Below, piece by piece: positions 1 to 64,000 of a stretch of 64,000 nt of DNA. The translations under genes were made by a program, and so were the position numbers. Position 1 is the first letter of the stretch. The number at the start of each line of letters is the position of its first letter. This stretch comes from a virus: IMG/VR virus record IMGVR_UViG_3300042389_000329, positions 1 through 64,000 of that record. One strand, given 5' to 3'. The notes below the pieces were generated by a model. That model saw only the letters and a list, made by a program, of their open reading frames with translations, was not told where the DNA came from and ran no database searches.

Positions 1-304
1 AAGAGTTTTGTGCTGTAGTTTCTGATAATGTAATAGCTGGTATTGTTATTTCATCAAACAGAATGTTATTAGCGGGAGTGGCATTTGTACTACCGTTATT
101 GATAAATAACCTCAATACGGTTTGAACTGATGTACCAGAAGGTCTCACCCTTAGTTTCTGTACATAGCTTCCATTTGCTCCTGCTGTAAACACAGTGAGC
201 ACTGTTCCTGTGCCATCCTTAGCAGTGTTTTGTGTTGTGATGGCTGTCGTACCCCATGATACATCTGGGGTGAGCGTAAAAATCGGATTGGTATTTGCTG
301 GCAT
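1..304 (-). CDS. Phage structural/fibre-associated protein, N-terminal part (runs off left edge)
   Basis: Reading leftward from an ATG at 304, an open frame continues to the edge of the window without a stop (about 101 residues visible). It begins MPANTNPIFTLTPDVSW and is rich in Thr, Asn and beta-branched residues, with no catalytic motif, as expected of a beta-structured virion surface protein. It lies 12 bases downstream of the collagen-like fibre gene and is probably cotranscribed with it. I recognise the style of this N-terminus as common among small structural proteins of Bacteroidota phages, but cannot name a function. The C-terminus is missing, so length and any receptor-binding part are unknown. 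Confidence 0.7.
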   Translation of the reverse strand, partial: MPANTNPIFTLTPDVSWGTTAITTQNTAKDGTGTVLTVFTAGANGSYVQKLRVRPSGTSVQTVLRLFINNGSTNATPANNILFDEITIPAITLSETTAQNS

Positions 305-316
305 GTTTTATTGTTT

Positions 317-1987
317 TTAATATACTGATAAGAAATTTAATGCTTTTAGTGATGCTTCGTAAACAAGCCCTAGGTTTGTTCCTCCTCCACCACCAGATGT
401 TCCAGAAGAACCTGAGGAGCCTGATGTTATACCAGGTGCAGATGTACCTGAGCTACCACTGGTACCTGATGTACCTGTTAGTCCACTAGTTCCTGCTGTT
501 CCAGATGTTCCACTACTTCCTGATGTACCATCTGATCCTGACGTTCCAGGTGTACCACTTGTACCACTGGTGGCAGAAGTTCCAGAGGTTCCAGAGGTTC
601 CAGACGTGGCTGATGTACCCGATGTACCTGTTGTACCAGAAGTTCCTGAAGACCCTGAAGTTCCTGATGTACCATCAATTCCTGAGCTACCAGAAGTACC
701 TGAGCTACCACTTGTAGCTGAGGTGCCTGACGTACCACTTGTTCCAGTGGTGCCGCTTGATCCACTAGTGCCATTAATTCCAGACGTACCAGAGGTGCCA
801 TTCAACCCTGATGTACCAGATGTACCTGAAGGAGCAGTGAATGTTGTTTGTGCGTAAGAGTAATTACTTATTCCTTCTGTATATAGCGTGATGTTTTGAC
901 TTGATGATCCTGTGTGTTCTACATATATTTGACAATATAGTCTGTCTGTAACACTCATTCCAGTTTGAAACAGGAACAGGTCTGTAAAAAACTCTTTTAT
1001 AACACCAGTTAACATTGACTCAGTGTCAACATTGGTGGTTCCAAGAAGTGTTGCACTTCCTCCTACAGAGTCACATTTATATAACTCTACATCCACCTTC
1101 AGGTTGTCATTGCTATTTATGGAGAAGTGGGTAACCCACGCCCATAATCCTGAAGGTATACTTATTACTCCTGGAACATTAGAGTCTGTAGCATATGTTG
1201 CAAATAGAGTTCTTGTGTTTCCTGGAATACTAGTGGTTATGGTTTGTTCTGCTGCACCTGTTGGAACAGGAGACCACTGCTTATATGTAGGACTACCAAA
1301 AGCACTATTTGTATTAAGTGACTGATTTAGATAGTACACCTGACCACCAGCAATACCATTTTGACCATTCACTCCTGATGTTCCCGAGGTTCCACTGGTG
1401 CCTCTTGTACCACTACTACCGCTAGTTCCTGACGTGCCTGTTGTACCAGATGTCCCACTGGTGCCCCTGGTACCACTAGTACCAGATGTACCTCCTGTAC
1501 CACTAGTGCCATTTACACCTGATGTTCCACTAGATCCACTAGTTCCTGTGGTTCCGCTAGTACCACTTGTACCTGTACTGCCACTTGTTCCAGAAGTACC
1601 AGACGTACCTGATGTACCTGATATAGATACATTAGCAAAAGCTATGTTTGTTACACCTAGTGAAATAGGGTTTACGGTGGTTATGTTAAACCACTGTTGT
1701 CCGTTTAAAAGACCATAATTGATGTAGACATAAACACCTGTATAGACATCATCATCCAAAGACATATCCACTGCTCTGGACCAAACTCCTGCAGCTACTA
1801 TATAGATACCGTTTTCAGAACCAATGGTTTGATCTTTAACAAGAATTCTATCACCCACTGAAGCAGCATAACCATCAATGGTTTGAAGTCCAGACAAAAC
1901 AATAGGTACTGTAGTGGCAGCATTACAAGGAAGTTTCTGAGGACTTGCCTTCACCTGAGGATATGTACCAATTCTTGTTATTGGCAT
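317..1987 (-). CDS. Collagen-like tail/surface fibre protein (Gly-Thr-Ser repeats)
   Basis: 556 residues. The first ~120 residues form a beta-rich N-terminal domain with the SGLQTIDGYAASVGDRILVKDQ-type segment seen in many phage tail proteins. Two long Gly-X-Y stretches, mostly Gly-Thr-Ser, flank a globular insert (roughly residues 215-395) containing FSINSNDNLKVDVELY. The chain ends with a Gly-rich linker and a short hydrophobic tail ending NFLSVY. Gly at every third position predicts a trimeric collagen-like rod; the insert and tail would be trimeric knobs. Probably a host-binding fibre, by analogy with collagen-like phage fibres. It sits between a second collagen-like gene and a truncated structural gene at the end of the late block. 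The near-identical repeats invite recombination and length change. Confidence 0.85.
   Translation of the reverse strand: MPITRIGTYPQVKASPQKLPCNAATTVPIVLSGLQTIDGYAASVGDRILVKDQTIGSENGIYIVAAGVWSRAVDMSLDDDVYTGVYVYINYGLLNGQQWFNITTVNPISLGVTNIAFANVSISGTSGTSGTSGTSGSTGTSGTSGTTGTSGSSGTSGVNGTSGTGGTSGTSGTRGTSGTSGTTGTSGTSGSSGTRGTSGTSGTSGVNGQNGIAGGQVYYLNQSLNTNSAFGSPTYKQWSPVPTGAAEQTITTSIPGNTRTLFATYATDSNVPGVISIPSGLWAWVTHFSINSNDNLKVDVELYKCDSVGGSATLLGTTNVDTESMLTGVIKEFFTDLFLFQTGMSVTDRLYCQIYVEHTGSSSQNITLYTEGISNYSYAQTTFTAPSGTSGTSGLNGTSGTSGINGTSGSSGTTGTSGTSGTSATSGSSGTSGSSGIDGTSGTSGSSGTSGTTGTSGTSATSGTSGTSGTSATSGTSGTPGTSGSDGTSGSSGTSGTAGTSGLTGTSGTSGSSGTSAPGITSGSSGSSGTSGGGGGTNLGLVYEASLKALNFLSVY
400..840 (-). repeat. 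Gly-Thr-Ser coding repeat array
   Basis: Degenerate 9-base repeats encoding Gly-Thr-Ser in the C-terminal rod of the 556-residue fibre; a second array lies at 1380-1620 of the same gene and several more at 2545-2665, 3050-3475, 3725-4165 and 4400-4525 in the 958-residue fibre. Synonymous codons vary, so selection is on the protein. Confidence 0.8.
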
Positions 1988-2024
1988 GACTTATTCATTT
2001 AATAATTACAATTATACAGAATAT

Positions 2025-4901
2025 TTAACAACCCCAGTTAGGGTTAACAACAGGAATATAATATGTATTACCATTAATTTCTACACAAATCACATCATCA
2101 GTAAAAGCTGAAGAAGAGAATATGGGACAGCCTGATGGTGATACATCCCCTAGCTTCCAGGGTTGTGCTGTACATCCGCTTGGTGATGCTGTTTTTATAG
2201 CTCCGTTCACGCCAAGCTTTGCACCTGGAGATGTTGTGCCTACACCAACATCACCCCCATTAGGATTCAAATAAAGGTTTCTATACGCTGTTCCCTGATG
2301 AACAGGCTGCATTTCTGCATTACCAGATCCATCTATTCCAATTAGCAATTGTTTACCAGTGGAGAATGATTCTTCTCCAAGAGCTAATATTGAACCAGTG
2401 CCTACAACATGGAGTCTGTAGGTGGAAGTGGTTCCGTTAATCACTACATTAGTTCCATTGTCATAAATCTGACTATTACCAATTGTACTACCTGATGTAA
2501 ACTTAGCTACATAATTCGTTGTGCCAGAGAATGTTGGAGAAACACCACTACTACCTGAGGTTCCAGAGGTACCATTAGCACCATTTATTCCATTTATTCC
2601 ACTGGTGCCACTAGTTCCAGACAAACCACTTGTTCCATTTATTCCACTACTACCGCTGGTGCCACTTGTTCCATTTACACCATTAAATACCCAAGATATT
2701 GTGTAAACACTTCCATTATTTAGGCTTCCGTTGGCTACTAATCCACTAAGATCAATATCCAAATAAGCTCCCTGATCAATGATGCTTATTATCTCCCATA
2801 TACCAATTGTACTATTGTTCCCCACCTCTGTAATTTGTAAATACACAGGGTTGGTAGATGAAATAATAGCTAAACCATCCATCCAAACTTTGTAGTCTAC
2901 TGAATTTGCATCAACGTTATGTATTGATATTTTACTTATGTTACTAATAGTAGTGTCATTAGTAATGAAGTATGTGGTTCCTGGATTATTAAATGCCGAG
3001 TTGGTGCTATCAAATATCCATCTTCCTGAGTTTGATGCATCATTACCACTTGTTCCACCCACACCATCAGTACCACTAGTACCGCTAGTACCGCTGGTTC
3101 CTGAAGATCCGCTCGATCCACTTGTTCCACTTGACCCACTTGTTCCTCTTGTTCCTGAGGAGCCTGATGTGCCACTAGTACCAGTGGTACCAGAGGTTCC
3201 AGAAAGTCCAGAGGTTCCAGAACTACCTGAGTTACCAGATGTACCACTAGAACCACTAGTGCCACTAGTCCCTGTTGTCCCAGAGGTTCCTGTTGTGCCA
3301 CTCGTTCCGCTGGTTCCTGTAGTTCCTGAAGTGCCAGAAACACCACTTGTTCCAGAGGTTCCTCTTGTTCCACTACTACCAGAACTTCCAGATGTCCCTG
3401 TTGTTCCAGATGTACCAGCAGTGGCAGATGTACCACTTGTACCCGAGGTACCATCGCTACCATTAGCTCCTGATGCCCCAGCCAGATTCACACTCCAAGA
3501 GGAATATGTTCCTGCTCCAGTTACATTTGTGGTGTTGAAACTTAGAGATCCAGTTCCACTATTATATGATGTAACTGTTGCCTCTTGGTAGTTACTGATG
3601 TCATAAACTATGATGATGGGTTGACCCACTGTATAGGCTAAATCAACACCCACAGTGATTGTTCCTGAGTTACCTGCAGCCTGTAGGGTGTATGATGTAC
3701 TTGATGTTGTAGCATATCTGTCTCCTGAAATACCAGAAGAACCAGATGTACCTGTAGTGCCTGCAGTGCCCGATGTTCCACTAGTGGCACTTGTACCGCT
3801 AGTTCCAGATGTTGCAGACGTTCCTGAGGAACCACTAGACCCACTTACACCCGATGTACCAGATGTGCCTCTAGTTCCCGAAGTTCCTGAGCTACCTGAT
3901 ACACCACTTGATCCACTGGTTCCTGTAGTGCCAGAGGTACCACTGGTAGCGGATGTACCAGAAGTGCCAGAGGTTCCTCTAGTGCCAGAGGTTCCTGATG
4001 TACCGCTTGTAGCAGATGTGCCAGAGGTACCAGAAGTTCCTGTTGTACCAGATACACCCGATGTTCCATTTATACCTGATGTGCCAGATGTCCCATTAAC
4101 TCCCGATGTACCAGAGCTTCCATGTGTACCAGATGTACCGCTGGTTCCAGAGGTGCCTGATGTTCCATATGAAAACCCTATGCTTCCGTAGAAAGTTAAT
4201 AAATCTGAAGCAGTGGGGGCTGGTCTACTAGGAGATATTGTAATAATGTTTCCTGCTAGTGTATAATCCTCTGGATTGTCCATCAACTGACCGTTGATGA
4301 AAAACTGCTGAGTGATACCTGTTGGAAGTGAGGCTAGTGTAAATGTTTTATTAACCCCATTTTGCACTCCAGATATGGCAATTTCAGTGATGGGGTCTCC
4401 AGATAAACCACTAGATCCAGAGGTTCCTGTCGTACCTGATGTACCACTTGAGCCTGACGTACCTGTAGTTCCACTGGTTCCCGTTGTACCTGATGTTCCA
4501 GAGGTGCCACTTGTACCTGATGTGGTGGCTAATGTGCTAGCAATGTATTCTTCTATTTTCTCAAAGGCCACCTGAACATTATCGTTCGGGTTAATTCCTG
4601 TGTATACAAGTTTGGGTCCTTCGTAGAACACACAGGTGGCATTGAGTATAATGGGGCAAGGGGTGGCTCCACAGATAACAGGAGAGCATGATGCTACAGG
4701 AGCAACGGATGTAGAGCACGTAGATGTATTAGAAGCAAAAAGCTTCCCTATAAAGGAAGTCTTTTTACCATCACCCGTGGTTTCTGTGGCTGGGGCAATT
4801 ATCCTTTGTTCAGAGCTAAATCTAGACGTGGATGTAGAATGCCCTGAAGTTCCAGAGGAACCAGAGCTTCCATAACTTAATATAGAAGGTAATACGTTCA
4901 T
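2025..4901 (-). CDS. Large multi-domain collagen-like fibre protein
   Basis: 958 residues. Near residue 90 it carries the docking motif also found in three other proteins here (CVFYEGPKLVYTGINPNDNV). Then come five or so Gly-Thr-Ser rod segments interrupted by beta-rich knobs: one with the QFFINGQLMDNPEDYTL segment, one with YTVGQPIIIVYDISNY, and one with WIFDSTNSAFNNPG. The C-terminal ~170 residues contain a GGDVGVGTTSPGAKLGVNG segment, typical of the stalk preceding spike-tip domains, but no S74 chaperone follows; the chain ends NPNWGC. Likely a long trimeric adhesive fibre. The opposite strand shows long Val-Pro-rich open frames that are only shadows of the Gly-Thr-Ser codons. Confidence 0.85.
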   Translation of the reverse strand: MNVLPSILSYGSSGSSGTSGHSTSTSRFSSEQRIIAPATETTGDGKKTSFIGKLFASNTSTCSTSVAPVASCSPVICGATPCPIILNATCVFYEGPKLVYTGINPNDNVQVAFEKIEEYIASTLATTSGTSGTSGTSGTTGTSGTTGTSGSSGTSGTTGTSGSSGLSGDPITEIAISGVQNGVNKTFTLASLPTGITQQFFINGQLMDNPEDYTLAGNIITISPSRPAPTASDLLTFYGSIGFSYGTSGTSGTSGTSGTHGSSGTSGVNGTSGTSGINGTSGVSGTTGTSGTSGTSATSGTSGTSGTRGTSGTSGTSATSGTSGTTGTSGSSGVSGSSGTSGTRGTSGTSGVSGSSGSSGTSATSGTSGTSATSGTSGTAGTTGTSGSSGISGDRYATTSSTSYTLQAAGNSGTITVGVDLAYTVGQPIIIVYDISNYQEATVTSYNSGTGSLSFNTTNVTGAGTYSSWSVNLAGASGANGSDGTSGTSGTSATAGTSGTTGTSGSSGSSGTRGTSGTSGVSGTSGTTGTSGTSGTTGTSGTTGTSGTSGSSGTSGNSGSSGTSGLSGTSGTTGTSGTSGSSGTRGTSGSSGTSGSSGSSGTSGTSGTSGTDGVGGTSGNDASNSGRWIFDSTNSAFNNPGTTYFITNDTTISNISKISIHNVDANSVDYKVWMDGLAIISSTNPVYLQITEVGNNSTIGIWEIISIIDQGAYLDIDLSGLVANGSLNNGSVYTISWVFNGVNGTSGTSGSSGINGTSGLSGTSGTSGINGINGANGTSGTSGSSGVSPTFSGTTNYVAKFTSGSTIGNSQIYDNGTNVVINGTTSTYRLHVVGTGSILALGEESFSTGKQLLIGIDGSGNAEMQPVHQGTAYRNLYLNPNGGDVGVGTTSPGAKLGVNGAIKTASPSGCTAQPWKLGDVSPSGCPIFSSSAFTDDVICVEINGNTYYIPVVNPNWGC

Positions 4902-4909
4902 TTCTTAGA

Positions 4910-5305
4910 TTAGTGTACGATTTTCAATACATCTCCTGTGCGATAGACATCCCCTGAGAGTAGGCCACCTGCTATAGCAGCAGCATTATCAGCAAACTGA
5001 GGAGCTCCTGTGTAGGGTATGGAAAGGACAATCTTCCAATCCAAGGCACCTGTACCTGTTGTTTGGGCATAGTAGAGGTTCTTAGCTCCTCCTGTTCTTA
5101 CATAGAACTGGCCTAAATAGATGGCAGCAGCTGTAGGAGCTCCAGATCCTGACTGGGGGGCTAGATTGGTGTTTATCTTACCTAACGCAACCTCCAGAGA
5201 ATCAAGGGGATTGATGTCAGCATTAGCAAGATAGGGGCCATTATAGAGAACACATAGAGCGTTCTCAAATGTGGCACATGTGGGGCAAATTGCAGCGGTT
5301 CTCAT
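4910..5305 (-). CDS. Small fibre-adaptor-like structural protein
   Basis: 131 residues, the first gene of the fibre cluster (8 bases before the 958-residue fibre). The N-terminus has the same docking motif as other fibre-like proteins in the window (CVLYNGPYLANADINPLDSL at about residues 18-37), followed by LEVALGKINTNL and a Gly/Ala-rich, beta-rich C-terminal half. It therefore looks like a fibre consisting of little more than the attachment module plus one small knob. Role inferred: a virion-attached adaptor or short fibre. The 70 bases upstream are AT-rich and could hold a promoter, but I do not see a good TAnnTTTG box. Confidence 0.7.
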   Translation of the reverse strand: MRTAAICPTCATFENALCVLYNGPYLANADINPLDSLEVALGKINTNLAPQSGSGAPTAAAIYLGQFYVRTGGAKNLYYAQTTGTGALDWKIVLSIPYTGAPQFADNAAAIAGGLLSGDVYRTGDVLKIVH

Positions 5306-5375
5306 AGCGAGCGAAATTAGTTATTAGTTATTAATATTCAATAAGTTGTACGAAAAATAAAACATAATATAGCAA

Positions 5376-8300
5376 TTACCTGATACTGCTTTCCTTCTGG
5401 ATGGTAATGTCCATTTCTTTAGCAAAGTCTTCGCTTAGAATAGCACCATAGGTGAGAGCACTTTTAAGAATAGGAGCAGCTTTCATAGCGTATTTTACAG
5501 GCTTAGCATCTTTCACAACCTCCTCGTAAGATTTAGTGGGGTCTGAAAGGTCAAGACCCGTGGTCTCTAACCAGAAGTGCGTAGCAAATTTGAGCTGGTC
5601 ATTCACTAATCCAATAGCTGGGAACATATTACCGCTAAGAATTTTTTCAAACTCAAGAGGATTATAGAAGAAAGATAGCTCACTTACAAACTTGTCCACA
5701 ATCCTTTGGGAGAAGCGGAAGAAGTTCTTGGTTGCTCTATCCTCATCATCATCAGGTGCCATAAACTTCAGGGCTAGTGCAGCTCCAAGTAAGGCCCCTA
5801 AAAGCTGAAGCTCTCTAATCTGGTTCCTAAGACTATCCCTCATCATATCCATAAAGTCTTCTCTGGACATGGTGAATCTCTCGCCTGTTCTTGTTTTGTA
5901 CTTTTTGGCATACTCTAGATAGAGCTCATCTAGTGCATTTATACCTCTATCAGTAGCATTTATAATATCAGATAGGGTGGTAGCTTTGTCTCTGAAGGAT
6001 TTCATCCAAACATAAGCCAATGCTCTCATCCTACCAATCTCATATCTTTGACCTTCTGCTATACCATCCTCATTAATAGTCACTGTGAAGTCATCTGTTA
6101 CACGTTTAAGTTCAGTGAAACGTGTAGCAAAAAGCTTTGGAATCCATCCCTTGAACACCATGGCTGCTCTTAACCAAGCATTCATTTGAGCCTGACTTAC
6201 GTTCCCATCAGATGTACCACCCATTGCGTTTCTTGAAGTGGTCCTAGCAAGATTTGTTAACTTTTGAATTTCTTCTCTATTACTTAAATCTAGTCCAGGG
6301 ATTTCAAGTTTACCATCTACAATCTTTTTAGTGGCCCAGATAGATTGAGTCTTCTTCATCTCTTCAATCTCCTTGTTAATCAAGGGGTCCATCTCAGCAA
6401 ACTTAGATCCAGAATTGTATCTGTCCTTATATTTGTTTCTTACAAATGCAGGGATGTTTACTATTTTACCATTCTTGACAAAACTGTTTTCAAGAAGTGT
6501 AAGGAAAACAGACTTCTCCATCATCATCTCAGGATAACTCATTGTTATCATGAGTGTGTCTCCAACATTAACATTAGTGAGCTTACTCATCCCAGCCTTC
6601 TTATACAACTCACGAGAGGGGTCATCTTTCAAAGGCATGAAAAGATTTATCATTTCTACAAACGCTGTCTTCTCATCGTTGTTTTCAAACTCAAGAGAGG
6701 CTATCTTTCTAAAGTTCTTCTTATACTCAGGAAACTTGAAATAGAAACCTGATTGAGCAGCAAGCTGACGCGTACCACCAAAAAGGTTCACAAGTCCTGG
6801 TATCATTTCAAATCCTAATGTTTTAATTTGAAACCCTCTGTTAGCAGCATCCATTGTTTCCAATAGTGATATGGCAGTGGGATTCTCATCAATGGTGTAC
6901 ACAGTTCTACCAGCCACTTTGTTGATAGCATTCTTTATAAAGTTCTTTACATTTCCTATAGGAATTGCTGTATCTGTAGCTGATGTAACATTTTTTTGAC
7001 CATAAAACAATACCTTCATATAGTTTTCAAAGAGCTTGGCATTCTCTTTATTTCCTTTCTCTTCAATAGGCTCACCATTATCATCAAGGATTACATTTCC
7101 AAGATTGTCTGTAGCGTAGTGATTTTTAAACTCCTCAATAGTTTTTACTAGTTTAACCTGACCCTCCGCTTCAGTTAAGTACTTATAATTATATACGTGT
7201 TGTACATACAGGATAAGGTTCTTAAATATATCTTCACTTACATCAGAATAGTCATTAACACCATCTTCACCACGCGTGAAGTCATAGGTATAGTATTTAG
7301 GAACAGCATTCTTCATTTCTCCAGTGATCTGGTCAATAGCTCCACGTCCTATAGCATCAGGTCTGATAATAAGGTTGTCTCCAAATCTGCTGATTGCAGA
7401 AAGAACATTCTCCCATGCTAGCCCCTCAGCCATAGTTTTCCTTACAAAGGGAAGGAATGTCTTGGTTACATTGTTTTCAATATAACCCACCTCTGTAGCT
7501 ATTTCATTAAAGTCACTAATAAAGTTGTACAGTTCAAGAAGATCAGGATCTTTACTTATCTCTTTATATTCTTCAGAGTACCATTTTGGAAGAGGATACC
7601 TCTTAACTAAATAGTTATCACCCCCGTTAAAGTCTATTCTAGTGATGTCATATTGACGATACACTTGTTCAATGTACTTCTTTCTCTGAGCCTCCACCTC
7701 CTTCTTATCTCCAGGCAGGCTCTCTTTTTTAATCTGGTCTATCCTCATTTTGATAACCTTCTTTGCTTCAGCCATGTAGGCATCCACATCAATGTTGTCA
7801 AGCAACCATCTTCTATCTCCTCCTTGTAAGTGTTTGTTATCAACCTCTTTGCGAAAGTCACCGCTAAACTTAAACACTAGCTTATTTACCTTTTTATCCT
7901 TATCATCCTTTTGATAAATCCTATTAATGGATTCTTTAGGATCGCCTCCTTTCTTCATAATCCTTTCACGAATATCCATTATCTGCTTCACCTTAGCAAG
8001 TGCGTCCTGAGCAGCATTTCCTAAAGCAGCCCTGTTAACTTTATAAAGAATTTCTAAAGAAGGAAGAGGAATTTCAGATATACCCTGGAAGAAAGAACCC
8101 ATACCTTTAACCACTCGCTTGGGATCTAAAAGCCCTGTGGTGGTATTTCTTTGTCCGATATGTTTGTCAGCAAAAGCCATCGTTGCTTTCTTTATGGCCT
8201 TTGATGAACGATAGATAGCACTAGACTCATCAGCTAATTTCTTAGCAAGCTGTTTCCTTTCTTTAATTTCTTCCTTCTGAGCTTTAGTTTTTGCAGATGC

Positions 8301-10511
8301 TTCCATCTCCTCAGAATAGATAAGCTCTCCTATATCATTACTCACTCCAGCAAAGATTGAGGCAAGCTCCATATAGTTACGTGCGTCATCTGAAAAGTCA
8401 GATAGAGCCCTGTTATCTTTATCTCTTGAGGTGGCAGGCATGTCTTTATAAATGGTTTCGTACTCATTTAATATCCTGTCACCTTCTCTTCTCATCACCT
8501 CGATGGTATCAATAAGAGGAGAGATGTTACTAGTTGCTTGTATTATACGGATGGTTTGTCTAAGAATATTTAAACGTTCTCTTTTAAACTCTCTTTCTTC
8601 TTCCGTAACAGTTTCTTCTGATATTCTATCTAATAGAGCATATAGTTTAGAAATCAATATGTCTAGCTCTTCCTCTCCTGTAGACTCTGTTTTCTCAGGA
8701 ACAGGAGTGAGACGAAGATCCTCAATTTGAGAGGGGTCTGCAGAACCTGCAACAATACCACCTAGTTTAAATCCTAAATCAGGATTGAACTTGTTCTTTA
8801 ATTTGAACTCCATTAGGAAAGGAATGGCTCTTGTCATTCCAAAGTCTTTCACACCATATACATCTTTTAGAATTTGCTTATATCTTCCAAGCTGTATATT
8901 ATATGCTTCTTGTTTGTACCAAGCCACATCTGTTCTTTCCTTATTAATGTACATAAACTTCCAGTCCAGAATGTGCACCTTTCCTGAAGGTTCTATTGCC
9001 ATAAAGTCCAACGTTCCAGCTTCATCCTCAGCAGGATCATAGATTACTTGTTCAGATAGAATCAATGTATCTTTTGGAAACATTTTAATGAGGTCCATGT
9101 AATACTTCTCCAGCTTATCATAAACCGCATCCATTGTACTATCATTAATTACAGGACGCTTATCAGCTTTGTTTTTCTTCATCCCGTTAGGTTCGTAGAA
9201 CCTACCGTGTATGTCTTGAAGCAGTGCGTGCGAGTCAACACCTATCTCTCTTTTTAGCTCATTGAACTTCTTCTCTTCTTCTGTAAAGGTTTTGTTTCTA
9301 AACTTTTCAGCATACCAATCTTTTACACGGTCAGTCACCCTGTTTGCAGCACGTCTAATAGCTCCGTTTGGAAGAATAACATCGTACCAATTAGAAGCCT
9401 CTTCTGTGTCTTGAAGAATAGGATCAACCTTCTCACCACTCTCAGTCTTAATAATTGTATCGCGTGTGATAGCAAGCTTGTCCATCAAACTTTCCTGAGG
9501 ATCAGTTACCTTCTGAAGGAAGACATCTCTAGTTTGGATGTTTGTAACATCCCCAGATATGTCCCCTTTTGCAATGCTCTCAGCTGCTCTTTCAAATATG
9601 TCAACGTTAGAAGACTTAAACCATCCTCTAATCTTGTCCATCACTCTATTCCAAGTGTTCCTCACCCAAGACCTATTGGTCTCCTCTCTAAGTTCTGGAA
9701 ACTCTGTGTCCCCATCATTATCTTTAATGATTAACTCAGTGATCAACTTGTCAACAGCCTCCTTCTTTATCTTACGAATGTTAGGCTTGCCATTAGGAAG
9801 TTGGTAGCGTTTGTCGTTTTTATATGCGTCTAGTGTTTTTTGGTAAATCTTGAACCTATCAATCTTGGAAATCATCTCTGTCATCATTCTAGGTTCCACC
9901 TGTTCTATAATTGCTGTAGTAATGTGCACCATCTCTTCAACAAGAGCTCTATCTTCTTTACCTTCAGCTATGGCAACAATACCATGGATAAGGTCAGCCA
10001 GTCCATTTATAGAAGTGACATCATAGTTTTGCTCCTTAGCATATTTGCTAAGTGATTGAAAATCAATACCTATCTTCTTACCAGCTTCCAGCACTCTTTT
10101 GATTGTCTCTTCAGATGCTCTAGAAGAAGGTAGTCCCTCAAGCTGATTATAGATATCAATAGGAGACTCTCCTTTGTAGAGTTCATCTATCTGTCTTTGG
10201 AAGTATAAACCAATAGGTTCCCTACTCTCATAAATACCAAGCTCTTTTCTTTTGTCGTCTATTTGTTTAAATGCTTCTGGATTACCCACAACATACCACT
10301 CATCCCCCATCTTTTCTTTTGTAAACAAGGGTAGTTTTACATTGTAGTTAAAGGATGCATCTGCATTCATCTTGTTCACCACCTCATCAAACTTTCCCAT
10401 GGTGGATACAATTCTTCTAATCCCATCAACATCAGGAATCACTCCCTCGTTAATAAGTGTTTGTCTAGCATTTAATGATGCTTCCTTGTGTTTTAAGATG
10501 TTGCAATTCAT
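5376..10511 (-). CDS. Giant virion cargo protein with PD-(D/E)XK nuclease domain
   Basis: 1711 residues. At about residues 485-550 it has the hallmarks of a RecB-like PD-(D/E)XK nuclease: an acidic residue, GTLDFMA, then HILDWKF (the D-x-K of the active site) and the QLGRYKQIL helix. Around residues 165-205 there is a segment resembling a decayed HExxH zincin (EEMVH, with Glu in place of the first His), followed by a basic amphipathic stretch WVRNTWNRVMDKIRGWFKS. Near residue 1570 is a hydrophobic segment (LQLLGALLGAALALKFMAP) that could insert into a membrane. Highly charged helical sequence fills the rest. It is the last of the cargo block after the RNA polymerase and nucleotidyltransferase genes, so it is probably packaged and ejected. 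The nuclease could act on host DNA or on the incoming genome; this is inference. Confidence 0.75.
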   Translation of the reverse strand: MNCNILKHKEASLNARQTLINEGVIPDVDGIRRIVSTMGKFDEVVNKMNADASFNYNVKLPLFTKEKMGDEWYVVGNPEAFKQIDDKRKELGIYESREPIGLYFQRQIDELYKGESPIDIYNQLEGLPSSRASEETIKRVLEAGKKIGIDFQSLSKYAKEQNYDVTSINGLADLIHGIVAIAEGKEDRALVEEMVHITTAIIEQVEPRMMTEMISKIDRFKIYQKTLDAYKNDKRYQLPNGKPNIRKIKKEAVDKLITELIIKDNDGDTEFPELREETNRSWVRNTWNRVMDKIRGWFKSSNVDIFERAAESIAKGDISGDVTNIQTRDVFLQKVTDPQESLMDKLAITRDTIIKTESGEKVDPILQDTEEASNWYDVILPNGAIRRAANRVTDRVKDWYAEKFRNKTFTEEEKKFNELKREIGVDSHALLQDIHGRFYEPNGMKKNKADKRPVINDSTMDAVYDKLEKYYMDLIKMFPKDTLILSEQVIYDPAEDEAGTLDFMAIEPSGKVHILDWKFMYINKERTDVAWYKQEAYNIQLGRYKQILKDVYGVKDFGMTRAIPFLMEFKLKNKFNPDLGFKLGGIVAGSADPSQIEDLRLTPVPEKTESTGEEELDILISKLYALLDRISEETVTEEEREFKRERLNILRQTIRIIQATSNISPLIDTIEVMRREGDRILNEYETIYKDMPATSRDKDNRALSDFSDDARNYMELASIFAGVSNDIGELIYSEEMEASAKTKAQKEEIKERKQLAKKLADESSAIYRSSKAIKKATMAFADKHIGQRNTTTGLLDPKRVVKGMGSFFQGISEIPLPSLEILYKVNRAALGNAAQDALAKVKQIMDIRERIMKKGGDPKESINRIYQKDDKDKKVNKLVFKFSGDFRKEVDNKHLQGGDRRWLLDNIDVDAYMAEAKKVIKMRIDQIKKESLPGDKKEVEAQRKKYIEQVYRQYDITRIDFNGGDNYLVKRYPLPKWYSEEYKEISKDPDLLELYNFISDFNEIATEVGYIENNVTKTFLPFVRKTMAEGLAWENVLSAISRFGDNLIIRPDAIGRGAIDQITGEMKNAVPKYYTYDFTRGEDGVNDYSDVSEDIFKNLILYVQHVYNYKYLTEAEGQVKLVKTIEEFKNHYATDNLGNVILDDNGEPIEEKGNKENAKLFENYMKVLFYGQKNVTSATDTAIPIGNVKNFIKNAINKVAGRTVYTIDENPTAISLLETMDAANRGFQIKTLGFEMIPGLVNLFGGTRQLAAQSGFYFKFPEYKKNFRKIASLEFENNDEKTAFVEMINLFMPLKDDPSRELYKKAGMSKLTNVNVGDTLMITMSYPEMMMEKSVFLTLLENSFVKNGKIVNIPAFVRNKYKDRYNSGSKFAEMDPLINKEIEEMKKTQSIWATKKIVDGKLEIPGLDLSNREEIQKLTNLARTTSRNAMGGTSDGNVSQAQMNAWLRAAMVFKGWIPKLFATRFTELKRVTDDFTVTINEDGIAEGQRYEIGRMRALAYVWMKSFRDKATTLSDIINATDRGINALDELYLEYAKKYKTRTGERFTMSREDFMDMMRDSLRNQIRELQLLGALLGAALALKFMAPDDDEDRATKNFFRFSQRIVDKFVSELSFFYNPLEFEKILSGNMFPAIGLVNDQLKFATHFWLETTGLDLSDPTKSYEEVVKDAKPVKYAMKAAPILKSALTYGAILSEDFAKEMDITIQKESSIR

Positions 10512-10515
10512 AATG

Positions 10516-12093
10516 TTAGAATGCTACCCCTCCTTCACAGGGGCTTTTATATTCGGTTCTTTCTAATAATTCAGGCTCCTCTTCAATGGTTTCCTCAAAA
10601 GCATTTAGATCATTCTTCTCATAGTTAATGTGTCTAAATCCTTCGTAGTTAAAGTTGAAGGCATCCTGGGACTTTACAAAGGCTGTGAAGGCTTTCCAAT
10701 CGATAAAGTCCTTATCTCTTCCCATCTTAAGCTTTGCAATCATTATCTCTTTCCAGAGCTTAAAGTAGTTTTCATGTTCATCCTGACCTGGTTGCAACCT
10801 TATGAAGAAGTCTATTACATACCCTGTATCTGGAATAAGGTCGCCTGCTTTGTGAGATACAAGAATGGTTTTCTTCTTCTTAACAGGTCTACCGTCCTCT
10901 TTTACATAATAGGATACTTCCTTTTCATGTGTACCATTTTCTAGATAGAAGTCTCCATCTATTACTGCTTGAGCAGTGAGAGATTCACGGTTACCATCCC
11001 TGTCATAGAAACTGTTAATGAGTCTCATGGATGGATACTTTTGTTTAAACTTCTTATACCATCCAAACTGAGGAATAAACTCTTTTGCCATCTCTGCAGA
11101 GGCAGCTAAATCAGGACCTACAGCATTCTCAATCTTCTTATAAACGTTTATATTGTCCCCAATAAAGTTGATATCATAAGGAACCACCCAGTCTATATCA
11201 TGAAGGGTTTCGTCTGCAGTTCTATAAATTGGACCAGCTTTACGTAGGGCTAGGCTACCTGTCAAGATTAAACCATTATTCTGTCCAAACTCCACAATGT
11301 CTTTAGCAAAAGGATCAGAGTCAATGGTGTTCTCATAATACTTCTGTATCTGTCCTTCTGACAACTCGTATTTAAAATACTCGTAGTTTCTGTTCAGGAT
11401 TTCATCAGCAATAGAGAGCCCCAAGTCGTTTAGCTTTTCAGCTCTCTTCTTATTTTTATTTGAGAAGCTAGACAGCAGTTCTTCTATAAAGGCAACAAAC
11501 TTCTCCCACAGATTCATGTTATCTTTGAAGTCTTTACCTACCCACTTAGTGTCCATTTCCTTTCTGAACTGAGTTGGGTTGATATAGTATTTCTCGATGT
11601 TCTCTTTTAGGAAGTCTAGGATGACAAGGTCTCGTATCTTGTTCTTCCACTTTTTAGCATCTCTGATGTACCCTACTCTATCTTTAATAACATCTCTGTG
11701 GTGAGCAAATCTTTCATCAAACTTCTCCCAATTGTATATGAAGTATCTGAGGTTGGACTTAATCTTATTGTTTTGTTTACCAAGCATTTGGTAAGCAAAG
11801 TAGGCTACCTCAGGGGTGATGATGTGACCCTTTTCATATGCAATTGCCTTAGCCACCAAGTCAGATGCAGTGTAAGCATCTATACCTATTTCTTCTTTTA
11901 GATCGTTATACTCTGTGGCCGTGATTCCAAAATCCTTTAGAAAGCCATCAACCAGTTGGTCGTTGAGGGACTTCATGAATCTATCAGGAACATTACCAGC
12001 ATACTTATCCCATAGGTAATAGGCAATCTTTTCACCCTGTGCTTCCACAAGGTTTTTCCAAGACTGTAAATTCTTATTTGGACAAGTTGGCAT
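10516..12093 (-). CDS. Virion cargo protein with nucleotidyltransferase-fold signature
   Basis: 525 residues, 3 bases after the RNA-polymerase cargo gene. Residues ~275-305 read LILTGSLALRK...TLHDIDWVV: a Gly-Ser motif followed by D-x-D, the pattern of the Pol-beta-like nucleotidyltransferase superfamily. A third acidic position is plausible at GYVIDFFIRL near residue 428. A large insertion separates the second and third motifs. The N-terminal ~200 residues are helical and resemble the N-terminal linker/degenerate-zincin arrangement of the neighbouring cargo proteins (AIAYEKGHIITPEVAYFAYQ, then an aromatic amphipathic helix). The target (RNA, protein or nucleotide) cannot be read from sequence. 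Confident as a cargo-block protein, moderate for enzymatic class. Confidence 0.65.
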   Translation of the reverse strand: MPTCPNKNLQSWKNLVEAQGEKIAYYLWDKYAGNVPDRFMKSLNDQLVDGFLKDFGITATEYNDLKEEIGIDAYTASDLVAKAIAYEKGHIITPEVAYFAYQMLGKQNNKIKSNLRYFIYNWEKFDERFAHHRDVIKDRVGYIRDAKKWKNKIRDLVILDFLKENIEKYYINPTQFRKEMDTKWVGKDFKDNMNLWEKFVAFIEELLSSFSNKNKKRAEKLNDLGLSIADEILNRNYEYFKYELSEGQIQKYYENTIDSDPFAKDIVEFGQNNGLILTGSLALRKAGPIYRTADETLHDIDWVVPYDINFIGDNINVYKKIENAVGPDLAASAEMAKEFIPQFGWYKKFKQKYPSMRLINSFYDRDGNRESLTAQAVIDGDFYLENGTHEKEVSYYVKEDGRPVKKKKTILVSHKAGDLIPDTGYVIDFFIRLQPGQDEHENYFKLWKEIMIAKLKMGRDKDFIDWKAFTAFVKSQDAFNFNYEGFRHINYEKNDLNAFEETIEEEPELLERTEYKSPCEGGVAF

Positions 12094-12096
12094 ATC

Positions 12097-15000
12097 TTAA
12101 CAAAGTTTAGTTAGTATTTCTCCAATTTGAGCTCGCGTATATCCAAGTCTTTCCAGGAAGTCTGCTGTAATCTGATCCTTCAGATAGTAGTTACCATCCT
12201 TGAGTTGAACAGTGAGCTCATCTATTTCCATGGTGGGGAAGTCTTGTACAATTCTTTCCTTGAAGCTTTCTAAGGCTGGGCTGTTTACAAAGTAGGGAAT
12301 AATCTTTTCAGGAGCTACCTCTTTCACTTTGATGAACCCATTATCTATCTTTGACTTTCTAGCGTTAGCATAGAATTCGTTAGCTCTGAAACTATCTCCC
12401 CACGCGTTAATTGCTTGATAGACAAAGTTTTCATACACCTTACCTTTAGATTCTGTGGGATGAATGAGAGGATTACCATAAGCATCTCTCACCTTCTTAA
12501 ACAGACCCTTGTTCATAAAGGAGAAGTCACCTCTTCTCTTCATAGCCCTTCTATCAGCTAAGGGTATACTCTCATCTTCCCAAGAGTACACTATAAAATC
12601 AGATGTCCCTTCTCTACTTAATACAGGCATTGTCATCACTTGAGGAATCTGACCAGTTTTCACTGCTCTTGATACATCCTTGGGAAGGAAGTTAATGTTA
12701 GTGTTGTAGAACCAATTGCCATCTTTTGACTGGAAAAGCTTTGCCTTTGAATGGGGGATGATGTCATCATTGTTCCAATTGTTTCTCTCAAACACGTTGA
12801 GTTTGTAAAACAGGTCTAAGTTAGGAACATTTTCTAGATTAGACAACACTGGGTTGTAGATTCTTTTGAAATCATCATATGGCAACAGTGATGTGAAGCT
12901 GATTGGAGAGTTAGATAGTCCACTCTGTAACACTGCTACAGTGACAATTTTATTAAACAGCTCCTCATTACCTATTCCTGCCAGGTGACTCTTAAGTTTC
13001 TTGAAGTCATAGATGATTTGATTCTGATCATAAAGCTTACCATCCCTACCCTTCATCTTAAGGTTGTCCACACCGTTCACTCTATCAGATAACACAGGCT
13101 GCAATGCTTTGATAACCAGATTGTTATACAAAGGATGGTTTTCATCTGCCTTAATTTTTTGCAGAAAGTCATCTATCTGCCTAACGTAGTTATCATCTGC
13201 TAACAGTGCTTTTTCAATATAGGTGTTCAGGCGAACGTTAGACTTTGTTGTAAAGTCATTCTGTACTGCCCAGTCAAACAAGTCAGCCACCACCTTTTGT
13301 GCCACCTTTACAAATTCCCTGTCAGATAGATTCACGTAGGGCAGCAGCACCTTTTGAACAATGTTTCTCACCTTTGGCTTGTCAGACATGAACACCTCAG
13401 CATACGCATTCCTCAATCTTCCTATGTTGATTCTCAATCTCTTAAGGAAGGAGTTATCAAGAACCTTATCTACTGAAGAAATGATAGTTTCCCTAGCATT
13501 GATAAGTTGCATTTCCTTCTTAAACACCAACAATGGATCATTGAAGTTGGAGGTGTCATAGTTTGTACCCTGTGTAACACGGAACAGGTGTTCGCCCATC
13601 TTAGCATATTTCAGGAACTCATCTAAAATGAAGTGCTGTTCTGCTCTTTCATTTGCATCAAACTCCTGTTTACCAAGGTTTTCTTCTAGCTTGCTTTCAA
13701 TAGGAATAGCAGTTACGCGTTCAGCTTTATTCTCATCCACCTTATACTTGCTGCTATTCTTCACTTGGTTCACGAACTTACCATTGAACACCCATGTATA
13801 GCCTTCATTTTCAAGGGTTCGTAGATAGTCACGGATGATTGGTTGGTTCATGAAGAACACAACAGAGTCAATAGGCACCCCTATCTTAGTTAAGAATAGG
13901 TAGGTGCTAGCCACATTTGGAGTGGCTCCCATTTGCATAATCCACGGACCCTTGGCAATATCCACATATCCGTCAATAAACTGACCTATAATATCGGAGA
14001 TGAACTGACCAGCCTTGTTCTTAATCATGGAAAGGGTAACCACTTCTCTATCACCAATCTTGACAGTGTTAAAGTTGTTTGTACCATCCTCCTTAAAGAA
14101 CTTAATCTTGCCATCCTTTAGCCAGCTCCTATCAGTCAAACTAACTGCTTCCAGCTTTTCATCATCTATGAAGACATTAGAACGTTGATTCAAAGAGTGG
14201 TTAGTCTGGTTAACAGCAGCAATACCAATTGCATATTTACCTGTTACGAATGCATGTCTAAGGTTTGACATGAACACTCTATCCAGCATATTATCCACTT
14301 GTGTATAGTCAAACTTGGTTAGGCCCAGCTTATCTACAATCTTCTTAGATAAATCCTTTAACTGATCAGCAGAGTTGGGTTTTACCAGACTCTCAAAGTT
14401 CAGCTCGTTTGTTACTAGCTTCTCTAGGGAGTCAATGTAAGCGTTCTCTAATAGCTTCTTATAACTAAATCTGCTATACTTTTTGTTTAGCTCATAAGGG
14501 TCCATACCCTTAGCTTCCAACAGAAACTCGTCAATTGAAGGAACATATTTCAGTTTCAGATCATTAACCAAGCTTTCTGTAAGGTCTTCTACGCCTAGAA
14601 CAGACTCTAACAAATCCTGAGCAGCAGTTTCAATAGCTGCTTCTTTTTCGATTTCCTTCATCTTCTTGTATCTGCCAAGAAGATTATTCTCATAGAAATC
14701 TCTAAGTTGACTCTCGCTGTTTGTATTGATAAGCTCTAGCTTCATCAATTTTGGAACCTGATTTCTATCTATGTAGATGTTTTTCAGGTACATAGAGAGC
14801 TTATCTATATCAAAGTCAGATCCCACTTTCTTAACCAGAGCTGAGGGTACAAAAACGTTATCCCCAAACTCCTGTGGTAGGAAGTCTTTAATTACAAAAA
14901 CATCGATTGAATTCTGTTTCTGAGTGGGAATACGATAGGCAATACCTCTAAGTATCTCCTGTCCCTCTTTAGTTTGGTTCAGTGCTTTCAGAAGCTCCTT

Positions 15001-18000
15001 GTCAGACAAGTCGCTTTTGAACCATCTAGCTACGTATAGCTCACATACACGTTCACCTTTTTCATTTACGTAGAACTTCAATTCATCAGATGCGTAAACG
15101 GTTTTATCTCCAACCTGTTTAGCTTCAGCACGTTTAGATTCAAGGAGTGTAACAGGGAGCTGTACCTTTTGGCCACCACTGATTTTCTGAGAGATAACAT
15201 TCTTGTCAGCAATTGAATAGAGAATGTTTCTAATTAACTGATAGGCAGGAGTGGCTTCAAGAACAACCTCCTTAGACTTTAGTCCTCTGAGTGCACTCAG
15301 TACATTGTCATTAACCTCTCTGTTAAGTACTTCTCTTTCAAGCACTTCTACAGTTTTATCAATGTTGTCTAGTGTATAAGAATATGCACCGTTAGAGAAG
15401 GTTTCCTTAATACCAAACTTATCAAGAAGCTGTTCATATCCCTCCTCAATTAGTCTTATCAGAAGATCTTCGTTTCTCTTAATCTCTTTGTATAGATTGT
15501 TGCCACCATTATAAGACTCTTTGTCTTCTAAAGCCACCCAGTTATTATAACGTGTCTCAAAGTCTTCATCTGGTTGAAAGTCAACAGGCATTCCAGCTTC
15601 CATCATATCAAGCGTTACTAGCTTTGTTACCTGGCTACCCCTAGTCACTATCTCATCTTCTTTAGAAGGCACCTCAGCTTGTACACTCATGATGGCAAAT
15701 GGAACATTCAATACACCTTGTTCTAGCGACGGGTTATCTATCTCCTGCTGTGTCTCAAAGGGTACACTATTAAAGTTACCATTGCTGTCATAGATATCAA
15801 ATACCTTTTCAGCCCCCACCTTTCTACCGCTCTCAAACACAGCATAGTCTACATCTTCTTTCTGCATTTTGTTATAAAGCTTGACAGCATTGGAGTTAGG
15901 TTTAAACTCCTTCATCATGCGATAGGACAGGGGATAGAGGGCAAACTTATCCAGTAGTACGTCATTGAACGATCTACCGTTTCCTTTATTTCCAGCTACA
16001 ATAGGCTTTAGTGTAGTGTAGGCACTCTTGACACGAGGGTTTCCTTTCTCTAAAATCTTCACCTCATTTGCACTGAGCTTAAGTTTCTTATCTCTCTTCT
16101 CCCAAGCTATGTCATATCTGTATTGGCTTTCCTCTCTCTTGTTCCAGTTGTTTGAACGAATCCTGAAGTTACGATAGGCCTTGAACATAATAATTCCACC
16201 ACCATCTGCTTCTTCATAAGGATCATCATATAAAGGTAACTCATTAGTAGAGAACACTTTACCAAGAGTGATTGACCTAAAGAAGTCTTGACCAAAGTCA
16301 GTTCTTCCAATATCATCAACATCATATCCTTTATTGTAAACATCATTTAGTATGGAGTTTATTTTCTTAGATCCATACATAATAGCTTGACGTGGGGACA
16401 GGAAGTTCTTAATACGCTTAAGTTCATCTGCATATTGATAAGGATCAGAGTATAGAATCTTGTGAAGCTCTATGTTATTAATCATGTAATTAATAGTCAG
16501 AGCATCCAGTCTTCTTTTTAACATCTCATCCTTTGTAGGTCTGTCTGTTGGGAAGTCTAGATTGTCTAATATCCATCCCTCAGATGTAGCCTCAATAATG
16601 TTGTAAGTAGATAGAGTTTCCTTAAGCTTCTCAGATTGTTTGTTAATAAAGCTGTCAAGAGCTTCAACTATTTGATTCTCATACTTTTTGTAAAGCTGGT
16701 CAGAAGTTAATTGACTGTTTTCTTTATTAAGCGTTTTGTTTTTTGTTTGGCTTGTTATTTCATCGTGCAGTTCTTTTCCTAATATAGGCTTAAAGAAACG
16801 AAGATCCTTTTTGTTTCTTCCTTTAACATCAGCAATGTGACGGTCTTTTTCTCTGGACAGATCTACTTCAGATGTAAAGTATCCTTCAAAAATACTGTGC
16901 ACTCTGCTTCTTCCATACAACAACATGTCTTCAGTGATGGCATTACCCATCTTCATCATGTGCTCCAAAGAGGCATCTCCAGGAACCAGGTTTAGGTAGT
17001 AGCCTGCAAGGTTCATGTTAATCTCTTGGATGAAACGTTCTCTATAGTTAAGTCTGGAAGACTCTTTACTTTTACCTCTAGAGGTGTCAATTGTACTATC
17101 TGCTATAGACACCTTCATATACTCCTGAGCATCAGCCTTTCGTTTACCTGTGTTCAGGTCAAACATCCTATTGATAATCACAGAGTTCTGAGCAAATGAG
17201 TCTGTGATTAAGTATGCATATTGAGGATATTTTTTAGGTATATCGTAAAAATTGTCCACTTGTGTCAGGGCATCATACAGATCACTGGCAGCATTAGTTC
17301 CAATGTAGGTTTGTTTTCTTTCTCCAGAGCCACCAATATATGTGCTGTCAAACTCTGGGTTCTCAATAGCAGACTTGATTTCTCCAAGCTCCATTAGACG
17401 ACCATCAATATTTAAGGTTTTACTATTAATAGATGAAACCCTGTCAGCTTTCTTTAAACTGGTTTTCAAGCCACCAACAGCATCTCTAAAGATTTCTTGT
17501 TTCTCTTTAGATAACTTTTTGATATCAGCCAGTTTAAACTTAATCCCCAGTGATCTCAGGAACTTTACCCTATCCTCCATGTTGTTCAGTTCCACTCTGT
17601 TGATAGCACCCTTGGTAGCAATGTAAGCTTGCTTTGCCTTATCTTCTTTGAAGTAGGGATTCTTTCCTCTAAGCACCTTTACCATATCATTCAAGAGCTC
17701 CTGCTTAGCTTGTCTAGCAGCTGTAGCAAGATTAGCATCTCCTATCTGAACCTCTCCATTATCACGGATGTAATGGTTCTTTACGTCAGGATTTTGTTTC
17801 TTAAAGGTGGTCCACAGAGCTGTTAACAAGTCTGCATCATGTGTCTCTTTAAGATTGGACAAATCAATACCAGGAGTGGTAAAGTTCCTTCTTGTAAGGC
17901 GTGTATATATTGTACGATAATTAGGATCACCTTTTGCCATCTGCTTGATTCTGTTCAACATGTCTTCAATGTTGGCAGAATCATGGGTTTGGTTCATGAT

Positions 18001-21000
18001 TTTAATGAACACTTCAATGGTAGGCAGTAACGTATGTCCTCCAATAGAAGAGGGAATATACTCCGTACTAAGTGTGGATCTGCCATTAGGAGATACAGTT
18101 TGCTTTTCTTTCACCAAAGGAACAGTGGAAAGGATGAGCTTTATTGCAGCGTTAGCTTTCTTAAAATGGTCAATTTTATCTGCTGAATCATATTCTCCTT
18201 TTCCAGTATTTTCATCTGCTGTAAGATTAATGACGTCATTTTCATCAAACTCAATAGAATACTTTCTGAGATATTCCTCATGTTTATTAACCAGCTGACT
18301 CCAAGTGACATCATTCATAATGGACTTTCTCATACTGAGAGACTTAGCCATTTCTCTCTTAGCCTGATTGAGCTCACCTTTTGTTGTATACTTACCAAGG
18401 GTGATGTTGTCCAGATTAGCTTTATAAAGCTTTGTAACTGTGCGTCTTATCTGTACCCTCAACTCTTCATAAAGCTCTTGTCTGTCCAGGTTTGGAACCT
18501 CAAATAGACTCTTGTTTGTTTTAATGAGCTTTCCAAGAGTTTGGTAGGTCATTTCCTGCATGATGTCATTCACCTCTTGACCTGTAAAATTAGCTATGTC
18601 AAGCGCTGCACCATCATCCACCATAGCCTCTTCAATATCAATTATTCCCATCTTGGCATAAGAGAGGGAAGTGTGATAGGGTGAGTAGGTGTTATAGTAG
18701 CCTGTATTAATCTTTTCAAACAGATTAGCAGTGTTCACTGCTGCTTTCTCTCCTGTAAAAAACTCCTTAATAAAGTTAACAAGATCAGCAAAAAGTCTTT
18801 GTATAAAGTTTTTACCTTGTGTAGGTCTGGCAGGAATTTTACCTTTCTGTACATAATCCCTGAACTCTTCAGCCAATGCTTCTTCTAATTGTCTTTCAGT
18901 GGCTGTAGCGTAGGAAACATCTTCTCCAAGTTTTCTGTCATAGAAGGTGCCCTTTCTAGATCTAAGTTCATTTATAATAGCCTGACGCTCCTCAGGATCA
19001 GAAAACATCCTCCAGACAGCATGGAACACTTCATGGTACACTGTGCCCACCTCAGCATTTCCATAGATGTATATTGCACCATCTTTGAACATACCCCAGG
19101 CTTGAACACCGTTAGTAGACTGTAAAACATTCTTAACACGATATACAGGAATGTTAGAGAAATACTTAGAAAGCCATGCTTCAGCTTTCTTCCAGTTCTC
19201 TCCTTCAAACTTTTTCACCTGCTCCTCAATGATTAAACGGAAAGGAACATCATCATCCATGCTATCAATGTCATCTTTCAAATCATCATCATCTTCTATA
19301 TTGAAGTCTCCAAAAGTGTCGTCACCATTTTCCTCTTCTGTTTCCTCTTCTATTTCTATTTCTTCTTCTTCCTCTTCCTCTTTCTTTGCTTTTGGTTTAA
19401 CACCAAAGAGTGAGCTAGCTACATCTTCACTCATTTCATCTGTATCATCTTCTATAACAGTCTCTGTATCAGAGCTAATGTCTTTCTTAGCAACGAGTTC
19501 TCCTTTAATAGCGTTAAAGATGTTACCTCTAAATTGAGCCAGAGTTTCCTCTTTGGTCATCCCTTTACTAATCAACTCCTCTTGAATAGTTTGAGCATCA
19601 CCCACTCCAAAAGCTGTCTTAATACCATTCTTTACATCCTTCTTAAGGATGAGCTCTCTGTTAGCAACAAAGTAGATTTTTCTACCCTTGGGATACTTTT
19701 CACTAGGAGCAGTGGTAAAGATGTTAAGTGTTTCTCCATCTAGGATAAATTTACCAGGAGGAGCCACTCTATATTGTTTCTCTTTTTTCTCTCCTTTTTC
19801 TTCCTTCTCTCCAAGTTTACCAGGCTTTATTTTCTTTTTCTTGGTAGTGGAAGTTTTCTCATACTTGAACTTATCCTGACCATGGTCTACAATAAAGTAG
19901 ATGCCCTTTCTATTTACATCATCAGTGTCCCTAAGGGGTCTCATTTGAGTGTACAGGGGAAGTTCCTTGGAGTTTCTAGCTTCTCCATCCAGTTGACCAG
20001 ATGCTCCAGGCAGTCTGTTGGAAAGTAGATAGGACTGGTAATTTGGCCACTCTCTAGTGGTCATCTCCCCTTGTGGGCTAATTGACAGCACCTCAGTGAA
20101 TGGTTGACTCCATTTAGTGTCAACTAGTTTAGAGTTGATGTTATTGTATAACCCCTCTAACAAACTTATAATCTCATCCTTCTTAGCCCTAACTGCTGTT
20201 GGGGTGAATGGGATGTTATAATCTTTTGCACCAATGTTTAGAGTGAATCTTTTAAATGGTCCTTCTACATCTTCTTCTAAAAAGAATACACTGTTCTGAC
20301 CTCTAGGCTTATTGTCTTTAGGTACACCCCAATAGACAATAGATCTTAGATAACTTAGCATACGCTGAGCATCATCAGAGTCTATACCATCCTCATTCTC
20401 ATGAACTGCTGTTACTAAACGCTCAATAGCTTGGTAAACTGTAGCAGCCTCTTGTTTAGTAAGAAGACGATTCTTTAGTTTGACATAACCGTTCTTTAGA
20501 ATAAGAAACGGTTTACCTAATGGTTTAGAGAAAGACACAGAACCATTGTCCAGTGCTCCTTCAGATGTAGGAATTTCTACAACAGCCCTATTAACTAGAT
20601 CTTCGTTAGTGATAAGCCCTGCATCTTGTACAGATGTAACAGCGTCTTCTGTAGGAACAAAGTTATTCTTTTCATCTAGCTCACCAACCACCTCAGGAAT
20701 ACCAAACGACGCATCAATACTGTATGTATCTGTGGATGGGTTATTTAATGTTTGTGTTCTCCACTCATCATACTGCTTGGTGAGTTCTTCCACCACTTCA
20801 GTTGGAGTGTCCTTTCTGAACATAGAGTCGTTGTTTGACCACTTAAGTTCAGCATTAGGAAATACTTGGAATATAGCAGCGTTTAAATCTTTAGAGGCTA
20901 AGGGTTTACCATCAATACCCACTAAGCGTTTTACTGACTCATCGTCAGGATCTATCTCTACAATAACCAGTGCAATTGTTTCCTTAGGATCGATGTCTGC

Positions 21001-24000
21001 AGTTTGGTCACCTTTGTCTTTTAAGAACTGTGTTAAGCCAGGAAGTATGCCACCTTCATTTTTAGAAGTGACAATGATACCACGCAGATTTTCTCTGTTA
21101 GGCATCTTGTCCATGTTAGCTGCAAACCTGTTAGCTCTTACGTGATGGTCTGCTAATGGTCCTCCTGCAAACTTCTCACTAGGAGCAGTGGTTCCTGTCA
21201 CTACATACAGATCAGGTTTCTTAGGATCGGGTTCATAGTCATACTCGTACATTTCTGTTTGAACCCCATCATCTGCTGTCTTTAAGAAACGCTTTATAAG
21301 TTTTTGATTACGAGCAATTTGTTCTTCTTCAGCCACTCTTTTTCTGTACTCTTCAGCAGTCTTTTCTAATGCTTGTAATGCTTCTAGTTTAGGTTCTCTT
21401 TCGCTTAGGATTTTCTCCAACCCTTCTTGAATATCCTTTATGTCAGCCTCAAGCTTCTCAGCTCTTTTGGTCATATCAGGAATCTTCAACTCTTCAGCAA
21501 ACTCACTAATCTGGTCCTCCAGTTCCATGACAGTTTCTGTCAACCCAAGCTTCTCCTGTATATAGTTTTTAGCTCCCTGCTCACCAAGATAGGGCTCTAT
21601 TCTATTCTGAAGATCTTCTAGATATAAAGGAAGATTTGGATTCTCTTCTCTTAGACGTGTAATATAATCATTGAGAAGAGACATAGCTGTTTGGATGGCA
21701 CTATCTATACTCTCAAGTAGCTTGTATCCACTATCGAGGGACTCAACACTGGTTTTAATAACCTCACCAGTATCATTAATCATAGCCTTTAAATCCTTGA
21801 TAGCTTCATCAAAGGTGTCAGGTAGATTTTCTCTCTGGTCGTATAAGCTCTTTAGATAGTCTCTGGTTTGCTCAAGCTCATCTCTTTCCTCTTCTAATTT
21901 CTTGATAGCATCCTCTGTACCAATATATGTTCTTCTCAGGTTCTCTAATACTTTCCTCTGAGCTTTAGATATTTGTTTTTTGGGCTCACCCTTTTTAGTA
22001 GTGGTTATCTTCTTAATCTCTTCATCAGCTTTCTGTAAAGTGGCTTTAGCATCTTCAAGCTTTTTATCCACTTCCTCCCTAGCAGCAGTAACTTTTTGAA
22101 CTGCTTCAGCCAGGATAGCATCTCTTTCAGCGTATAAAGATGAGAGTTCATCCTCTCCCACCTTTGCAGTTAATGCTTCTTTGGCTCGGTCAGATAGCTC
22201 TTCTTCAGAATAAATCTTAGCCACCTCATACCCTTCCTTAACCACAAACATGTCTCTTGTTACATTATACTTCTTCTTACCGTCTAACGTAACAAATACA
22301 AGCTTGCCTGTCTTACCCTCATATCGTACATTTCCCTGTACAGTTTTCCCCCTACCTAATTGATAGGTGAATACATTACCAGCCACCTCAGTGTAAAACT
22401 TGGCATTAGGTTTGTTTTCAACAGCACTGATTTCTTCAATGTCTTGTCCATCAAAGAAATCTTTCTTCACTGTAAATATCTCACCATCTTCTTTAGGATC
22501 ACGACTGCTCACCTGAAGGACCAATTTACCATCAGGACTTTCACCAAGAACAATGAAACGAGAGAACATCTCATGCTTCACTCCCTTCTTGGTTCTTTTT
22601 ACAGGTACACCGATGTAGTATTCCTTTCCTGTTTCAAATTTGATTTCTCCTTTCTGAGTGTCAACAGTTACAGCACCTTTATCTTTGGTTCCTTCTGGAG
22701 CTTTAGCAGGTCCAGTTTTATACTTAGTTGGGTTTAACTTTATGTCGTTATACTCATCGATGAATGCTTTCTTACGCATTGCCATCTCAGTCAAATCCTT
22801 AGCATTTGTCTTGAGATCTTCTCTCTCATCGTCAGTTAGTCCAGGCTTGGTGTTTATTTGTTCAGCTAAATCTTTAATAGCTTCTTCACTAGGTTTACCA
22901 TCAGTTCCTACAGATTCTAAGATTTCACTAGTGTTTACACCTGAGAGACCAAGTGTTTGATTTACATCGCTTATACGTTGGTCGTAGTTAGCTATCTTAG
23001 AACCAGCATATACCATCTTGCTGATTACATCATCTGTGTATGTACGTTCTCCATTAGGTCCTACTACACCCCCATACTTAATTTTAAGGTCACCATCTAA
23101 CTTAGCAGCTACATTTGCATGTGCCTGCAGGTTATCAAGTCTCTTAATAAAAGATGGCTGAGTGTCAGTGGGTGCAGCATATCCCTCCTGTTGGAGTTTA
23201 AGAAACCCTCCATCACTTAACGCCTGGTTCCTCAGGTCATTTATTTCATAATCAACAGCTTCTTTAGCTCTATACTTTAGACGAGTTTCAATAAAGGTGT
23301 GAGCATAGTCAAACTCTAAGTCCTTGGCTTCCAATATATCACCTCTTCTAATAGCAGCTTCTCTTTCCTCTTGGATGATTTCAGCAGCCTTTAGATTAGA
23401 ATAGGCGCTCTTCATCTTATCCTTAATCAAAGAGTTGTTTAATGCTGTAACAGCTTCATCTCTCAGTTTACCCTGTTCTCCACCAAAACCAAATATACCT
23501 CTTTCTCCAATCTTACCAGTTTTACCAAATACAGGAAGACCACCCTTAACACCTACAAAACCAGCAGATTGTAATGCTCCTGCAAATCCACCAGTGAATA
23601 CATTTAATAATCCCTCATCAGTAGTGAGAGCCTCGTTCAGACCAAATAGTATAGCATCATCTGTAATTGAGGGCTTTTCACCTTTTGCTTTTTTAGAGAA
23701 ATAGTTTTGCGTACCTGTTTGAATAGCATACTGAGCACCCTCTTCAAAAGCCTCAGCAGTGTTAAATAATAAGGATGCAGCTTTACCCGCTCCATACAGA
23801 CGCTTCCCAAACCCTTTTTCTGGAAGAGTGGACACATACTTACCCTCTTTAAAAGCCACCTTATTTAAGATGTCCTTATCACTTTTGAAAGAAGAAGAAA
23901 ATATTCTGGGTAGTTGGATATAGTTTGTTGCAGTGAGGAGAGCACTATTACCTAGATAGCTCCAGTTTCCTACACTTTCTGCAAGTCTGTTAATCTCTTG

Positions 24001-24930
24001 TAAATCAGCAGGTGTGGGATCATACCCACGAGTTCTCTTGAAATTATCAATCATCTGCTGTCTGAAGTCTTGGGAGTTGTTTAATGATTCCAACCCTGCT
24101 TCACCCGCAGTACCAAATGTGGCAACAATAGCTCTGTCAGCTTGCATAAGTCCAAGACCAATACTCTTCTGTGCAGAAGCAGCTAGCCCATTTAGACGAG
24201 AATTGATTGTAGCAAGCCTCTCTGCTTGAGGAAGTATAGAGGCCTCAGATATGATAGCGTCTGCTCTAGAGGCCATTTTTGCACCAGCTCCCATGATACG
24301 GGAAGTGGCACCAAGAGCTTTGAGTGCTCCTCCCCATGCAAAACCTGATGCAAAGGCACCTATGGAAAATCCTAGGTTCTTTACAATATTGTCCCATAAG
24401 AAGTTGCCAGTGAACAAGTTAGCAGGTTCCCACCAGCTTCCGTTTCTTTCTCTTTCTGTTTTGTAATGGGCGTATGTATCCTCTAGAGATGTAGTGTATT
24501 CATTGAGAGATCTGGTTAGTTCGTTGTCATAAAAGGATGAGAACTTCTGATCTTGGACAGATTTAAGAACACCATAAACCAATCCTGCAGTACCATTAAT
24601 AAATGTGGCACCAGCATTACCAGCCATTTTAACAACACCATTGTACATTTTGTCAAAGCTGCCTTGAGACTGGGCATACATCTCCTCATTATCCCTTCCA
24701 GGAAAATACAGGGGGTATCTACCAGAAAAGTCTACACCAGCAGTGGGAACCGCTGGAAAATCACTTCCTGTTTTAGGGGCTGCTGTGTTTAACAAGTTTT
24801 GAAAAACATCTTGATAATCAGCAGTTTCCTTTTTAGGACTGTACGCATATGCGCTCCTATACTCACCAACTAAATCAGGAGGAGTAAAGGGTAGATTTAC
24901 AGGCTTTATGGGTTGTTGCTCGTCTGCCAT
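12097..24930 (-). CDS. Giant virion RNA polymerase polyprotein-like protein (crAss-like vRNAP) with zincin domain
   Basis: 4277 residues. Near residues 3340-3380 the sequence GIAYRIPTQKQNSIDVF is followed by VKKVGSDFDIDKLSMYL. This matches the beta-prime double-psi barrel of RNA polymerases (R-x-P-T...S..., then D-x-D-x-D binding catalytic Mg) and the DxDxD motif of crAss-like phage virion polymerases. Around residue 1965 is VYHEVFHAVWRM, an HExxH metallopeptidase motif with a downstream EALAEEF that could give the third ligand. Other regions: a Gly/Ala-rich hydrophobic stretch at about 185-230, a long coiled coil at about 950-1200, and an extremely acidic linker at about 1850-1900. The protein probably enters the host with the DNA and transcribes early genes; internal cleavage is possible. 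It starts 2 bases after the preceding gene stops. Confidence 0.85.
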   Translation of the reverse strand: MADEQQPIKPVNLPFTPPDLVGEYRSAYAYSPKKETADYQDVFQNLLNTAAPKTGSDFPAVPTAGVDFSGRYPLYFPGRDNEEMYAQSQGSFDKMYNGVVKMAGNAGATFINGTAGLVYGVLKSVQDQKFSSFYDNELTRSLNEYTTSLEDTYAHYKTERERNGSWWEPANLFTGNFLWDNIVKNLGFSIGAFASGFAWGGALKALGATSRIMGAGAKMASRADAIISEASILPQAERLATINSRLNGLAASAQKSIGLGLMQADRAIVATFGTAGEAGLESLNNSQDFRQQMIDNFKRTRGYDPTPADLQEINRLAESVGNWSYLGNSALLTATNYIQLPRIFSSSFKSDKDILNKVAFKEGKYVSTLPEKGFGKRLYGAGKAASLLFNTAEAFEEGAQYAIQTGTQNYFSKKAKGEKPSITDDAILFGLNEALTTDEGLLNVFTGGFAGALQSAGFVGVKGGLPVFGKTGKIGERGIFGFGGEQGKLRDEAVTALNNSLIKDKMKSAYSNLKAAEIIQEEREAAIRRGDILEAKDLEFDYAHTFIETRLKYRAKEAVDYEINDLRNQALSDGGFLKLQQEGYAAPTDTQPSFIKRLDNLQAHANVAAKLDGDLKIKYGGVVGPNGERTYTDDVISKMVYAGSKIANYDQRISDVNQTLGLSGVNTSEILESVGTDGKPSEEAIKDLAEQINTKPGLTDDEREDLKTNAKDLTEMAMRKKAFIDEYNDIKLNPTKYKTGPAKAPEGTKDKGAVTVDTQKGEIKFETGKEYYIGVPVKRTKKGVKHEMFSRFIVLGESPDGKLVLQVSSRDPKEDGEIFTVKKDFFDGQDIEEISAVENKPNAKFYTEVAGNVFTYQLGRGKTVQGNVRYEGKTGKLVFVTLDGKKKYNVTRDMFVVKEGYEVAKIYSEEELSDRAKEALTAKVGEDELSSLYAERDAILAEAVQKVTAAREEVDKKLEDAKATLQKADEEIKKITTTKKGEPKKQISKAQRKVLENLRRTYIGTEDAIKKLEEERDELEQTRDYLKSLYDQRENLPDTFDEAIKDLKAMINDTGEVIKTSVESLDSGYKLLESIDSAIQTAMSLLNDYITRLREENPNLPLYLEDLQNRIEPYLGEQGAKNYIQEKLGLTETVMELEDQISEFAEELKIPDMTKRAEKLEADIKDIQEGLEKILSEREPKLEALQALEKTAEEYRKRVAEEEQIARNQKLIKRFLKTADDGVQTEMYEYDYEPDPKKPDLYVVTGTTAPSEKFAGGPLADHHVRANRFAANMDKMPNRENLRGIIVTSKNEGGILPGLTQFLKDKGDQTADIDPKETIALVIVEIDPDDESVKRLVGIDGKPLASKDLNAAIFQVFPNAELKWSNNDSMFRKDTPTEVVEELTKQYDEWRTQTLNNPSTDTYSIDASFGIPEVVGELDEKNNFVPTEDAVTSVQDAGLITNEDLVNRAVVEIPTSEGALDNGSVSFSKPLGKPFLILKNGYVKLKNRLLTKQEAATVYQAIERLVTAVHENEDGIDSDDAQRMLSYLRSIVYWGVPKDNKPRGQNSVFFLEEDVEGPFKRFTLNIGAKDYNIPFTPTAVRAKKDEIISLLEGLYNNINSKLVDTKWSQPFTEVLSISPQGEMTTREWPNYQSYLLSNRLPGASGQLDGEARNSKELPLYTQMRPLRDTDDVNRKGIYFIVDHGQDKFKYEKTSTTKKKKIKPGKLGEKEEKGEKKEKQYRVAPPGKFILDGETLNIFTTAPSEKYPKGRKIYFVANRELILKKDVKNGIKTAFGVGDAQTIQEELISKGMTKEETLAQFRGNIFNAIKGELVAKKDISSDTETVIEDDTDEMSEDVASSLFGVKPKAKKEEEEEEEIEIEEETEEENGDDTFGDFNIEDDDDLKDDIDSMDDDVPFRLIIEEQVKKFEGENWKKAEAWLSKYFSNIPVYRVKNVLQSTNGVQAWGMFKDGAIYIYGNAEVGTVYHEVFHAVWRMFSDPEERQAIINELRSRKGTFYDRKLGEDVSYATATERQLEEALAEEFRDYVQKGKIPARPTQGKNFIQRLFADLVNFIKEFFTGEKAAVNTANLFEKINTGYYNTYSPYHTSLSYAKMGIIDIEEAMVDDGAALDIANFTGQEVNDIMQEMTYQTLGKLIKTNKSLFEVPNLDRQELYEELRVQIRRTVTKLYKANLDNITLGKYTTKGELNQAKREMAKSLSMRKSIMNDVTWSQLVNKHEEYLRKYSIEFDENDVINLTADENTGKGEYDSADKIDHFKKANAAIKLILSTVPLVKEKQTVSPNGRSTLSTEYIPSSIGGHTLLPTIEVFIKIMNQTHDSANIEDMLNRIKQMAKGDPNYRTIYTRLTRRNFTTPGIDLSNLKETHDADLLTALWTTFKKQNPDVKNHYIRDNGEVQIGDANLATAARQAKQELLNDMVKVLRGKNPYFKEDKAKQAYIATKGAINRVELNNMEDRVKFLRSLGIKFKLADIKKLSKEKQEIFRDAVGGLKTSLKKADRVSSINSKTLNIDGRLMELGEIKSAIENPEFDSTYIGGSGERKQTYIGTNAASDLYDALTQVDNFYDIPKKYPQYAYLITDSFAQNSVIINRMFDLNTGKRKADAQEYMKVSIADSTIDTSRGKSKESSRLNYRERFIQEINMNLAGYYLNLVPGDASLEHMMKMGNAITEDMLLYGRSRVHSIFEGYFTSEVDLSREKDRHIADVKGRNKKDLRFFKPILGKELHDEITSQTKNKTLNKENSQLTSDQLYKKYENQIVEALDSFINKQSEKLKETLSTYNIIEATSEGWILDNLDFPTDRPTKDEMLKRRLDALTINYMINNIELHKILYSDPYQYADELKRIKNFLSPRQAIMYGSKKINSILNDVYNKGYDVDDIGRTDFGQDFFRSITLGKVFSTNELPLYDDPYEEADGGGIIMFKAYRNFRIRSNNWNKREESQYRYDIAWEKRDKKLKLSANEVKILEKGNPRVKSAYTTLKPIVAGNKGNGRSFNDVLLDKFALYPLSYRMMKEFKPNSNAVKLYNKMQKEDVDYAVFESGRKVGAEKVFDIYDSNGNFNSVPFETQQEIDNPSLEQGVLNVPFAIMSVQAEVPSKEDEIVTRGSQVTKLVTLDMMEAGMPVDFQPDEDFETRYNNWVALEDKESYNGGNNLYKEIKRNEDLLIRLIEEGYEQLLDKFGIKETFSNGAYSYTLDNIDKTVEVLEREVLNREVNDNVLSALRGLKSKEVVLEATPAYQLIRNILYSIADKNVISQKISGGQKVQLPVTLLESKRAEAKQVGDKTVYASDELKFYVNEKGERVCELYVARWFKSDLSDKELLKALNQTKEGQEILRGIAYRIPTQKQNSIDVFVIKDFLPQEFGDNVFVPSALVKKVGSDFDIDKLSMYLKNIYIDRNQVPKLMKLELINTNSESQLRDFYENNLLGRYKKMKEIEKEAAIETAAQDLLESVLGVEDLTESLVNDLKLKYVPSIDEFLLEAKGMDPYELNKKYSRFSYKKLLENAYIDSLEKLVTNELNFESLVKPNSADQLKDLSKKIVDKLGLTKFDYTQVDNMLDRVFMSNLRHAFVTGKYAIGIAAVNQTNHSLNQRSNVFIDDEKLEAVSLTDRSWLKDGKIKFFKEDGTNNFNTVKIGDREVVTLSMIKNKAGQFISDIIGQFIDGYVDIAKGPWIMQMGATPNVASTYLFLTKIGVPIDSVVFFMNQPIIRDYLRTLENEGYTWVFNGKFVNQVKNSSKYKVDENKAERVTAIPIESKLEENLGKQEFDANERAEQHFILDEFLKYAKMGEHLFRVTQGTNYDTSNFNDPLLVFKKEMQLINARETIISSVDKVLDNSFLKRLRINIGRLRNAYAEVFMSDKPKVRNIVQKVLLPYVNLSDREFVKVAQKVVADLFDWAVQNDFTTKSNVRLNTYIEKALLADDNYVRQIDDFLQKIKADENHPLYNNLVIKALQPVLSDRVNGVDNLKMKGRDGKLYDQNQIIYDFKKLKSHLAGIGNEELFNKIVTVAVLQSGLSNSPISFTSLLPYDDFKRIYNPVLSNLENVPNLDLFYKLNVFERNNWNNDDIIPHSKAKLFQSKDGNWFYNTNINFLPKDVSRAVKTGQIPQVMTMPVLSREGTSDFIVYSWEDESIPLADRRAMKRRGDFSFMNKGLFKKVRDAYGNPLIHPTESKGKVYENFVYQAINAWGDSFRANEFYANARKSKIDNGFIKVKEVAPEKIIPYFVNSPALESFKERIVQDFPTMEIDELTVQLKDGNYYLKDQITADFLERLGYTRAQIGEILTKLC

Positions 24931-24932
24931 TA

Positions 24933-27692
24933 TTATCTCTTCTTTCTAATTTGTTGAATAACTGTTGAATTAATTCCACTAGGAAGATAATCCAACTGCA
25001 TGTCTATTTTTCCATCTGCAGGATTCACTTTAAAAAAGGGAGTGGGATAGACTATAGGTTCTACATTTCCTGCATTATCGTGTAAGTAAATTTTAAACCA
25101 CAGCTTATTAGGATTTTGAGCATCCTCATCTAAGTCTCCTGTAGCTGTAACACCTGGCATGTTTAAATTAGTAAAATCAGAATCGTTAAACCATCTACTT
25201 CCACCAGAGTTACTAGACCCACTTAGATTAGATGTTTTATAGTGATTAATTTGTTCTAACACCTTTGGCATAGGAACATTTCCAGGTGCTTGCATTCTCA
25301 TTAAAAACTCATAATCGTCATCATCTATTTGCACACCATAAGTTTTTCCATTCTTGCCTGTTATTTTAAGAACGTGAGAAGATGGAGAATAAGCAGTGGG
25401 TCCTGGTGTAGAGGTCACTTTAATTCCAGCAGCACCCTCTCCAAGTAGAGCAGCTTGCATATCTTCTTCATTAAAACCAGGAATTTCATTAATGTTTGCT
25501 CCGTATTTACCAATCACCGAAGATATGCGATTCTTGTAGTCTTCAGTTTTCATGTCTCCTTTTGGAACAGGGGCGGTCATTCCTTGTTTAATATATCCTT
25601 TATCAAGATACATCTTGGATTCAATCTTTGCAAGCTCTCTGTAATTAGATGTAGATAGGTAGGATGCAGCGTTCCTAATAAGTGGATGTGCTGATATCCC
25701 CCCTTCTAATCCTGATGTATATACAGCATCTACAAGTTTTCCATATGTAACATCTCCAAATCTAGCTTTTAAACGTAAAGCAGCTCGTCGAGCTCTTTCT
25801 TCTTGTTCTCTACTGGTAAAAGTGTTTCCATAAACATTGAAAGCTGAAGGCATCAAATCAATAAAATCTATAATATCAGCTCTTGAAAGATTCTTACTAG
25901 TGCCATCACCAAGAACAATTTGCCCAGGTTTAATATTCTGGTTAATTTCTTCTTGTGTAGGAACTGTTAATCCTCTTTCTCTTGCTTGTTGTATTGCATC
26001 CTTTCTTATGCTTTCTATTCTGCCTTTCTGTAAGGACAAATCCTTTGAAAGAATATCTTGTTGTTCTACTAGTCCCCTCAGTGTAACAGGCACTCCGTTT
26101 TTATCTCTTTTCCAGGTTTCAAGTTGTTTAGCAGCAAACCTCGCTGTAAATGTGTTTACATCACCAGATGTAGGATCTACCACTTCACGATTTGCACTTG
26201 CATAAGAGTAAATTGCCTGTTTCATTCTGTTTTCATACTGAGAATCAGATTCATCAGGCTTCTTGGGATTTATATTTTTGAAGTACTCAAGTGTTAATTG
26301 ATAGTTAGTTTGGTTTAGAGTTTGTACATTGGCTGAGTAAGCATCTTCAACTATAGCTTTAGCAACACCTTCTCCAGCAGATGTTTCAATAGGTTCCTTT
26401 ATAAAATCACCAGGACCAGCAGATGGAAGTGTTAGACCAGGTAGTTTTACACCATATTTATAGAACATCTCAAGAGCATCTTTCTTCTGAGAGTATTCAA
26501 ACTCTCTATCTTTTCTTTTCTGTTCTTCAGACCAATGATAGTCTGCAATCTTGTCTCTTTGGATATCTCTATTGAACCTGTTTTGGTCCATTGTGACAGT
26601 CCACATAGGACTTACAGTGTGCTTAGTGTCTACATCTTGGGAAGATAGTCTTTTGGATATATCTACAAGATAGTTATTTGTATACAGACGTCCACGCACA
26701 TAGTCAGGATCTGTAGCAACAACACTCAAGTTTTTGTCTCTAGAAGATTCAACAGATGCTTTTAACTTGTCAAAGTATTGCAACTGTTCTGAAAGAGATT
26801 GAATTTTAGCATCATCTCTATCATTCTTGCTTTCTTCGTTTACTAGAGCAGCCTTTATGTTTAATAATTTGCTGTCAATAAAATCAAGCTGAGGTTTAGA
26901 TGTTCTTATAATGTCATCCCTCAGAGCGGTTACACTTTTACCTCGATTTAAATATTCACCGTCTATTGCAAGTTGCTCATACTCAGCGGGTCCTAGTGCA
27001 GTTTGGATAGCTCCTAATATTTTATTAGCATCTTTACCCTTTAATGTTTTCTCCACCATTATCGGGTTCCAGTCTAATGCCATGTTGCCATTCTCATCCT
27101 GCTTATATACAGGATTTCCGTTTGCATCTGTTTTAAAGAGCTGCTGAACAGAGGTAGAATCAAGACCCACAGATGCTGCAACATCCTTTATCTTTCCCCA
27201 CACATCCACTGGTGTCATATAGGATGCAGTTAAAGATTGACCTGGTTCACTACTATAGAGCCAGTTTTGACGCCTTCTGTAATAACGGTCAGCGTTTGCA
27301 GGATTGAACTTACCACTTTCTTTATCCTTTTGAATTCTAGCAAGTTCTGCTTTATCTTGAGCAGTTGATTGAACAGCTGCTCTAATTTTAGGATCTTGTC
27401 CTATTTGACCAATCATTCCCCCTACAGAGGTTACTAATTGAAAATTAGAGAAGTCACCTGCAGCCACCGTCTTGAGGTTATTACCTAGTTCGTTGAGTTT
27501 GGATTGCAAATAAGCTTTATCAACATCAGGCAAAATCTCAAGACCACCAATCTTATCTATCTGAGACTGAATCTTTTGGATGCCCTCATCATAGCGCTTT
27601 TGCTTTTCCATACCCACCATCATCATTGCCTCTACAGGCAACTGCTGCACGTACGGGTTAAACTGGGGTATTATGTCGGTAAATGAAGCCAT
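24933..27692 (-). CDS. Conserved virion cargo protein of crAss-like phages
   Basis: 919 residues beginning MASFTDIIPQFNPYVQQLPV, an N-terminus I recognise as strongly conserved in crAss-like and related Bacteroidota phages. Residues 30-110 form a helical segment (QIDKIGGLEILPDVDKAYLQ, NNLKTVAAGDFSNFQLV). The remainder is mixed helical and charged with no catalytic motif visible. It directly precedes the RNA polymerase gene (2-base gap) and is likely part of the ejected cargo or the internal core that holds it. Upstream are a hairpin that may terminate the previous gene and a good Bacteroidota-type promoter, suggesting that this gene and the polymerase can be transcribed as their own unit. Confidence 0.75.
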   Translation of the reverse strand: MASFTDIIPQFNPYVQQLPVEAMMMVGMEKQKRYDEGIQKIQSQIDKIGGLEILPDVDKAYLQSKLNELGNNLKTVAAGDFSNFQLVTSVGGMIGQIGQDPKIRAAVQSTAQDKAELARIQKDKESGKFNPANADRYYRRRQNWLYSSEPGQSLTASYMTPVDVWGKIKDVAASVGLDSTSVQQLFKTDANGNPVYKQDENGNMALDWNPIMVEKTLKGKDANKILGAIQTALGPAEYEQLAIDGEYLNRGKSVTALRDDIIRTSKPQLDFIDSKLLNIKAALVNEESKNDRDDAKIQSLSEQLQYFDKLKASVESSRDKNLSVVATDPDYVRGRLYTNNYLVDISKRLSSQDVDTKHTVSPMWTVTMDQNRFNRDIQRDKIADYHWSEEQKRKDREFEYSQKKDALEMFYKYGVKLPGLTLPSAGPGDFIKEPIETSAGEGVAKAIVEDAYSANVQTLNQTNYQLTLEYFKNINPKKPDESDSQYENRMKQAIYSYASANREVVDPTSGDVNTFTARFAAKQLETWKRDKNGVPVTLRGLVEQQDILSKDLSLQKGRIESIRKDAIQQARERGLTVPTQEEINQNIKPGQIVLGDGTSKNLSRADIIDFIDLMPSAFNVYGNTFTSREQEERARRAALRLKARFGDVTYGKLVDAVYTSGLEGGISAHPLIRNAASYLSTSNYRELAKIESKMYLDKGYIKQGMTAPVPKGDMKTEDYKNRISSVIGKYGANINEIPGFNEEDMQAALLGEGAAGIKVTSTPGPTAYSPSSHVLKITGKNGKTYGVQIDDDDYEFLMRMQAPGNVPMPKVLEQINHYKTSNLSGSSNSGGSRWFNDSDFTNLNMPGVTATGDLDEDAQNPNKLWFKIYLHDNAGNVEPIVYPTPFFKVNPADGKIDMQLDYLPSGINSTVIQQIRKKR

Positions 27693-27707
27693 GGCATATC
27701 AAGTTAG

Positions 27708-27738
27708 CAAATGTAATATGAATAATTAGATTTTCCAA
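27708..27738 (-). promoter_or_regulatory. Bacteroidota-type promoter ahead of the cargo/RNA polymerase genes
   Basis: Minus strand: TTG (27738-27736), 20-base spacer, TACATTTG (27715-27708), a perfect TAnnTTTG box. Predicted start is about ten bases before the ATG at 27692. It would let the 919-residue and RNA polymerase genes be transcribed independently of upstream tail genes. Confidence 0.55.
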
Positions 27739-27742
27739 GAGG

Positions 27743-27769
27743 TATAACGAATTCTGGTAATTCGCTATA
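27743..27769 (-). terminator. Hairpin after the 1102-residue gene
   Basis: Minus strand TATAGCGAATT / AATTCGTTATA with an ACCAG loop: 11 pairs, one G-U. It is 11 bases after the stop of the gene to the right. No T-run follows, so it may be a weak terminator or an mRNA-stabilising hairpin. Confidence 0.45.
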
Positions 27770-27779
27770 ACTGAGTTAG

Positions 27780-30700
27780 TTAGAGATTTTTAAAAGCTTT
27801 TACAACTGAACTATTTATACCCTTTTTCTTGCTTACCTTTTTACCATCTTTACCAGACGTACGATACATTTCTTTTATCTCATCAGGGGTAAGCATTCTA
27901 TTTTCCATGTCTGGAAATAAATCTTCCATATATGAAGGAAGGGTAGTCTGAGATGTAGGTTGTGGAGGAGCAACAGGCACCTGTCTATTAATTGGAGCTG
28001 TATTTTGACTTACAGGAGGTATAGGTGTGCCCATTCTATCTACAGGAGTTAAATCTTGATCTCCCGTGTACATCGTAGGCATCTGAGGTTGGAAAGGTGC
28101 GTTGACATTAAATGTTCTGAAACGAGGATCAAAACGGAAACCGTATAGATTTTGTGCAGTAGCTAATGTTCTGTTTTCCAATTGGTTACGCATAAATTTA
28201 TCACCAATAGACTTCAGAGCTTCTATATTAGTTCCTTTTGTAATAGATTTAGCCTTCTCTTGTCTTTCGTATTGTCTGTCCAGAATAGCTAGATTTTGTA
28301 AACCGAACTGGTTTAGAAGATTTCTGTTTTGCTCATACACACGTTGCTTTTCAGCCTGGTTCAATCTAAACTGCTCACCTAGCACTTTTTGGTTAGCCTG
28401 GTATTTCTGAGCGTTTAACATAGATTGAGCAGCAGGATTGTATCCCAACATTCTTTGCTGTGATCTGAAGGTAGCCTCATTCTCATTTAATATATCCTGT
28501 AGAGATATATCATAAGGTGTGGATAATTGAGGCTGCATGGTTTGAGCCTGTACAGGTTCTAACTGATTGGTAGCCAATGCGTACATCTCTCCAATCAACT
28601 GTCTTGGATCAAGGTCCTCCTGATCTGGACGTACAACATATGGAAGTGCTGCTCCTATAGCATCAAGTATTTGAGACCTTTTGTAATTTGACGTCACATC
28701 AAATGACTTCCTAAGACCTGTAGGTGGAACATAAGTTTCCATTGAAGGCAGTACTGGAACAAGTTCATCCTTTGTAGAAGTAGTGGGTGTAGTTTTAGCA
28801 GCATCTGTTGAGTATAAAGACGCAGCGCTTGCAGTTTGTCTACCAAAGTCACCATCCACTCTCAAACGAGTGGGAACACCTAGTTTCTCAGCTTCTCTAT
28901 TAAACGCCATTTGGAAATCTTCAACATCACTCTCACTAGAAGGATCAAAGTCTTCCCAATTGTACCAAGGATTTCTAGCCTTCATTGCCTCAAAATCTGC
29001 TTGAGTTACACCTCCATAGAATACATCACCTTTTGTCTGTCCCTTAGGTACAGTGGGAAGAGCCTTTATTGTCTTCAGTTTCTTACCATCTTGAGCTGTT
29101 TCTTTGAATGCCTCTTTGTCCACCTTCACCTTACCTCTAGCCAAATCATCAGCAACCAATCCCATTTCTTCAGCTGTATCATTGATGGCATTCTGCAAGG
29201 ATGCAGCAGTCATCTTCTTATCTGCAAGTTCTTTGAGTTTTTGATTAGCTCCTAACATAGTGTATTGCAAAGAGTTAAGTGTCATTTTATCTATAGGACT
29301 GCTCACCTCAAAGTCTTCTAACATCTGCGTTGCTTTATCAAGCTTTTTGTTCTGCTTGTTCTCTTTCTTAGATAGATCAGCTACATAGGTTTTGAACTTC
29401 TTACCCTTAGCCTCTTCTCCAAGCATTGGAATATAAGACTTAGGTATCTTGAGATTACCAAACACTACAAGGTTAGAATCACCACTTGTGCCATCTTGTA
29501 GCTTTACAGCAGGTTCACCTCTTTCTACCTCTACAGGGTTCTCACCATAGGTGATACCAATACCAGTGTTTCCTCTTCCATCAGACTCATCGTGGGATTG
29601 ACCTCTGAACATGATAGTTTCACCACCATCTGGTAGATAGGGATTCTGAGACATTGTTTCTGCATATCCACCCCAGTGTGTCTGGAGCTCTCCACCCATT
29701 TGCATAGCTGGTCTTTCTGTAGACATAGCTCGTGCACTAGGAGGAGTGTAGGCTTTTAGGTGACCACCAGCTCTAAGCATATCTGCATCATGAGGAGGCT
29801 TAAGAAGGTCTTTTACATTGTGCCCTCCAAAGGATACAATCTTCTGTGGTTGCCATGTATGACTTACCCATTTGTATGGAGATGTCATTCCACCATCTTC
29901 CATGTTAGCACCAAACTGTTGCTGAACACCTATTCCAAAGTTTTGTCCTATGATTTTATTTATATTTTGTCTAGACAGGTCTTGTTGATTTTCAATTTTA
30001 TCTTCTTGCAGTTTGTCAATAGCAGATCCTATAAATGTAGCCGCAGTACCAATAGGTCCACCAAATAAACCACCAACACTACCAAGCACCTGACTATAAC
30101 CACTTGTTTGACCTCCTCCAACAATATTAGCAAGTTGTTGGCCTTGTGAACTTCCCAAAGCATCCATAAATGCTCCACCACCAGCAGCTTTGTGCATCTT
30201 ACCACCATGATAGAATTGCTTGTAGCGTTCACTATCATTCAATGGTTCATATCCAAGGTTGTCATAAAGTGTACCAGGAGCATAGGTGTTAGCAATTTCT
30301 CCACCCCCTACAGAAGCTCCAAATTCAGCAAGCACATTTGTACCTACGCCATAAGAAGGAAACATTTGTTCTGGTTGAAATGCCATATCTTCTGGTCTAA
30401 GATATTGTCTTCTAGGCTGTTGTACAGGTCTGCTAGCAGCAGCATCACCCATTACATTTGTTAGAGCAGTTTGTTGTTGTGCTTCCTTATACCTTCTTTT
30501 TTGGTCCTTGATGTTTTGAATACCACCAATCACCTGACCCAGAACAGGAATACCTTTTGCAAGATCAGGTTTCTTTTTTGTTGATGCTGCTGGCATAGCT
30601 GGAGGATTGTAATTTGTTCCCCAGTTAAACTGTTGTTGCTGAAGGTTTTGTGTACTAGGGGTGAGCTGAGGACCAGTAGGACCTAGTCCAGGAATCTCAT

Positions 30701-31088
30701 TTCCTACCTGAGATTTTGCAACTTTCTTTCCTTTCTTAGCACCAGCCATTTCTGCAAACTGTGCCATTTGACTCATATCCATTCCACCACCACCACTGTC
30801 ATCACCACCACTCTGAGCTAACTCAGCTGCAGCCTGTTGAATAGCAGCTAATTTTCTGCGTTCAGCATCCGTAGTTCCCGTAAGCTGATAATCAAGCTCA
30901 TCATACATACCACGAACATCAGCAGGCTGATACATCGTAGCGGGTGCTTCACTGGTCATATACGTACCTATCTGAGCCTTCTTAAGCTCCTTACCGTGCT
31001 TAGCCATGAATGCTTCTTCTGTAGGAAACTTCTTGTAGAATTCCTTTTCAGACTTAACACCAGCGATTTTGAGGATCTGTTTTTTCAT
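27780..31088 (-). CDS. Large virion protein with peptidoglycan-binding-like segment
   Basis: 1102 residues. The N-terminus (KKAQIGTYMTSEAPATMYQP) contains a KAQIG box also present in the next gene, KAQIGTMLTALPSN. Near residues 705-760 lies FQMAFNREAEKLGVPTRLRV followed by DGDFGRQTASAASLY, which resembles the PG_binding_1 fold that anchors enzymes to peptidoglycan. A Gly-rich, hydrophobic segment around residues 300-370 (SVGGLFGGPIGTAATFIGSA) could contact membrane. Several low-complexity Gln/Pro-rich stretches follow. Inferred role: tail-associated or ejected protein that helps cross the cell wall. It abuts the metallopeptidase-bearing gene (1-base gap), fitting an envelope-penetration pair. 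Confidence 0.65.
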   Translation of the reverse strand: MKKQILKIAGVKSEKEFYKKFPTEEAFMAKHGKELKKAQIGTYMTSEAPATMYQPADVRGMYDELDYQLTGTTDAERRKLAAIQQAAAELAQSGGDDSGGGGMDMSQMAQFAEMAGAKKGKKVAKSQVGNEIPGLGPTGPQLTPSTQNLQQQQFNWGTNYNPPAMPAASTKKKPDLAKGIPVLGQVIGGIQNIKDQKRRYKEAQQQTALTNVMGDAAASRPVQQPRRQYLRPEDMAFQPEQMFPSYGVGTNVLAEFGASVGGGEIANTYAPGTLYDNLGYEPLNDSERYKQFYHGGKMHKAAGGGAFMDALGSSQGQQLANIVGGGQTSGYSQVLGSVGGLFGGPIGTAATFIGSAIDKLQEDKIENQQDLSRQNINKIIGQNFGIGVQQQFGANMEDGGMTSPYKWVSHTWQPQKIVSFGGHNVKDLLKPPHDADMLRAGGHLKAYTPPSARAMSTERPAMQMGGELQTHWGGYAETMSQNPYLPDGGETIMFRGQSHDESDGRGNTGIGITYGENPVEVERGEPAVKLQDGTSGDSNLVVFGNLKIPKSYIPMLGEEAKGKKFKTYVADLSKKENKQNKKLDKATQMLEDFEVSSPIDKMTLNSLQYTMLGANQKLKELADKKMTAASLQNAINDTAEEMGLVADDLARGKVKVDKEAFKETAQDGKKLKTIKALPTVPKGQTKGDVFYGGVTQADFEAMKARNPWYNWEDFDPSSESDVEDFQMAFNREAEKLGVPTRLRVDGDFGRQTASAASLYSTDAAKTTPTTSTKDELVPVLPSMETYVPPTGLRKSFDVTSNYKRSQILDAIGAALPYVVRPDQEDLDPRQLIGEMYALATNQLEPVQAQTMQPQLSTPYDISLQDILNENEATFRSQQRMLGYNPAAQSMLNAQKYQANQKVLGEQFRLNQAEKQRVYEQNRNLLNQFGLQNLAILDRQYERQEKAKSITKGTNIEALKSIGDKFMRNQLENRTLATAQNLYGFRFDPRFRTFNVNAPFQPQMPTMYTGDQDLTPVDRMGTPIPPVSQNTAPINRQVPVAPPQPTSQTTLPSYMEDLFPDMENRMLTPDEIKEMYRTSGKDGKKVSKKKGINSSVVKAFKNL

Positions 31089-31089
31089 A

Positions 31090-34000
31090 TTATTGGTATT
31101 TATCTAACCAGCCGCCCTTGGTTGGTTTGTTATAGTTTGTAAAGTTAAGCAATTGATCCAACTTCTTAAGTGGTTGAGCATCAGCATTATTCACCCCACC
31201 ATTCCTCTGTTTAACATTTATCTTAGGTTTCTTTCCTGTCTTAGATGTTATAAAATTTGAAAGTTTTTCCTGGTCAGCAAGCAAATCTATATCAGGCTGA
31301 TTAACCTTCTTTCTTCCAGCCAGATTTTCATAGTCTGGATAGAAGGTGTTTGTTGACTCATCGTATTCACCTATTCTTGTATTTCCTGGTCCAAATATTC
31401 CAACACCTCCACTAGGCACTGTAGAGAGAATTGTTTTTCTTACAGCCTCTGGTGTTACTGGTACCACTTTAGATTCTTTTACAGGCTCAGGAGCTGGTGT
31501 CACCACTTTCTTCTTTGCAGGAGGAGTTGGTGTTACTACCTTCTTCTTTGCAGGAGGAGGGGTAGGTTTAGGTGTAACTGGTTTTGCTTTTGTTGTTTCA
31601 TTCTTACCATACTTTTTCTCCCACTCAATCTTTTCCTGAGGGGTTCTCATGTTATACGGCTTAATAGAAAGAGGATCATATCCATAAAAATCAACAATGT
31701 CACCATAAAGTGAACCTAATTTATGTCTATTATCACGATCTATATTTTCAAAAGTATATCGTTTAGTGGGTGTTATTCTCGTATCATATAATATAAAAGG
31801 AGCATTTAAGTCAATTAGCATATTAGCACTTTCTCTCTTTCTATATTTCCATGGTTGATTTGTAAAACGACCATAATAGTCTGCCATTGTAAAATCTTTG
31901 TCAACACCGCTTACTTCTCTACTAGTATAAGGATAGGTTCCACCTTTTAATTCATCAGTTAAAGTTTTTACATCCCACATGTTACTTCTAGTAATAGCAT
32001 CTGAATTAGATTCTCTAACATCTGTAGCTTCATTAAGATTGTACTTTTTTTTATTTCCATAGTATTTCATTAATTCTATGGAATTGTTATACAAAGCAAG
32101 ACTATCAGCTGTTGTAGGGGCAGGGATAGTTTTACCCTTCTGAGCCACAGGGTATTCTGTAACGTATTCACCATCAAACTCATAGTCTTCTCCTGGTTCC
32201 ATGTATTGGACATCTCCTGTGTCAGAGATACCGAGAAGGGGTTGATCTACACCCTCCATAGTGATTATGTTGGATGGGATGATGACAGGCTCACCTACAT
32301 TCTCAGGGTTCCAATATCCCATAGGATCTACAGGAATATCACCACCATCTTGTAGGGTACCTGTAGCAGATGCATAATCAGCACCCTCCTGATAACTAGC
32401 GTCTCTAATACTTCCTACGAAAGATTTAAGAGCAGCTTTGCTAGGGAAGTACATAGTCTTCTGCTCATTGTATTTGCCTGTAGGATAGGTAAAGGTGTAT
32501 TTAGTTGGCTTGTTTTCAAACTGACTAGCTTTGAGAGGACTAGGCGCATTTGGTACAGGAAGTTCATATCCTAAGTCTATTGCTTCTCTAGGAATAGGGA
32601 TAGGTTTTGCTAGTTTCTTACTTTCAGGAAGAGGAAAAGGTCCAATTGTTCTTGAAGTTTGTTGCTTCTTTACAGGTGGTTGTTTCTTTACAGGTGGTTG
32701 ATACTTAAGACTTTTTCTTACAGGAGGATGATATATTTCTACAGCAGCACTATAAGGAAGAACATTTGTTTCTGTTAAATTTTTATTTTCCTCTAACGCT
32801 TCTGTTAACCCTTTAATTTTTCTAGATGTAGCAAAACCAGGATCTCCAACCACTATAACATCTTTAGGCACCTGAGGATATTGGGATGGACCCCAATACT
32901 GTCTAGGAAGAGATTGCTCTGTGTATTTAGGAAGAAATCTTCTTTTTCCTTGATAGTCCCCCTGTATAAGATTACTGAATGCACCAACTAGACCAGACCC
33001 GCTCATTAAAGAAAAGTTACTAAGGTTCTTTTTTACATCAGCTCTAGCTTTAGCAAGATCTTTCTGTCCTCTTATGTAGTTTCTAACGCTATCCTGCCAA
33101 CGTCTGTAATCATTTATATCTGTTGTAATAGCGCTACCATTCTGACTAATAGTCTTAGGTTTGAAGTCTAGTCCTGCTTGGTAGTATTTCATCTCCTGTC
33201 CATTCTGTGCTGTTGTAGCTGCTTTACCTTTACCCTTTACAATTCTATTGTTAAGCTCAGAAAGTTTCTCAGGATCATTGCCCATCACATCAAGAAGATT
33301 CTTAATCTGTAGGTTCATAGTTCCTTCCTTAGTCCTAGGGTTAAGCTCCTTTTCCCCAAGGTTTTTATACTTGTCGATGATTGACTTCATCTGATTAGGA
33401 GTGGTGGGTTGGTTACCCTTCAATCCTTCAGCTTGTCTTAGGCCATATAGAACAGCATTCACCTCAGTTTTTGTACCAGGAAATGCACCACTTGTAATCC
33501 ATGAATATTCTGGTCTAGACATTCCTGAAGCCTTCTCACTTACAAAGTCCACCTTTGGATAGGAAGGAACATCTCTTCCAGACTGAGGAGCCATGTAATC
33601 AAGAGCGTGTATCATTTCGTGACCAAGAACATAAGGAGAAACCCCTAGTTCAGGATCATAACCTTCCATCATAGTGGAAGGATCTGCAGCAATAATAGAC
33701 TGTTTAGCAGGAATATATGCTGCAAGCATTCCCCTTTTTCTCATTTCAGGAGCTGGTTCTAGCTGTACAGCAGGAACCTTCTCTAATGCTTCAATTCTTT
33801 TACTAGCTATATTCTCAAACTCAGGAAGAGTTTTTCTTTCTTCATACCAGTTCTTGAGCCACTCCTTAGCAACCTTTTCACCATCCTGTGCACTAGCCTT
33901 TGTCTTCTTAGCATAGGGACCATTGGCAGGAGCAGCCCCAGCTGTACGTGCGTACGTGAATCCTACAGCACCAGGGAGAACACCACCCATTTGCATTGTT

Positions 34001-35031
34001 CCACCCCATGCACCGTTGTAGTTGAATCCAACATCCGTTAGACCTCCCATAGTTCCTTCTATGCCATTCTGTGCTTGGGGAGCATCATACTTGTCTAACC
34101 ATCCACCATCTTGTTTCTTCTTAGGTGGTTTTACTTGTTTGTATCCTCTTAGCCAATCTTGCGTATAAAATTTAAAGTTTTCAAGATTTCTTAGACTAGG
34201 GTTTGGTTTGAGAATAGCAGTTTGTCCAACTTCAGTTGGTACACCTAAACCCATACCTTTTACATAAGCAGGTTGAAAAGATTCATTTGGTAAATCTGTC
34301 TCAATAAGATAATCAGCAGATCCTTTTCCTGCTGGATTTTTACTTATTTTTCCAGTTCTTTTACTTACTGTAGGTTTTCTACCCATGGGATAAAATAGTT
34401 CTCCCTTTGCAAAATATGGTGATGCAGGTTTTCTGCCAGCAAATGCAGCCTCTAGTCCTGAACCTTGCATTCTAACTAATTGGTTTTCAAATTCTTGTAA
34501 CATTCTAGGAGATACTTCTTCTCCAGCTTCTCTTACCAAACCTGTTTCAAAAGCATCATCTATCGCAGACTTTCCAACTTGTCTATACCAATTAGCTTCA
34601 TTGGGTTTAAATGCCAAGGGGTTTAACTTATGAGCTTTACTTAATACACCAGTCTTTGTACTTTGTTTTACAGCTCTTGCAGCTTTAGAAGCACCAGCTC
34701 CACCTCCTAGAAAACTTAATGGATCAAGAAGTATGTCTGCAGCTATAGCCCCTGCAGGACTTTGAATATTCATTGCTTCTGAAGGAGTTTGGTATTTCCC
34801 TGTAACCAGTTTTGTTACAGCCTTTTGAGGAAAGCCAAGAGCATCTGATAATCTATCCATCATATTAGATGGAAGAGCTGTTAGCATTGTTCCTATCTGT
34901 GCCTTATAGGGCTCAGCACCACCAGCAATAGCTCCAAAGAACTTACGTTGTTGTTCTGTCAGGGGATGCCCATGCACCTCCTTATCGTGAAGGATTTTCC
35001 TTGCTTTTGTGGATGTGAGTTTCTTTGCCAT
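31090..35031 (-). CDS. Large virion protein with HExxH metallopeptidase motif
   Basis: 1313 residues. It begins with a short box common in Bacteroidota phage structural proteins (HGHPLTEQQRKFFGAIAGG), followed by KAQIGTMLTALPSN and a hydrophobic helix region (AGAIAADILLDPLSFLGGGA). Near residue 470 is YVLGHEMIHALDYMAP, a zinc HExxH motif, with TKTEVNAVLYGL downstream as candidate third ligand. Residues ~1170-1215 are Lys/Pro-rich (PPAKKKVVTPTPPAKKK), probably a flexible linker. The chain ends in an Asn/Lys-rich tail. It overlaps the next upstream gene by one base. Likely delivered through the tail; the peptidase could open peptidoglycan cross-links or process virion proteins, which the sequence does not settle. 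Confidence 0.7.
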   Translation of the reverse strand: MAKKLTSTKARKILHDKEVHGHPLTEQQRKFFGAIAGGAEPYKAQIGTMLTALPSNMMDRLSDALGFPQKAVTKLVTGKYQTPSEAMNIQSPAGAIAADILLDPLSFLGGGAGASKAARAVKQSTKTGVLSKAHKLNPLAFKPNEANWYRQVGKSAIDDAFETGLVREAGEEVSPRMLQEFENQLVRMQGSGLEAAFAGRKPASPYFAKGELFYPMGRKPTVSKRTGKISKNPAGKGSADYLIETDLPNESFQPAYVKGMGLGVPTEVGQTAILKPNPSLRNLENFKFYTQDWLRGYKQVKPPKKKQDGGWLDKYDAPQAQNGIEGTMGGLTDVGFNYNGAWGGTMQMGGVLPGAVGFTYARTAGAAPANGPYAKKTKASAQDGEKVAKEWLKNWYEERKTLPEFENIASKRIEALEKVPAVQLEPAPEMRKRGMLAAYIPAKQSIIAADPSTMMEGYDPELGVSPYVLGHEMIHALDYMAPQSGRDVPSYPKVDFVSEKASGMSRPEYSWITSGAFPGTKTEVNAVLYGLRQAEGLKGNQPTTPNQMKSIIDKYKNLGEKELNPRTKEGTMNLQIKNLLDVMGNDPEKLSELNNRIVKGKGKAATTAQNGQEMKYYQAGLDFKPKTISQNGSAITTDINDYRRWQDSVRNYIRGQKDLAKARADVKKNLSNFSLMSGSGLVGAFSNLIQGDYQGKRRFLPKYTEQSLPRQYWGPSQYPQVPKDVIVVGDPGFATSRKIKGLTEALEENKNLTETNVLPYSAAVEIYHPPVRKSLKYQPPVKKQPPVKKQQTSRTIGPFPLPESKKLAKPIPIPREAIDLGYELPVPNAPSPLKASQFENKPTKYTFTYPTGKYNEQKTMYFPSKAALKSFVGSIRDASYQEGADYASATGTLQDGGDIPVDPMGYWNPENVGEPVIIPSNIITMEGVDQPLLGISDTGDVQYMEPGEDYEFDGEYVTEYPVAQKGKTIPAPTTADSLALYNNSIELMKYYGNKKKYNLNEATDVRESNSDAITRSNMWDVKTLTDELKGGTYPYTSREVSGVDKDFTMADYYGRFTNQPWKYRKRESANMLIDLNAPFILYDTRITPTKRYTFENIDRDNRHKLGSLYGDIVDFYGYDPLSIKPYNMRTPQEKIEWEKKYGKNETTKAKPVTPKPTPPPAKKKVVTPTPPAKKKVVTPAPEPVKESKVVPVTPEAVRKTILSTVPSGGVGIFGPGNTRIGEYDESTNTFYPDYENLAGRKKVNQPDIDLLADQEKLSNFITSKTGKKPKINVKQRNGGVNNADAQPLKKLDQLLNFTNYNKPTKGGWLDKYQ

Positions 35032-35897
35032 TACTTGTAAGAGATTTGGGCTGGTGTAATAATGAACTGACTAACCAGGTGAGCATCATAGCGGTTGTCC
35101 AATATGTGTCTCACCTTCAACTCTTTAGCACGTAGGGGTTCTTTCTTAAATGATCTCTTGCCATAGTCCATATTAGCCTGGTTTACCACCTTATCCAAAG
35201 ATAGGGATTCACATGTACGTATGAATAATGGTTCATGCTTATGTTTAACCAATGACCAGAATGTGTTGTATTGGTAGAAGTTGTCACTCTTGGTGAATGT
35301 AATTGTCTTACTATCAGTGTTGTATATAGGATACTTTAAGTAGTCCTTCAGGTTGTTGATTGGTTTGGGAACCAGCTCAAGCACACCTGTACTCTGTTGA
35401 CCATTGTAAAGGACAGCCTTATTAAACCAAGCATTATCGGTTTCTATCTTGCGGTTGTCATCAGACACACCATCTGGATCAGAGAAGTATCTATATGCCT
35501 TAGTGTAATCTTGTACACTCTGAAGGATTTCATCTCTGTATTGATAGGCAAAAGGATACTCAATGATGTAAGGTTCAATGTTTCCGTAGAAGTAGTTATA
35601 CACCACTGGATTCTTCAGGTGCCTCCAGATACATGCACTATAAGATTGAGTGTAAGTGGCTGCCACTTGTTCATTTGGTGTCACCTCTGATATGGGGAAG
35701 TTGATAGACTTTTTGCAGCGACCAGTAGATGTAATAATAATTACACTAGCAGCGCTGTCTACACTATACACCACCCCTTGAATCAATGTAGCCTTAGGTA
35801 CACCTGTAGCTATAACATTTCCGAGGTTGTCAGAAATATCAAAAGGTCCACTCCTTGGAGAGGCTTTCACTAGCTTTATGAATACGTTTTGAGGCAT
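35031..35897 (-). CDS. Probable tail/neck structural protein
   Basis: 288 residues, MPQNVFIKLVKASPRSGPFD, with an N-terminal beta-rich domain (residues 1-90, GPFDISDNLGNVIATGVPKA) and a C-terminal part rich in Tyr and basic residues (AYRYFSDPDGVSDDNRK; SLDKVVNQANMDYGKRSFKK). No enzymatic motif. The N-terminal domain, which treats a 'GPF-D-I-S-D' opening then a VxxATL segment, resembles the start of the 168-residue poly-Thr protein at 44812-45318 (TAGTDTGPFNLYSDVDGFVS). It lies between the giant tail protein and the cargo proteins, so a structural place at the tail end or tail-cargo interface is inferred. Confidence 0.6.
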   Translation of the reverse strand: MPQNVFIKLVKASPRSGPFDISDNLGNVIATGVPKATLIQGVVYSVDSAASVIIITSTGRCKKSINFPISEVTPNEQVAATYTQSYSACIWRHLKNPVVYNYFYGNIEPYIIEYPFAYQYRDEILQSVQDYTKAYRYFSDPDGVSDDNRKIETDNAWFNKAVLYNGQQSTGVLELVPKPINNLKDYLKYPIYNTDSKTITFTKSDNFYQYNTFWSLVKHKHEPLFIRTCESLSLDKVVNQANMDYGKRSFKKEPLRAKELKVRHILDNRYDAHLVSQFIITPAQISYK

Positions 35898-35907
35898 TTA
35901 TATCTTT

Positions 35908-38900
35908 TTATAATGGAGCAGTTGTAGTGGTGGTTGTAGTTCCACATGTATTTCCACAATAAGCACCTTTTGTAATTGTAACAGCACCACCTGTGGTGAT
36001 GATGCTATTCTCCACAGCACATGTAATTACAAAAGGAGTGGTGTCACTAAGCACAGCTTCTCCTGTACTTCCGTTACAGTTAATCCACTGAATTGTTGCA
36101 GTGGGGTTAGCTGTAACTGTATATTCATAACAATTATCACATGTCACTGTAGTGGTGGTAGTAGTAGTTGGTGGAACAGTGGTTGTAGTGGTGGTTGTTG
36201 TACATTCTATACAATCGTCTTCACTTGTACAAGATGTACCACACAAGGTGATAATCACCCCTGGATCAGAATATGGAACAGCTTCAGTGCTAAAGCACAA
36301 GTTTATAAGAGCTCCTGGATCAACAGGAATGAATGAAATGCTCTTGCTTCCACATAGATATCCAGCTACATTATGAAAATCCTCTGTTGAGTTGTAAATA
36401 ACATAACACTCACAGGGATAGGCAGTTGTGGTGGTACTTGTTGTACTACTAGTAGTAGTGGTTGTTGTAATCACCTCACAAGCTTCACCCTCCAGATCGC
36501 AGCCTGTATATGCTGTTGTTGTAGTGGATGTTGTAGAGGTAGAGGTTGTAGTGGTGCTACTAGTGGTAGTGGTTGTAGTGTTTGGAACAGGATTAGCTAC
36601 AATAGCATCAAAGTCACCACAGCAATCATTGAGCCCTGAATAGAAGAAATTGTTCTCACCAATGTACCAGTTAGGGATATAGCTGTGGAAGCTTATCCAG
36701 CTTTTGGTATTGAAGTTGAAAGACACTGTCCAGCTCTTGTTACAGAAGTAGTCTGTATCTGTAAGGAACACTTCTGTTTTGGTTAGCTTTTCTGCACCAC
36801 AGCATTCTACAGGTTTTTCTAAGTAGAACTTCTTATCCGCATCATCATATATGATACCGTCCACTTTTGGAACATAGTCAAGCTTGGTGATGATCACCCT
36901 GTCATACTTGCTATCATATACACCATGCAGTCCTACACCATTAAAGTGATTATCCACATCCACCTTAGGGAAGTAACGTAATATCTCAAATGCTAAATGG
37001 TCTGTAAAGAACCTGTTCATTCCAGAACCAAATCCTGATAGGTCAACAGCTTCTGTACCAGTGATGAGGAACACCTGACCACGCTTAGCATCTATAGTCA
37101 CTTGTCCTTGTGGTATCTTAAGGAGCACCTTGTTCTGTGTTCCTACATATCCCAAATCAGTTTCGGCAAAATCAATTGGAGGAGCTCCTCTGAACAGCGA
37201 TGGGTTACCAACATATGCTGCCTGAGGGTTGCTAGTATCAATGGTTAACAAGTTGTTGTACATCAACGTCTTGTTCTCAAATCTAGCCAGAATAGCTCTG
37301 TTTTGAATTCCATCTAAAGAGATAAGGTCTCCAAAGTTTTGAGGAAAGTCAAAATAAGATATGGCTCTGTAAATTAACCAGTTGTTCACTCTATTATCAG
37401 CATCTATGTTTTGAGGATCTGAGTAGATGGTTCTAAACGGATACTGTGTATAACATATTGCCTTCCAATCAAATGGTAGGTGAGTGAATGTATTCTCTCT
37501 ATTTTGTTTAGAGAATGTTACATTATAGTAGTAGGTGTTGTCCTGAGCAATAGGGACATAACTTTCTTGTACCCAGTCATCAGGAATACTTGTACTTACA
37601 TGTGGCCAGAAGTCACCCTCTCTGTTGTTGAAAGCTTGACGTAGATCTACGTTATATGAACTCTCACAATAGAAATAAGGAATACCATAAGCAAACTGAT
37701 ACATCTTACCATTATAATATGTTCTGCCAGAACTGGTAATTGGAGTTTGCTCATTAGGACAATCAAGATTGTTTGCCTTAATTGAGAAGAAGTTTGTTAA
37801 TACAGCTGTCTCAATTGACGCATCTACAAGGATGGAACGTGCTGAGTGCCAGTATTCTGGGTAGGCCACATTACCAATCTCATCATAGAATATATCACTG
37901 TCATCAGGAGCATTTACACGATTGTCAATAAAGAAGGGTAATTTGGTCTTAAAGGCAAACTTACCGATGAACGTATCACCACCAAAGAATGTAGCTGTAG
38001 TACCAGTTGAAGGAACCAGATCTCTTTGGAATCCTGTATCCACTGTATCATAAGAGTATATCTGTCCATACTGATTGACAAATATGTTCTTAAGAGATCC
38101 GTAATAAGAGACAACACTTATATATTCATCCTTAGCAGGAACAGGACAATTGTCTAGATTTCCATCAACACCCGCCTCACTAAGAGTCATTCTAGACCTA
38201 TCGTTTACAGTGCCTGATATAGTGGGAGTTTGATTGGGGAATGGAAGAGGAGATCTAGGACCACCTGTATAGGTTTCTTTAGTCTTTAGATATACAGAAC
38301 TCTCTCTGTTCCAATTGTTTACATCCTTGTTATCGTTAACACCCTGTACACCAGGAATCAGATATTGCTTGAGCTCAAGCTCACGTTGCTTAACTCCTAG
38401 TCCATTAGCAATTGAATTACTATAGTCATAGCTAGCAATTGAGTTGTAGGAATAAGCAAAGTTCTGTCTAGTGATACCATTTATATAGATGGTGAGGTAG
38501 GCTTGGTAGGCAGCAAACAAAGCACTGGCATTATAAGCACCAGTGGTAATAAGTGCTATCTGATTAGCGCTATCTAATGCATCCTGTTGAGCCTCAAGAC
38601 TTACCAGTCTATACATAGCGTTATCTCTCACTTGTGTAAAGTGAGCCCTACCAGCACCAAATATTACGTTCTCCAGCTTCAGAACATTACCTAAGAATGG
38701 TTGCCCAAAGGATGTTTCAGGGGAGTTAAATACATGTCTGTACTTTGCACCCTCCTCATCAAACGCATTTAGTTGAGCTGGGGCACACAGATCATATCCA
38801 ATTTCGTCTACTAATTCAATACTATAACCACCATCACCACTTTCATAAGTGGGAGGACTAAGAGAGGGTATAGTTCTAACACCACCAAATGTAGACCCAT

Positions 38901-41193
38901 CCACTGTAAAGGTGGTTTGCTCTAGGGCTGCTTGAGGAGTGTTACAACACCCGTTTGTAGGATTCTGAGCACAATATTCTGCCCAGTTAGCATATCCTAC
39001 AGGAGGAAGTAATATAGATCCTATAAGTGCATCTATTCCACAAAGTGAACCTGCAGAAACAGGTGGATAGTAGTTAAATGTAGCAAGATCACCAGGTGCC
39101 ACTGTAATTTTATACCAACTGTATGTGTTAGATATAATTGACCCAGCTGCTCCTCCACCAAATATAGGAGATGGGAAGTTTAGTGCACACAGATTAAATG
39201 ATGTGTTTAGAGGAAAGTCACCACTAGCACCAATTGTTTTTTCAACAGCTTCTCCCGAATAACAGTCAATATACTTTATAGTGCCAGGCTGTGTTGCATA
39301 TATAGTGAACTGTCTACATACAGAGGATGTACTTCTAGAAGCAAGAGGAATAGTGAACGCATTGCTTTTCTCTAACAAGAATGGGTCTTGTCTAAGATCG
39401 TTGTAAGGATAGTTGGGGAAGTAATACTCTTGACCCTCACGCTCATACTTACCCACGTTTCTAAGTATACCCTTAGCTACGATGGACTTATTGGTGCTTC
39501 TGTCACCACGGATAATCTTGAATCCAGCAATCTGACTCTTTTGTTCAGTTGTAAGATTGGAAGAGTTGATGAGAGATTGTACCTGTTGTACATCTATTTT
39601 AACACCTAGTGGGAATATAGCGTCCTTTTGGATAGCCATAGAGTTTTGGCCTGCGAAGATTGCAGACTCAAATATGGGACTCACCAGGACATCTGGAAAC
39701 TTGTGATGTCTAATAGGTTGCCCAGCAAGGTCTCCCCATAATTCATCATTACAGGGATATTCTTCTGTAGACTGCCAATAGCTAAACTCACCAAATTGGT
39801 AAGGTCCTTTGTACTCTGTTGCTGGAGAATAGCCAGGAGAGAACCCTGTCACTACAGCTGTGTTATATATCTTCCAATAAGGACTGGTTCCAGAAATAGG
39901 ATCTTCTGGGTCACCTATAAAGTCATCGTTTGTTTGAGGAACAGGAGATAGGTCTAGAATGTTTGCAAGTCTACCAGGAATATGGAATCCATCAGTTTGC
40001 TTACCGTTAGTGAGCAAGAACACTATCTCAAAAGCATACACCTCATCCCTTAGATATCCTCTAAGGTTGGTGGCATTGAATGCATCAGCATAGGTTTCTG
40101 TATTAGGAATACGATAGGTTTCCCACTGCAGAGCGATACCGTTAGCTATCTTCTGGTAATTAATTCTTTCTACAGAAGTGAGTTGGTCCCACACCAGAAT
40201 ATCACGTACCGCTGTTATATCTTGAGCAATCTCGTAATATGGAAACTTCTCAAGTATGTCATTAATTGTCAGACGAACATTGGTTTTGTTCTGACCTGTG
40301 TAAGTAATCACCTGACTAGGACCATCAATAAAATAGGTGCCTACTAACTCAACAGAGGTGATAGCATTTACAGTTCTGATAACTGCTACATTAAAATAAT
40401 CGTACAGTCCTGTATTATCTAAGTTGCTGACAGTGAGCTCAATAGATCTACCCACCTGATAATTAAAATTAACAGTGGTGATACTGGGATCAGCAATAGG
40501 AGTGGGATTGGTAACAGAGTAGTAGGAAGTGAAAGGGTTTCCAGCAGGATCGGAATACTGAATAGCAAACTGATATGTACCTGCTTGAAGGTCACCCCCT
40601 GTGGTTATTCTAGTGACATCTAGCTGAGGAATAACAAAATCAGGCTGGACATTTAACCCGTTGCAATCTATCTCATTGCTGTACACAGGGTCGCACGCAG
40701 GTGTACCTCCTATGAGAACATAGGGTAGGTTTTCTGGGTTGAGATCAATATATCTACGAGGATTGATTCCATCTGTCCAGTACACCTCTGTTGTGCACTC
40801 TGTAATTCTGTGGACAGCCTTATGGATGGGATGATTAATGTTGAAATTGAGACAAGGGGCACTTACATAGGTGCGATAGATACAGTCGTTATTATCCATG
40901 TAGCCAATCTCAGAAGCACCTGTTTCTGGATTGGTGATGAAGAATACATGTTTACTTCTCTCTTGGATGAAATGAGTACCTATAAGCACAAAGCCAGAAG
41001 GGAACGTAACACAAAGTTCGTTCCCTGGCTCATTCTGATAGTTTACAGAATTAGCATCAAAGTTTTCTACAGCAGCATTCAGCGCATACGTTAGCTTACC
41101 CTTAGGAATCTGGTTGAGGGTCTGATCGAGGTTTAAGCCAGTGGTAGCGTTATTATACTCCTGTCTAATATTGCCTTGTTCTTGCTCAGCCAT
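35908..41193 (-). CDS. Giant tail protein (crAss-like stabilization/muzzle type) with poly-Thr modular C-terminus
   Basis: 1761 residues. The N-terminus (IRQEYNNATTGLNLDQTLNQ, then IPKGKLTYALNAAVENF) is one I recognise from the largest tail protein of crAss-like phages. Residues 100-1500 are beta-rich with many aromatic repeats, e.g. KYDRVIITKLDYVPKVDG and KSWISFHSYIPNWYIGENN, suggesting propeller-like folding around the tail opening. From about residue 1535 to the end the protein changes character: runs of Thr/Ser separate small cysteine domains opening CECYVIYNST and CDNCYEYTVT, and it ends TTTTTTAPL. The same modules occur at 44812-45825. Inferred role: main tail barrel/stabilizing protein displaying small exposed domains. 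Confidence 0.75.
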   Translation of the reverse strand: MAEQEQGNIRQEYNNATTGLNLDQTLNQIPKGKLTYALNAAVENFDANSVNYQNEPGNELCVTFPSGFVLIGTHFIQERSKHVFFITNPETGASEIGYMDNNDCIYRTYVSAPCLNFNINHPIHKAVHRITECTTEVYWTDGINPRRYIDLNPENLPYVLIGGTPACDPVYSNEIDCNGLNVQPDFVIPQLDVTRITTGGDLQAGTYQFAIQYSDPAGNPFTSYYSVTNPTPIADPSITTVNFNYQVGRSIELTVSNLDNTGLYDYFNVAVIRTVNAITSVELVGTYFIDGPSQVITYTGQNKTNVRLTINDILEKFPYYEIAQDITAVRDILVWDQLTSVERINYQKIANGIALQWETYRIPNTETYADAFNATNLRGYLRDEVYAFEIVFLLTNGKQTDGFHIPGRLANILDLSPVPQTNDDFIGDPEDPISGTSPYWKIYNTAVVTGFSPGYSPATEYKGPYQFGEFSYWQSTEEYPCNDELWGDLAGQPIRHHKFPDVLVSPIFESAIFAGQNSMAIQKDAIFPLGVKIDVQQVQSLINSSNLTTEQKSQIAGFKIIRGDRSTNKSIVAKGILRNVGKYEREGQEYYFPNYPYNDLRQDPFLLEKSNAFTIPLASRSTSSVCRQFTIYATQPGTIKYIDCYSGEAVEKTIGASGDFPLNTSFNLCALNFPSPIFGGGAAGSIISNTYSWYKITVAPGDLATFNYYPPVSAGSLCGIDALIGSILLPPVGYANWAEYCAQNPTNGCCNTPQAALEQTTFTVDGSTFGGVRTIPSLSPPTYESGDGGYSIELVDEIGYDLCAPAQLNAFDEEGAKYRHVFNSPETSFGQPFLGNVLKLENVIFGAGRAHFTQVRDNAMYRLVSLEAQQDALDSANQIALITTGAYNASALFAAYQAYLTIYINGITRQNFAYSYNSIASYDYSNSIANGLGVKQRELELKQYLIPGVQGVNDNKDVNNWNRESSVYLKTKETYTGGPRSPLPFPNQTPTISGTVNDRSRMTLSEAGVDGNLDNCPVPAKDEYISVVSYYGSLKNIFVNQYGQIYSYDTVDTGFQRDLVPSTGTTATFFGGDTFIGKFAFKTKLPFFIDNRVNAPDDSDIFYDEIGNVAYPEYWHSARSILVDASIETAVLTNFFSIKANNLDCPNEQTPITSSGRTYYNGKMYQFAYGIPYFYCESSYNVDLRQAFNNREGDFWPHVSTSIPDDWVQESYVPIAQDNTYYYNVTFSKQNRENTFTHLPFDWKAICYTQYPFRTIYSDPQNIDADNRVNNWLIYRAISYFDFPQNFGDLISLDGIQNRAILARFENKTLMYNNLLTIDTSNPQAAYVGNPSLFRGAPPIDFAETDLGYVGTQNKVLLKIPQGQVTIDAKRGQVFLITGTEAVDLSGFGSGMNRFFTDHLAFEILRYFPKVDVDNHFNGVGLHGVYDSKYDRVIITKLDYVPKVDGIIYDDADKKFYLEKPVECCGAEKLTKTEVFLTDTDYFCNKSWTVSFNFNTKSWISFHSYIPNWYIGENNFFYSGLNDCCGDFDAIVANPVPNTTTTTTSSTTTTSTSTTSTTTTAYTGCDLEGEACEVITTTTTTSSTTSTTTTAYPCECYVIYNSTEDFHNVAGYLCGSKSISFIPVDPGALINLCFSTEAVPYSDPGVIITLCGTSCTSEDDCIECTTTTTTTTVPPTTTTTTTVTCDNCYEYTVTANPTATIQWINCNGSTGEAVLSDTTPFVITCAVENSIITTGGAVTITKGAYCGNTCGTTTTTTTAPL
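36150..36590 (-). repeat. Poly-Thr coding tracts
   Basis: Three ACN-rich tracts near the 3-prime end of the giant tail gene, encoding runs of Thr/Ser between cysteine domains. Similar tracts occur at 45040-45090, 45335-45350, 45555-45610 and 48010-48070 in other genes. Confidence 0.75.
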
Positions 41194-41198
41194 TAGTA

Positions 41199-42170
41199 TT
41201 AGTTATTGCGTCTCCAACCATACCTATTAGTGCGATTGGGTAGTTCGTACATGTTAAATCTGTTCAGGTCATTCTTAATCCTACGTTGCTTAGCCCAAGG
41301 ATCTTGCTTCTTAATCTCGATATCAGCCATGATGAAGGCTTCCTCAGCCTGCTGTTTGTAATATGCAAGCTTCTGTTGGAGCTGATTAAAGGTTTCATCA
41401 TTAGTCTGATTGGTGAGAGTTTCCATCATTTTAAACTTGATGAAAGCCTCAATGTACTCCCTGATACGGAAGTTGTTGGGAATCAATTGATTACCAGCAG
41501 CATCGTATTCTGTAGCATAGAAAATCAGGTGTACAACACCATTACGGAAGTTGGTAACAAACTTATTATCTCTAATGTCAAATGAGTCATACCCAGCAGA
41601 ACCAGGAGTGAACTCACGAAGAGGGGGAGCTTCTGAATAGAACTCCCAGTTATTGGTATATTCCACACCACAATTCTTTTGTGCGGAGATATTACCAGGC
41701 TTGAGTAGATATTCCCTACGATATAGTACAGGGGCTTGGTTGTTTGTTTTGTACACTGTCTGAATAATCTCAGGCATACAAGATCCATCACATCCCACAT
41801 TACCGCAACAAGGGCTAGGAATGGGACAGTCTGTAGTGATGGGACTCACCTGTATAGTTGTGGCTGTTGCAGCCTGTGAATAGAATGAGTTAGCCTGTTG
41901 ATAGGGAAAACCATTTACAGCTGTACAAAGCCATGCTTCACGAACAGCATAAAAGTTATCTGGGAGCCTAGCTTCGTAGTCACAGATGTTCAACACCTCC
42001 TCCTGAATAACATACGTTGCTCTACCCAACTTTCTGAGACACTTGTCTAGATAGGTGGGGAAAATAAGGTCATCAATAGCCCCTGTATCGAAGTAGCTTT
42101 TAAACTCTTCCTTTACAGTGGAATAGACAACATCAGGAGAGATGAAGTTATATTTGTAATAGTATGACAT
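41199..42170 (-). CDS. Tail tubular / neck ring protein (crAss-like)
   Basis: 323 residues starting MSYYYKYNFISPDVVYSTVK. The N-terminal ~90 residues are helical (LDKCLRKLGRATYVIQEEVL) followed by DYEARLPDNFYAVREAWLC, a combination typical of the conserved tail-tubular/adaptor protein of crAss-like phages. The centre has a Cys-rich loop (CPIPSPCCGNVGCDGSC), and the C-terminal part is a long helix plus basic tail (RRIKNDLNRF). It sits 5 bases after the HU/IHF-like neck gene and 5 before the giant tail gene, in the order expected from portal outward to tail. Role by position and resemblance, not by motif. Confidence 0.7.
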   Translation of the reverse strand: MSYYYKYNFISPDVVYSTVKEEFKSYFDTGAIDDLIFPTYLDKCLRKLGRATYVIQEEVLNICDYEARLPDNFYAVREAWLCTAVNGFPYQQANSFYSQAATATTIQVSPITTDCPIPSPCCGNVGCDGSCMPEIIQTVYKTNNQAPVLYRREYLLKPGNISAQKNCGVEYTNNWEFYSEAPPLREFTPGSAGYDSFDIRDNKFVTNFRNGVVHLIFYATEYDAAGNQLIPNNFRIREYIEAFIKFKMMETLTNQTNDETFNQLQQKLAYYKQQAEEAFIMADIEIKKQDPWAKQRRIKNDLNRFNMYELPNRTNRYGWRRNN

Positions 42171-42175
42171 CTAGT

Positions 42176-42652
42176 TTACTTTTTCCATTCGTTATAGACG
42201 TGCTGATATCTATCATCCGTCATTAAATAGTGAGATAACAACCTTGATGTGGTTCTGGAGGGTTTAAAATACCACAGTTGTGAATGTCTAAATCTTGCTG
42301 TTTTCTTAAACCACATCCAACCAAAGAAATAACCTTCTGTATGAAAGTTGAAATTGTAGATACGCTTACCCTTCTCTTTTGTCTTCTTCCAGTCTATAGG
42401 TAGATTAACAAACTCTTTACCATCCACCCCCTTCATCTTTCTACGCTTCTTTTTGTTAATAGAGAACTCACCAAACCCATATGGAAGTCTTGCTCTTTCT
42501 CCTGTCTCAAGGATGTATTCTTTGAAAGCCTCGTTATAGGTGTAGACAATGTTTCGCCATTCGTCAAACGTAAGTTTGATAGATGGGTTCTTTTTGCAGA
42601 AGTGATTGTAGTTATCTTTGCTGGCGCTTCTCCAGTCTATTTTAACTCGCAT
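42176..42652 (-). CDS. IHF/HU-like neck protein of crAss-like type
   Basis: 158 residues, very basic and aromatic. Residues ~50-70 read ERARLPYGFGEFSINKKKRR, which looks like the beta-arm entry of HU/IHF proteins (LPGFGxFxVxxRxxR). The preceding helical region (TFDEWRNIVYTYNEAFKEYI) also fits. crAss-like genomes carry such IHF-like subunits within the structural block; here it sits between two probable ring proteins, so it is more likely a virion neck component than a host-type nucleoid protein. The C-terminal half (TEGYFFGWMWFKKTARF) is unlike HU and probably makes phage-specific contacts. Confidence 0.65.
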   Translation of the reverse strand: MRVKIDWRSASKDNYNHFCKKNPSIKLTFDEWRNIVYTYNEAFKEYILETGERARLPYGFGEFSINKKKRRKMKGVDGKEFVNLPIDWKKTKEKGKRIYNFNFHTEGYFFGWMWFKKTARFRHSQLWYFKPSRTTSRLLSHYLMTDDRYQHVYNEWKK

Positions 42653-42654
42653 TA

Positions 42655-43383
42655 TTATCTAGTGTTTGGAACATTAGGTGCTTGACCATCAACTCCATCA
42701 CTTGTAATATCTGTCTTCAATTTGAAGTAGGTGGATAGTAACTTCTGAGAAGTTAGCTCTAACACTTGCTTTTCTAGGTAACCAGGAACAGGAGACTCTT
42801 TATCAAGAGGGTTCTTGCAAAGTTCTTCTGTTGTATATTCTGGTGTGCCACAGCCACATTCTGGGAACATAATGGAATTTGGAACATCCTCCTCGAACAA
42901 AGCAACAAGTCTGATGGCTTTCAGAAGGGGGTTGTTCACATAAAGGTACCCATTAGTAATCCAGTAGTATTCTTCCTTCTTGATGATAGGAAGCTTAAGC
43001 AAGTTAATATATCTATTGATGGTTATTTCCTTTAGTTTCTTTCCTTGCCCGCTCATTGCATTGATTGAGTAGACACCCTGAATAACATACTGATAGTTAC
43101 CCTCTGTGATGCGAGGAAGCTTGAATTTAGTTCTAGCTACGGAACAAGGATCAGAATATTCACAACATTCAGAAATAGGAACCTCCACCATCTCCAGACA
43201 GGGAATGGTGGTGAACACTGTATCAGTGGCCCAAAGCTTCCTCAGATTAGTCTCACGTTTGATAAGGAGGAAGGCATTGTTCTTAATCTCAGACATGACA
43301 GCCCTATCCGTGATCAAGTTGTCTGTAGACAGCAACTTGTGCATGGAGCGCACATCTGAAACTAATTTCCTAAAAGTTGACAT
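42655..43383 (-). CDS. Neck ring / head-tail adaptor protein
   Basis: 242 residues. Helical N-terminus (FRKLVSDVRSMHKLLSTDNL), then a beta-rich body with a cysteine pair region (ISECCEYSDPCSVARTKF) and a second (MFPECGCGTPEYTTEELC). The segment EEYYWITNGYLYVNNPLLKA is characteristic of a conserved uncharacterized structural protein encoded beside the IHF-like gene in crAss-like phages. It overlaps the metallophosphoesterase gene by one base and precedes the IHF-like gene by two bases, so translation is probably coupled. Inferred to form a ring below the portal. No enzymatic motif seen. Confidence 0.65.
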   Translation of the reverse strand: MSTFRKLVSDVRSMHKLLSTDNLITDRAVMSEIKNNAFLLIKRETNLRKLWATDTVFTTIPCLEMVEVPISECCEYSDPCSVARTKFKLPRITEGNYQYVIQGVYSINAMSGQGKKLKEITINRYINLLKLPIIKKEEYYWITNGYLYVNNPLLKAIRLVALFEEDVPNSIMFPECGCGTPEYTTEELCKNPLDKESPVPGYLEKQVLELTSQKLLSTYFKLKTDITSDGVDGQAPNVPNTR

Positions 43384-44633
43384 TATAAATACTGTTTGAA
43401 TATGTTTGTTATTCCATAATCAAAGTCTATGAGGAATCCAGTCACTTCACCTTTAGCTATTGTGTAGCCATTCTTATCATCCCAACCACTTTTGGCTGTA
43501 GAGAAAGCAGGAAGCTGGAAGAACTTAATACCGTTAAAATCCAAGCTCACCTCGTGGTGTTTGTCTCCTGTGAAGATGTAGAAGTTATCATGGTCAGACC
43601 ATGCTTCTTTATACTCCATAGGAAACAGACCAGCTAGTTTGGCAGGTTTCAAAGCATCCCCATGATTGAACATCATGGCTGAGTTTCCGTAGCTAACATA
43701 CTTTCTATATCTTGGAGATATATCAAAGAAGACACGATCTTCATTTCTAAAGTAGGTTTCTAACCAGCTAGCTAAGTGCCATCCTACAAACTCATCGTGG
43801 TTACCAGCTACAAATATCACATCTACATCCCCACCCTTCTGAAGCAGAAGATTTATCACACTCACTTCATGGTCACATATTGCTTGGAAAGCAGTGTGAT
43901 AGGAAAGGATGTTCTGTTGGGGTGTACCCTTTGTAGTTGTATTGGTGAACTCACTATTGAATTCGTCAGACCCAATTATGTATTTAATATCTGTAACATT
44001 GTTAGAAAGAGCAGCTTGATTAAGGATTGTTTCTACCTTCTGAATGTAGGTGGCAAATCTTTCCTCAATATCGTTGTTCCCTTCTATATCTAACTTGTTC
44101 AGATGGGAGTCTTGTTTATTGATTACCAAACAAGCCTCTGCTTTAGATGACTCAAACTTAGGAGCCATTATTTCGGGAGATACTGGTTGGTAAGTCTTTA
44201 AAAACGAAATGAACGAGTCTTGGAAAACTTGTTCATTCTTCTTCTTACCCAACCAGGCCTTCACCTGGTAATAAGGGTGTTCAATATTCCCCCAGTAGTT
44301 TTGGACGTATTTAGTTATCTCCCACTTGTCTGTATCAATCTTACACTTTTCAATTAAATCCTCTAAACTCTTAATCTCTTCTTTAGTGTTTACCACTATC
44401 TCACCTGTCCCTTTCTGCACATCCTCAATAAACCTAACAATTGTATCCTCTAGCTCTCCGATATAGTTTCCAACCTCTGCCTCATTTTCCACAGCTTCTG
44501 CATTTCTTAGTTCTCTAATCAATGCATCCACCTCATCCTCAGTGATTTGTAGTTTGTCTGCATAGAACTTCTTGCTCTTTTTCCAGTGAAGCATTTGCTC
44601 CAGCTGGTGCAGAAGGGATTGATTTTCAGGCAT
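43383..44633 (-). CDS. Calcineurin-like metallophosphoesterase
   Basis: 416 residues. The binuclear metal-site motifs are in order: QDSHLNK (D-x-H, ~175), IGSDEFNSE (~220), VAGNHDEF (GNHD, ~279), MFNHGDALK and FTGDKHHEVSL. The N-terminal 60 residues contain a helix-turn-helix-like segment (FYADKLQITEDEVDALIREL), suggesting nucleic-acid or protein binding. It could be a phosphodiesterase or Mre11-like nuclease; the substrate is not evident. It starts a transcription unit: a Bacteroidota promoter (TTTG-20-TACCTTTA) lies ~30 bases upstream of the ATG, and a strong terminator separates it from the gene to the right. It overlaps the ring-protein gene by one base, so an enzyme is embedded at the head of the neck/tail operon. 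Confidence 0.85.
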   Translation of the reverse strand: MPENQSLLHQLEQMLHWKKSKKFYADKLQITEDEVDALIRELRNAEAVENEAEVGNYIGELEDTIVRFIEDVQKGTGEIVVNTKEEIKSLEDLIEKCKIDTDKWEITKYVQNYWGNIEHPYYQVKAWLGKKKNEQVFQDSFISFLKTYQPVSPEIMAPKFESSKAEACLVINKQDSHLNKLDIEGNNDIEERFATYIQKVETILNQAALSNNVTDIKYIIGSDEFNSEFTNTTTKGTPQQNILSYHTAFQAICDHEVSVINLLLQKGGDVDVIFVAGNHDEFVGWHLASWLETYFRNEDRVFFDISPRYRKYVSYGNSAMMFNHGDALKPAKLAGLFPMEYKEAWSDHDNFYIFTGDKHHEVSLDFNGIKFFQLPAFSTAKSGWDDKNGYTIAKGEVTGFLIDFDYGITNIFKQYL

Positions 44634-44661
44634 TTATGATTTAGTTTAGTTAAAATTACCG

Positions 44662-44693
44662 TAAAGGTACGAAAGTTTTTAATAATTTCCAAA
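44662..44693 (-). promoter_or_regulatory. Bacteroidota-type promoter for metallophosphoesterase/neck/tail operon
   Basis: Minus strand: TTTG (44693-44690), 20-base spacer, TACCTTTA (44669-44662), one mismatch from consensus. It sits between the strong terminator and the ATG at 44633, so it starts a new transcription unit. Confidence 0.7.
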
Positions 44694-44738
44694 TTATTTT
44701 AACCACTCTGGTTAGTGTGGATAACTAAGTTAGTTATA

Positions 44739-44800
44739 AATAAAAAACTCCCAGGGGTAGAAACCCCCAGGAGAAACCCTGAAAACCAACAAACAGGGCT
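44739..44800 (-). terminator. Strong terminator between poly-Thr gene and metallophosphoesterase gene
   Basis: Minus strand: CTCCTGGGGGT / ACCCCTGGGAG (44773-44763 with 44758-44748), 11 pairs with two G-U and a four-base loop, followed by TTTTTTATT. Just before it, CAGGG/CCCTG (44798-44777) forms a second hairpin. The latter with the adjacent CTTTTTG could terminate rightward transcription as well. Confidence 0.8.
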
Positions 44801-44811
44801 TTTTGATATCA

Positions 44812-45318
44812 TTAAGAACAACCCTCACACTCACCACTGCTGGTGCAATTGGTGGTTGATGTACATGGATATATGGTTAGAGAAAATCCTGTTGGAATGG
44901 ATGGTGAACACACTTGTGTATTCAACCCAGCTCCCAGTGAATATGTTTCAGGTTCCACCTTACCACAATCCACATAGGTATAATTTAGAGGACCGCCAGT
45001 CTCATTCAAGATGTGGTAGCACAAACACTCAAGAGGAGCAGCTGTGGTAGTAGTGGTGGTTGTACTACTTGATGTAGTGGTAGTTGTACTACAATCACCT
45101 CCAACTGTAATATCTATGTAATTGGTACACAACCCATTATCAGACATCACTCTTATAATAGTGGTTCCATTTGGAACTGAGGATGTTAAATATCCTGCTA
45201 GGAGAGACGCCTTACTCACCCCTGTTTCAAAAGCTGATACAAACCCATCAACATCTGAGTAGAGATTGAATGGGCCTGTATCAGTTCCAGCTGTTGTTAA
45301 TGTTATTATTACAATCAC
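44812..45318 (-). CDS. Poly-Thr-linked small surface protein with cysteine domain
   Basis: 168 residues in two small domains joined by a Thr/Ser run. Residues 1-75 are beta-rich (TLTTAGTDTGPFNLYSDVDG; TTIIRVMSDNGLCTNYIDIT). Then CSTTTTTSSSTTTTTTTAAP leads into a cysteine domain LECLCYHILNETGGPLNYTY with further Cys (YPCTSTTNCTSSGECEGCS) to the end. The same C-x-C-Y...N-x-T domain follows poly-Thr in the giant tail protein and in the next gene. It is the last gene before a strong terminator. Likely a displayed virion protein; the Thr tract could be O-glycosylated or act as a stiff spacer, which is inference. Confidence 0.65.
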   Translation of the reverse strand: MIVIITLTTAGTDTGPFNLYSDVDGFVSAFETGVSKASLLAGYLTSSVPNGTTIIRVMSDNGLCTNYIDITVGGDCSTTTTTSSSTTTTTTTAAPLECLCYHILNETGGPLNYTYVDCGKVEPETYSLGAGLNTQVCSPSIPTGFSLTIYPCTSTTNCTSSGECEGCS

Positions 45319-45324
45319 AAGTTA

Positions 45325-45825
45325 TTAGATTAACGTTGTTGTTGTAGTGGTGGTTGGACATGCTCCAACATTTGCAAGGCTAACACCAGGCACTGGAGGC
45401 ACAACTACTGTTCCTGTGCAAGCACAGATGTAGATGGTGCTAGGACCAGCAACAGATGTTTGTACAAACACTCCACCACATGCATAATATGTAATATCAA
45501 CACTAGAAACAGTGGAATTTGTTACAGAGTAGAACTCACAAGAAGGACATGCAATTGTTGTTGTAGTGGTAGTTGTAGAGCTAGTGCTTGTGGTAGTGGT
45601 AGTGGTTGTTAAACTATTTACCAGTGTTTGAAGAGCTGTAATTTGACTCTGCAAATCACAAACCTCTTCATCTATTTTTTGTAAAGACACAGTCACTGTA
45701 TCACATGCATGAATTCCTGTACAAGGCAGATTAGGGCCACTATAGCACACATTATCTGTTGGTGTACATGGAACATTACAAGGATCTACAACAGGAGCGT
45801 AGTTAGGTTGATTGCAACAAGACAT
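45325..45825 (-). CDS. Fibre-like protein with docking motif, coiled coil and poly-Thr-linked cysteine domain
   Basis: 166 residues. The N-terminus holds a Cys-rich version of the shared docking motif (VCYSGPNLPCTGIHACDTVT, ~27-46), followed by a short coiled coil (SLQKIDEEVCDLQSQITALQ) that would trimerise it, then TTTTTTSTSSTTTTTTT, then a cysteine domain opening CPSCEFYSVTNSTVSSVDIT and closing ACPTTTTTTTLI. It thus combines both recurrent modules of the window in one short chain, in the order anchor - coil - linker - knob. It probably forms a short trimeric fibre on capsid or neck. It sits between the collar-domain fibre gene and the other poly-Thr gene. Confidence 0.7.
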   Translation of the reverse strand: MSCCNQPNYAPVVDPCNVPCTPTDNVCYSGPNLPCTGIHACDTVTVSLQKIDEEVCDLQSQITALQTLVNSLTTTTTTTSTSSTTTTTTTIACPSCEFYSVTNSTVSSVDITYYACGGVFVQTSVAGPSTIYICACTGTVVVPPVPGVSLANVGACPTTTTTTTLI

Positions 45826-45845
45826 TATATAATTATTTTAAACTA

Positions 45846-46970
45846 TTAAGGAATATACATGATGTAGTAACAACCAAGACCAGGTTGGAAGTTAGAGTGA
45901 GCTAATCCTCCTCCTGTAGAAGAAATTGCTTTATCAGTAATGGTGATACCAGTTGTTTTGGAGTTAGTGATTCCAATATCAGGAGTTCCTGCTGCACCAG
46001 CTAAAAGATAACTAGAATTATCACCATAAGTCTTTTCTTTGGCAATTGGAGTGGTTGCTGTAATAGTTACACCAGTTCCTGATAATACTGTAAAGTGGGT
46101 GTGTCCAGGATCACTAATTTGAGGATCTGTTGTGTGCGTGTGAGCAGGAATCTGAGCAGTGGTGAGTACAATAGAGTTAGCTCCTTGTGCCCCTAATAAT
46201 GTATAAGTGGGATTTCCAGCAACCGAAGGATTAACAGCAGGGTTCATAGGTCCTCCACCCATGGTGTTATCTGTAACACCAACACCTACACGCCCTCTTT
46301 TATCAGGGGTACCATTGTTACCATTACAGAGGTAGATTTTATCCCAAGCACCAAGACCTTTACCACTGGTATCAAAGTTACCACTTATTGTACCATAGTA
46401 TTCAACAACAGTGAAAGGCACCATTCTATCCTTGTAGGAAGCAGGAGGAGCAGGTGGTGTACAAGCTGCCACCAAAGCACAGAGCTCTGACTTCTTTACA
46501 TAATTAGTTTCAACATCCAACACAAATGCATCAAAATCAACAATGTGTGCACAAAGCTTTGTAATTACTGCCTGAAGGATGGCATGAGTTCCAGAATTAG
46601 AATCTACACCAGTGAGACATCCCACCGTGTAAGGTCCTTCTAGTGCAGCAAAGTCACCTTCTAGTGTAGTGAGTCGTGTGTCAAGCTCACAAACAGCCTT
46701 GATGATGGCACTAATTACATTGGGAAGTGTAAGGTCTTCACAAGCAACCAGGTTTTTATTTACAATATCACATATGATTGCGGGGTTGATGGTCAAGTTG
46801 ATTCCTGTACCATCTAGTGTAGAGGTGAGAAACTCAATCAGTGCTTGTTCAACATACGAAAGAGAATCACCATTTTTGATTCCTAGAATGGCAACATCAA
46901 CTCCTGTATATCGTACGCATTGATCGGAAACAATCTCTGCACATCCATTAAAACAATTAGAACAAGACAT
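45846..46970 (-). CDS. Head/tail fibre with tail-collar domain
   Basis: 374 residues. N-terminal docking motif (CVRYTGVDVAILGIKNGDSL, ~18-37), then helical/coiled segments (VCELDTRLTTLEGDFAALEG). From about residue 190 a collar-type domain begins: VVEYYGTISGNFD, then AWDKIYLCNGNNGTPDKRGR, the classic W..C.G..GTPD.RGR motif of phage short-fibre collar domains. PAHTHTTDPQISDPGHTHF may bind metal through the His pairs, and the end is NFQPGLGCYYIMYIP. Probable receptor-binding or capsid-decorating fibre, trimeric. Strong family match for the C-terminal domain; attachment point on the virion is unknown. Confidence 0.85.
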   Translation of the reverse strand: MSCSNCFNGCAEIVSDQCVRYTGVDVAILGIKNGDSLSYVEQALIEFLTSTLDGTGINLTINPAIICDIVNKNLVACEDLTLPNVISAIIKAVCELDTRLTTLEGDFAALEGPYTVGCLTGVDSNSGTHAILQAVITKLCAHIVDFDAFVLDVETNYVKKSELCALVAACTPPAPPASYKDRMVPFTVVEYYGTISGNFDTSGKGLGAWDKIYLCNGNNGTPDKRGRVGVGVTDNTMGGGPMNPAVNPSVAGNPTYTLLGAQGANSIVLTTAQIPAHTHTTDPQISDPGHTHFTVLSGTGVTITATTPIAKEKTYGDNSSYLLAGAAGTPDIGITNSKTTGITITDKAISSTGGGLAHSNFQPGLGCYYIMYIP

Positions 46971-47237
46971 TTATTTAGAATTTAGAATTTTAACTCTGCT
47001 TGCAATCATGTTTACAGTGAATGCAGCGGCATAATTTGGATTACAAAGTTTGTAAACAAGAATTCTCCTGTAGTTGAGCAAGTCTAACATTGCTCCTCCA
47101 GGTACGGGTTGGTTCAGAATGTAAACAATATTGTTGTATAGATTACCTGCTAGATTGGCTAGCTTACAATCTATTTCAGCAATAAGTGCAGGAATACTAG
47201 CGCACTCTGGACAGCTGGTAAGCCTTGGTGATAACAT
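46971..47237 (-). CDS. Small structural-block protein, function unknown
   Basis: 88 residues, MLSPRLTSCPECASIPALIA. A CPEC pair is followed by a mostly helical, hydrophobic chain (EIDCKLANLAGNLYNNIVYI; LDLLNYRRILVYKLCNPNYA). Its start overlaps the end of the 50-residue Cys-rich gene by 41 bases and its stop abuts the next gene, so the three are probably translationally coupled. Lying in the fibre/neck cluster, it could be an adaptor or fibre assembly factor, but nothing in the sequence names the function. Confidence 0.6.
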   Translation of the reverse strand: MLSPRLTSCPECASIPALIAEIDCKLANLAGNLYNNIVYILNQPVPGGAMLDLLNYRRILVYKLCNPNYAAAFTVNMIASRVKILNSK

Positions 47238-47349
47238 TTGTTATAATTTTTCGTCCTTGTTTAGTAGCTGCATTACACAGTCCACAAAGACCGTTAATCA
47301 ATTGACATCCACACCCAACGTTAGCTCCACAATTTCGACACTTTGCCAT
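47197..47349 (-). CDS. 50-residue Cys-rich (zinc-ribbon-like) small protein
   Basis: A short frame starting at ATG 47349, just after the stop of the 187-residue gene, encodes MAKCRNCGANVGCGCQLING followed by LCGLCNAATKQGRK and ends in TAG at 47197-47199. The spacing C-x2-C...C-x-C...C-x2-C (six Cys within about 22 residues) is typical of a zinc-binding ribbon, and I recognise this CRNCGANVGCGCQL pattern as a conserved tiny gene in crAss-like structural blocks. It fills what would otherwise be a 113-base gap and overlaps the following gene's start by 41 bases. Function unknown. Confidence 0.75.
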   Translation of the reverse strand: MAKCRNCGANVGCGCQLINGLCGLCNAATKQGRKIITNVITKAYQLSRVR

Positions 47350-47350
47350 A

Positions 47351-47914
47351 TTAGTAGAAGTTTATTACGTAGTTATTTCCAGAGCATCCGCAGTTGTTCT
47401 TGAGGAAGTTGTTAAGCATCATGTCAGCTTGATTATACAACTTCATAGCCTCATTCGTAGCACAATTGTTAGCTGCAGCTATAGATCCTTGGATGAAGAA
47501 GTATATGGAGGTGAGGTCCACCTTAGCTTGGGTTTTGATAGCTCTATCACATTCCATCATATCAAGCTTCATGAAAGCGTTATCAAATTTCTCTTGTAGC
47601 TTATCCACACGCATGATGGACTTCTCTACGAAGTTTTTATATGCAGGGGCTACAGAATACCTTAAATGATAAACCCCGTCAGGTAGTGGTTGGTCCACTC
47701 CTACAGGGCTAAGTCCTAGATTTGATGTAGTGAATACATTAAAGTCATTAACACTGAACGGTTTAATCACCACTCCAAAACCAGGAACATTGATTTCAAT
47801 AGTTGCTCCAGAAACAACAGGGGGATCTGTAGGATAGACAGATGCATCAGCAACACCTAGTGTTTGTACATTGTACGTAGGAATTACTAATATATCTAAT
47901 TTTATATCTGTCAT
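47351..47914 (-). CDS. Structural-block protein, beta-rich N-domain and helical C-domain
   Basis: 187 residues. Residues 1-95 are beta-rich (TDIKLDILVIPTYNVQTLGV; ATIEINVPGFGVVIKPFSVN). Residues 100-187 form long helices (VDKLQEKFDNAFMKLDMMEC) ending NNCGCSGNNYVINFY. The two-part build suggests a connector, with a globular domain on a surface and helices that pack in a ring or trimer. It begins a small cluster downstream of a strong hairpin (47931-47971), so it may be transcribed separately from the gene to its right. I recognise it as a conserved structural-region protein, function not known. Confidence 0.6.
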   Translation of the reverse strand: MTDIKLDILVIPTYNVQTLGVADASVYPTDPPVVSGATIEINVPGFGVVIKPFSVNDFNVFTTSNLGLSPVGVDQPLPDGVYHLRYSVAPAYKNFVEKSIMRVDKLQEKFDNAFMKLDMMECDRAIKTQAKVDLTSIYFFIQGSIAAANNCATNEAMKLYNQADMMLNNFLKNNCGCSGNNYVINFY

Positions 47915-47930
47915 GTTGCTTCAAATAAAT

Positions 47931-47971
47931 AAGCCAGAGGATCTGAGTTTGTATCCTCTCACCTCTGGCTT
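47931..47971 (-). terminator. Hairpin downstream of the 395-residue gene
   Basis: Perfect 10-base inverted repeat AAGCCAGAGG (47931-47940) / CCTCTGGCTT (47962-47971). On the minus strand it is followed by ATTTATTT. It lies 33 bases after the stop of the 395-residue gene and 17 before the next start. The loop contains GAGGAT, which could pair with the right arm in an alternative fold. Confidence 0.7.
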
Positions 47972-48003
47972 AGGTTAATATAATATTTGTATCTATTCTA
48001 CTA

Positions 48004-49191
48004 TTACGGAATCAGAGTTGATGTGGTAGTAGTAGAAGGCCATACAGTGGTGGTGGTAGATGTAGTGGTGATACAAGAGTTATCAGCAGTTACAGCGCCC
48101 AGACCAGCAACAAGAACAGCCTCAATGAGTCCACCGATAGGATTAGCAGAACCATTGCTTTGTGTTTGAGGAACAGCAAGGATTACAGTGCTATCTTCAT
48201 AGATGTAGTCACCCCACTGATACTCAGACTTGTTATACTCGTTGAACTTGATGTAATAACTGTCATAAGTAACACCGTCACTTACCCAGCTTTCAAAGTT
48301 CTCGTTGTAGCCATTCATTCTGTAGAGGTGCTTCAAGTAACCAGCTTGGTAGCTGTAGAAGTTCTTCTCCAGTTGAGCAATCTCAGCAGAAGTACCAACA
48401 GCGTAAGAAGAACGCTGGATAATCACTGGATCAGCTACAGTGTTACAAGGATCTGCTACAATGAAGTCAGCAGTTGTTGCAGGTCCACTAAACACGAATG
48501 TACGGAACCACATACGGTCATACTCGAAAGGAAACGCTGCTACATCACAAGGCTGACCATATTTGGTAAGAGGCTTACCAGTGATACGCAAGAAAGCGTT
48601 TTGGTCGTTACCAATTCTCTGGAACTGATAGAAGTCAGAGAAAGTGATGTTGTCAGGATTGTTACCAGGAGCTTGATAGTTCAAATGAATGATGATGTCA
48701 TCAATCAAAGCAGGTACATCCACGATATCACAAGGATCACCACCGCAATCGCAACAAGGTGCATTTACAGTTACTGAACGAGTGAAACCGTTGAAATACA
48801 GGGTATCCAGGTAGCTAGAGTGAGCACGAAGTGTTAAGGTAACAATGTCACCACACTGTACGTTCCAGTTTACCACATCTGTAACCTGAGTTACAGGAGT
48901 AGGACAACCTTGTACTTTGTACCACTGAGTCACGTTGCTGTTGCAACCAGTTCCTGAGGGGCAGCCTTTAATTTTATCTGAACGCTTAGAGCCTTGCAGA
49001 TAAGTGTTTGTACGGCCCTGCGCAATATAGAAATAGGGAGCTGCAGCGATATTCGCAGCAGTGGCAAGTGTGTAATCATTTCTGAAGATACCCACCTGGC
49101 CAGCGCTCAAGTTTTGCGTAGATCCAGAGCTAGGAAGCGCAGTTTGTCCTACTGGTACTACGAAGAGCGTAGTTAATGAAAAATCAGCCAT
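48004..49191 (-). CDS. Probable abundant capsid/neck-associated protein with poly-Thr tail
   Basis: 395 residues, MADFSLTTLFVVPVGQTALP. Several Cys pairs occur in the middle (CPSGTGCNSN; APCCDCGGDPC), suggesting metal or disulfide stabilisation. The body is beta-rich; the C-terminus is CITTTSTTTTVWPSTTTTST then LIP, a bare poly-Thr tail without the cysteine knob that follows such tails elsewhere in the window. Codon choice (CGT and other strongly used codons) resembles the capsid gene, and a strong hairpin follows the stop, both suggesting high expression. Candidate auxiliary capsid or head-fibre protein; assignment rests on context only. Confidence 0.6.
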   Translation of the reverse strand: MADFSLTTLFVVPVGQTALPSSGSTQNLSAGQVGIFRNDYTLATAANIAAAPYFYIAQGRTNTYLQGSKRSDKIKGCPSGTGCNSNVTQWYKVQGCPTPVTQVTDVVNWNVQCGDIVTLTLRAHSSYLDTLYFNGFTRSVTVNAPCCDCGGDPCDIVDVPALIDDIIIHLNYQAPGNNPDNITFSDFYQFQRIGNDQNAFLRITGKPLTKYGQPCDVAAFPFEYDRMWFRTFVFSGPATTADFIVADPCNTVADPVIIQRSSYAVGTSAEIAQLEKNFYSYQAGYLKHLYRMNGYNENFESWVSDGVTYDSYYIKFNEYNKSEYQWGDYIYEDSTVILAVPQTQSNGSANPIGGLIEAVLVAGLGAVTADNSCITTTSTTTTVWPSTTTTSTLIP

Positions 49192-49221
49192 TTTGCTTTA
49201 TTTTAGGTGATTAAAAAATAT

Positions 49222-49953
49222 TTATTCGTTTGTCTGAATTCTGTATATCGAGTTTTGTACAGCGGATTGATTCTCAGTGTACATTGCTAGGTTTTGTACT
49301 GTTAAGTCTAACAGTTCATCCTCCAGATAAAGTTCAAGTTCGCAATCTTCGTCAAATGATGGTTGGCCATCTAACATTACATATCCTGTCTTATTGATAT
49401 ACTTAGGATATCTCATGTAAGACATATATATCTTACTAGGAGTGAAGGTACCATCTGTGAAGATGGATATTTCATCTGTCGAAAGGAAGTTGAAAGTCTC
49501 TTGATATTCAAAAGAAGGCTTATAGTGAGTGTTGTTCAAAATGAACTGTAAGTCACCGTGCTTAGCCAAGTCCCTGTTAATCCAGATCTTTCTGTCCTTA
49601 CACACCCCTTTGTCAGCTAGTACATATGCATCAATATAGAACATGTACTTAGGAACAAGTAGGTGCAGATTAGCAAACCATTGATTTAGTTCAGCGTTCT
49701 TGAGGGTGAGATCAAGAGGTTGACTGTTGTAAGTGACCACTAAGCTTTGGAGGTCCTCATAACGCTTCTTAAAAGCATCGAGTCCCATCCCACTCACCAC
49801 ACTAAAACCATCAACCTTTTGTTTTATCAGCTTAATCTGGGCCTCATTGAGAGCCAGAATTTTATCTTCTAAGTTTATTTGCTGGTGTATGTTGGTCGAT
49901 AGTTTATTTAGTTTTTGGTCAATCTTATATAATAAACTATCTACTGGTATCAT
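49222..49953 (-). CDS. Structural protein downstream of capsid (neck/adaptor candidate)
   Basis: 243 residues. The first 70 residues are helical/coiled (LLYKIDQKLNKLSTNIHQQI), then mixed alpha/beta (MFYIDAYVLADKGVCKDRKI; FTDGTFTPSKIYMSYMRYPK). The C-terminus is acidic then helical (CELELYLEDELLDLTVQNLA). It overlaps the 322-residue gene by four bases (ATG inside the preceding end), indicating translational coupling. In crAss-like phages one or two uncharacterized genes in this place encode neck or head-completion proteins; the same is inferred here. No catalytic motif. Confidence 0.6.
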   Translation of the reverse strand: MIPVDSLLYKIDQKLNKLSTNIHQQINLEDKILALNEAQIKLIKQKVDGFSVVSGMGLDAFKKRYEDLQSLVVTYNSQPLDLTLKNAELNQWFANLHLLVPKYMFYIDAYVLADKGVCKDRKIWINRDLAKHGDLQFILNNTHYKPSFEYQETFNFLSTDEISIFTDGTFTPSKIYMSYMRYPKYINKTGYVMLDGQPSFDEDCELELYLEDELLDLTVQNLAMYTENQSAVQNSIYRIQTNE

Positions 49954-50918
49954 AGAGCAGCTAATTTCTTAGTTTTCAACTTACCTTCGAGAGTGAGGAG
50001 CAAGTCCTGGTTATCATCGTCAGCAAGCAGCTTAATCAAATCATCTTCGTCCTTAGCTACTTCAAACTCACCCTCATAAATTTTACCATTTGGTCTTGCC
50101 CTATAGATAGAATGTGTGAGAGCTTGTTTCACTAAGTCCTTGATATGGAGTAAGTTATCCTTCATATCTGCAAAGCGTGTGAACACTTCGACAGGATTTA
50201 ACCCTTGATACTTACCGTTTTTAAACTCGGTTTGTTTGAGGACATTATCTACAAGGTTGTAAACAGCTTCCTCTTTAGTATCATCAGTTACAGGTAAGCC
50301 CAACAAGCGAGCCACTTTTCTTTTTCTCTCAGGCGTCATAGTGTCAAACTTGACAATAGCCTTGTTGATAAGTTGCTTCTTCTTGAACATCACTGCGTTT
50401 TCAATATCCTCGTCAGCCACATAAAACTGTGTATCTGCAGGAAACTCACCACGCTCCCAAGCTTGATAAGAGCTTGCAATTGTGGGGTGAACACGCAACC
50501 AAGAGAAGGCTAATTCCTGAAGAGGAATAGAAAGATCAAAGAAGTTGTCTCCATCTAACAGCTTTACAGGCTGTACGTGCAATGAATCATTTGAAGATGT
50601 AGACATTCCATAGTTCCAGAAACTAGAACGAGGACCTAAATCAACATCACCAAGTGCAGCTTGTAGCTTATTTTTAAGATTTGTTACACGCTCAGTTTCC
50701 ATCTCTCTTTCAAGAGGATCAGAGATTCTGCGTATGTAAGCAGCCTCAGGATCAATACCTGTACGATACTTACCATCAAGTTCTTTGTAAGGATACTTAA
50801 ATACCCCTGTTCCAGGGATACGTGTAAGCCCTCTTAAAGAAAGGCCACCTTGCATTGTTTGAAGTTGAGAGTTGTTATACTCCTTCTTAAGTGTTGAGAT
50901 TTTACCTAACTTACCCAT
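49950..50918 (-). CDS. Structural protein encoded next to major capsid protein
   Basis: 322 residues, starting MGKLGKISTLKKEYNNSQLQ. The N-terminus is basic and flexible; the middle contains LSIPLQELAFSWLRVHPTIA and YQAWERGEFPADTQFYVADE, then a helical, basic region (TPERKRKVARLLGLPVTDDT). It is the first gene after the capsid gene, separated by 170 bases of strongly structured sequence. By position it could be an auxiliary capsid or head-completion protein. I recognise it as a conserved neighbour of the capsid gene in crAss-like genomes but know no function. Confidence 0.6.
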   Translation of the reverse strand: MGKLGKISTLKKEYNNSQLQTMQGGLSLRGLTRIPGTGVFKYPYKELDGKYRTGIDPEAAYIRRISDPLEREMETERVTNLKNKLQAALGDVDLGPRSSFWNYGMSTSSNDSLHVQPVKLLDGDNFFDLSIPLQELAFSWLRVHPTIASSYQAWERGEFPADTQFYVADEDIENAVMFKKKQLINKAIVKFDTMTPERKRKVARLLGLPVTDDTKEEAVYNLVDNVLKQTEFKNGKYQGLNPVEVFTRFADMKDNLLHIKDLVKQALTHSIYRARPNGKIYEGEFEVAKDEDDLIKLLADDDNQDLLLTLEGKLKTKKLAAL

Positions 50919-50945
50919 ATGTAGTTTATTTATTTGGTTTATTTG

Positions 50946-51053
50946 CAGAGATGTGAGGACCGAACCTCATGGCAATTAAGAATTCTCCTAATTCCCATCT
51001 CTGTAGTTTGAGAAGAGCACCCCCACCCTGAAAGTGGGGGGCGATCTCTTCTC
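50946..51053 (-). ncRNA. Two strong RNA structures downstream of the capsid gene
   Basis: First (minus-strand order): GAGAAGAG/CTCTTCTC (51053-51046 with 51017-51010) enclosing CCCCCAC/GTGGGGG. Second: an 8-base closing stem CAGAGATG/CATCTCTG (51003-50996 with 50953-50946) that encloses two hairpins, GGAATTA/TAATTGCC and TGAGG/CCTCA with a TTCGGT loop, giving a Y shape of 58 bases. No T-run follows the first hairpin, so a simple terminator is unlikely; mRNA protection or processing after the capsid cistron is possible. Confidence 0.55.
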
Positions 51054-51088
51054 GGTAGGTTATAAGAACAGCGTGAGCTGTAGTCTTA

Positions 51089-52642
51089 TTAGAATTGTGG
51101 GATTTCTTCAATCAACACTGTACGAGACAGGTCCTCAATGAATACATCACAACGATCCTTCATCCAGATTTCGTATCCTGGGAATTTGTTCGCAGAGCTC
51201 ATACCCTGAGACTTAGCAAAGCCTAAGTGGTGGCGAGTTCCATCGATATATCCCCAAGTCATAGAAGGAGCACCCTTCATACGCACCTCACGGATGTTAT
51301 TAACCATAGAGCCATCAGACATAGGACTTACGTCAAACACCATGAATACAGGAGTTGACTTCTTGTTCTGTCCAAACTCTAGGTTAGATTGAGGAAGGTC
51401 AAGTTCCTTCAGGTGAATCAGTTCAACACGACCAGTCTCACGAGTTACCATTGCATCGAATGCAAAGTTGTAAGTGATGTGTTGTCCTTCTCCCTGCATG
51501 TAACGGTTTCCGCTATCAGCCATGAAGGTAAGACCGCTATTCAAAGCGTCTGTCTTCAAAGCTTGTTGGAACACGTCAAAACCTGCTTCGTTAGTGTACA
51601 TTTTAACACGACGGTCTTTAACATCCACACGACGATAGAACAGGTCACCAAACACAGAACGAATCAGGTTGGCAGTAAATTCACCACGGTTGTATTGAAC
51701 CAGGTTACCGTTGTTACGCATGCGGTGATAAACACCAGCAGATGTACGCTTAAGTTCTTGCTTAGATCCGTTGGTCTTTACAGTACCAGGACGAGACCAA
51801 ATCATACGCTTAACTTTCAACTCAAGCATAGACTTACGCATCCAGAACTCAATAAATGGCTCCCACTTAACATCGTTACGAGTTAAGGGAAGTTGGTTAC
51901 GACGCTGAGGTGCATATACAAGGATATCCAAAGGACGTCCTGCAGAGTCACGCATCATTTTGTCATCAGCCCACTCAGTGATTTTGTGCTCAAAACCATA
52001 TGCAGAACCCAAAGATTCAAACATAGTGATTTGCTCACCCAAACGAGGAAGACCTAACAAATCTTGATCGAACTCACCAATTGCAGCATCAACCAACTCA
52101 AGCTCGATACCTACTTGTAAGAAGGTAGAACTTACGAAGTCTACAGTTGGGTTGTCTGTAACAAGTGTGAAGCTATAAAGGAATCCCATGTTCCAAGGAA
52201 CGGGGTCCTTAATAACATAGAAGCGAGGACCATACTGACGAGAACCTACAGACACAATAGCGTTCTTAGAGAACTCATTAGTGTCGAGGACCAGTTGGAA
52301 CTCTTGACCATCGATACCAGGCTTGCTCAACTCAAGAGTTGAGTTAGGTACGTCGATGATTTTGGGGAATTTGTAGGGAACAGCTACTTGCCATTTCCAA
52401 GCATCGCTATTATTATCAATGTAATAAGGCGTGCTTTTGTTGATCATGTCGAGAAAGTCATTGCTGTACAGAGAGCTCTGTGTATAGAGGCTGATGATTT
52501 TCTTGTCGTAATCAGCAGGCTCAGTTGAGTGAAAGCTCTCCAGGTGGTTAGCGTCAGTTAGCTTACCTACAGCACGCTTGTCCATAGAAGCGACACGAGC
52601 ATACGTGAAGCCAGTTAGACCTGGGATTGTTTGAATTGCCAT
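51089..52642 (-). CDS. Major capsid protein (HK97-fold, crAss-like)
   Basis: 517 residues, MAIQTIPGLTGFTYARVASM. Length, position (scaffold just upstream, neck proteins downstream) and overall look match crAss-like major capsid proteins. Segments such as FYVIKDPVPWNMGFLYSFTL and LGLPRLGEQITMFESLGSAY are recognisable. The gene's codon choice (frequent CGT, AAC, TAC, GGT) differs from the cargo genes and points to very high expression. Its upstream gap is only 29 bases, so it is probably read from the promoter ahead of the scaffold gene. Downstream are two strong RNA structures (50946-51053) that may stabilise the capsid mRNA. HK97 fold is inferred from family, not visible directly. Confidence 0.85.
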   Translation of the reverse strand: MAIQTIPGLTGFTYARVASMDKRAVGKLTDANHLESFHSTEPADYDKKIISLYTQSSLYSNDFLDMINKSTPYYIDNNSDAWKWQVAVPYKFPKIIDVPNSTLELSKPGIDGQEFQLVLDTNEFSKNAIVSVGSRQYGPRFYVIKDPVPWNMGFLYSFTLVTDNPTVDFVSSTFLQVGIELELVDAAIGEFDQDLLGLPRLGEQITMFESLGSAYGFEHKITEWADDKMMRDSAGRPLDILVYAPQRRNQLPLTRNDVKWEPFIEFWMRKSMLELKVKRMIWSRPGTVKTNGSKQELKRTSAGVYHRMRNNGNLVQYNRGEFTANLIRSVFGDLFYRRVDVKDRRVKMYTNEAGFDVFQQALKTDALNSGLTFMADSGNRYMQGEGQHITYNFAFDAMVTRETGRVELIHLKELDLPQSNLEFGQNKKSTPVFMVFDVSPMSDGSMVNNIREVRMKGAPSMTWGYIDGTRHHLGFAKSQGMSSANKFPGYEIWMKDRCDVFIEDLSRTVLIEEIPQF

Positions 52643-52671
52643 TTTGTTATCCTTTTGTGTTTATGAAAAAA

Positions 52672-53961
52672 TTATAAAAACCATGAATTTTGTTTAGAAG
52701 GCTGAGAGCCACCGCTAGTTGTTGACTTAGTTTTAGTCACTTGTCTAGCCACTTCCCCAAACAGCTCGTTTGATTTCTTAGAAACGCCTGTTCTTTGGAT
52801 GGTAGATAGTGTAGGATCTTTTTCCAAGATCTTAAGTAGCAATGCAACCTTCACTTTAGTTGCATGGTTTTCAGGTCTTTTCAACTCTAAGATGGTACGA
52901 TCAAAATCTGTGAGAGTTTCTCCTGATGCTGTTTTATACTTATCTACCAGCAGGAAGTCTTGTAGTTCGTTTGCCAACTTAGGGTTGATGGGTATTCCGT
53001 CAAACTCCTTAGATTTCAGTTTATCCTGAAGGACTTGCTGAACGTTATTAATATACTGATTCTTGACAGCTTGTTTCTGTTGTAGCTCCATTTCAGCCTT
53101 CTGCTCCATTTGGGCAAGCTTTTGGGCTTCCTTCTTAACCAACACCTTGTGGTGTTTTGTTGCTACACTTTCCAGATCACCGTAGTTTTTGAGTCTTTCA
53201 ACTTCTGTATTGATGTCTTCAGGCTCAAACCCTTGATCAGCTAGAGCTTGCTTAATGACTGACACTTGATTGTTCTCTTGTGACAAGTCCATATCAGCGA
53301 AGCTTACAACATTGTTATATGTACCAAAGTATTCCTTTGGATTAACACCTTTTACGAATATAGCATCGAACGCTTGTTGATAGTCTTCACCAAACTGACC
53401 AATGAAGCTCTGTACCATTTCAACAGCTCCTTTCTTCTTCTCACTTTGGAAGCGTTCAAGGAACTCTTCAGGAGTGGAGATGTTAATCTCTTCTTCATCC
53501 TCATCCTGTGAAAAGACACCTAGTTTGAAGAGGTCACGAGACAGAGCTGTGAATTGACTCACTTGCTCATCTACTTCTGTATTTTCATCAGCGTTAGCTT
53601 CTTCTGTTGTAACAGGTTTAGCTTCTGCAGCAGGTTTCTTCTTAACTGGTTGAGGATCAGCTTCTTCTGCATCACCCTCATCCCCAGCGTTATCTCCTAG
53701 GAAGCTAGAAATCAGGTCTTGACCTGAAAGGTCTTTACCATCTTCTTTAGGGACAATCTCTTTACCCTTTGGAACATCTGATGTTTTTGGAGCTTCAGGG
53801 GGTGTAGCCTCTTTTACAATTTCCTGAAGTTGATCAGGACTGCTTGTAGAGGTTTCAGGAGCTAAAAGGTCATTCAGAAGCTCCGTACCACCAGGTCCCA
53901 TCTCCATAGTGTTCTCAATACTAAAGTTGCCAAATGATGGCGTCTCAAGGTTCTCAGCCAT
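52672..53961 (-). CDS. Probable scaffolding protein
   Basis: 429 residues. The N-terminal ~150 residues are acidic, Pro/Glu/Ala-rich and disordered-looking (GDEGDAEEADPQPVKKKPAA). Residues ~270-330 are a strongly predicted coiled coil (HKVLVKKEAQKLAQMEQKAE and Q-rich continuation). The C-terminus is basic and ends GGSQPSKQNSWFL. An acidic, coiled-coil protein directly before the capsid gene is the usual profile of a scaffold. A Bacteroidota-type promoter (TTTG-19-TACTTTTA) lies 32-62 bases upstream, so scaffold and capsid likely form one strongly transcribed unit. Could alternatively be an internal head protein. Confidence 0.7.
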   Translation of the reverse strand: MAENLETPSFGNFSIENTMEMGPGGTELLNDLLAPETSTSSPDQLQEIVKEATPPEAPKTSDVPKGKEIVPKEDGKDLSGQDLISSFLGDNAGDEGDAEEADPQPVKKKPAAEAKPVTTEEANADENTEVDEQVSQFTALSRDLFKLGVFSQDEDEEEINISTPEEFLERFQSEKKKGAVEMVQSFIGQFGEDYQQAFDAIFVKGVNPKEYFGTYNNVVSFADMDLSQENNQVSVIKQALADQGFEPEDINTEVERLKNYGDLESVATKHHKVLVKKEAQKLAQMEQKAEMELQQKQAVKNQYINNVQQVLQDKLKSKEFDGIPINPKLANELQDFLLVDKYKTASGETLTDFDRTILELKRPENHATKVKVALLLKILEKDPTLSTIQRTGVSKKSNELFGEVARQVTKTKSTTSGGSQPSKQNSWFL

Positions 53962-53992
53962 ATGTAGTTGTTTTTGATTGGTTTATGTAATG

Positions 53993-54023
53993 TAAAAGTA
54001 TATAAAGGTTATTGAATAACAAA
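53993..54023 (-). promoter_or_regulatory. Bacteroidota-type promoter for scaffold and capsid genes
   Basis: Minus strand: TTTG (54023-54020), 19-base spacer, TACTTTTA (54000-53993), one mismatch from TAnnTTTG. It lies 32-62 bases before the scaffold ATG in the longest gap (about 130 bases) of the packaging/capsid genes. Confidence 0.6.
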
Positions 54024-54090
54024 GAGTTATGCCTCTATATCAGCCATTTTTGCAGATAATATAGCATTAATGTAATTCACTCTAACTAAA

Positions 54091-54360
54091 TCACTTTAAT
54101 TCCACCCACCTAAAACCCATCTTCCATAGAAATCTAGCTGTTTTGGAAGACTCTTTATTCACCTTGGTCTCTGACCAATCAGGGTGTTTTAAATGGAAAT
54201 GCTCATGGAGGGCAGTGAGTAAATACCTATATCCAGTGAGTCTTACATCTAATTCTATTTTGTTTTCATCATCCCAAGCAAGTCCATGGGCTTTTTCTCT
54301 ACCTAATTTACGATGTTCTACCTTGTGTGGGTTCTTTATTTCCATATTGACTTGCTTCAA
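54091..54360 (-). CDS. Mini-zincin (HExxH) protein, candidate head maturation protease
   Basis: 89 residues. The core reads RYLLTALHEHFHLKHPDWSE: an HExxH zinc motif (HEHFH) with a third His three residues on and Glu residues following (KVNKESSKTARFLW) that could complete the site. It is far shorter than typical metalloproteases, resembling SprT/ImmA-type minimal zincins. It lies between portal and scaffold, where tailed phages usually encode the head maturation protease. Start is uncertain: the ATG at 54360 gives 89 residues, with an in-frame ATG at 54345 the alternative; both overlap the preceding gene. Function as a prohead protease is inference. Confidence 0.6.
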   Translation of the reverse strand: MKQVNMEIKNPHKVEHRKLGREKAHGLAWDDENKIELDVRLTGYRYLLTALHEHFHLKHPDWSETKVNKESSKTARFLWKMGFRWVELK

Positions 54361-54556
54361 ATATTTCTTTAAGTGCTTGATAAGTAATGAGTAATGACAT
54401 CCTTTTTATCTTTTCCACCATCTCAGCCTCATCCTCAGACAGCAAGACAGTGTCCATGTCCTCAATCACACCCATAGCCTGTATGCAGGCTGTGATGTCT
54501 TCATGAGGGGTGGGGTCAAACTCTAGGGTGTCATCCAATATCTCGTTGATATCCAT
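54308..54556 (-). CDS. Small acidic protein, function unknown
   Basis: 82 residues, acidic (MDINEILDDTLEFDPTPHED) and helical (EDEAEMVEKIKRMSLLITYQ). It begins on the last base of the portal gene (one-base overlap) and its end overlaps the mini-zincin gene by about 50 bases, so all three are probably coupled. It might assist portal or protease assembly; there is no motif to support a specific role. Confidence 0.55.
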   Translation of the reverse strand: MDINEILDDTLEFDPTPHEDITACIQAMGVIEDMDTVLLSEDEAEMVEKIKRMSLLITYQALKEIFEASQYGNKEPTQGRTS

Positions 54557-57150
54557 TATTCTTTCTTAGGTTTCTTTGCTCTTCCCTTTGCGTTTTCTTT
54601 AGCTATGGCCAGGTCATTTTTCTGATTCTCTCTAGCCACTTGTAGTTTTTCTCTTTCTATAGTTAACTTATCTGCAGCTAGTCTATTTTTAGTATTAATC
54701 TCAGCCATTTTAACATCAAACTCTTTTGTGGCTTTTGATTGTTCATTAGCTAACTTACTGATTTCCAATACGTCAGGAACACCACTTTCATCTACGTCTG
54801 TAAGTCCCATACCCATAGATTTAGCCTCAGCATTTATCAAAGCAATCTCTTTCTTATTGATACGGTCTAGTTCATTCTGATAATTCTCGTTAGCTATCTC
54901 TTGCTCTTTTTGTAATTGAGCTTGTTGAATCTGGGCTTGTGCAATCTGACCCTGTTGTTCCACCTGCTGCTGTTGAATTTGCAGCTGTTGCTCTTGCATA
55001 GCCTGTTGTCTGTCACGGAGCTCCTTAAACACTTTCTTCATTTGTCTCATGGACTTAGTGCTATACAGCTCAATCACATCATACAGAGATCCACCGTTCT
55101 GCATCAAAGGCTGGGCCAACTGACGAAGCTCATTGAACATCTGTGTATCTTCAGGACGATTTGTCAAGAATACCTTCAGGTCACGGAACTTTAAGTCAGT
55201 TCCATTAACAGATACAAAAGCTGATTCACCCTCGCTAGTGATATAGCTAAGGGTGGACTGGGGCTTCTTGCTTTCTACATACAGGGCAGCATCAATAATG
55301 GCTTGATAGAGCTGACCCATTATATATTCATGAGCTACAAACCAAGGTTCTGTTTGAGCATAAGATTGTTGAATAGCTGTTTGTGTACCTGTTGCAGATT
55401 CACTTGCTGTTACAGATCCTAAACGTTGTCTACTCATACCTACAAGCTCCCAACATTCATTCTTTAGCTGTTGCGCTAAGGTGTAACGAGACTGGATCTC
55501 CTGAGTTCTGGTGAGGTCAATGTCCCTAAACTGATTGAATGAGCTGGGGCTCTTTAGGTTTTCAGGACTGTCATCAATAAACACAACACCACGGTTGCGA
55601 GCTTCCATTTCCCAGATGTCTAATGCATCCTGAGCATCACCATCCTTAGGAACAGGAACGTGTCTGATGGATGTCAAATACACCTTACCCACTTCCTTCT
55701 CAAGAAGTTTGTAAAGCTGGTTCATACATACATTGTACAGCACCTGGAAGGGTTTCATCAAATCTACCAGAGATTTAGCCTCTGTATTCTTCACTTCGTA
55801 AGTAATACCAATAATAGGGCAATAATTAAGAAGCTTGAATGGTTTAACATGGTAGATGTCTGGACCAATCTTTGTACCCTGATACCATTGATTAATCCAT
55901 CCCCACTCTAAACTCTGTTGTGTAGGAATGGTTCCAGACTTATAGTTCTCATCTACTAATATTGATTGCTCATTACCTATTTCATCTAAATAGATTAATT
56001 TACCAATCTTCTTCTTACTCAGCCAATAACAACGAACAACAACATACTTATATCCAAAGGAGCTCACATTAGATGTAAGTCCTAAGAAGTCTTTTAAACC
56101 ATCACTATTCTCCTTCATTTCTGATTCAATAATCATACGTGTCTGGAGGACAAGAGGGTCAAATGTATCATACATTACAGAGTCTATACCAGGAATAGCG
56201 TTAGGATTACCTAGATTGGACTCACGTACATTAATTAATCCATAGTCTTGAAGAGATGAACGAAGGTGATCAATCTCTTCTTTGGTGAGGTCAGGGATGC
56301 TTTCAATGATTTCTGAAAGCTCCATAACTTGTACTGTACCAGCGGCATAAGCCCCCTGAGCTCTACCTGTAGGATCAGAGATATACTTTCTATCAGGAGT
56401 TGTAAGAAACCAAGTGTTCTTAGGGTTAGCCACCTCAACGTTAAATCCAAGTTTTGAGTTGTCTTCATATATATGATAGAATTCTCTTCCAGAAATTAGC
56501 ATATCACGAAATGCATCTTCTGATTTCTCCTTCAGATTGAATTCAGCCTTTTGACATGTAAGAACGTGATTAGCCCACTTCTCAGCTACAGATGTATAGC
56601 TGTCAAGAACATCTTTAACATCTTCAAAACTCATCTCTTCAACTTCCTCTTCAGAGAGCTCTTCTCCTTTTAGAGAAGCCTTCATCAGAATCTGTTCTCT
56701 TGCTTTACCAATAATGTATTGTTGAAGAAGTTCTGTTTTAAATTGTAACTCTTCAGACTTACTATCATCATCAAATGCTTTCACCCTGAATGTATCAGGA
56801 CGCTTGCTTATTTCACCCACTAATTCGTTGACAGGTGTGGTGATGATGGAATACATCTTTACATATGCAGGAAGTTGTAAGTCAGCTGTAAGCACGTCTG
56901 TAAATGAACGCACTTGTGGCTCCTGATAGAAATCTTCCATCCTTAGGATACCTTTCATTAAGTCGTAGTTCTTTACAAACGTGTCACGGTTCTTTACAAA
57001 CTCAGCATAAGCCTTGTTTGCAAAGTAGTCCATGGTGTTTTTGATCCAGCTCTCGTCTTGCTTCTCTTTATCAGTTTTGAACTGGTCAGGGAAGATATTA
57101 AGATAGGCATACCTAATGGTAGCATCTTTGGTATATCTAATAATAGCCAT
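54556..57150 (-). CDS. Portal protein
   Basis: 864 residues, directly after TerL with a one-base overlap, the standard terminase-portal order. The N-terminal ~600 residues are mixed alpha/beta with portal-like segments (YVKMYSIITTPVNELVGEIS, TYEVKNTEAKSLVDLMKPFQ). From about residue 690 the protein becomes a long Gln/Glu-rich coiled coil (QQAMQEQQLQIQQQQVEQQG), consistent with the long C-terminal barrel seen in crAss-like and P22-like portals, and it ends in a Lys-rich tail (ENAKGRAKKPKKE) that could touch DNA. Length is within the range of crAss-like portals. Confidence 0.85.
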   Translation of the reverse strand: MAIIRYTKDATIRYAYLNIFPDQFKTDKEKQDESWIKNTMDYFANKAYAEFVKNRDTFVKNYDLMKGILRMEDFYQEPQVRSFTDVLTADLQLPAYVKMYSIITTPVNELVGEISKRPDTFRVKAFDDDSKSEELQFKTELLQQYIIGKAREQILMKASLKGEELSEEEVEEMSFEDVKDVLDSYTSVAEKWANHVLTCQKAEFNLKEKSEDAFRDMLISGREFYHIYEDNSKLGFNVEVANPKNTWFLTTPDRKYISDPTGRAQGAYAAGTVQVMELSEIIESIPDLTKEEIDHLRSSLQDYGLINVRESNLGNPNAIPGIDSVMYDTFDPLVLQTRMIIESEMKENSDGLKDFLGLTSNVSSFGYKYVVVRCYWLSKKKIGKLIYLDEIGNEQSILVDENYKSGTIPTQQSLEWGWINQWYQGTKIGPDIYHVKPFKLLNYCPIIGITYEVKNTEAKSLVDLMKPFQVLYNVCMNQLYKLLEKEVGKVYLTSIRHVPVPKDGDAQDALDIWEMEARNRGVVFIDDSPENLKSPSSFNQFRDIDLTRTQEIQSRYTLAQQLKNECWELVGMSRQRLGSVTASESATGTQTAIQQSYAQTEPWFVAHEYIMGQLYQAIIDAALYVESKKPQSTLSYITSEGESAFVSVNGTDLKFRDLKVFLTNRPEDTQMFNELRQLAQPLMQNGGSLYDVIELYSTKSMRQMKKVFKELRDRQQAMQEQQLQIQQQQVEQQGQIAQAQIQQAQLQKEQEIANENYQNELDRINKKEIALINAEAKSMGMGLTDVDESGVPDVLEISKLANEQSKATKEFDVKMAEINTKNRLAADKLTIEREKLQVARENQKNDLAIAKENAKGRAKKPKKE

Positions 57151-59174
57151 TATATAAACAATTTACTTTTTTTCCTTGGGAATAGTCCTCTTGATTCTGT
57201 GAATAGCTGGTTTTTCTTATTTGGTCTAAAGAACGCTTTCATTCTTTCATCTCCTGATCCCCCCACCTTTCCAAGTATGGGATCCATTTTAAGAGCTTGT
57301 GCAATAGCTAGTTCTGCAGCTACAATACGGTCAAAGTTACCCTGGTCATTATACTGAATTATCTCTTCTAGTAGAACAGGATCAAATATCTTTGACACGC
57401 CTAACACCTCTTTAATAATGTCACCATCTTCGTTCTTCTCTTGATACACAATAGCCTCCATATACTTCTTGAGACAGTTGTGCAGATAGTCTCTTATCTT
57501 ATCTGCTGAGCGGTGCACCCCATACTCACGTTTGACGGTGGTACCAGGCACCACTTCTTTCAACCATTCAGGTTGTTTCTCAAGGTAGTGTGCATCTCCT
57601 TTAGCTTTCATATATTCAATAAAGGAGATGTCATCATTTTCACAAAGTGTACGTGCATTGTAATACTTAATAAGAAGTCGAGCTTGTTCTTCCCAGGTTT
57701 CCTTCTTATCAGGTCGAGCACAATACGAAGCTACGAACATATCTTGGTATTTCTCACCAGTTATGTCGTGCATTCTTTTATAAACGTACACAGACCCTAA
57801 TGATGTAGAATAAGCAGCTTGTCCTTGTCTATAAGGGTCAACCCCTGCTACATAGAGTCCGTATGGTGGGTTTTCTAAAGGAAACTCATATATCACTACA
57901 GGAGCATCCTTCAAATCACTGTTTTTAAGAGGGAAGTTGGTGATGGGTTGTTTATCTGTAAACTCATGACTAAGTTTCTCTCCATCATGAAACAGTATAA
58001 CAGGTGTACCTGTGCGTTCTTGACCAATGAGTCTAGCTTTTTGACGTTTAGCTGCCTCAATATCAAATATGTTTGTGTCCTCATTTAGGAAGATGTCATC
58101 CACCTCAAGTGGGTAGTACATCTTCTCTTTTAGATAGGCCACCCTATCTCCAGCCTTCTTAAGGCGTTCTAGATTACCCTCTGTGATTTCTTTAGCCTTA
58201 TCCTCATTACTCACCAGCATCCTTACATTATGTAGGTCGCTGTCTTTGGGCTGATCTAGGAATGCTCCAAGTGTACTTTCTTCCTTAGCCTCCATTCGAT
58301 ATTTATACGAAATAAACAGGCCATGAATACGTTTCTCATCCTTTTCATTGTTGTATGTAAGGAAGTTAAAGTTGTCTACATCAAACATCAGACTCTTGGC
58401 ATCCATGAATCGCTTCATATCACCACCAGTACCTGTAAGAATTGGAGAGCACCCCCATCCATAAGGGGTGGTAAAACCTGGCACAGCTGCCTGAAAACCA
58501 CGAAGAAAGTTACCCTTTCCAATCTCATCTATAATTAGTTTACGTGGTTTAGTACCAGCAATAGCTTCCTCGTTATTTCCCTCATCTAGGTTACGGATGA
58601 GTATCTGGGAGAACGGTATACGCTCTCCTGATTTGGTCTTAATACCTAGGGTGACTTGGTTTTTCCAGTTATCCTCAACCCTTTGCCATCTCCATGCTTC
58701 AGGCAAAAAGTTAAGGCCCTTGTCCAGCTTATCTGTGATCAGCTTTATATCGGGGGCATTCAACCCAGCGATCACATTCTGGGAATTCTCATCAAATGTA
58801 GCGCCCCACCCTATGTAAGAAGCCTCTAGTACAGACTTAGCAAAACGTCGAATTCCTAGTATCACTAGTCCTTTCTTATCTTGCTGAGCCCTTTCTATTT
58901 CGTTTGTCACAATCCACTCATTATCACGAAGGAGTGGGTTGGCATATTTCTGTGATATTCTTCCGCGGTCATCAATAACATCCACCTCAGTGTGCCAGAT
59001 GTTAAGGTGCCAATACAGAAAGGGGTTGATAAACACCCCATTCATCATAGCACCGTTCAAGCATATATCTCTATGGAAATCAAAGAAGGGTTTGTATTCA
59101 ACTGAGTCACGGTCAGGAATACGCCCCTGGTTTAAATACCAGTCTTTGTAGTCTATGCTTTTAATTTCGTTCAT
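57150..59174 (-). CDS. terL: Large terminase subunit
   Basis: 674 residues. ATPase domain: Walker A variant GIRRFAKS at residues 107-114, Walker B KLIIDEIGKG with D216-E217. Nuclease domain: YVAGVDPYRQG (first Asp), RTLCENDDISFIEYMK (middle acidic residues) and VHRSADKIRDYL (last acidic residue region), as in RNase H-like terminase nucleases. The enzyme packages DNA into the prohead through the portal encoded immediately downstream. The 111-residue gene just upstream, ending where TerL starts, is the best candidate for the small subunit. Length is typical of crAss-like TerL. Confidence 0.92.
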   Translation of the reverse strand: MNEIKSIDYKDWYLNQGRIPDRDSVEYKPFFDFHRDICLNGAMMNGVFINPFLYWHLNIWHTEVDVIDDRGRISQKYANPLLRDNEWIVTNEIERAQQDKKGLVILGIRRFAKSVLEASYIGWGATFDENSQNVIAGLNAPDIKLITDKLDKGLNFLPEAWRWQRVEDNWKNQVTLGIKTKSGERIPFSQILIRNLDEGNNEEAIAGTKPRKLIIDEIGKGNFLRGFQAAVPGFTTPYGWGCSPILTGTGGDMKRFMDAKSLMFDVDNFNFLTYNNEKDEKRIHGLFISYKYRMEAKEESTLGAFLDQPKDSDLHNVRMLVSNEDKAKEITEGNLERLKKAGDRVAYLKEKMYYPLEVDDIFLNEDTNIFDIEAAKRQKARLIGQERTGTPVILFHDGEKLSHEFTDKQPITNFPLKNSDLKDAPVVIYEFPLENPPYGLYVAGVDPYRQGQAAYSTSLGSVYVYKRMHDITGEKYQDMFVASYCARPDKKETWEEQARLLIKYYNARTLCENDDISFIEYMKAKGDAHYLEKQPEWLKEVVPGTTVKREYGVHRSADKIRDYLHNCLKKYMEAIVYQEKNEDGDIIKEVLGVSKIFDPVLLEEIIQYNDQGNFDRIVAAELAIAQALKMDPILGKVGGSGDERMKAFFRPNKKNQLFTESRGLFPRKKSKLFI

Positions 59175-59509
59175 TATCTTCTGCTCCTGAGGAAGTCTTC
59201 AGCCATTGAGCTCAACTCTCCATTACCTCTCACCTCCACCTTAGCTTCTTCTTTCTCACGCAGTTTTTCCACAACCTCCAGAAGAGCCAAATAATTCTTC
59301 ATTGTTTCTTGGATGAACTTGCCCTGTGCTTCAATACTTGCTATCACCATGGGTATCATTCCTCCTTTAGAGGTTGGTTTCCATTCTACACGGTCTTTTA
59401 GTTCGTGCAAAGGATTAGCATCCACATATGCCTTCCAGCTTTGGAGCTGTTGTTCAGCCCAGTCTAGTTCAGCATTTATATATGTAGTTTTTTTAATAGT
59501 CTTCGCCAT
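59174..59509 (-). CDS. Candidate small terminase subunit
   Basis: 111 residues, MAKTIKKTTYINAELDWAEQ, helical with a basic N-terminus, a central helix (SIEAQGKFIQETMKNYLALL) and a charged coiled segment (EVVEKLREKEEAKVEVRGNG), ending EDFLRSRR. It ends one base into TerL. Small terminases are usually short helical proteins encoded directly before TerL, so this is the natural candidate, but no helix-turn-helix is obvious and sequence similarity among small terminases is poor. Confidence 0.5.
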   Translation of the reverse strand: MAKTIKKTTYINAELDWAEQQLQSWKAYVDANPLHELKDRVEWKPTSKGGMIPMVIASIEAQGKFIQETMKNYLALLEVVEKLREKEEAKVEVRGNGELSSMAEDFLRSRR

Positions 59510-59777
59510 TATCTTCTTCTTTTAAAATGTCCTCCAGATTCATGCCATCCTTTATAATCTGGTCAAGCTCATTGTCATCTGTATGAGGAACATCTAGTTC
59601 TAATTGAGACTTATACTTTTCTAAAGCAAACAATATCTCTTTATCCGTCAGTCCCCACATATCTCCATATTCATCAAGAGCTGTAGCTATATGTCTTCCC
59701 ATATTATAATTAGGGAAGTTTGTATGTAGCTGTTGAAGAAGTGTGAGTATCTGACTATAATAACTTGCCTTTCTCAT
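59493..59777 (-). CDS. Small hypothetical protein
   Basis: 94 residues, MRKASYYSQILTLLQQLHTN. Helical N-terminal half (NYNMGRHIATALDEYGDMWG) with an acidic C-terminus (LDQIIKDGMNLEDILKEEDN). It overlaps the candidate small terminase gene by 17 bases. The 'TDKEILFALEKYKSQLELD' segment resembles helical adaptor proteins, but no family is recognised. Position before the terminase genes suggests a role in packaging or regulation; not demonstrable. Confidence 0.55.
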   Translation of the reverse strand: MRKASYYSQILTLLQQLHTNFPNYNMGRHIATALDEYGDMWGLTDKEILFALEKYKSQLELDVPHTDDNELDQIIKDGMNLEDILKEEDNGEDY

Positions 59778-59781
59778 TAGC

Positions 59782-59964
59782 TTATTTTACTATCAAGCCA
59801 GCGCTTGCAGCAGATAGCTTATCTAATCCTGGTGAAACAACACTCTTAATTAGTTTAGCTATCTCTTCATTAGCTAGCGTTTTTACGTCTTCTGAAATAC
59901 CTGGTGTGGCTACTAGGGCTCCTAGCTTTTCAATAACCACCCATGCTTCTACTACTGGGTTCAT
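59782..59964 (-). CDS. Small hypothetical protein (Ala/Val/Leu-rich)
   Basis: 60 residues, MNPVVEAWVVIEKLGALVAT, mostly helical with hydrophobic faces (EEIAKLIKSVVSPGLDKLSA) ending GLIVK. It overlaps the upstream gene by four bases (ATGA-type junction) and leaves four bases before the next, an arrangement that supports it being a real gene in the operon. No motif or family recognised; could be an amphipathic membrane-active or oligomerising peptide. Confidence 0.5.
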   Translation of the reverse strand: MNPVVEAWVVIEKLGALVATPGISEDVKTLANEEIAKLIKSVVSPGLDKLSAASAGLIVK

Positions 59965-60218
59965 ATTAGTTGGTTTAAGTCTTCTTCATCAAGTTTTTTA
60001 GAGGGATCAATATCTACATCCACATCAAAATCGTTTTCTTCTTTATCTCCCTTGGTATAATAGTCTTCCTTAACAGCAATTCCTATGTTATCTTGTAACT
60101 CGTCAGGAACACCTATAATATCCACAAAATCAGCGCCTTTGTTCCAGGCATCTGTCAGCACCTCAATGAATATCTTCAGAGGTATCTTCTTGAGGGTTAT
60201 TTCTTGTCTATTTTCCAT
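59961..60218 (-). CDS. Small acidic hypothetical protein
   Basis: 85 residues. The first 55 look folded (TLKKIPLKIFIEVLTDAWNK, FVDIIGVPDELQDNIGIAVK), the rest very acidic (EENDFDVDVDIDPSKKLDEE). It overlaps neighbouring genes by 11 and 4 bases. An acidic tail of this kind is common on phage proteins that mimic DNA or bind basic partners, but nothing specific is visible. Confidence 0.55.
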   Translation of the reverse strand: MENRQEITLKKIPLKIFIEVLTDAWNKGADFVDIIGVPDELQDNIGIAVKEDYYTKGDKEENDFDVDVDIDPSKKLDEEDLNQLI

Positions 60219-60501
60219 CAGGATTCATTTCATCTTCTTGGTCTGGTGTCATCAAAGCCACCCACTTTTCTAACGGGCAGGCACAAGATAGACACTTGGT
60301 CTTGGCAGACAGGGTGCATCCACAATGTGTGCAATGATCGTCTGGTCTGACAGTTTTGTAATTCTTTCTGTTTTTGGAATGATATTCACATCCAGCACAG
60401 ATGGCCAGTCTTTGCTCACTGGTCTCCTGTATTGTACTCCTCAACTTCTTGGGCGGAATTAGGTTGTTCCTCCAGCCCTCGTAAATTTGGGAAACTATCA
60501 T
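60208..60501 (-). CDS. Cys-rich zinc-binding protein of phage type
   Basis: 97 residues. After a basic N-terminus (WRNNLIPPKKLRSTIQETSE) come RLAICAGCEYHSKN, DDHCTHCGCTLSAKTK and CLSCACPLEKW: eight cysteines in four pairs, enough for two structural zincs. This R-L-x-I-C-x-x-C ... C-x-x-C-G-C-x-L ... K-C-L-S-C-x-C-P-L-x-K-W pattern is one I recognise from small proteins scattered in large phages including crAss-like ones. The start at 60501 is kept, despite an 86-base overlap with the preceding gene, because the family begins with this tryptophan-containing stretch. Function unknown; nucleic-acid or protein binding likely. Confidence 0.7.
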   Translation of the reverse strand: MIVSQIYEGWRNNLIPPKKLRSTIQETSEQRLAICAGCEYHSKNRKNYKTVRPDDHCTHCGCTLSAKTKCLSCACPLEKWVALMTPDQEDEMNPDGK

Positions 60502-60877
60502 ATATCTTTGGTTTTAAATCTCTCATCCCATCCAACGCTGTTTGCAGCTTCAATTTAGCCGCCTGCCTTTTGGCTTCTGGCAATGTTTCGTCAGCCACCC
60601 ATTTTTCAAACAACGCTTTTTGGCTCAAGAACTTCTCCATCATCTTATGCGCCTTCTTCTCGTTAAAGAAGAACTTCCCAAACCCACTGATTTCCAAGCT
60701 CTTGTGTTGACCTAGCGCCTCATGTGCACTCTGGAACTGGTGATTCACCACAGCCTCTAGCACCTTTTCACTAATCATCATTTTCACAGCCATTCTCCTA
60801 ATTAGGTAGTCCTTAACAGAAAGGCTAATAGGCTTATCAGTGAACAAGTCTGATTTCAAGGGTGATGTCATTATCAA
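60416..60877 (-). CDS. HU/IHF-like DNA-binding protein
   Basis: 153 residues. Residues ~25-80 follow the HU/IHF plan: helices (KVLEAVVNHQFQSAHEALGQ) then the beta-arm entry KSLEISGFGKFFFNEKKAHK, with the GFG turn and basic arm. The C-terminal ~70 residues are an extra helical region with an acidic end (NSAQEVEEYNTGDQ). crAss-like phages carry IHF-like subunits; this is the second in the window (the other is at 42176-42652). It could bend DNA in packaging, replication or transcription of the divergent region close by. It overlaps the preceding gene by 41 bases and the next by 86. Confidence 0.65.
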   Translation of the reverse strand: MIMTSPLKSDLFTDKPISLSVKDYLIRRMAVKMMISEKVLEAVVNHQFQSAHEALGQHKSLEISGFGKFFFNEKKAHKMMEKFLSQKALFEKWVADETLPEAKRQAAKLKLQTALDGMRDLKPKIYDSFPNLRGLEEQPNSAQEVEEYNTGDQ

Positions 60878-61187
60878 AATTTAACACGATTTGTGGATTC
60901 ACCTTCACCTTTGTTCCATCCTTCACCAGCACCCCTATCTTCTTGAGCCTAGAAATGATGTTATTTATGGAGGCATTGGTGGTGCCATATTTCTCACAGA
61001 AATCCTTGCGTATGTTGGCGTAAGATATGTTACCCCTTACAGCAGCAAAGGCTAGGAGCTGTAGTTCCCTTTGTGTCAGCTTTAAATCGTTTACAGCAGA
61101 CAGGATGGTATAATACCTCTCCGCTAAGAGGGCATTATCCTTCTCTATTTTCCTAAGCTTCTGTAAAACGATGTTAGTGGTTTTCAT
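60837..61187 (-). CDS. Helix-turn-helix / winged-helix-like regulator, first gene of leftward block
   Basis: 116 residues. The middle reads LTQRELQLLAFAAVRGNISY then KYGTTNASINNIISRLKKIG followed by VLVKDGTKVKVNPQIVL: helix - turn - recognition helix (TNASINNIISRLKK) - beta wing, as in MarR/LuxR-like DNA-binding domains. It is the first gene after the divergent control region, read from a near-perfect Bacteroidota promoter only ~15 bases upstream. It may therefore control the switch between rightward and leftward transcription. A structural role (e.g. terminase-related) cannot be excluded. Confidence 0.65.
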   Translation of the reverse strand: MKTTNIVLQKLRKIEKDNALLAERYYTILSAVNDLKLTQRELQLLAFAAVRGNISYANIRKDFCEKYGTTNASINNIISRLKKIGVLVKDGTKVKVNPQIVLNFDNDITLEIRLVH

Positions 61188-61201
61188 AGATTTAGTTAGT
61201 A

Positions 61202-61233
61202 CAAAGATAGGAACTATTTATAACATATTCAAA
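61202..61233 (-). promoter_or_regulatory. Bacteroidota-type promoter for leftward block
   Basis: On the minus strand: TTTG (61233-61230), 20-base spacer, TATCTTTG (61209-61202). This matches the Bacteroidota primary-sigma consensus TTTG / TAnnTTTG exactly. The predicted start is only about 8-10 bases before the ATG at 61187, giving a very short leader. Confidence 0.75.
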
Positions 61234-61401
61234 TACAATCTTTTACCCTATTGCTATATTATGTCTTATTTCCCTTATCTCTGTCCACCAGAAGGGGATG
61301 AAAAAGCTTATATATAAAGGAAGGAGATATAAGAATAACCCACCCAACCACCCCAAAGTTACAACATCCTCTATATAGATTCCAAATTTATTTTTTGCAC
61401 A

Positions 61402-61420
61402 AGGTAGCGTGAAACACTAC
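61402..61420. promoter_or_regulatory. Possible parS half-site within an imperfect palindrome
   Basis: AGGTAGCGTGAAACACTAC contains CGTGAAACA, one arm of parS (9 bases), enclosed by GTAG...CTAC. It lies about 60 bases from the full site. It could be a second, weaker ParB or repressor contact, or coincidence. Confidence 0.3.
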
Positions 61421-61474
61421 TTTATGCAAAATTCTACTATACCCCTATGTCCATATAAACACTCCCCCCTACCA

Positions 61475-61490
61475 GGTTTCACGTGGAACA
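61475..61490. promoter_or_regulatory. parS-like centromere site
   Basis: GGTTTCACGTGGAACA matches the bacterial chromosomal parS sequence TGTTTCACGTGGAACA at 15 of 16 positions. It is flanked by ACCAGG (61471-61476) and CCTGGT (61497-61502) in inverted orientation. A host ParB could bind here; no ParA or ParB gene is present in the window. Confidence 0.6.
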
Positions 61491-61635
61491 AGCCCCCCTG
61501 GTAAACTAACCTATTGAAAATCAATTGTGTGCATGGGAGGGGAGGGTACTTCCAACCAATACCCCTCTTATAATTTGCAAAGTTGGGGGTGCCCCCGCAC
61601 CTTCGACAATTATTAATCACTTAAACTTTTGTAAA

Positions 61636-62064
61636 ATGCCAGTAGCATTTAAAAAGTATCAGCGTGACACTACCGAGGTTAAGGAACTCGGTACTGTCAA
61701 AACCCTTGCAGGCAAGGGCGGTCGTGTAAAGTTCTTAAGAAAGAACTTTAAAGACAAGAGCAAGCAAGTTGCTCTCATTGTTGAGCGGAAAGACGGTGCT
61801 TCCGCTGTAATTCCCTGTTCAGTACAAGTTAGTCAACTTGTCCGTGAAGCAGAGATTACGATGCCTCAACTCATTGGACTACAAGTCATTGAGTTTGACC
61901 ATCGCGATAAAGTTGACCCTAAAACAGGTAAACCTGTTCGGGTTGCTGTTATCGCTGCACCACAGGGTGGTGGCATTCAGGAATTCAACACTGACGAGTT
62001 GCAAGCAGAAGCTTTGGAACTGTCAGCAGAATTCCTGCCAGAAGGTTTGGTTACACTTGCGTGA
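61636..62064 (+). CDS. Rightward early protein, function unknown, strongly expressed codon pattern
   Basis: 142 residues from ATG 61636 (MPVAFKKYQRDTTEVKELGT). The frame is open upstream to 61525, but this ATG follows a leader similar to those of other rightward genes (AATCACTTAAACTTTT) and is the first in a sensible context. Beta-rich basic N-terminal half (AGKGGRVKFLRKNFKDKSKQ) and an acidic C-terminal end (EFNTDELQAEALELSAEF): the basic-core plus acidic-tail plan resembles single-stranded-DNA-binding or RNA-binding proteins, but I do not recognise a family. It is GC-richer than neighbours with CGT/GGC/AAC codons like the capsid gene, implying abundant product, and it is followed by a strong terminator as its own unit. 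Confidence 0.75.
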   Translation: MPVAFKKYQRDTTEVKELGTVKTLAGKGGRVKFLRKNFKDKSKQVALIVERKDGASAVIPCSVQVSQLVREAEITMPQLIGLQVIEFDHRDKVDPKTGKPVRVAVIAAPQGGGIQEFNTDELQAEALELSAEFLPEGLVTLA

Positions 62065-62086
62065 TAACCAATTCCTTCTGATAAGA

Positions 62087-62122
62087 AGAAAAAGGGACAC
62101 AAATCCCTTTTTCTCTTATATA
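62087..62122 (+). terminator. Strong intrinsic terminator
   Basis: Perfect 11-base stem AGAAAAAGGGA (62087-62097) / TCCCTTTTTCT (62104-62114) with a CACAAA loop and a following T-rich tail, 23 bases after the stop of the 142-residue gene. The A-rich left arm may make it work in both directions. Confidence 0.8.
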
Positions 62123-62249
62123 TATCTGCTACCTGAACACCGAAAACCAACGAAACACTGTTATAACTGATTGTGTTTCAGTGTGTTAGAGAGTGGTTGT
62201 GTGACCCATCACCACTTATAAGGGGTAAAACCAGACATCACTAAAACGC

Positions 62250-62330
62250 ATGTCTACAGAGAATATATATAGCATTAAATGTCTCTCTGGAAGCAAAATA
62301 ATCGTCAACTGTAGTAAATATGCACGTTAG
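62250..62330 (+). CDS. Possible 26-residue micro-protein
   Basis: ATG at 62250 to TAG at 62328 encodes MSTENIYSIKCLSGSKIIVN followed by CSKYAR. The start follows CTAAAACGC, a partial copy of the AAAACGATT leader seen before neighbouring genes. It overlaps the left arm of the stem at 62277-62364. Too short to judge by composition; could be chance. Confidence 0.25.
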   Translation: MSTENIYSIKCLSGSKIIVNCSKYAR

Positions 62331-62364
62331 GGTTATTATGGCTATACAACACTGAGAGACATTT
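62277..62364 (+). ncRNA. Candidate structured RNA A (long stem with inner hairpin)
   Basis: Arms AAATGTCTCTC (62277-62287) and GAGAGACATTT (62354-62364) are perfectly complementary over 11 bases. Inside them AATAATC (62297-62303) can pair with GGTTATT (62331-62337), allowing G-U pairs. Could be a small RNA, a regulatory leader or a processing site. Confidence 0.4.
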
Positions 62365-62494
62365 ATTTTATTACTAGCAGGTGTTAGGGCTAGTGCGTTC
62401 TATGTATACAGTATATACCATGTGAGAGGGTACAGTCTGCATCATCACGTCAGACATACTGGTATACATAGAGGTCACCAAAAAAACGATTGTT

Positions 62495-62773
62495 ATGACA
62501 AAGACAGAGTTATTCAAGCTTATAGTTGATACATCTAGTGAGCTTGAAGAAGCCAAAGCTGAGATTAATAATGCCTCAGCACCAAGAGTTACCTATTCAG
62601 ATATAGAAGATGTCAGCGATAGATATCAGTCTGCATTGGAATATCAATGGTGGTTAAGGGACCAAACAGAGCTCATAGAGCATTTACAGAACCGTTTGGA
62701 TGATCTAAGGGCTCAAATGGATAACTATGAGCACAAGGGGTATGAATTTGTTGTTGTTAATAAGAGCCTGTAA
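62495..62773 (+). CDS. Small helical early protein
   Basis: 92 residues, MTKTELFKLIVDTSSELEEA. Almost entirely helical with a heptad-like pattern (SSELEEAKAEINNAS; TELIEHLQNRLDDLRAQMDN), so probably a coiled-coil dimer. The ATG follows AAAACGATT at a spacing of three bases, the same as the gene at 63808. The stop codon TAA lies inside the loop of the following terminator. Small coiled-coil proteins of this sort in early phage regions are often host-takeover factors; no specific function can be claimed. Confidence 0.7.
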   Translation: MTKTELFKLIVDTSSELEEAKAEINNASAPRVTYSDIEDVSDRYQSALEYQWWLRDQTELIEHLQNRLDDLRAQMDNYEHKGYEFVVVNKSL

Positions 62774-62790
62774 CAGGGCTCTTTTGTTTT
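62762..62790 (+). terminator. Intrinsic terminator overlapping the stop codon
   Basis: AAGAGCC (62762-62768) pairs with GGCTCTT (62777-62783), followed by TTGTTTT. The loop contains the TAA stop of the 92-residue gene, so ribosomes finishing translation would cover the left arm. Confidence 0.7.
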
Positions 62791-62820
62791 AATGCACCAT
62801 CCTAGCTTCCCAAGGGCTAG

Positions 62821-62906
62821 CGGTTGTAATAGATGAACAGTGAGATATCGTTACACAATACAGACTATGCTAGACATAGGAACTTGTGTTATATCTATTA
62901 CAACTG
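62821..62906 (+). ncRNA. Candidate structured RNA B (nested stems)
   Basis: Outer arms CGGTTGTAATAGAT (62821-62834) and ATCTATTACAACTG (62893-62906) pair over 14 positions with one G-U. Inside, ACACAA (62853-62858) pairs with TTGTGT (62884-62889), and CTATG (62865-62869) with CATAG (62875-62879). Three nested helices in 86 bases is hard to explain by chance. Confidence 0.5.
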
Positions 62907-62958
62907 AGTGCAGAGGGAAACATTAACCGTGGTTTCTTTACTGAAAAACGCATAACTA

Positions 62959-63024
62959 AAACAAAAGCTGCTAGAGTTAAATACGGATGCATACGTAAGG
63001 CATATGTCTGTAACAGCTTTGTTT
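62959..63024 (+). ncRNA. Candidate structured RNA C
   Basis: AAACAAAAGCTG (62959-62970) pairs with CAGCTTTGTTT (63014-63024), 11 pairs with one bulged A. Inside, TACGGA can pair with TCTGTA. The arrangement resembles structures A and B in being placed between tiny genes. Confidence 0.4.
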
Positions 63025-63105
63025 ATTGAACCTTCATAAAAACGGAAATCAATCAGAGTTGTAGGTTCTGTAGATTAAACAGTTAATATATTAAATAAAT
63101 TTGTT

Positions 63106-63375
63106 ATGAGTACAAACAACAAACATCTGTTCATATTTGACAATTCAATATGGACAGACGGGGCTATACTATCTATGCCTAATGGGGATGTGATGGATTT
63201 TGGTAAATGTGCAGGCTTACATTGTAAGTTTAGGCTTATTGTATTTCCTACAATAGATCCTCAATATATAGAAGATTATATTAATCAGAAGCTTATTGGA
63301 TATGATAAGCAGATGGTTATCAACATAGTATCCTTAATAAACAATTACGTTAACAATTTAAAACAAAAAAGATGA
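63106..63375 (+). CDS. Small early protein, function unknown
   Basis: 89 residues, MSTNNKHLFIFDNSIWTDGA. First half beta-rich (FDNSIWTDGAILSMPNGDVM, FRLIVFPTIDPQYI), second half helical and Asn/Lys-rich (MVINIVSLINNYVNNLKQKR). It overlaps the next gene by four bases (ATGA), so the two are translationally coupled and probably act together. The upstream leader is a plain AT-rich stretch. No family recognised. Confidence 0.65.
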   Translation: MSTNNKHLFIFDNSIWTDGAILSMPNGDVMDFGKCAGLHCKFRLIVFPTIDPQYIEDYINQKLIGYDKQMVINIVSLINNYVNNLKQKR

Positions 63376-63692
63376 AACGTCAGCTTTTGGTAGAATTGGG
63401 CCTTGTATTGCCCAGATTGGTAAATGGTAGAGTGTGTGTAGTGGATGAAGAAAACTACACTTACCAAACTATTGCAATTGGTAGATACACCTATCTTAAT
63501 CCAAACAATTGGAATCCAGAGGATTATGCAGTTCTTACAACACCTAAATACAGATGTGTTGTAATGGCAAAACCATCTGATAAAGAGAGCTATTTGGTTA
63601 ATAAAATGTATAGGAACATGCGTGGTCAGGATAGTGTATATCTTTCAAAGGACTATGCTAATACACAACATTTTGATGGATATAGTTTGTGA
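63372..63692 (+). CDS. Small early protein coupled to the preceding gene
   Basis: 106 residues, MKRQLLVELGLVLPRLVNGR. Beta-rich and aromatic (CVVDEENYTYQTIAIGRYTY; NPEDYAVLTTPKYRCVVMAK), with a short C-terminal part containing KMYRNMRGQDSVYLSKDYAN. It starts inside the stop region of the preceding gene. No catalytic motif or family recognised; the small beta-barrel look could suit an inhibitor or binding protein. Confidence 0.65.
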   Translation: MKRQLLVELGLVLPRLVNGRVCVVDEENYTYQTIAIGRYTYLNPNNWNPEDYAVLTTPKYRCVVMAKPSDKESYLVNKMYRNMRGQDSVYLSKDYANTQHFDGYSL

Positions 63693-63700
63693 TTATAACC

Positions 63701-63770
63701 TTTGCAGGACTTTATCTATTAGACGTCATATAATAGAGGCTTTTTGGTGATGCAAAACCATATTTTTTTT
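63701..63770 (+). terminator. Hairpin cluster with T-run after the small-gene pair
   Basis: TCTATTA (63715-63721) pairs with TAATAGA (63731-63737). TTTGCA (63701-63706) pairs with TGCAAA (63751-63756) around it. A TTTTG/CAAAA hairpin (63742-63757) precedes a run of eight or nine T (63762-63770). The T-run makes termination plausible. Confidence 0.5.
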
Positions 63771-63795
63771 CTAATTCCTTAGTAATCAATCACTT

Positions 63796-63804
63796 AAAAC
63801 GATT
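63796..63804 (+). promoter_or_regulatory. AAAACGATT leader element
   Basis: AAAACGATT ends three bases before the ATG at 63808. The same nine bases occur three bases before the ATG at 62495 (62483-62491) and again at 63988-63996 at the window edge. The upstream parts also agree (AATCAATCACTT here, AATCAACAATTT at 63976). It replaces a Shine-Dalgarno sequence. Confidence 0.5.
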
Positions 63805-63807
63805 TCT

Positions 63808-63966
63808 ATGACATTTGAAGAAGCAAAAGATATGTATATGTTACATAGCATATCTCCAGAACTTACATGCACATGTGATGAGCTTCATATGTGTCAGCAG
63901 TGTTCAGAAGACTTGAAGAACGAGTGTGATTTAAACTCGTTTGAATGTCAGTCACCTGAACAATAA
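63808..63966 (+). CDS. 52-residue Cys-rich early protein
   Basis: ATG 63808 to TAA 63966 encodes MTFEEAKDMYMLHSISPELT followed by CTCDELHMCQQCSEDLKNEC and DLNSFECQSPEQ. Six cysteines (CTC, CQQC, and two single) in an acidic, helical context suggest a small zinc-binding protein. The start has the AAAACGATT leader at three bases, which strongly supports it despite its shortness. Confidence 0.65.
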   Translation: MTFEEAKDMYMLHSISPELTCTCDELHMCQQCSEDLKNECDLNSFECQSPEQ

Positions 63967-63971
63967 ATCCT

Positions 63972-64000
63972 TATTAATCAACAATTTAAAACGATTTGCT
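63972..64000 (+). promoter_or_regulatory. Leader of the next rightward gene (truncated)
   Basis: TATTAATCAACAATTTAAAA leads into CGATTTGCT at the window edge, a near copy of the leader at 63781-63807. It implies that another gene of the same kind starts just beyond position 64000. Confidence 0.5.

Follow-up and report, generated by a model that had tools for sequence, protein, structure and literature searches.

Gene content of the window and layout of the 4277-residue protein

The window, meaning the whole stretch of 64,000 nucleotides analysed here, contains mainly late genes, and gave no Rfam match and no tRNA. On the negative strand we found genes matched with PHROGs to a major head protein (51089..52642), a portal protein (54556..57150) and the terminase large subunit, TerL (57150..59174), the last also by tblastn to crAss phages and a tree. 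Two tail ring proteins, CrAss_Ring_1 (41199..42170; PF24228, E 7.6e-12) and CrAss_Ring_2 (42655..43383; PF25702, E 6.6e-18), are encoded on the same strand. By these tail-ring, portal, terminase and head-protein matches the phage is classed as crAss-like. A 158-aa ORF adjoining the ring genes (42176-42652) was considered for the IHF gene of the structural block; it matches phrog_12177, of unknown function, and has no Pfam match. TerL was placed in a quick, unrooted tree, which has long branches; there it groups with phages phi17:2, csAssE-Sib and Lbo-JY46 and lies apart from the Steigviridae and Suoliviridae samples, the families sampled.

Some other observations were made on the window. The nearest annotated TerL record is Leptolyngbya phage Lbo-JY46 (41%, E 1e-139), which has a cyanobacterial host on record, and crAss-related phages may therefore reach beyond Bacteroidota hosts. 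No relative turned up in bacterial or archaeal genomes, and hence no host link. Two ORFs, at 317-1987 and 2025-4901, carry long GTSGTSG-type repeat tracts that are collagen-like in look; the first lies near the fragment end. A 1761-aa virion protein at 35908-41193 has several long threonine tracts and cysteine-rich C-terminal stretches.

The main subject of this analysis is an ORF of 4277 aa (12097..24930, negative strand, as are all its parts), read as a fused cargo protein and virion RNA polymerase. Its architecture is shared by 72 related loci. In brief, the protein starts with an N-terminal module (aa ~59-800; 22531..24756), homologous to the N-terminus of crAss001 gp47 and to a protein of phi17:2 with a structural annotation; the module also matches phrog_32390. 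It is followed by a charged, poorly conserved spacer (aa ~801-1190; 21361..22530) and a middle module (aa ~1192-1775; 19606..21357) that is recognised in the distant relative L016. The first-pass annotation had described a long coiled coil. The spacer is a possible place for one, but it is unproven, and no heptad pattern passed a crude screen with strict thresholds. A hydropathy scan did not support obvious membrane helices in the N-terminal module. The acidic linker and the HExxH motif described in the same annotation are both present: aa 1801-1900 (19231..19530) hold 39 acidic residues (D/E), and HExxH occurs as a single copy in the 4277-aa protein, the putative metal-binding motif HEVFH at aa 1966 (19021..19035). 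The motif lies in a zincin-like domain (aa 1890-2110; 18601..19263) with homology to the C-terminal part of crAss001 gp47. The second half of the protein harbors the region homologous to phi14:2 gp66 (aa 2640-3701; 13828..17013), the polymerase core as modelled (aa 2955-3740; 13711..16068) and a C-terminal region (aa 3702-4277; 12100..13827).

Two further genes on the negative strand belong to this block. P0006 (5376..10511) encodes a 1711-aa transcription-block protein, homologous to the 1714-aa protein that cr108_1 has in this place and equated with gp49/gp65 by its position; in relatives the location next to the polymerase is conserved. P0008 (10516..12093), a 525-aa ORF, separates the polymerase from the gp49-like gene and begins with 36 aa (CPNKNLQSWKNLVEAQGEKIAYYLWDKYAGNVP) that form a motif. 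In ~35 relatives this motif starts the next ORF after the polymerase, the gp49-like one, and it also opens the same-placed ORF of cr108_1 and, in L016, the polymerase ORF, which is separate there. Cargo chains that are made separately may be tagged by this motif for packaging or ejection. In relative L158, P0008 and the gp49-like protein are fused into one ORF of 2224 aa. By eye, GSLALRKAG...HDIDW at ~aa 279-300 of P0008 resembles a Pol-beta-type nucleotidyltransferase motif, with no PHROG or Pfam support, and GTLDFMAIEPSGKVHILDWKF...QLGRY at ~aa 480-550 of P0006 resembles a PD-(D/E)XK nuclease motif. The latter agrees with a report of PDDEXK domains among the transcription-block proteins of crAss phages (PMC7886860).

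A crAss-like virion RNA polymerase in the C-terminal half

The first-pass annotation had pointed to RxPTxxxxS followed about 20 residues later by DxDxD, and this order is found: RIPTQKQNS at aa 3333-3341 (14908..14934) and the catalytic motif DFDID at aa 3372-3376 (14803..14817). The two motifs are part of GIAYRIPTQKQNSIDVF (aa 3329-3345, window 14946-14896) and VKKVGSDFDIDKLSMYL (aa 3366-3382, window 14835-14785), the second coming 20 residues after the first. The interval originally given for the signature, 14790-14900, does include the DFDID segment, but of the RxPT segment it takes in the tail only. At this protein size and composition, D.D.D alone is expected ~1.5 times per shuffle of the 4277-aa protein. 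DFDID by itself would therefore prove nothing, and the signal is the motif pair; R.PT....S followed by D.D.D within 15-45 residues was seen in none of 5000 composition-preserving shuffles.

Whole-protein single-sequence searches of Pfam, PHROGs and PDB gave nothing useful, and profiles were therefore needed. A blastP search against the ORFs of named phages aligned aa 2640-3701 with residues 653-1656 of phi14:2 gp66 (E 7e-20) and the polymerase part with crAss001 gp50 (E 9e-20); the polymerase match spans residues ~2640-3700. All PDB sequences were searched with a profile built from 13 close relatives; the sole entry found was 6VR4, the virion RNA polymerase of phi14:2 (E 6.7e-35), with GSDFDIDK of the profile aligned onto the DFDID of 6VR4. 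A 104-sequence profile matched 6VR4 at E 2.9e-200, a value that is not independent because phi14:2 itself is in the profile. In the profile search with crAss-like virion RNA polymerases that had been proposed, the phi14:2 enzyme is thus the exclusive PDB family matched.

AlphaFold2 without templates modelled aa 2955-3740 with pLDDT 85.9 and pTM 0.86, using 104 diverse sequences in an alignment that contains phi14:2 itself (L179). An earlier job with the 13 close relatives reached pLDDT 53 and was discarded. Foldseek of the core model against PDB gave 6vr4_A (E 9.2e-19) as the sole match below 0.001, followed by two-barrel polymerases with weak scores: the PhiKZ and AR9 non-virion RNA polymerases, cellular beta-prime chains and QDE-1. 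Superposed as a whole, the model and 6VR4 fit loosely (TMq 0.59, rmsd 11.4). In a viral structure library, the core model has 37 matches at E up to 1e-3, some of them from named crAss-like phages. A comparison of the predicted structure with double-psi-barrel polymerases had also been proposed, and 6VR4 is its top match, which would imply that the single chain has two double-psi beta-barrels.

All 83 core ORFs of relatives retain DFDID or DFDVD. In the 104-sequence alignment (A2), where many sequences are just ~20-25% identical to the window protein, D, F, D and D of DFDxD show no variation. The 16 invariant positions include the DFDxD aspartates, R and P of RxP, and K83 of the core in SGxKVGA. 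This lysine is aa 3037, in SGRKVGA (15820..15822), and we infer its role as a candidate counterpart of the beta-type DPBB lysine.

The signature is confirmed to be that of a crAss-like virion RNA polymerase within a 4277-aa protein. A chance resemblance of motifs in an unrelated protein, which the expected frequency of D.D.D might suggest, is refuted by the convergence of sequence profile, fold and conservation on one enzyme family, and we give it practically no weight. It is also very unlikely that the polymerase part is inactive and has been retained as a structural or ejection protein. Such a reading could draw on the relatives of the N-terminal module (phi17:2, Lbo-JY46) in genomes with no polymerase match to the core profile. 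The intact DFDID/DFDVD of every core ORF and the 16 positions left unchanged at such low identity argue against it.

Fusion to gp47-like parts and the zincin-like domain

Two parts of the protein match crAss001 gp47, namely aa 98-734 (blastP E 1e-20, profile E 1.3e-56) and aa 1894-2091 (blastP E 3e-12, profile E 4e-14). The N-terminal profile also matches the structural-annotated protein of phi17:2 (4.9e-45) and a protein of Lbo-JY46 (7.8e-38). In crAss001, gp47, gp49 and gp50 each have a gene of their own, that of gp47 lying on the opposite strand, and gp67, gp66 and gp65 are likewise separate genes in phi14:2. The first-pass annotation correctly gave 2180 aa as the length of phi14:2 gp66, and noted about twice that length in one chain. 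The fusion is real and present in dozens of relatives, but it is not an enlarged polymerase: the double length arises because gp47-like and gp50-like parts, separate in phi14:2 and crAss001, are joined.

For comparison, 83 related IMG/VR loci were fetched. In 72 of these, the N-terminal, zincin and polymerase modules are located in a single ORF; the complete fused ORFs (n=67) are 3735-5052 aa long, with a median of 4287. In five further contigs, which carry a window-like TerL, the open frames measure 3786-4348 aa. In L016 the protein is split into ORFs of 1119 and 3454 aa. It should be noted that giant and fused virion RNA polymerases of up to about 6000 aa have already been described in crAss-like phages (PMC10136315); the window protein therefore adds a member and no new type.

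The gp47-like module also occurs in phages where no such polymerase was found (phi17:2 and Lbo-JY46); a core-profile search of the complete records of these two and of csAssE-Sib gave no polymerase. This suggests that the module has its own job, possibly in ejection. The epsilon group has been described as being without the transcription block (PMC7886860), whereas an epsilon protein is reported to have a weak HHpred match to the phi14:2 RNA polymerase (95%, E 3e-3) (PMC11054128). Given this weak match beside the empty core-profile search of csAssE-Sib, we do not claim that the polymerase is absent from the epsilon group.

The zincin-like domain of the window protein combines HEVFH with invariant downstream glutamates. 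A profile of the domain matched no Pfam or PDB entry and no named peptidase family, and the label 'zincin' thus rests on the motif and on the homology to gp47. Among 82 relatives, the second metal-ligand position is Glu in 62 and His in 19, and Glu with differing flanks in L016. When HExxH and HExxE are mapped on a quick tree of the core, a minimum of 6 changes is needed, at least 4 of them forced by well-supported branches. The alternation of His and Glu spans L003-L017 and L108-L175. Since only these two residues are seen at the second ligand, a retained metal site is favoured over decay.

Two other explanations for the fused ORF have to be weighed. That it is an assembly or annotation artefact joining two genes, as the opposite strand of the crAss001 gp47 gene might hint, is next to impossible: the same three modules lie in frame in the 67 complete ORFs from other contigs, and the five contigs with a window-like TerL have open frames of similar kind. 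The main rival is a polyprotein that is cut by the zincin-like domain, freeing a polymerase of ~2200 aa, comparable to phi14:2 gp66, from the gp47-like part before packaging or after entry. The gp47-like and polymerase parts are separate proteins in phi14:2 and crAss001, the charged spacer and the acidic linker flank the middle module near the zincin-like domain, and zincin-like domains on N4-type virion RNA polymerases have been proposed to process large proteins (PMC5512222). This rival is weakened by HExxE: with Glu as the second ligand in most relatives, and repeated changes on the quick core tree, the relatives have retained the fusion but not a classical HExxH protease. We regard cleavage as unlikely, at about one chance in four.

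Proposed role and comparison with known systems

We suggest that the C-terminal half is very probably a single-chain, two-barrel crAss-like virion RNA polymerase joined to gp47-like cargo, which is packed, ejected and transcribes early genes. Binding of the catalytic metal would fall to the DFDID loop, and the invariant lysine of the second barrel would help to hold the substrate. The polymerase would be covalently tied to the gp47-like cargo, that is, the N-terminal module, the variable charged spacer and the zincin-like domain. The chain would be made late and packed in the head, and would pass as a thread through the tail and into the host, together with the DNA or before it; the polymerase would then transcribe early phage genes without the host polymerase. 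Being fused, the polymerase would stay tethered to the entry apparatus, at a fixed one-to-one stoichiometry and with joint delivery guaranteed.

For the window protein we infer packaging, ejection, activity, early-gene promoters and tethering, and the tethering and packaging steps would follow by analogy. Its presence in the virion is likewise predicted from relatives. The gp65-gp67 proteins of phi14:2 are annotated from virion MS/MS, and gp47, gp49 and gp50 of crAss001 were detected in virions by mass spectrometry; they are virion cargo, proposed to be extruded in a partly unfolded state (PMC10172136). In phi14:2, the RNA polymerase reaches the host cell along with the DNA and there transcribes the early genes (cited in PMC7886860 and PMC10136315). 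For fused virion RNA polymerases in general, the fusion may couple DNA entry with transcription (PMC10770324).

The window adds one member and a set of relatives, and makes clear which two proteins have been joined. The proven crAss-like virion polymerase is thereby extended to diverse uncultured phages, and more than 100 divergent sequences now restrict its catalytic core to 16 invariant positions. A natural test of physical coupling between phage entry and early transcription is offered by the lasting gp47-like fusion. Going further, we speculate, with considerable doubt, that an environmental crAss-like clade, whose TerL lies beside phages in which no polymerase was found, has made the cargo-polymerase fusion permanent and tethered transcription to the DNA entry channel, with a central metal site that takes His or Glu and serves regulation or structure rather than classical proteolysis.

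The closest characterized system is phi14:2 gp66 (6VR4), which shares ~1000 aa of homology, DFDID and the single chain with the window protein, is its best fold match, and also has a gp65(-like) gene downstream. In contrast, gp66 has 2180 aa, is unfused and ~22% identical, and the upstream gp67 gene is separate. In crAss001, gp50 corresponds to the polymerase part, gp47 to the N-terminal and zincin parts, and gp49 occupies the place of the 1711-aa ORF, but each of the three has its own gene, and that of gp47 is on the opposite strand. Among annotated phages, the best match of the window core is cr108_1 (Pipoluvirus; QOR58986 and QOR58987), where zincin and polymerase are likewise in one gene; the N-terminal module of the window had no cr108_1 match at the cut-offs used. 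The cr108_1 gene carries a group I intron within the DFDID codons (L001 15775-16093, Rfam E 3.2e-20), whereas the window reading frame is continuous through the catalytic site and has no Rfam intron.

In gp96 of Thermus phage P23-45, a virion RNA polymerase, a metallopeptidase and a virion protein are also combined in one giant chain (PMC10770324). Unlike the window protein, gp96 is a 5002-aa tape measure of a long-tailed phage, with an N-terminal polymerase and DFDGD at 779. We found no sequence match between the two proteins. The N4-type virion RNA polymerase is a T7-like single-subunit enzyme and not a two-barrel one. It resembles the window protein in being very large, injected and fused to a zincin-like domain (PMC5512222).
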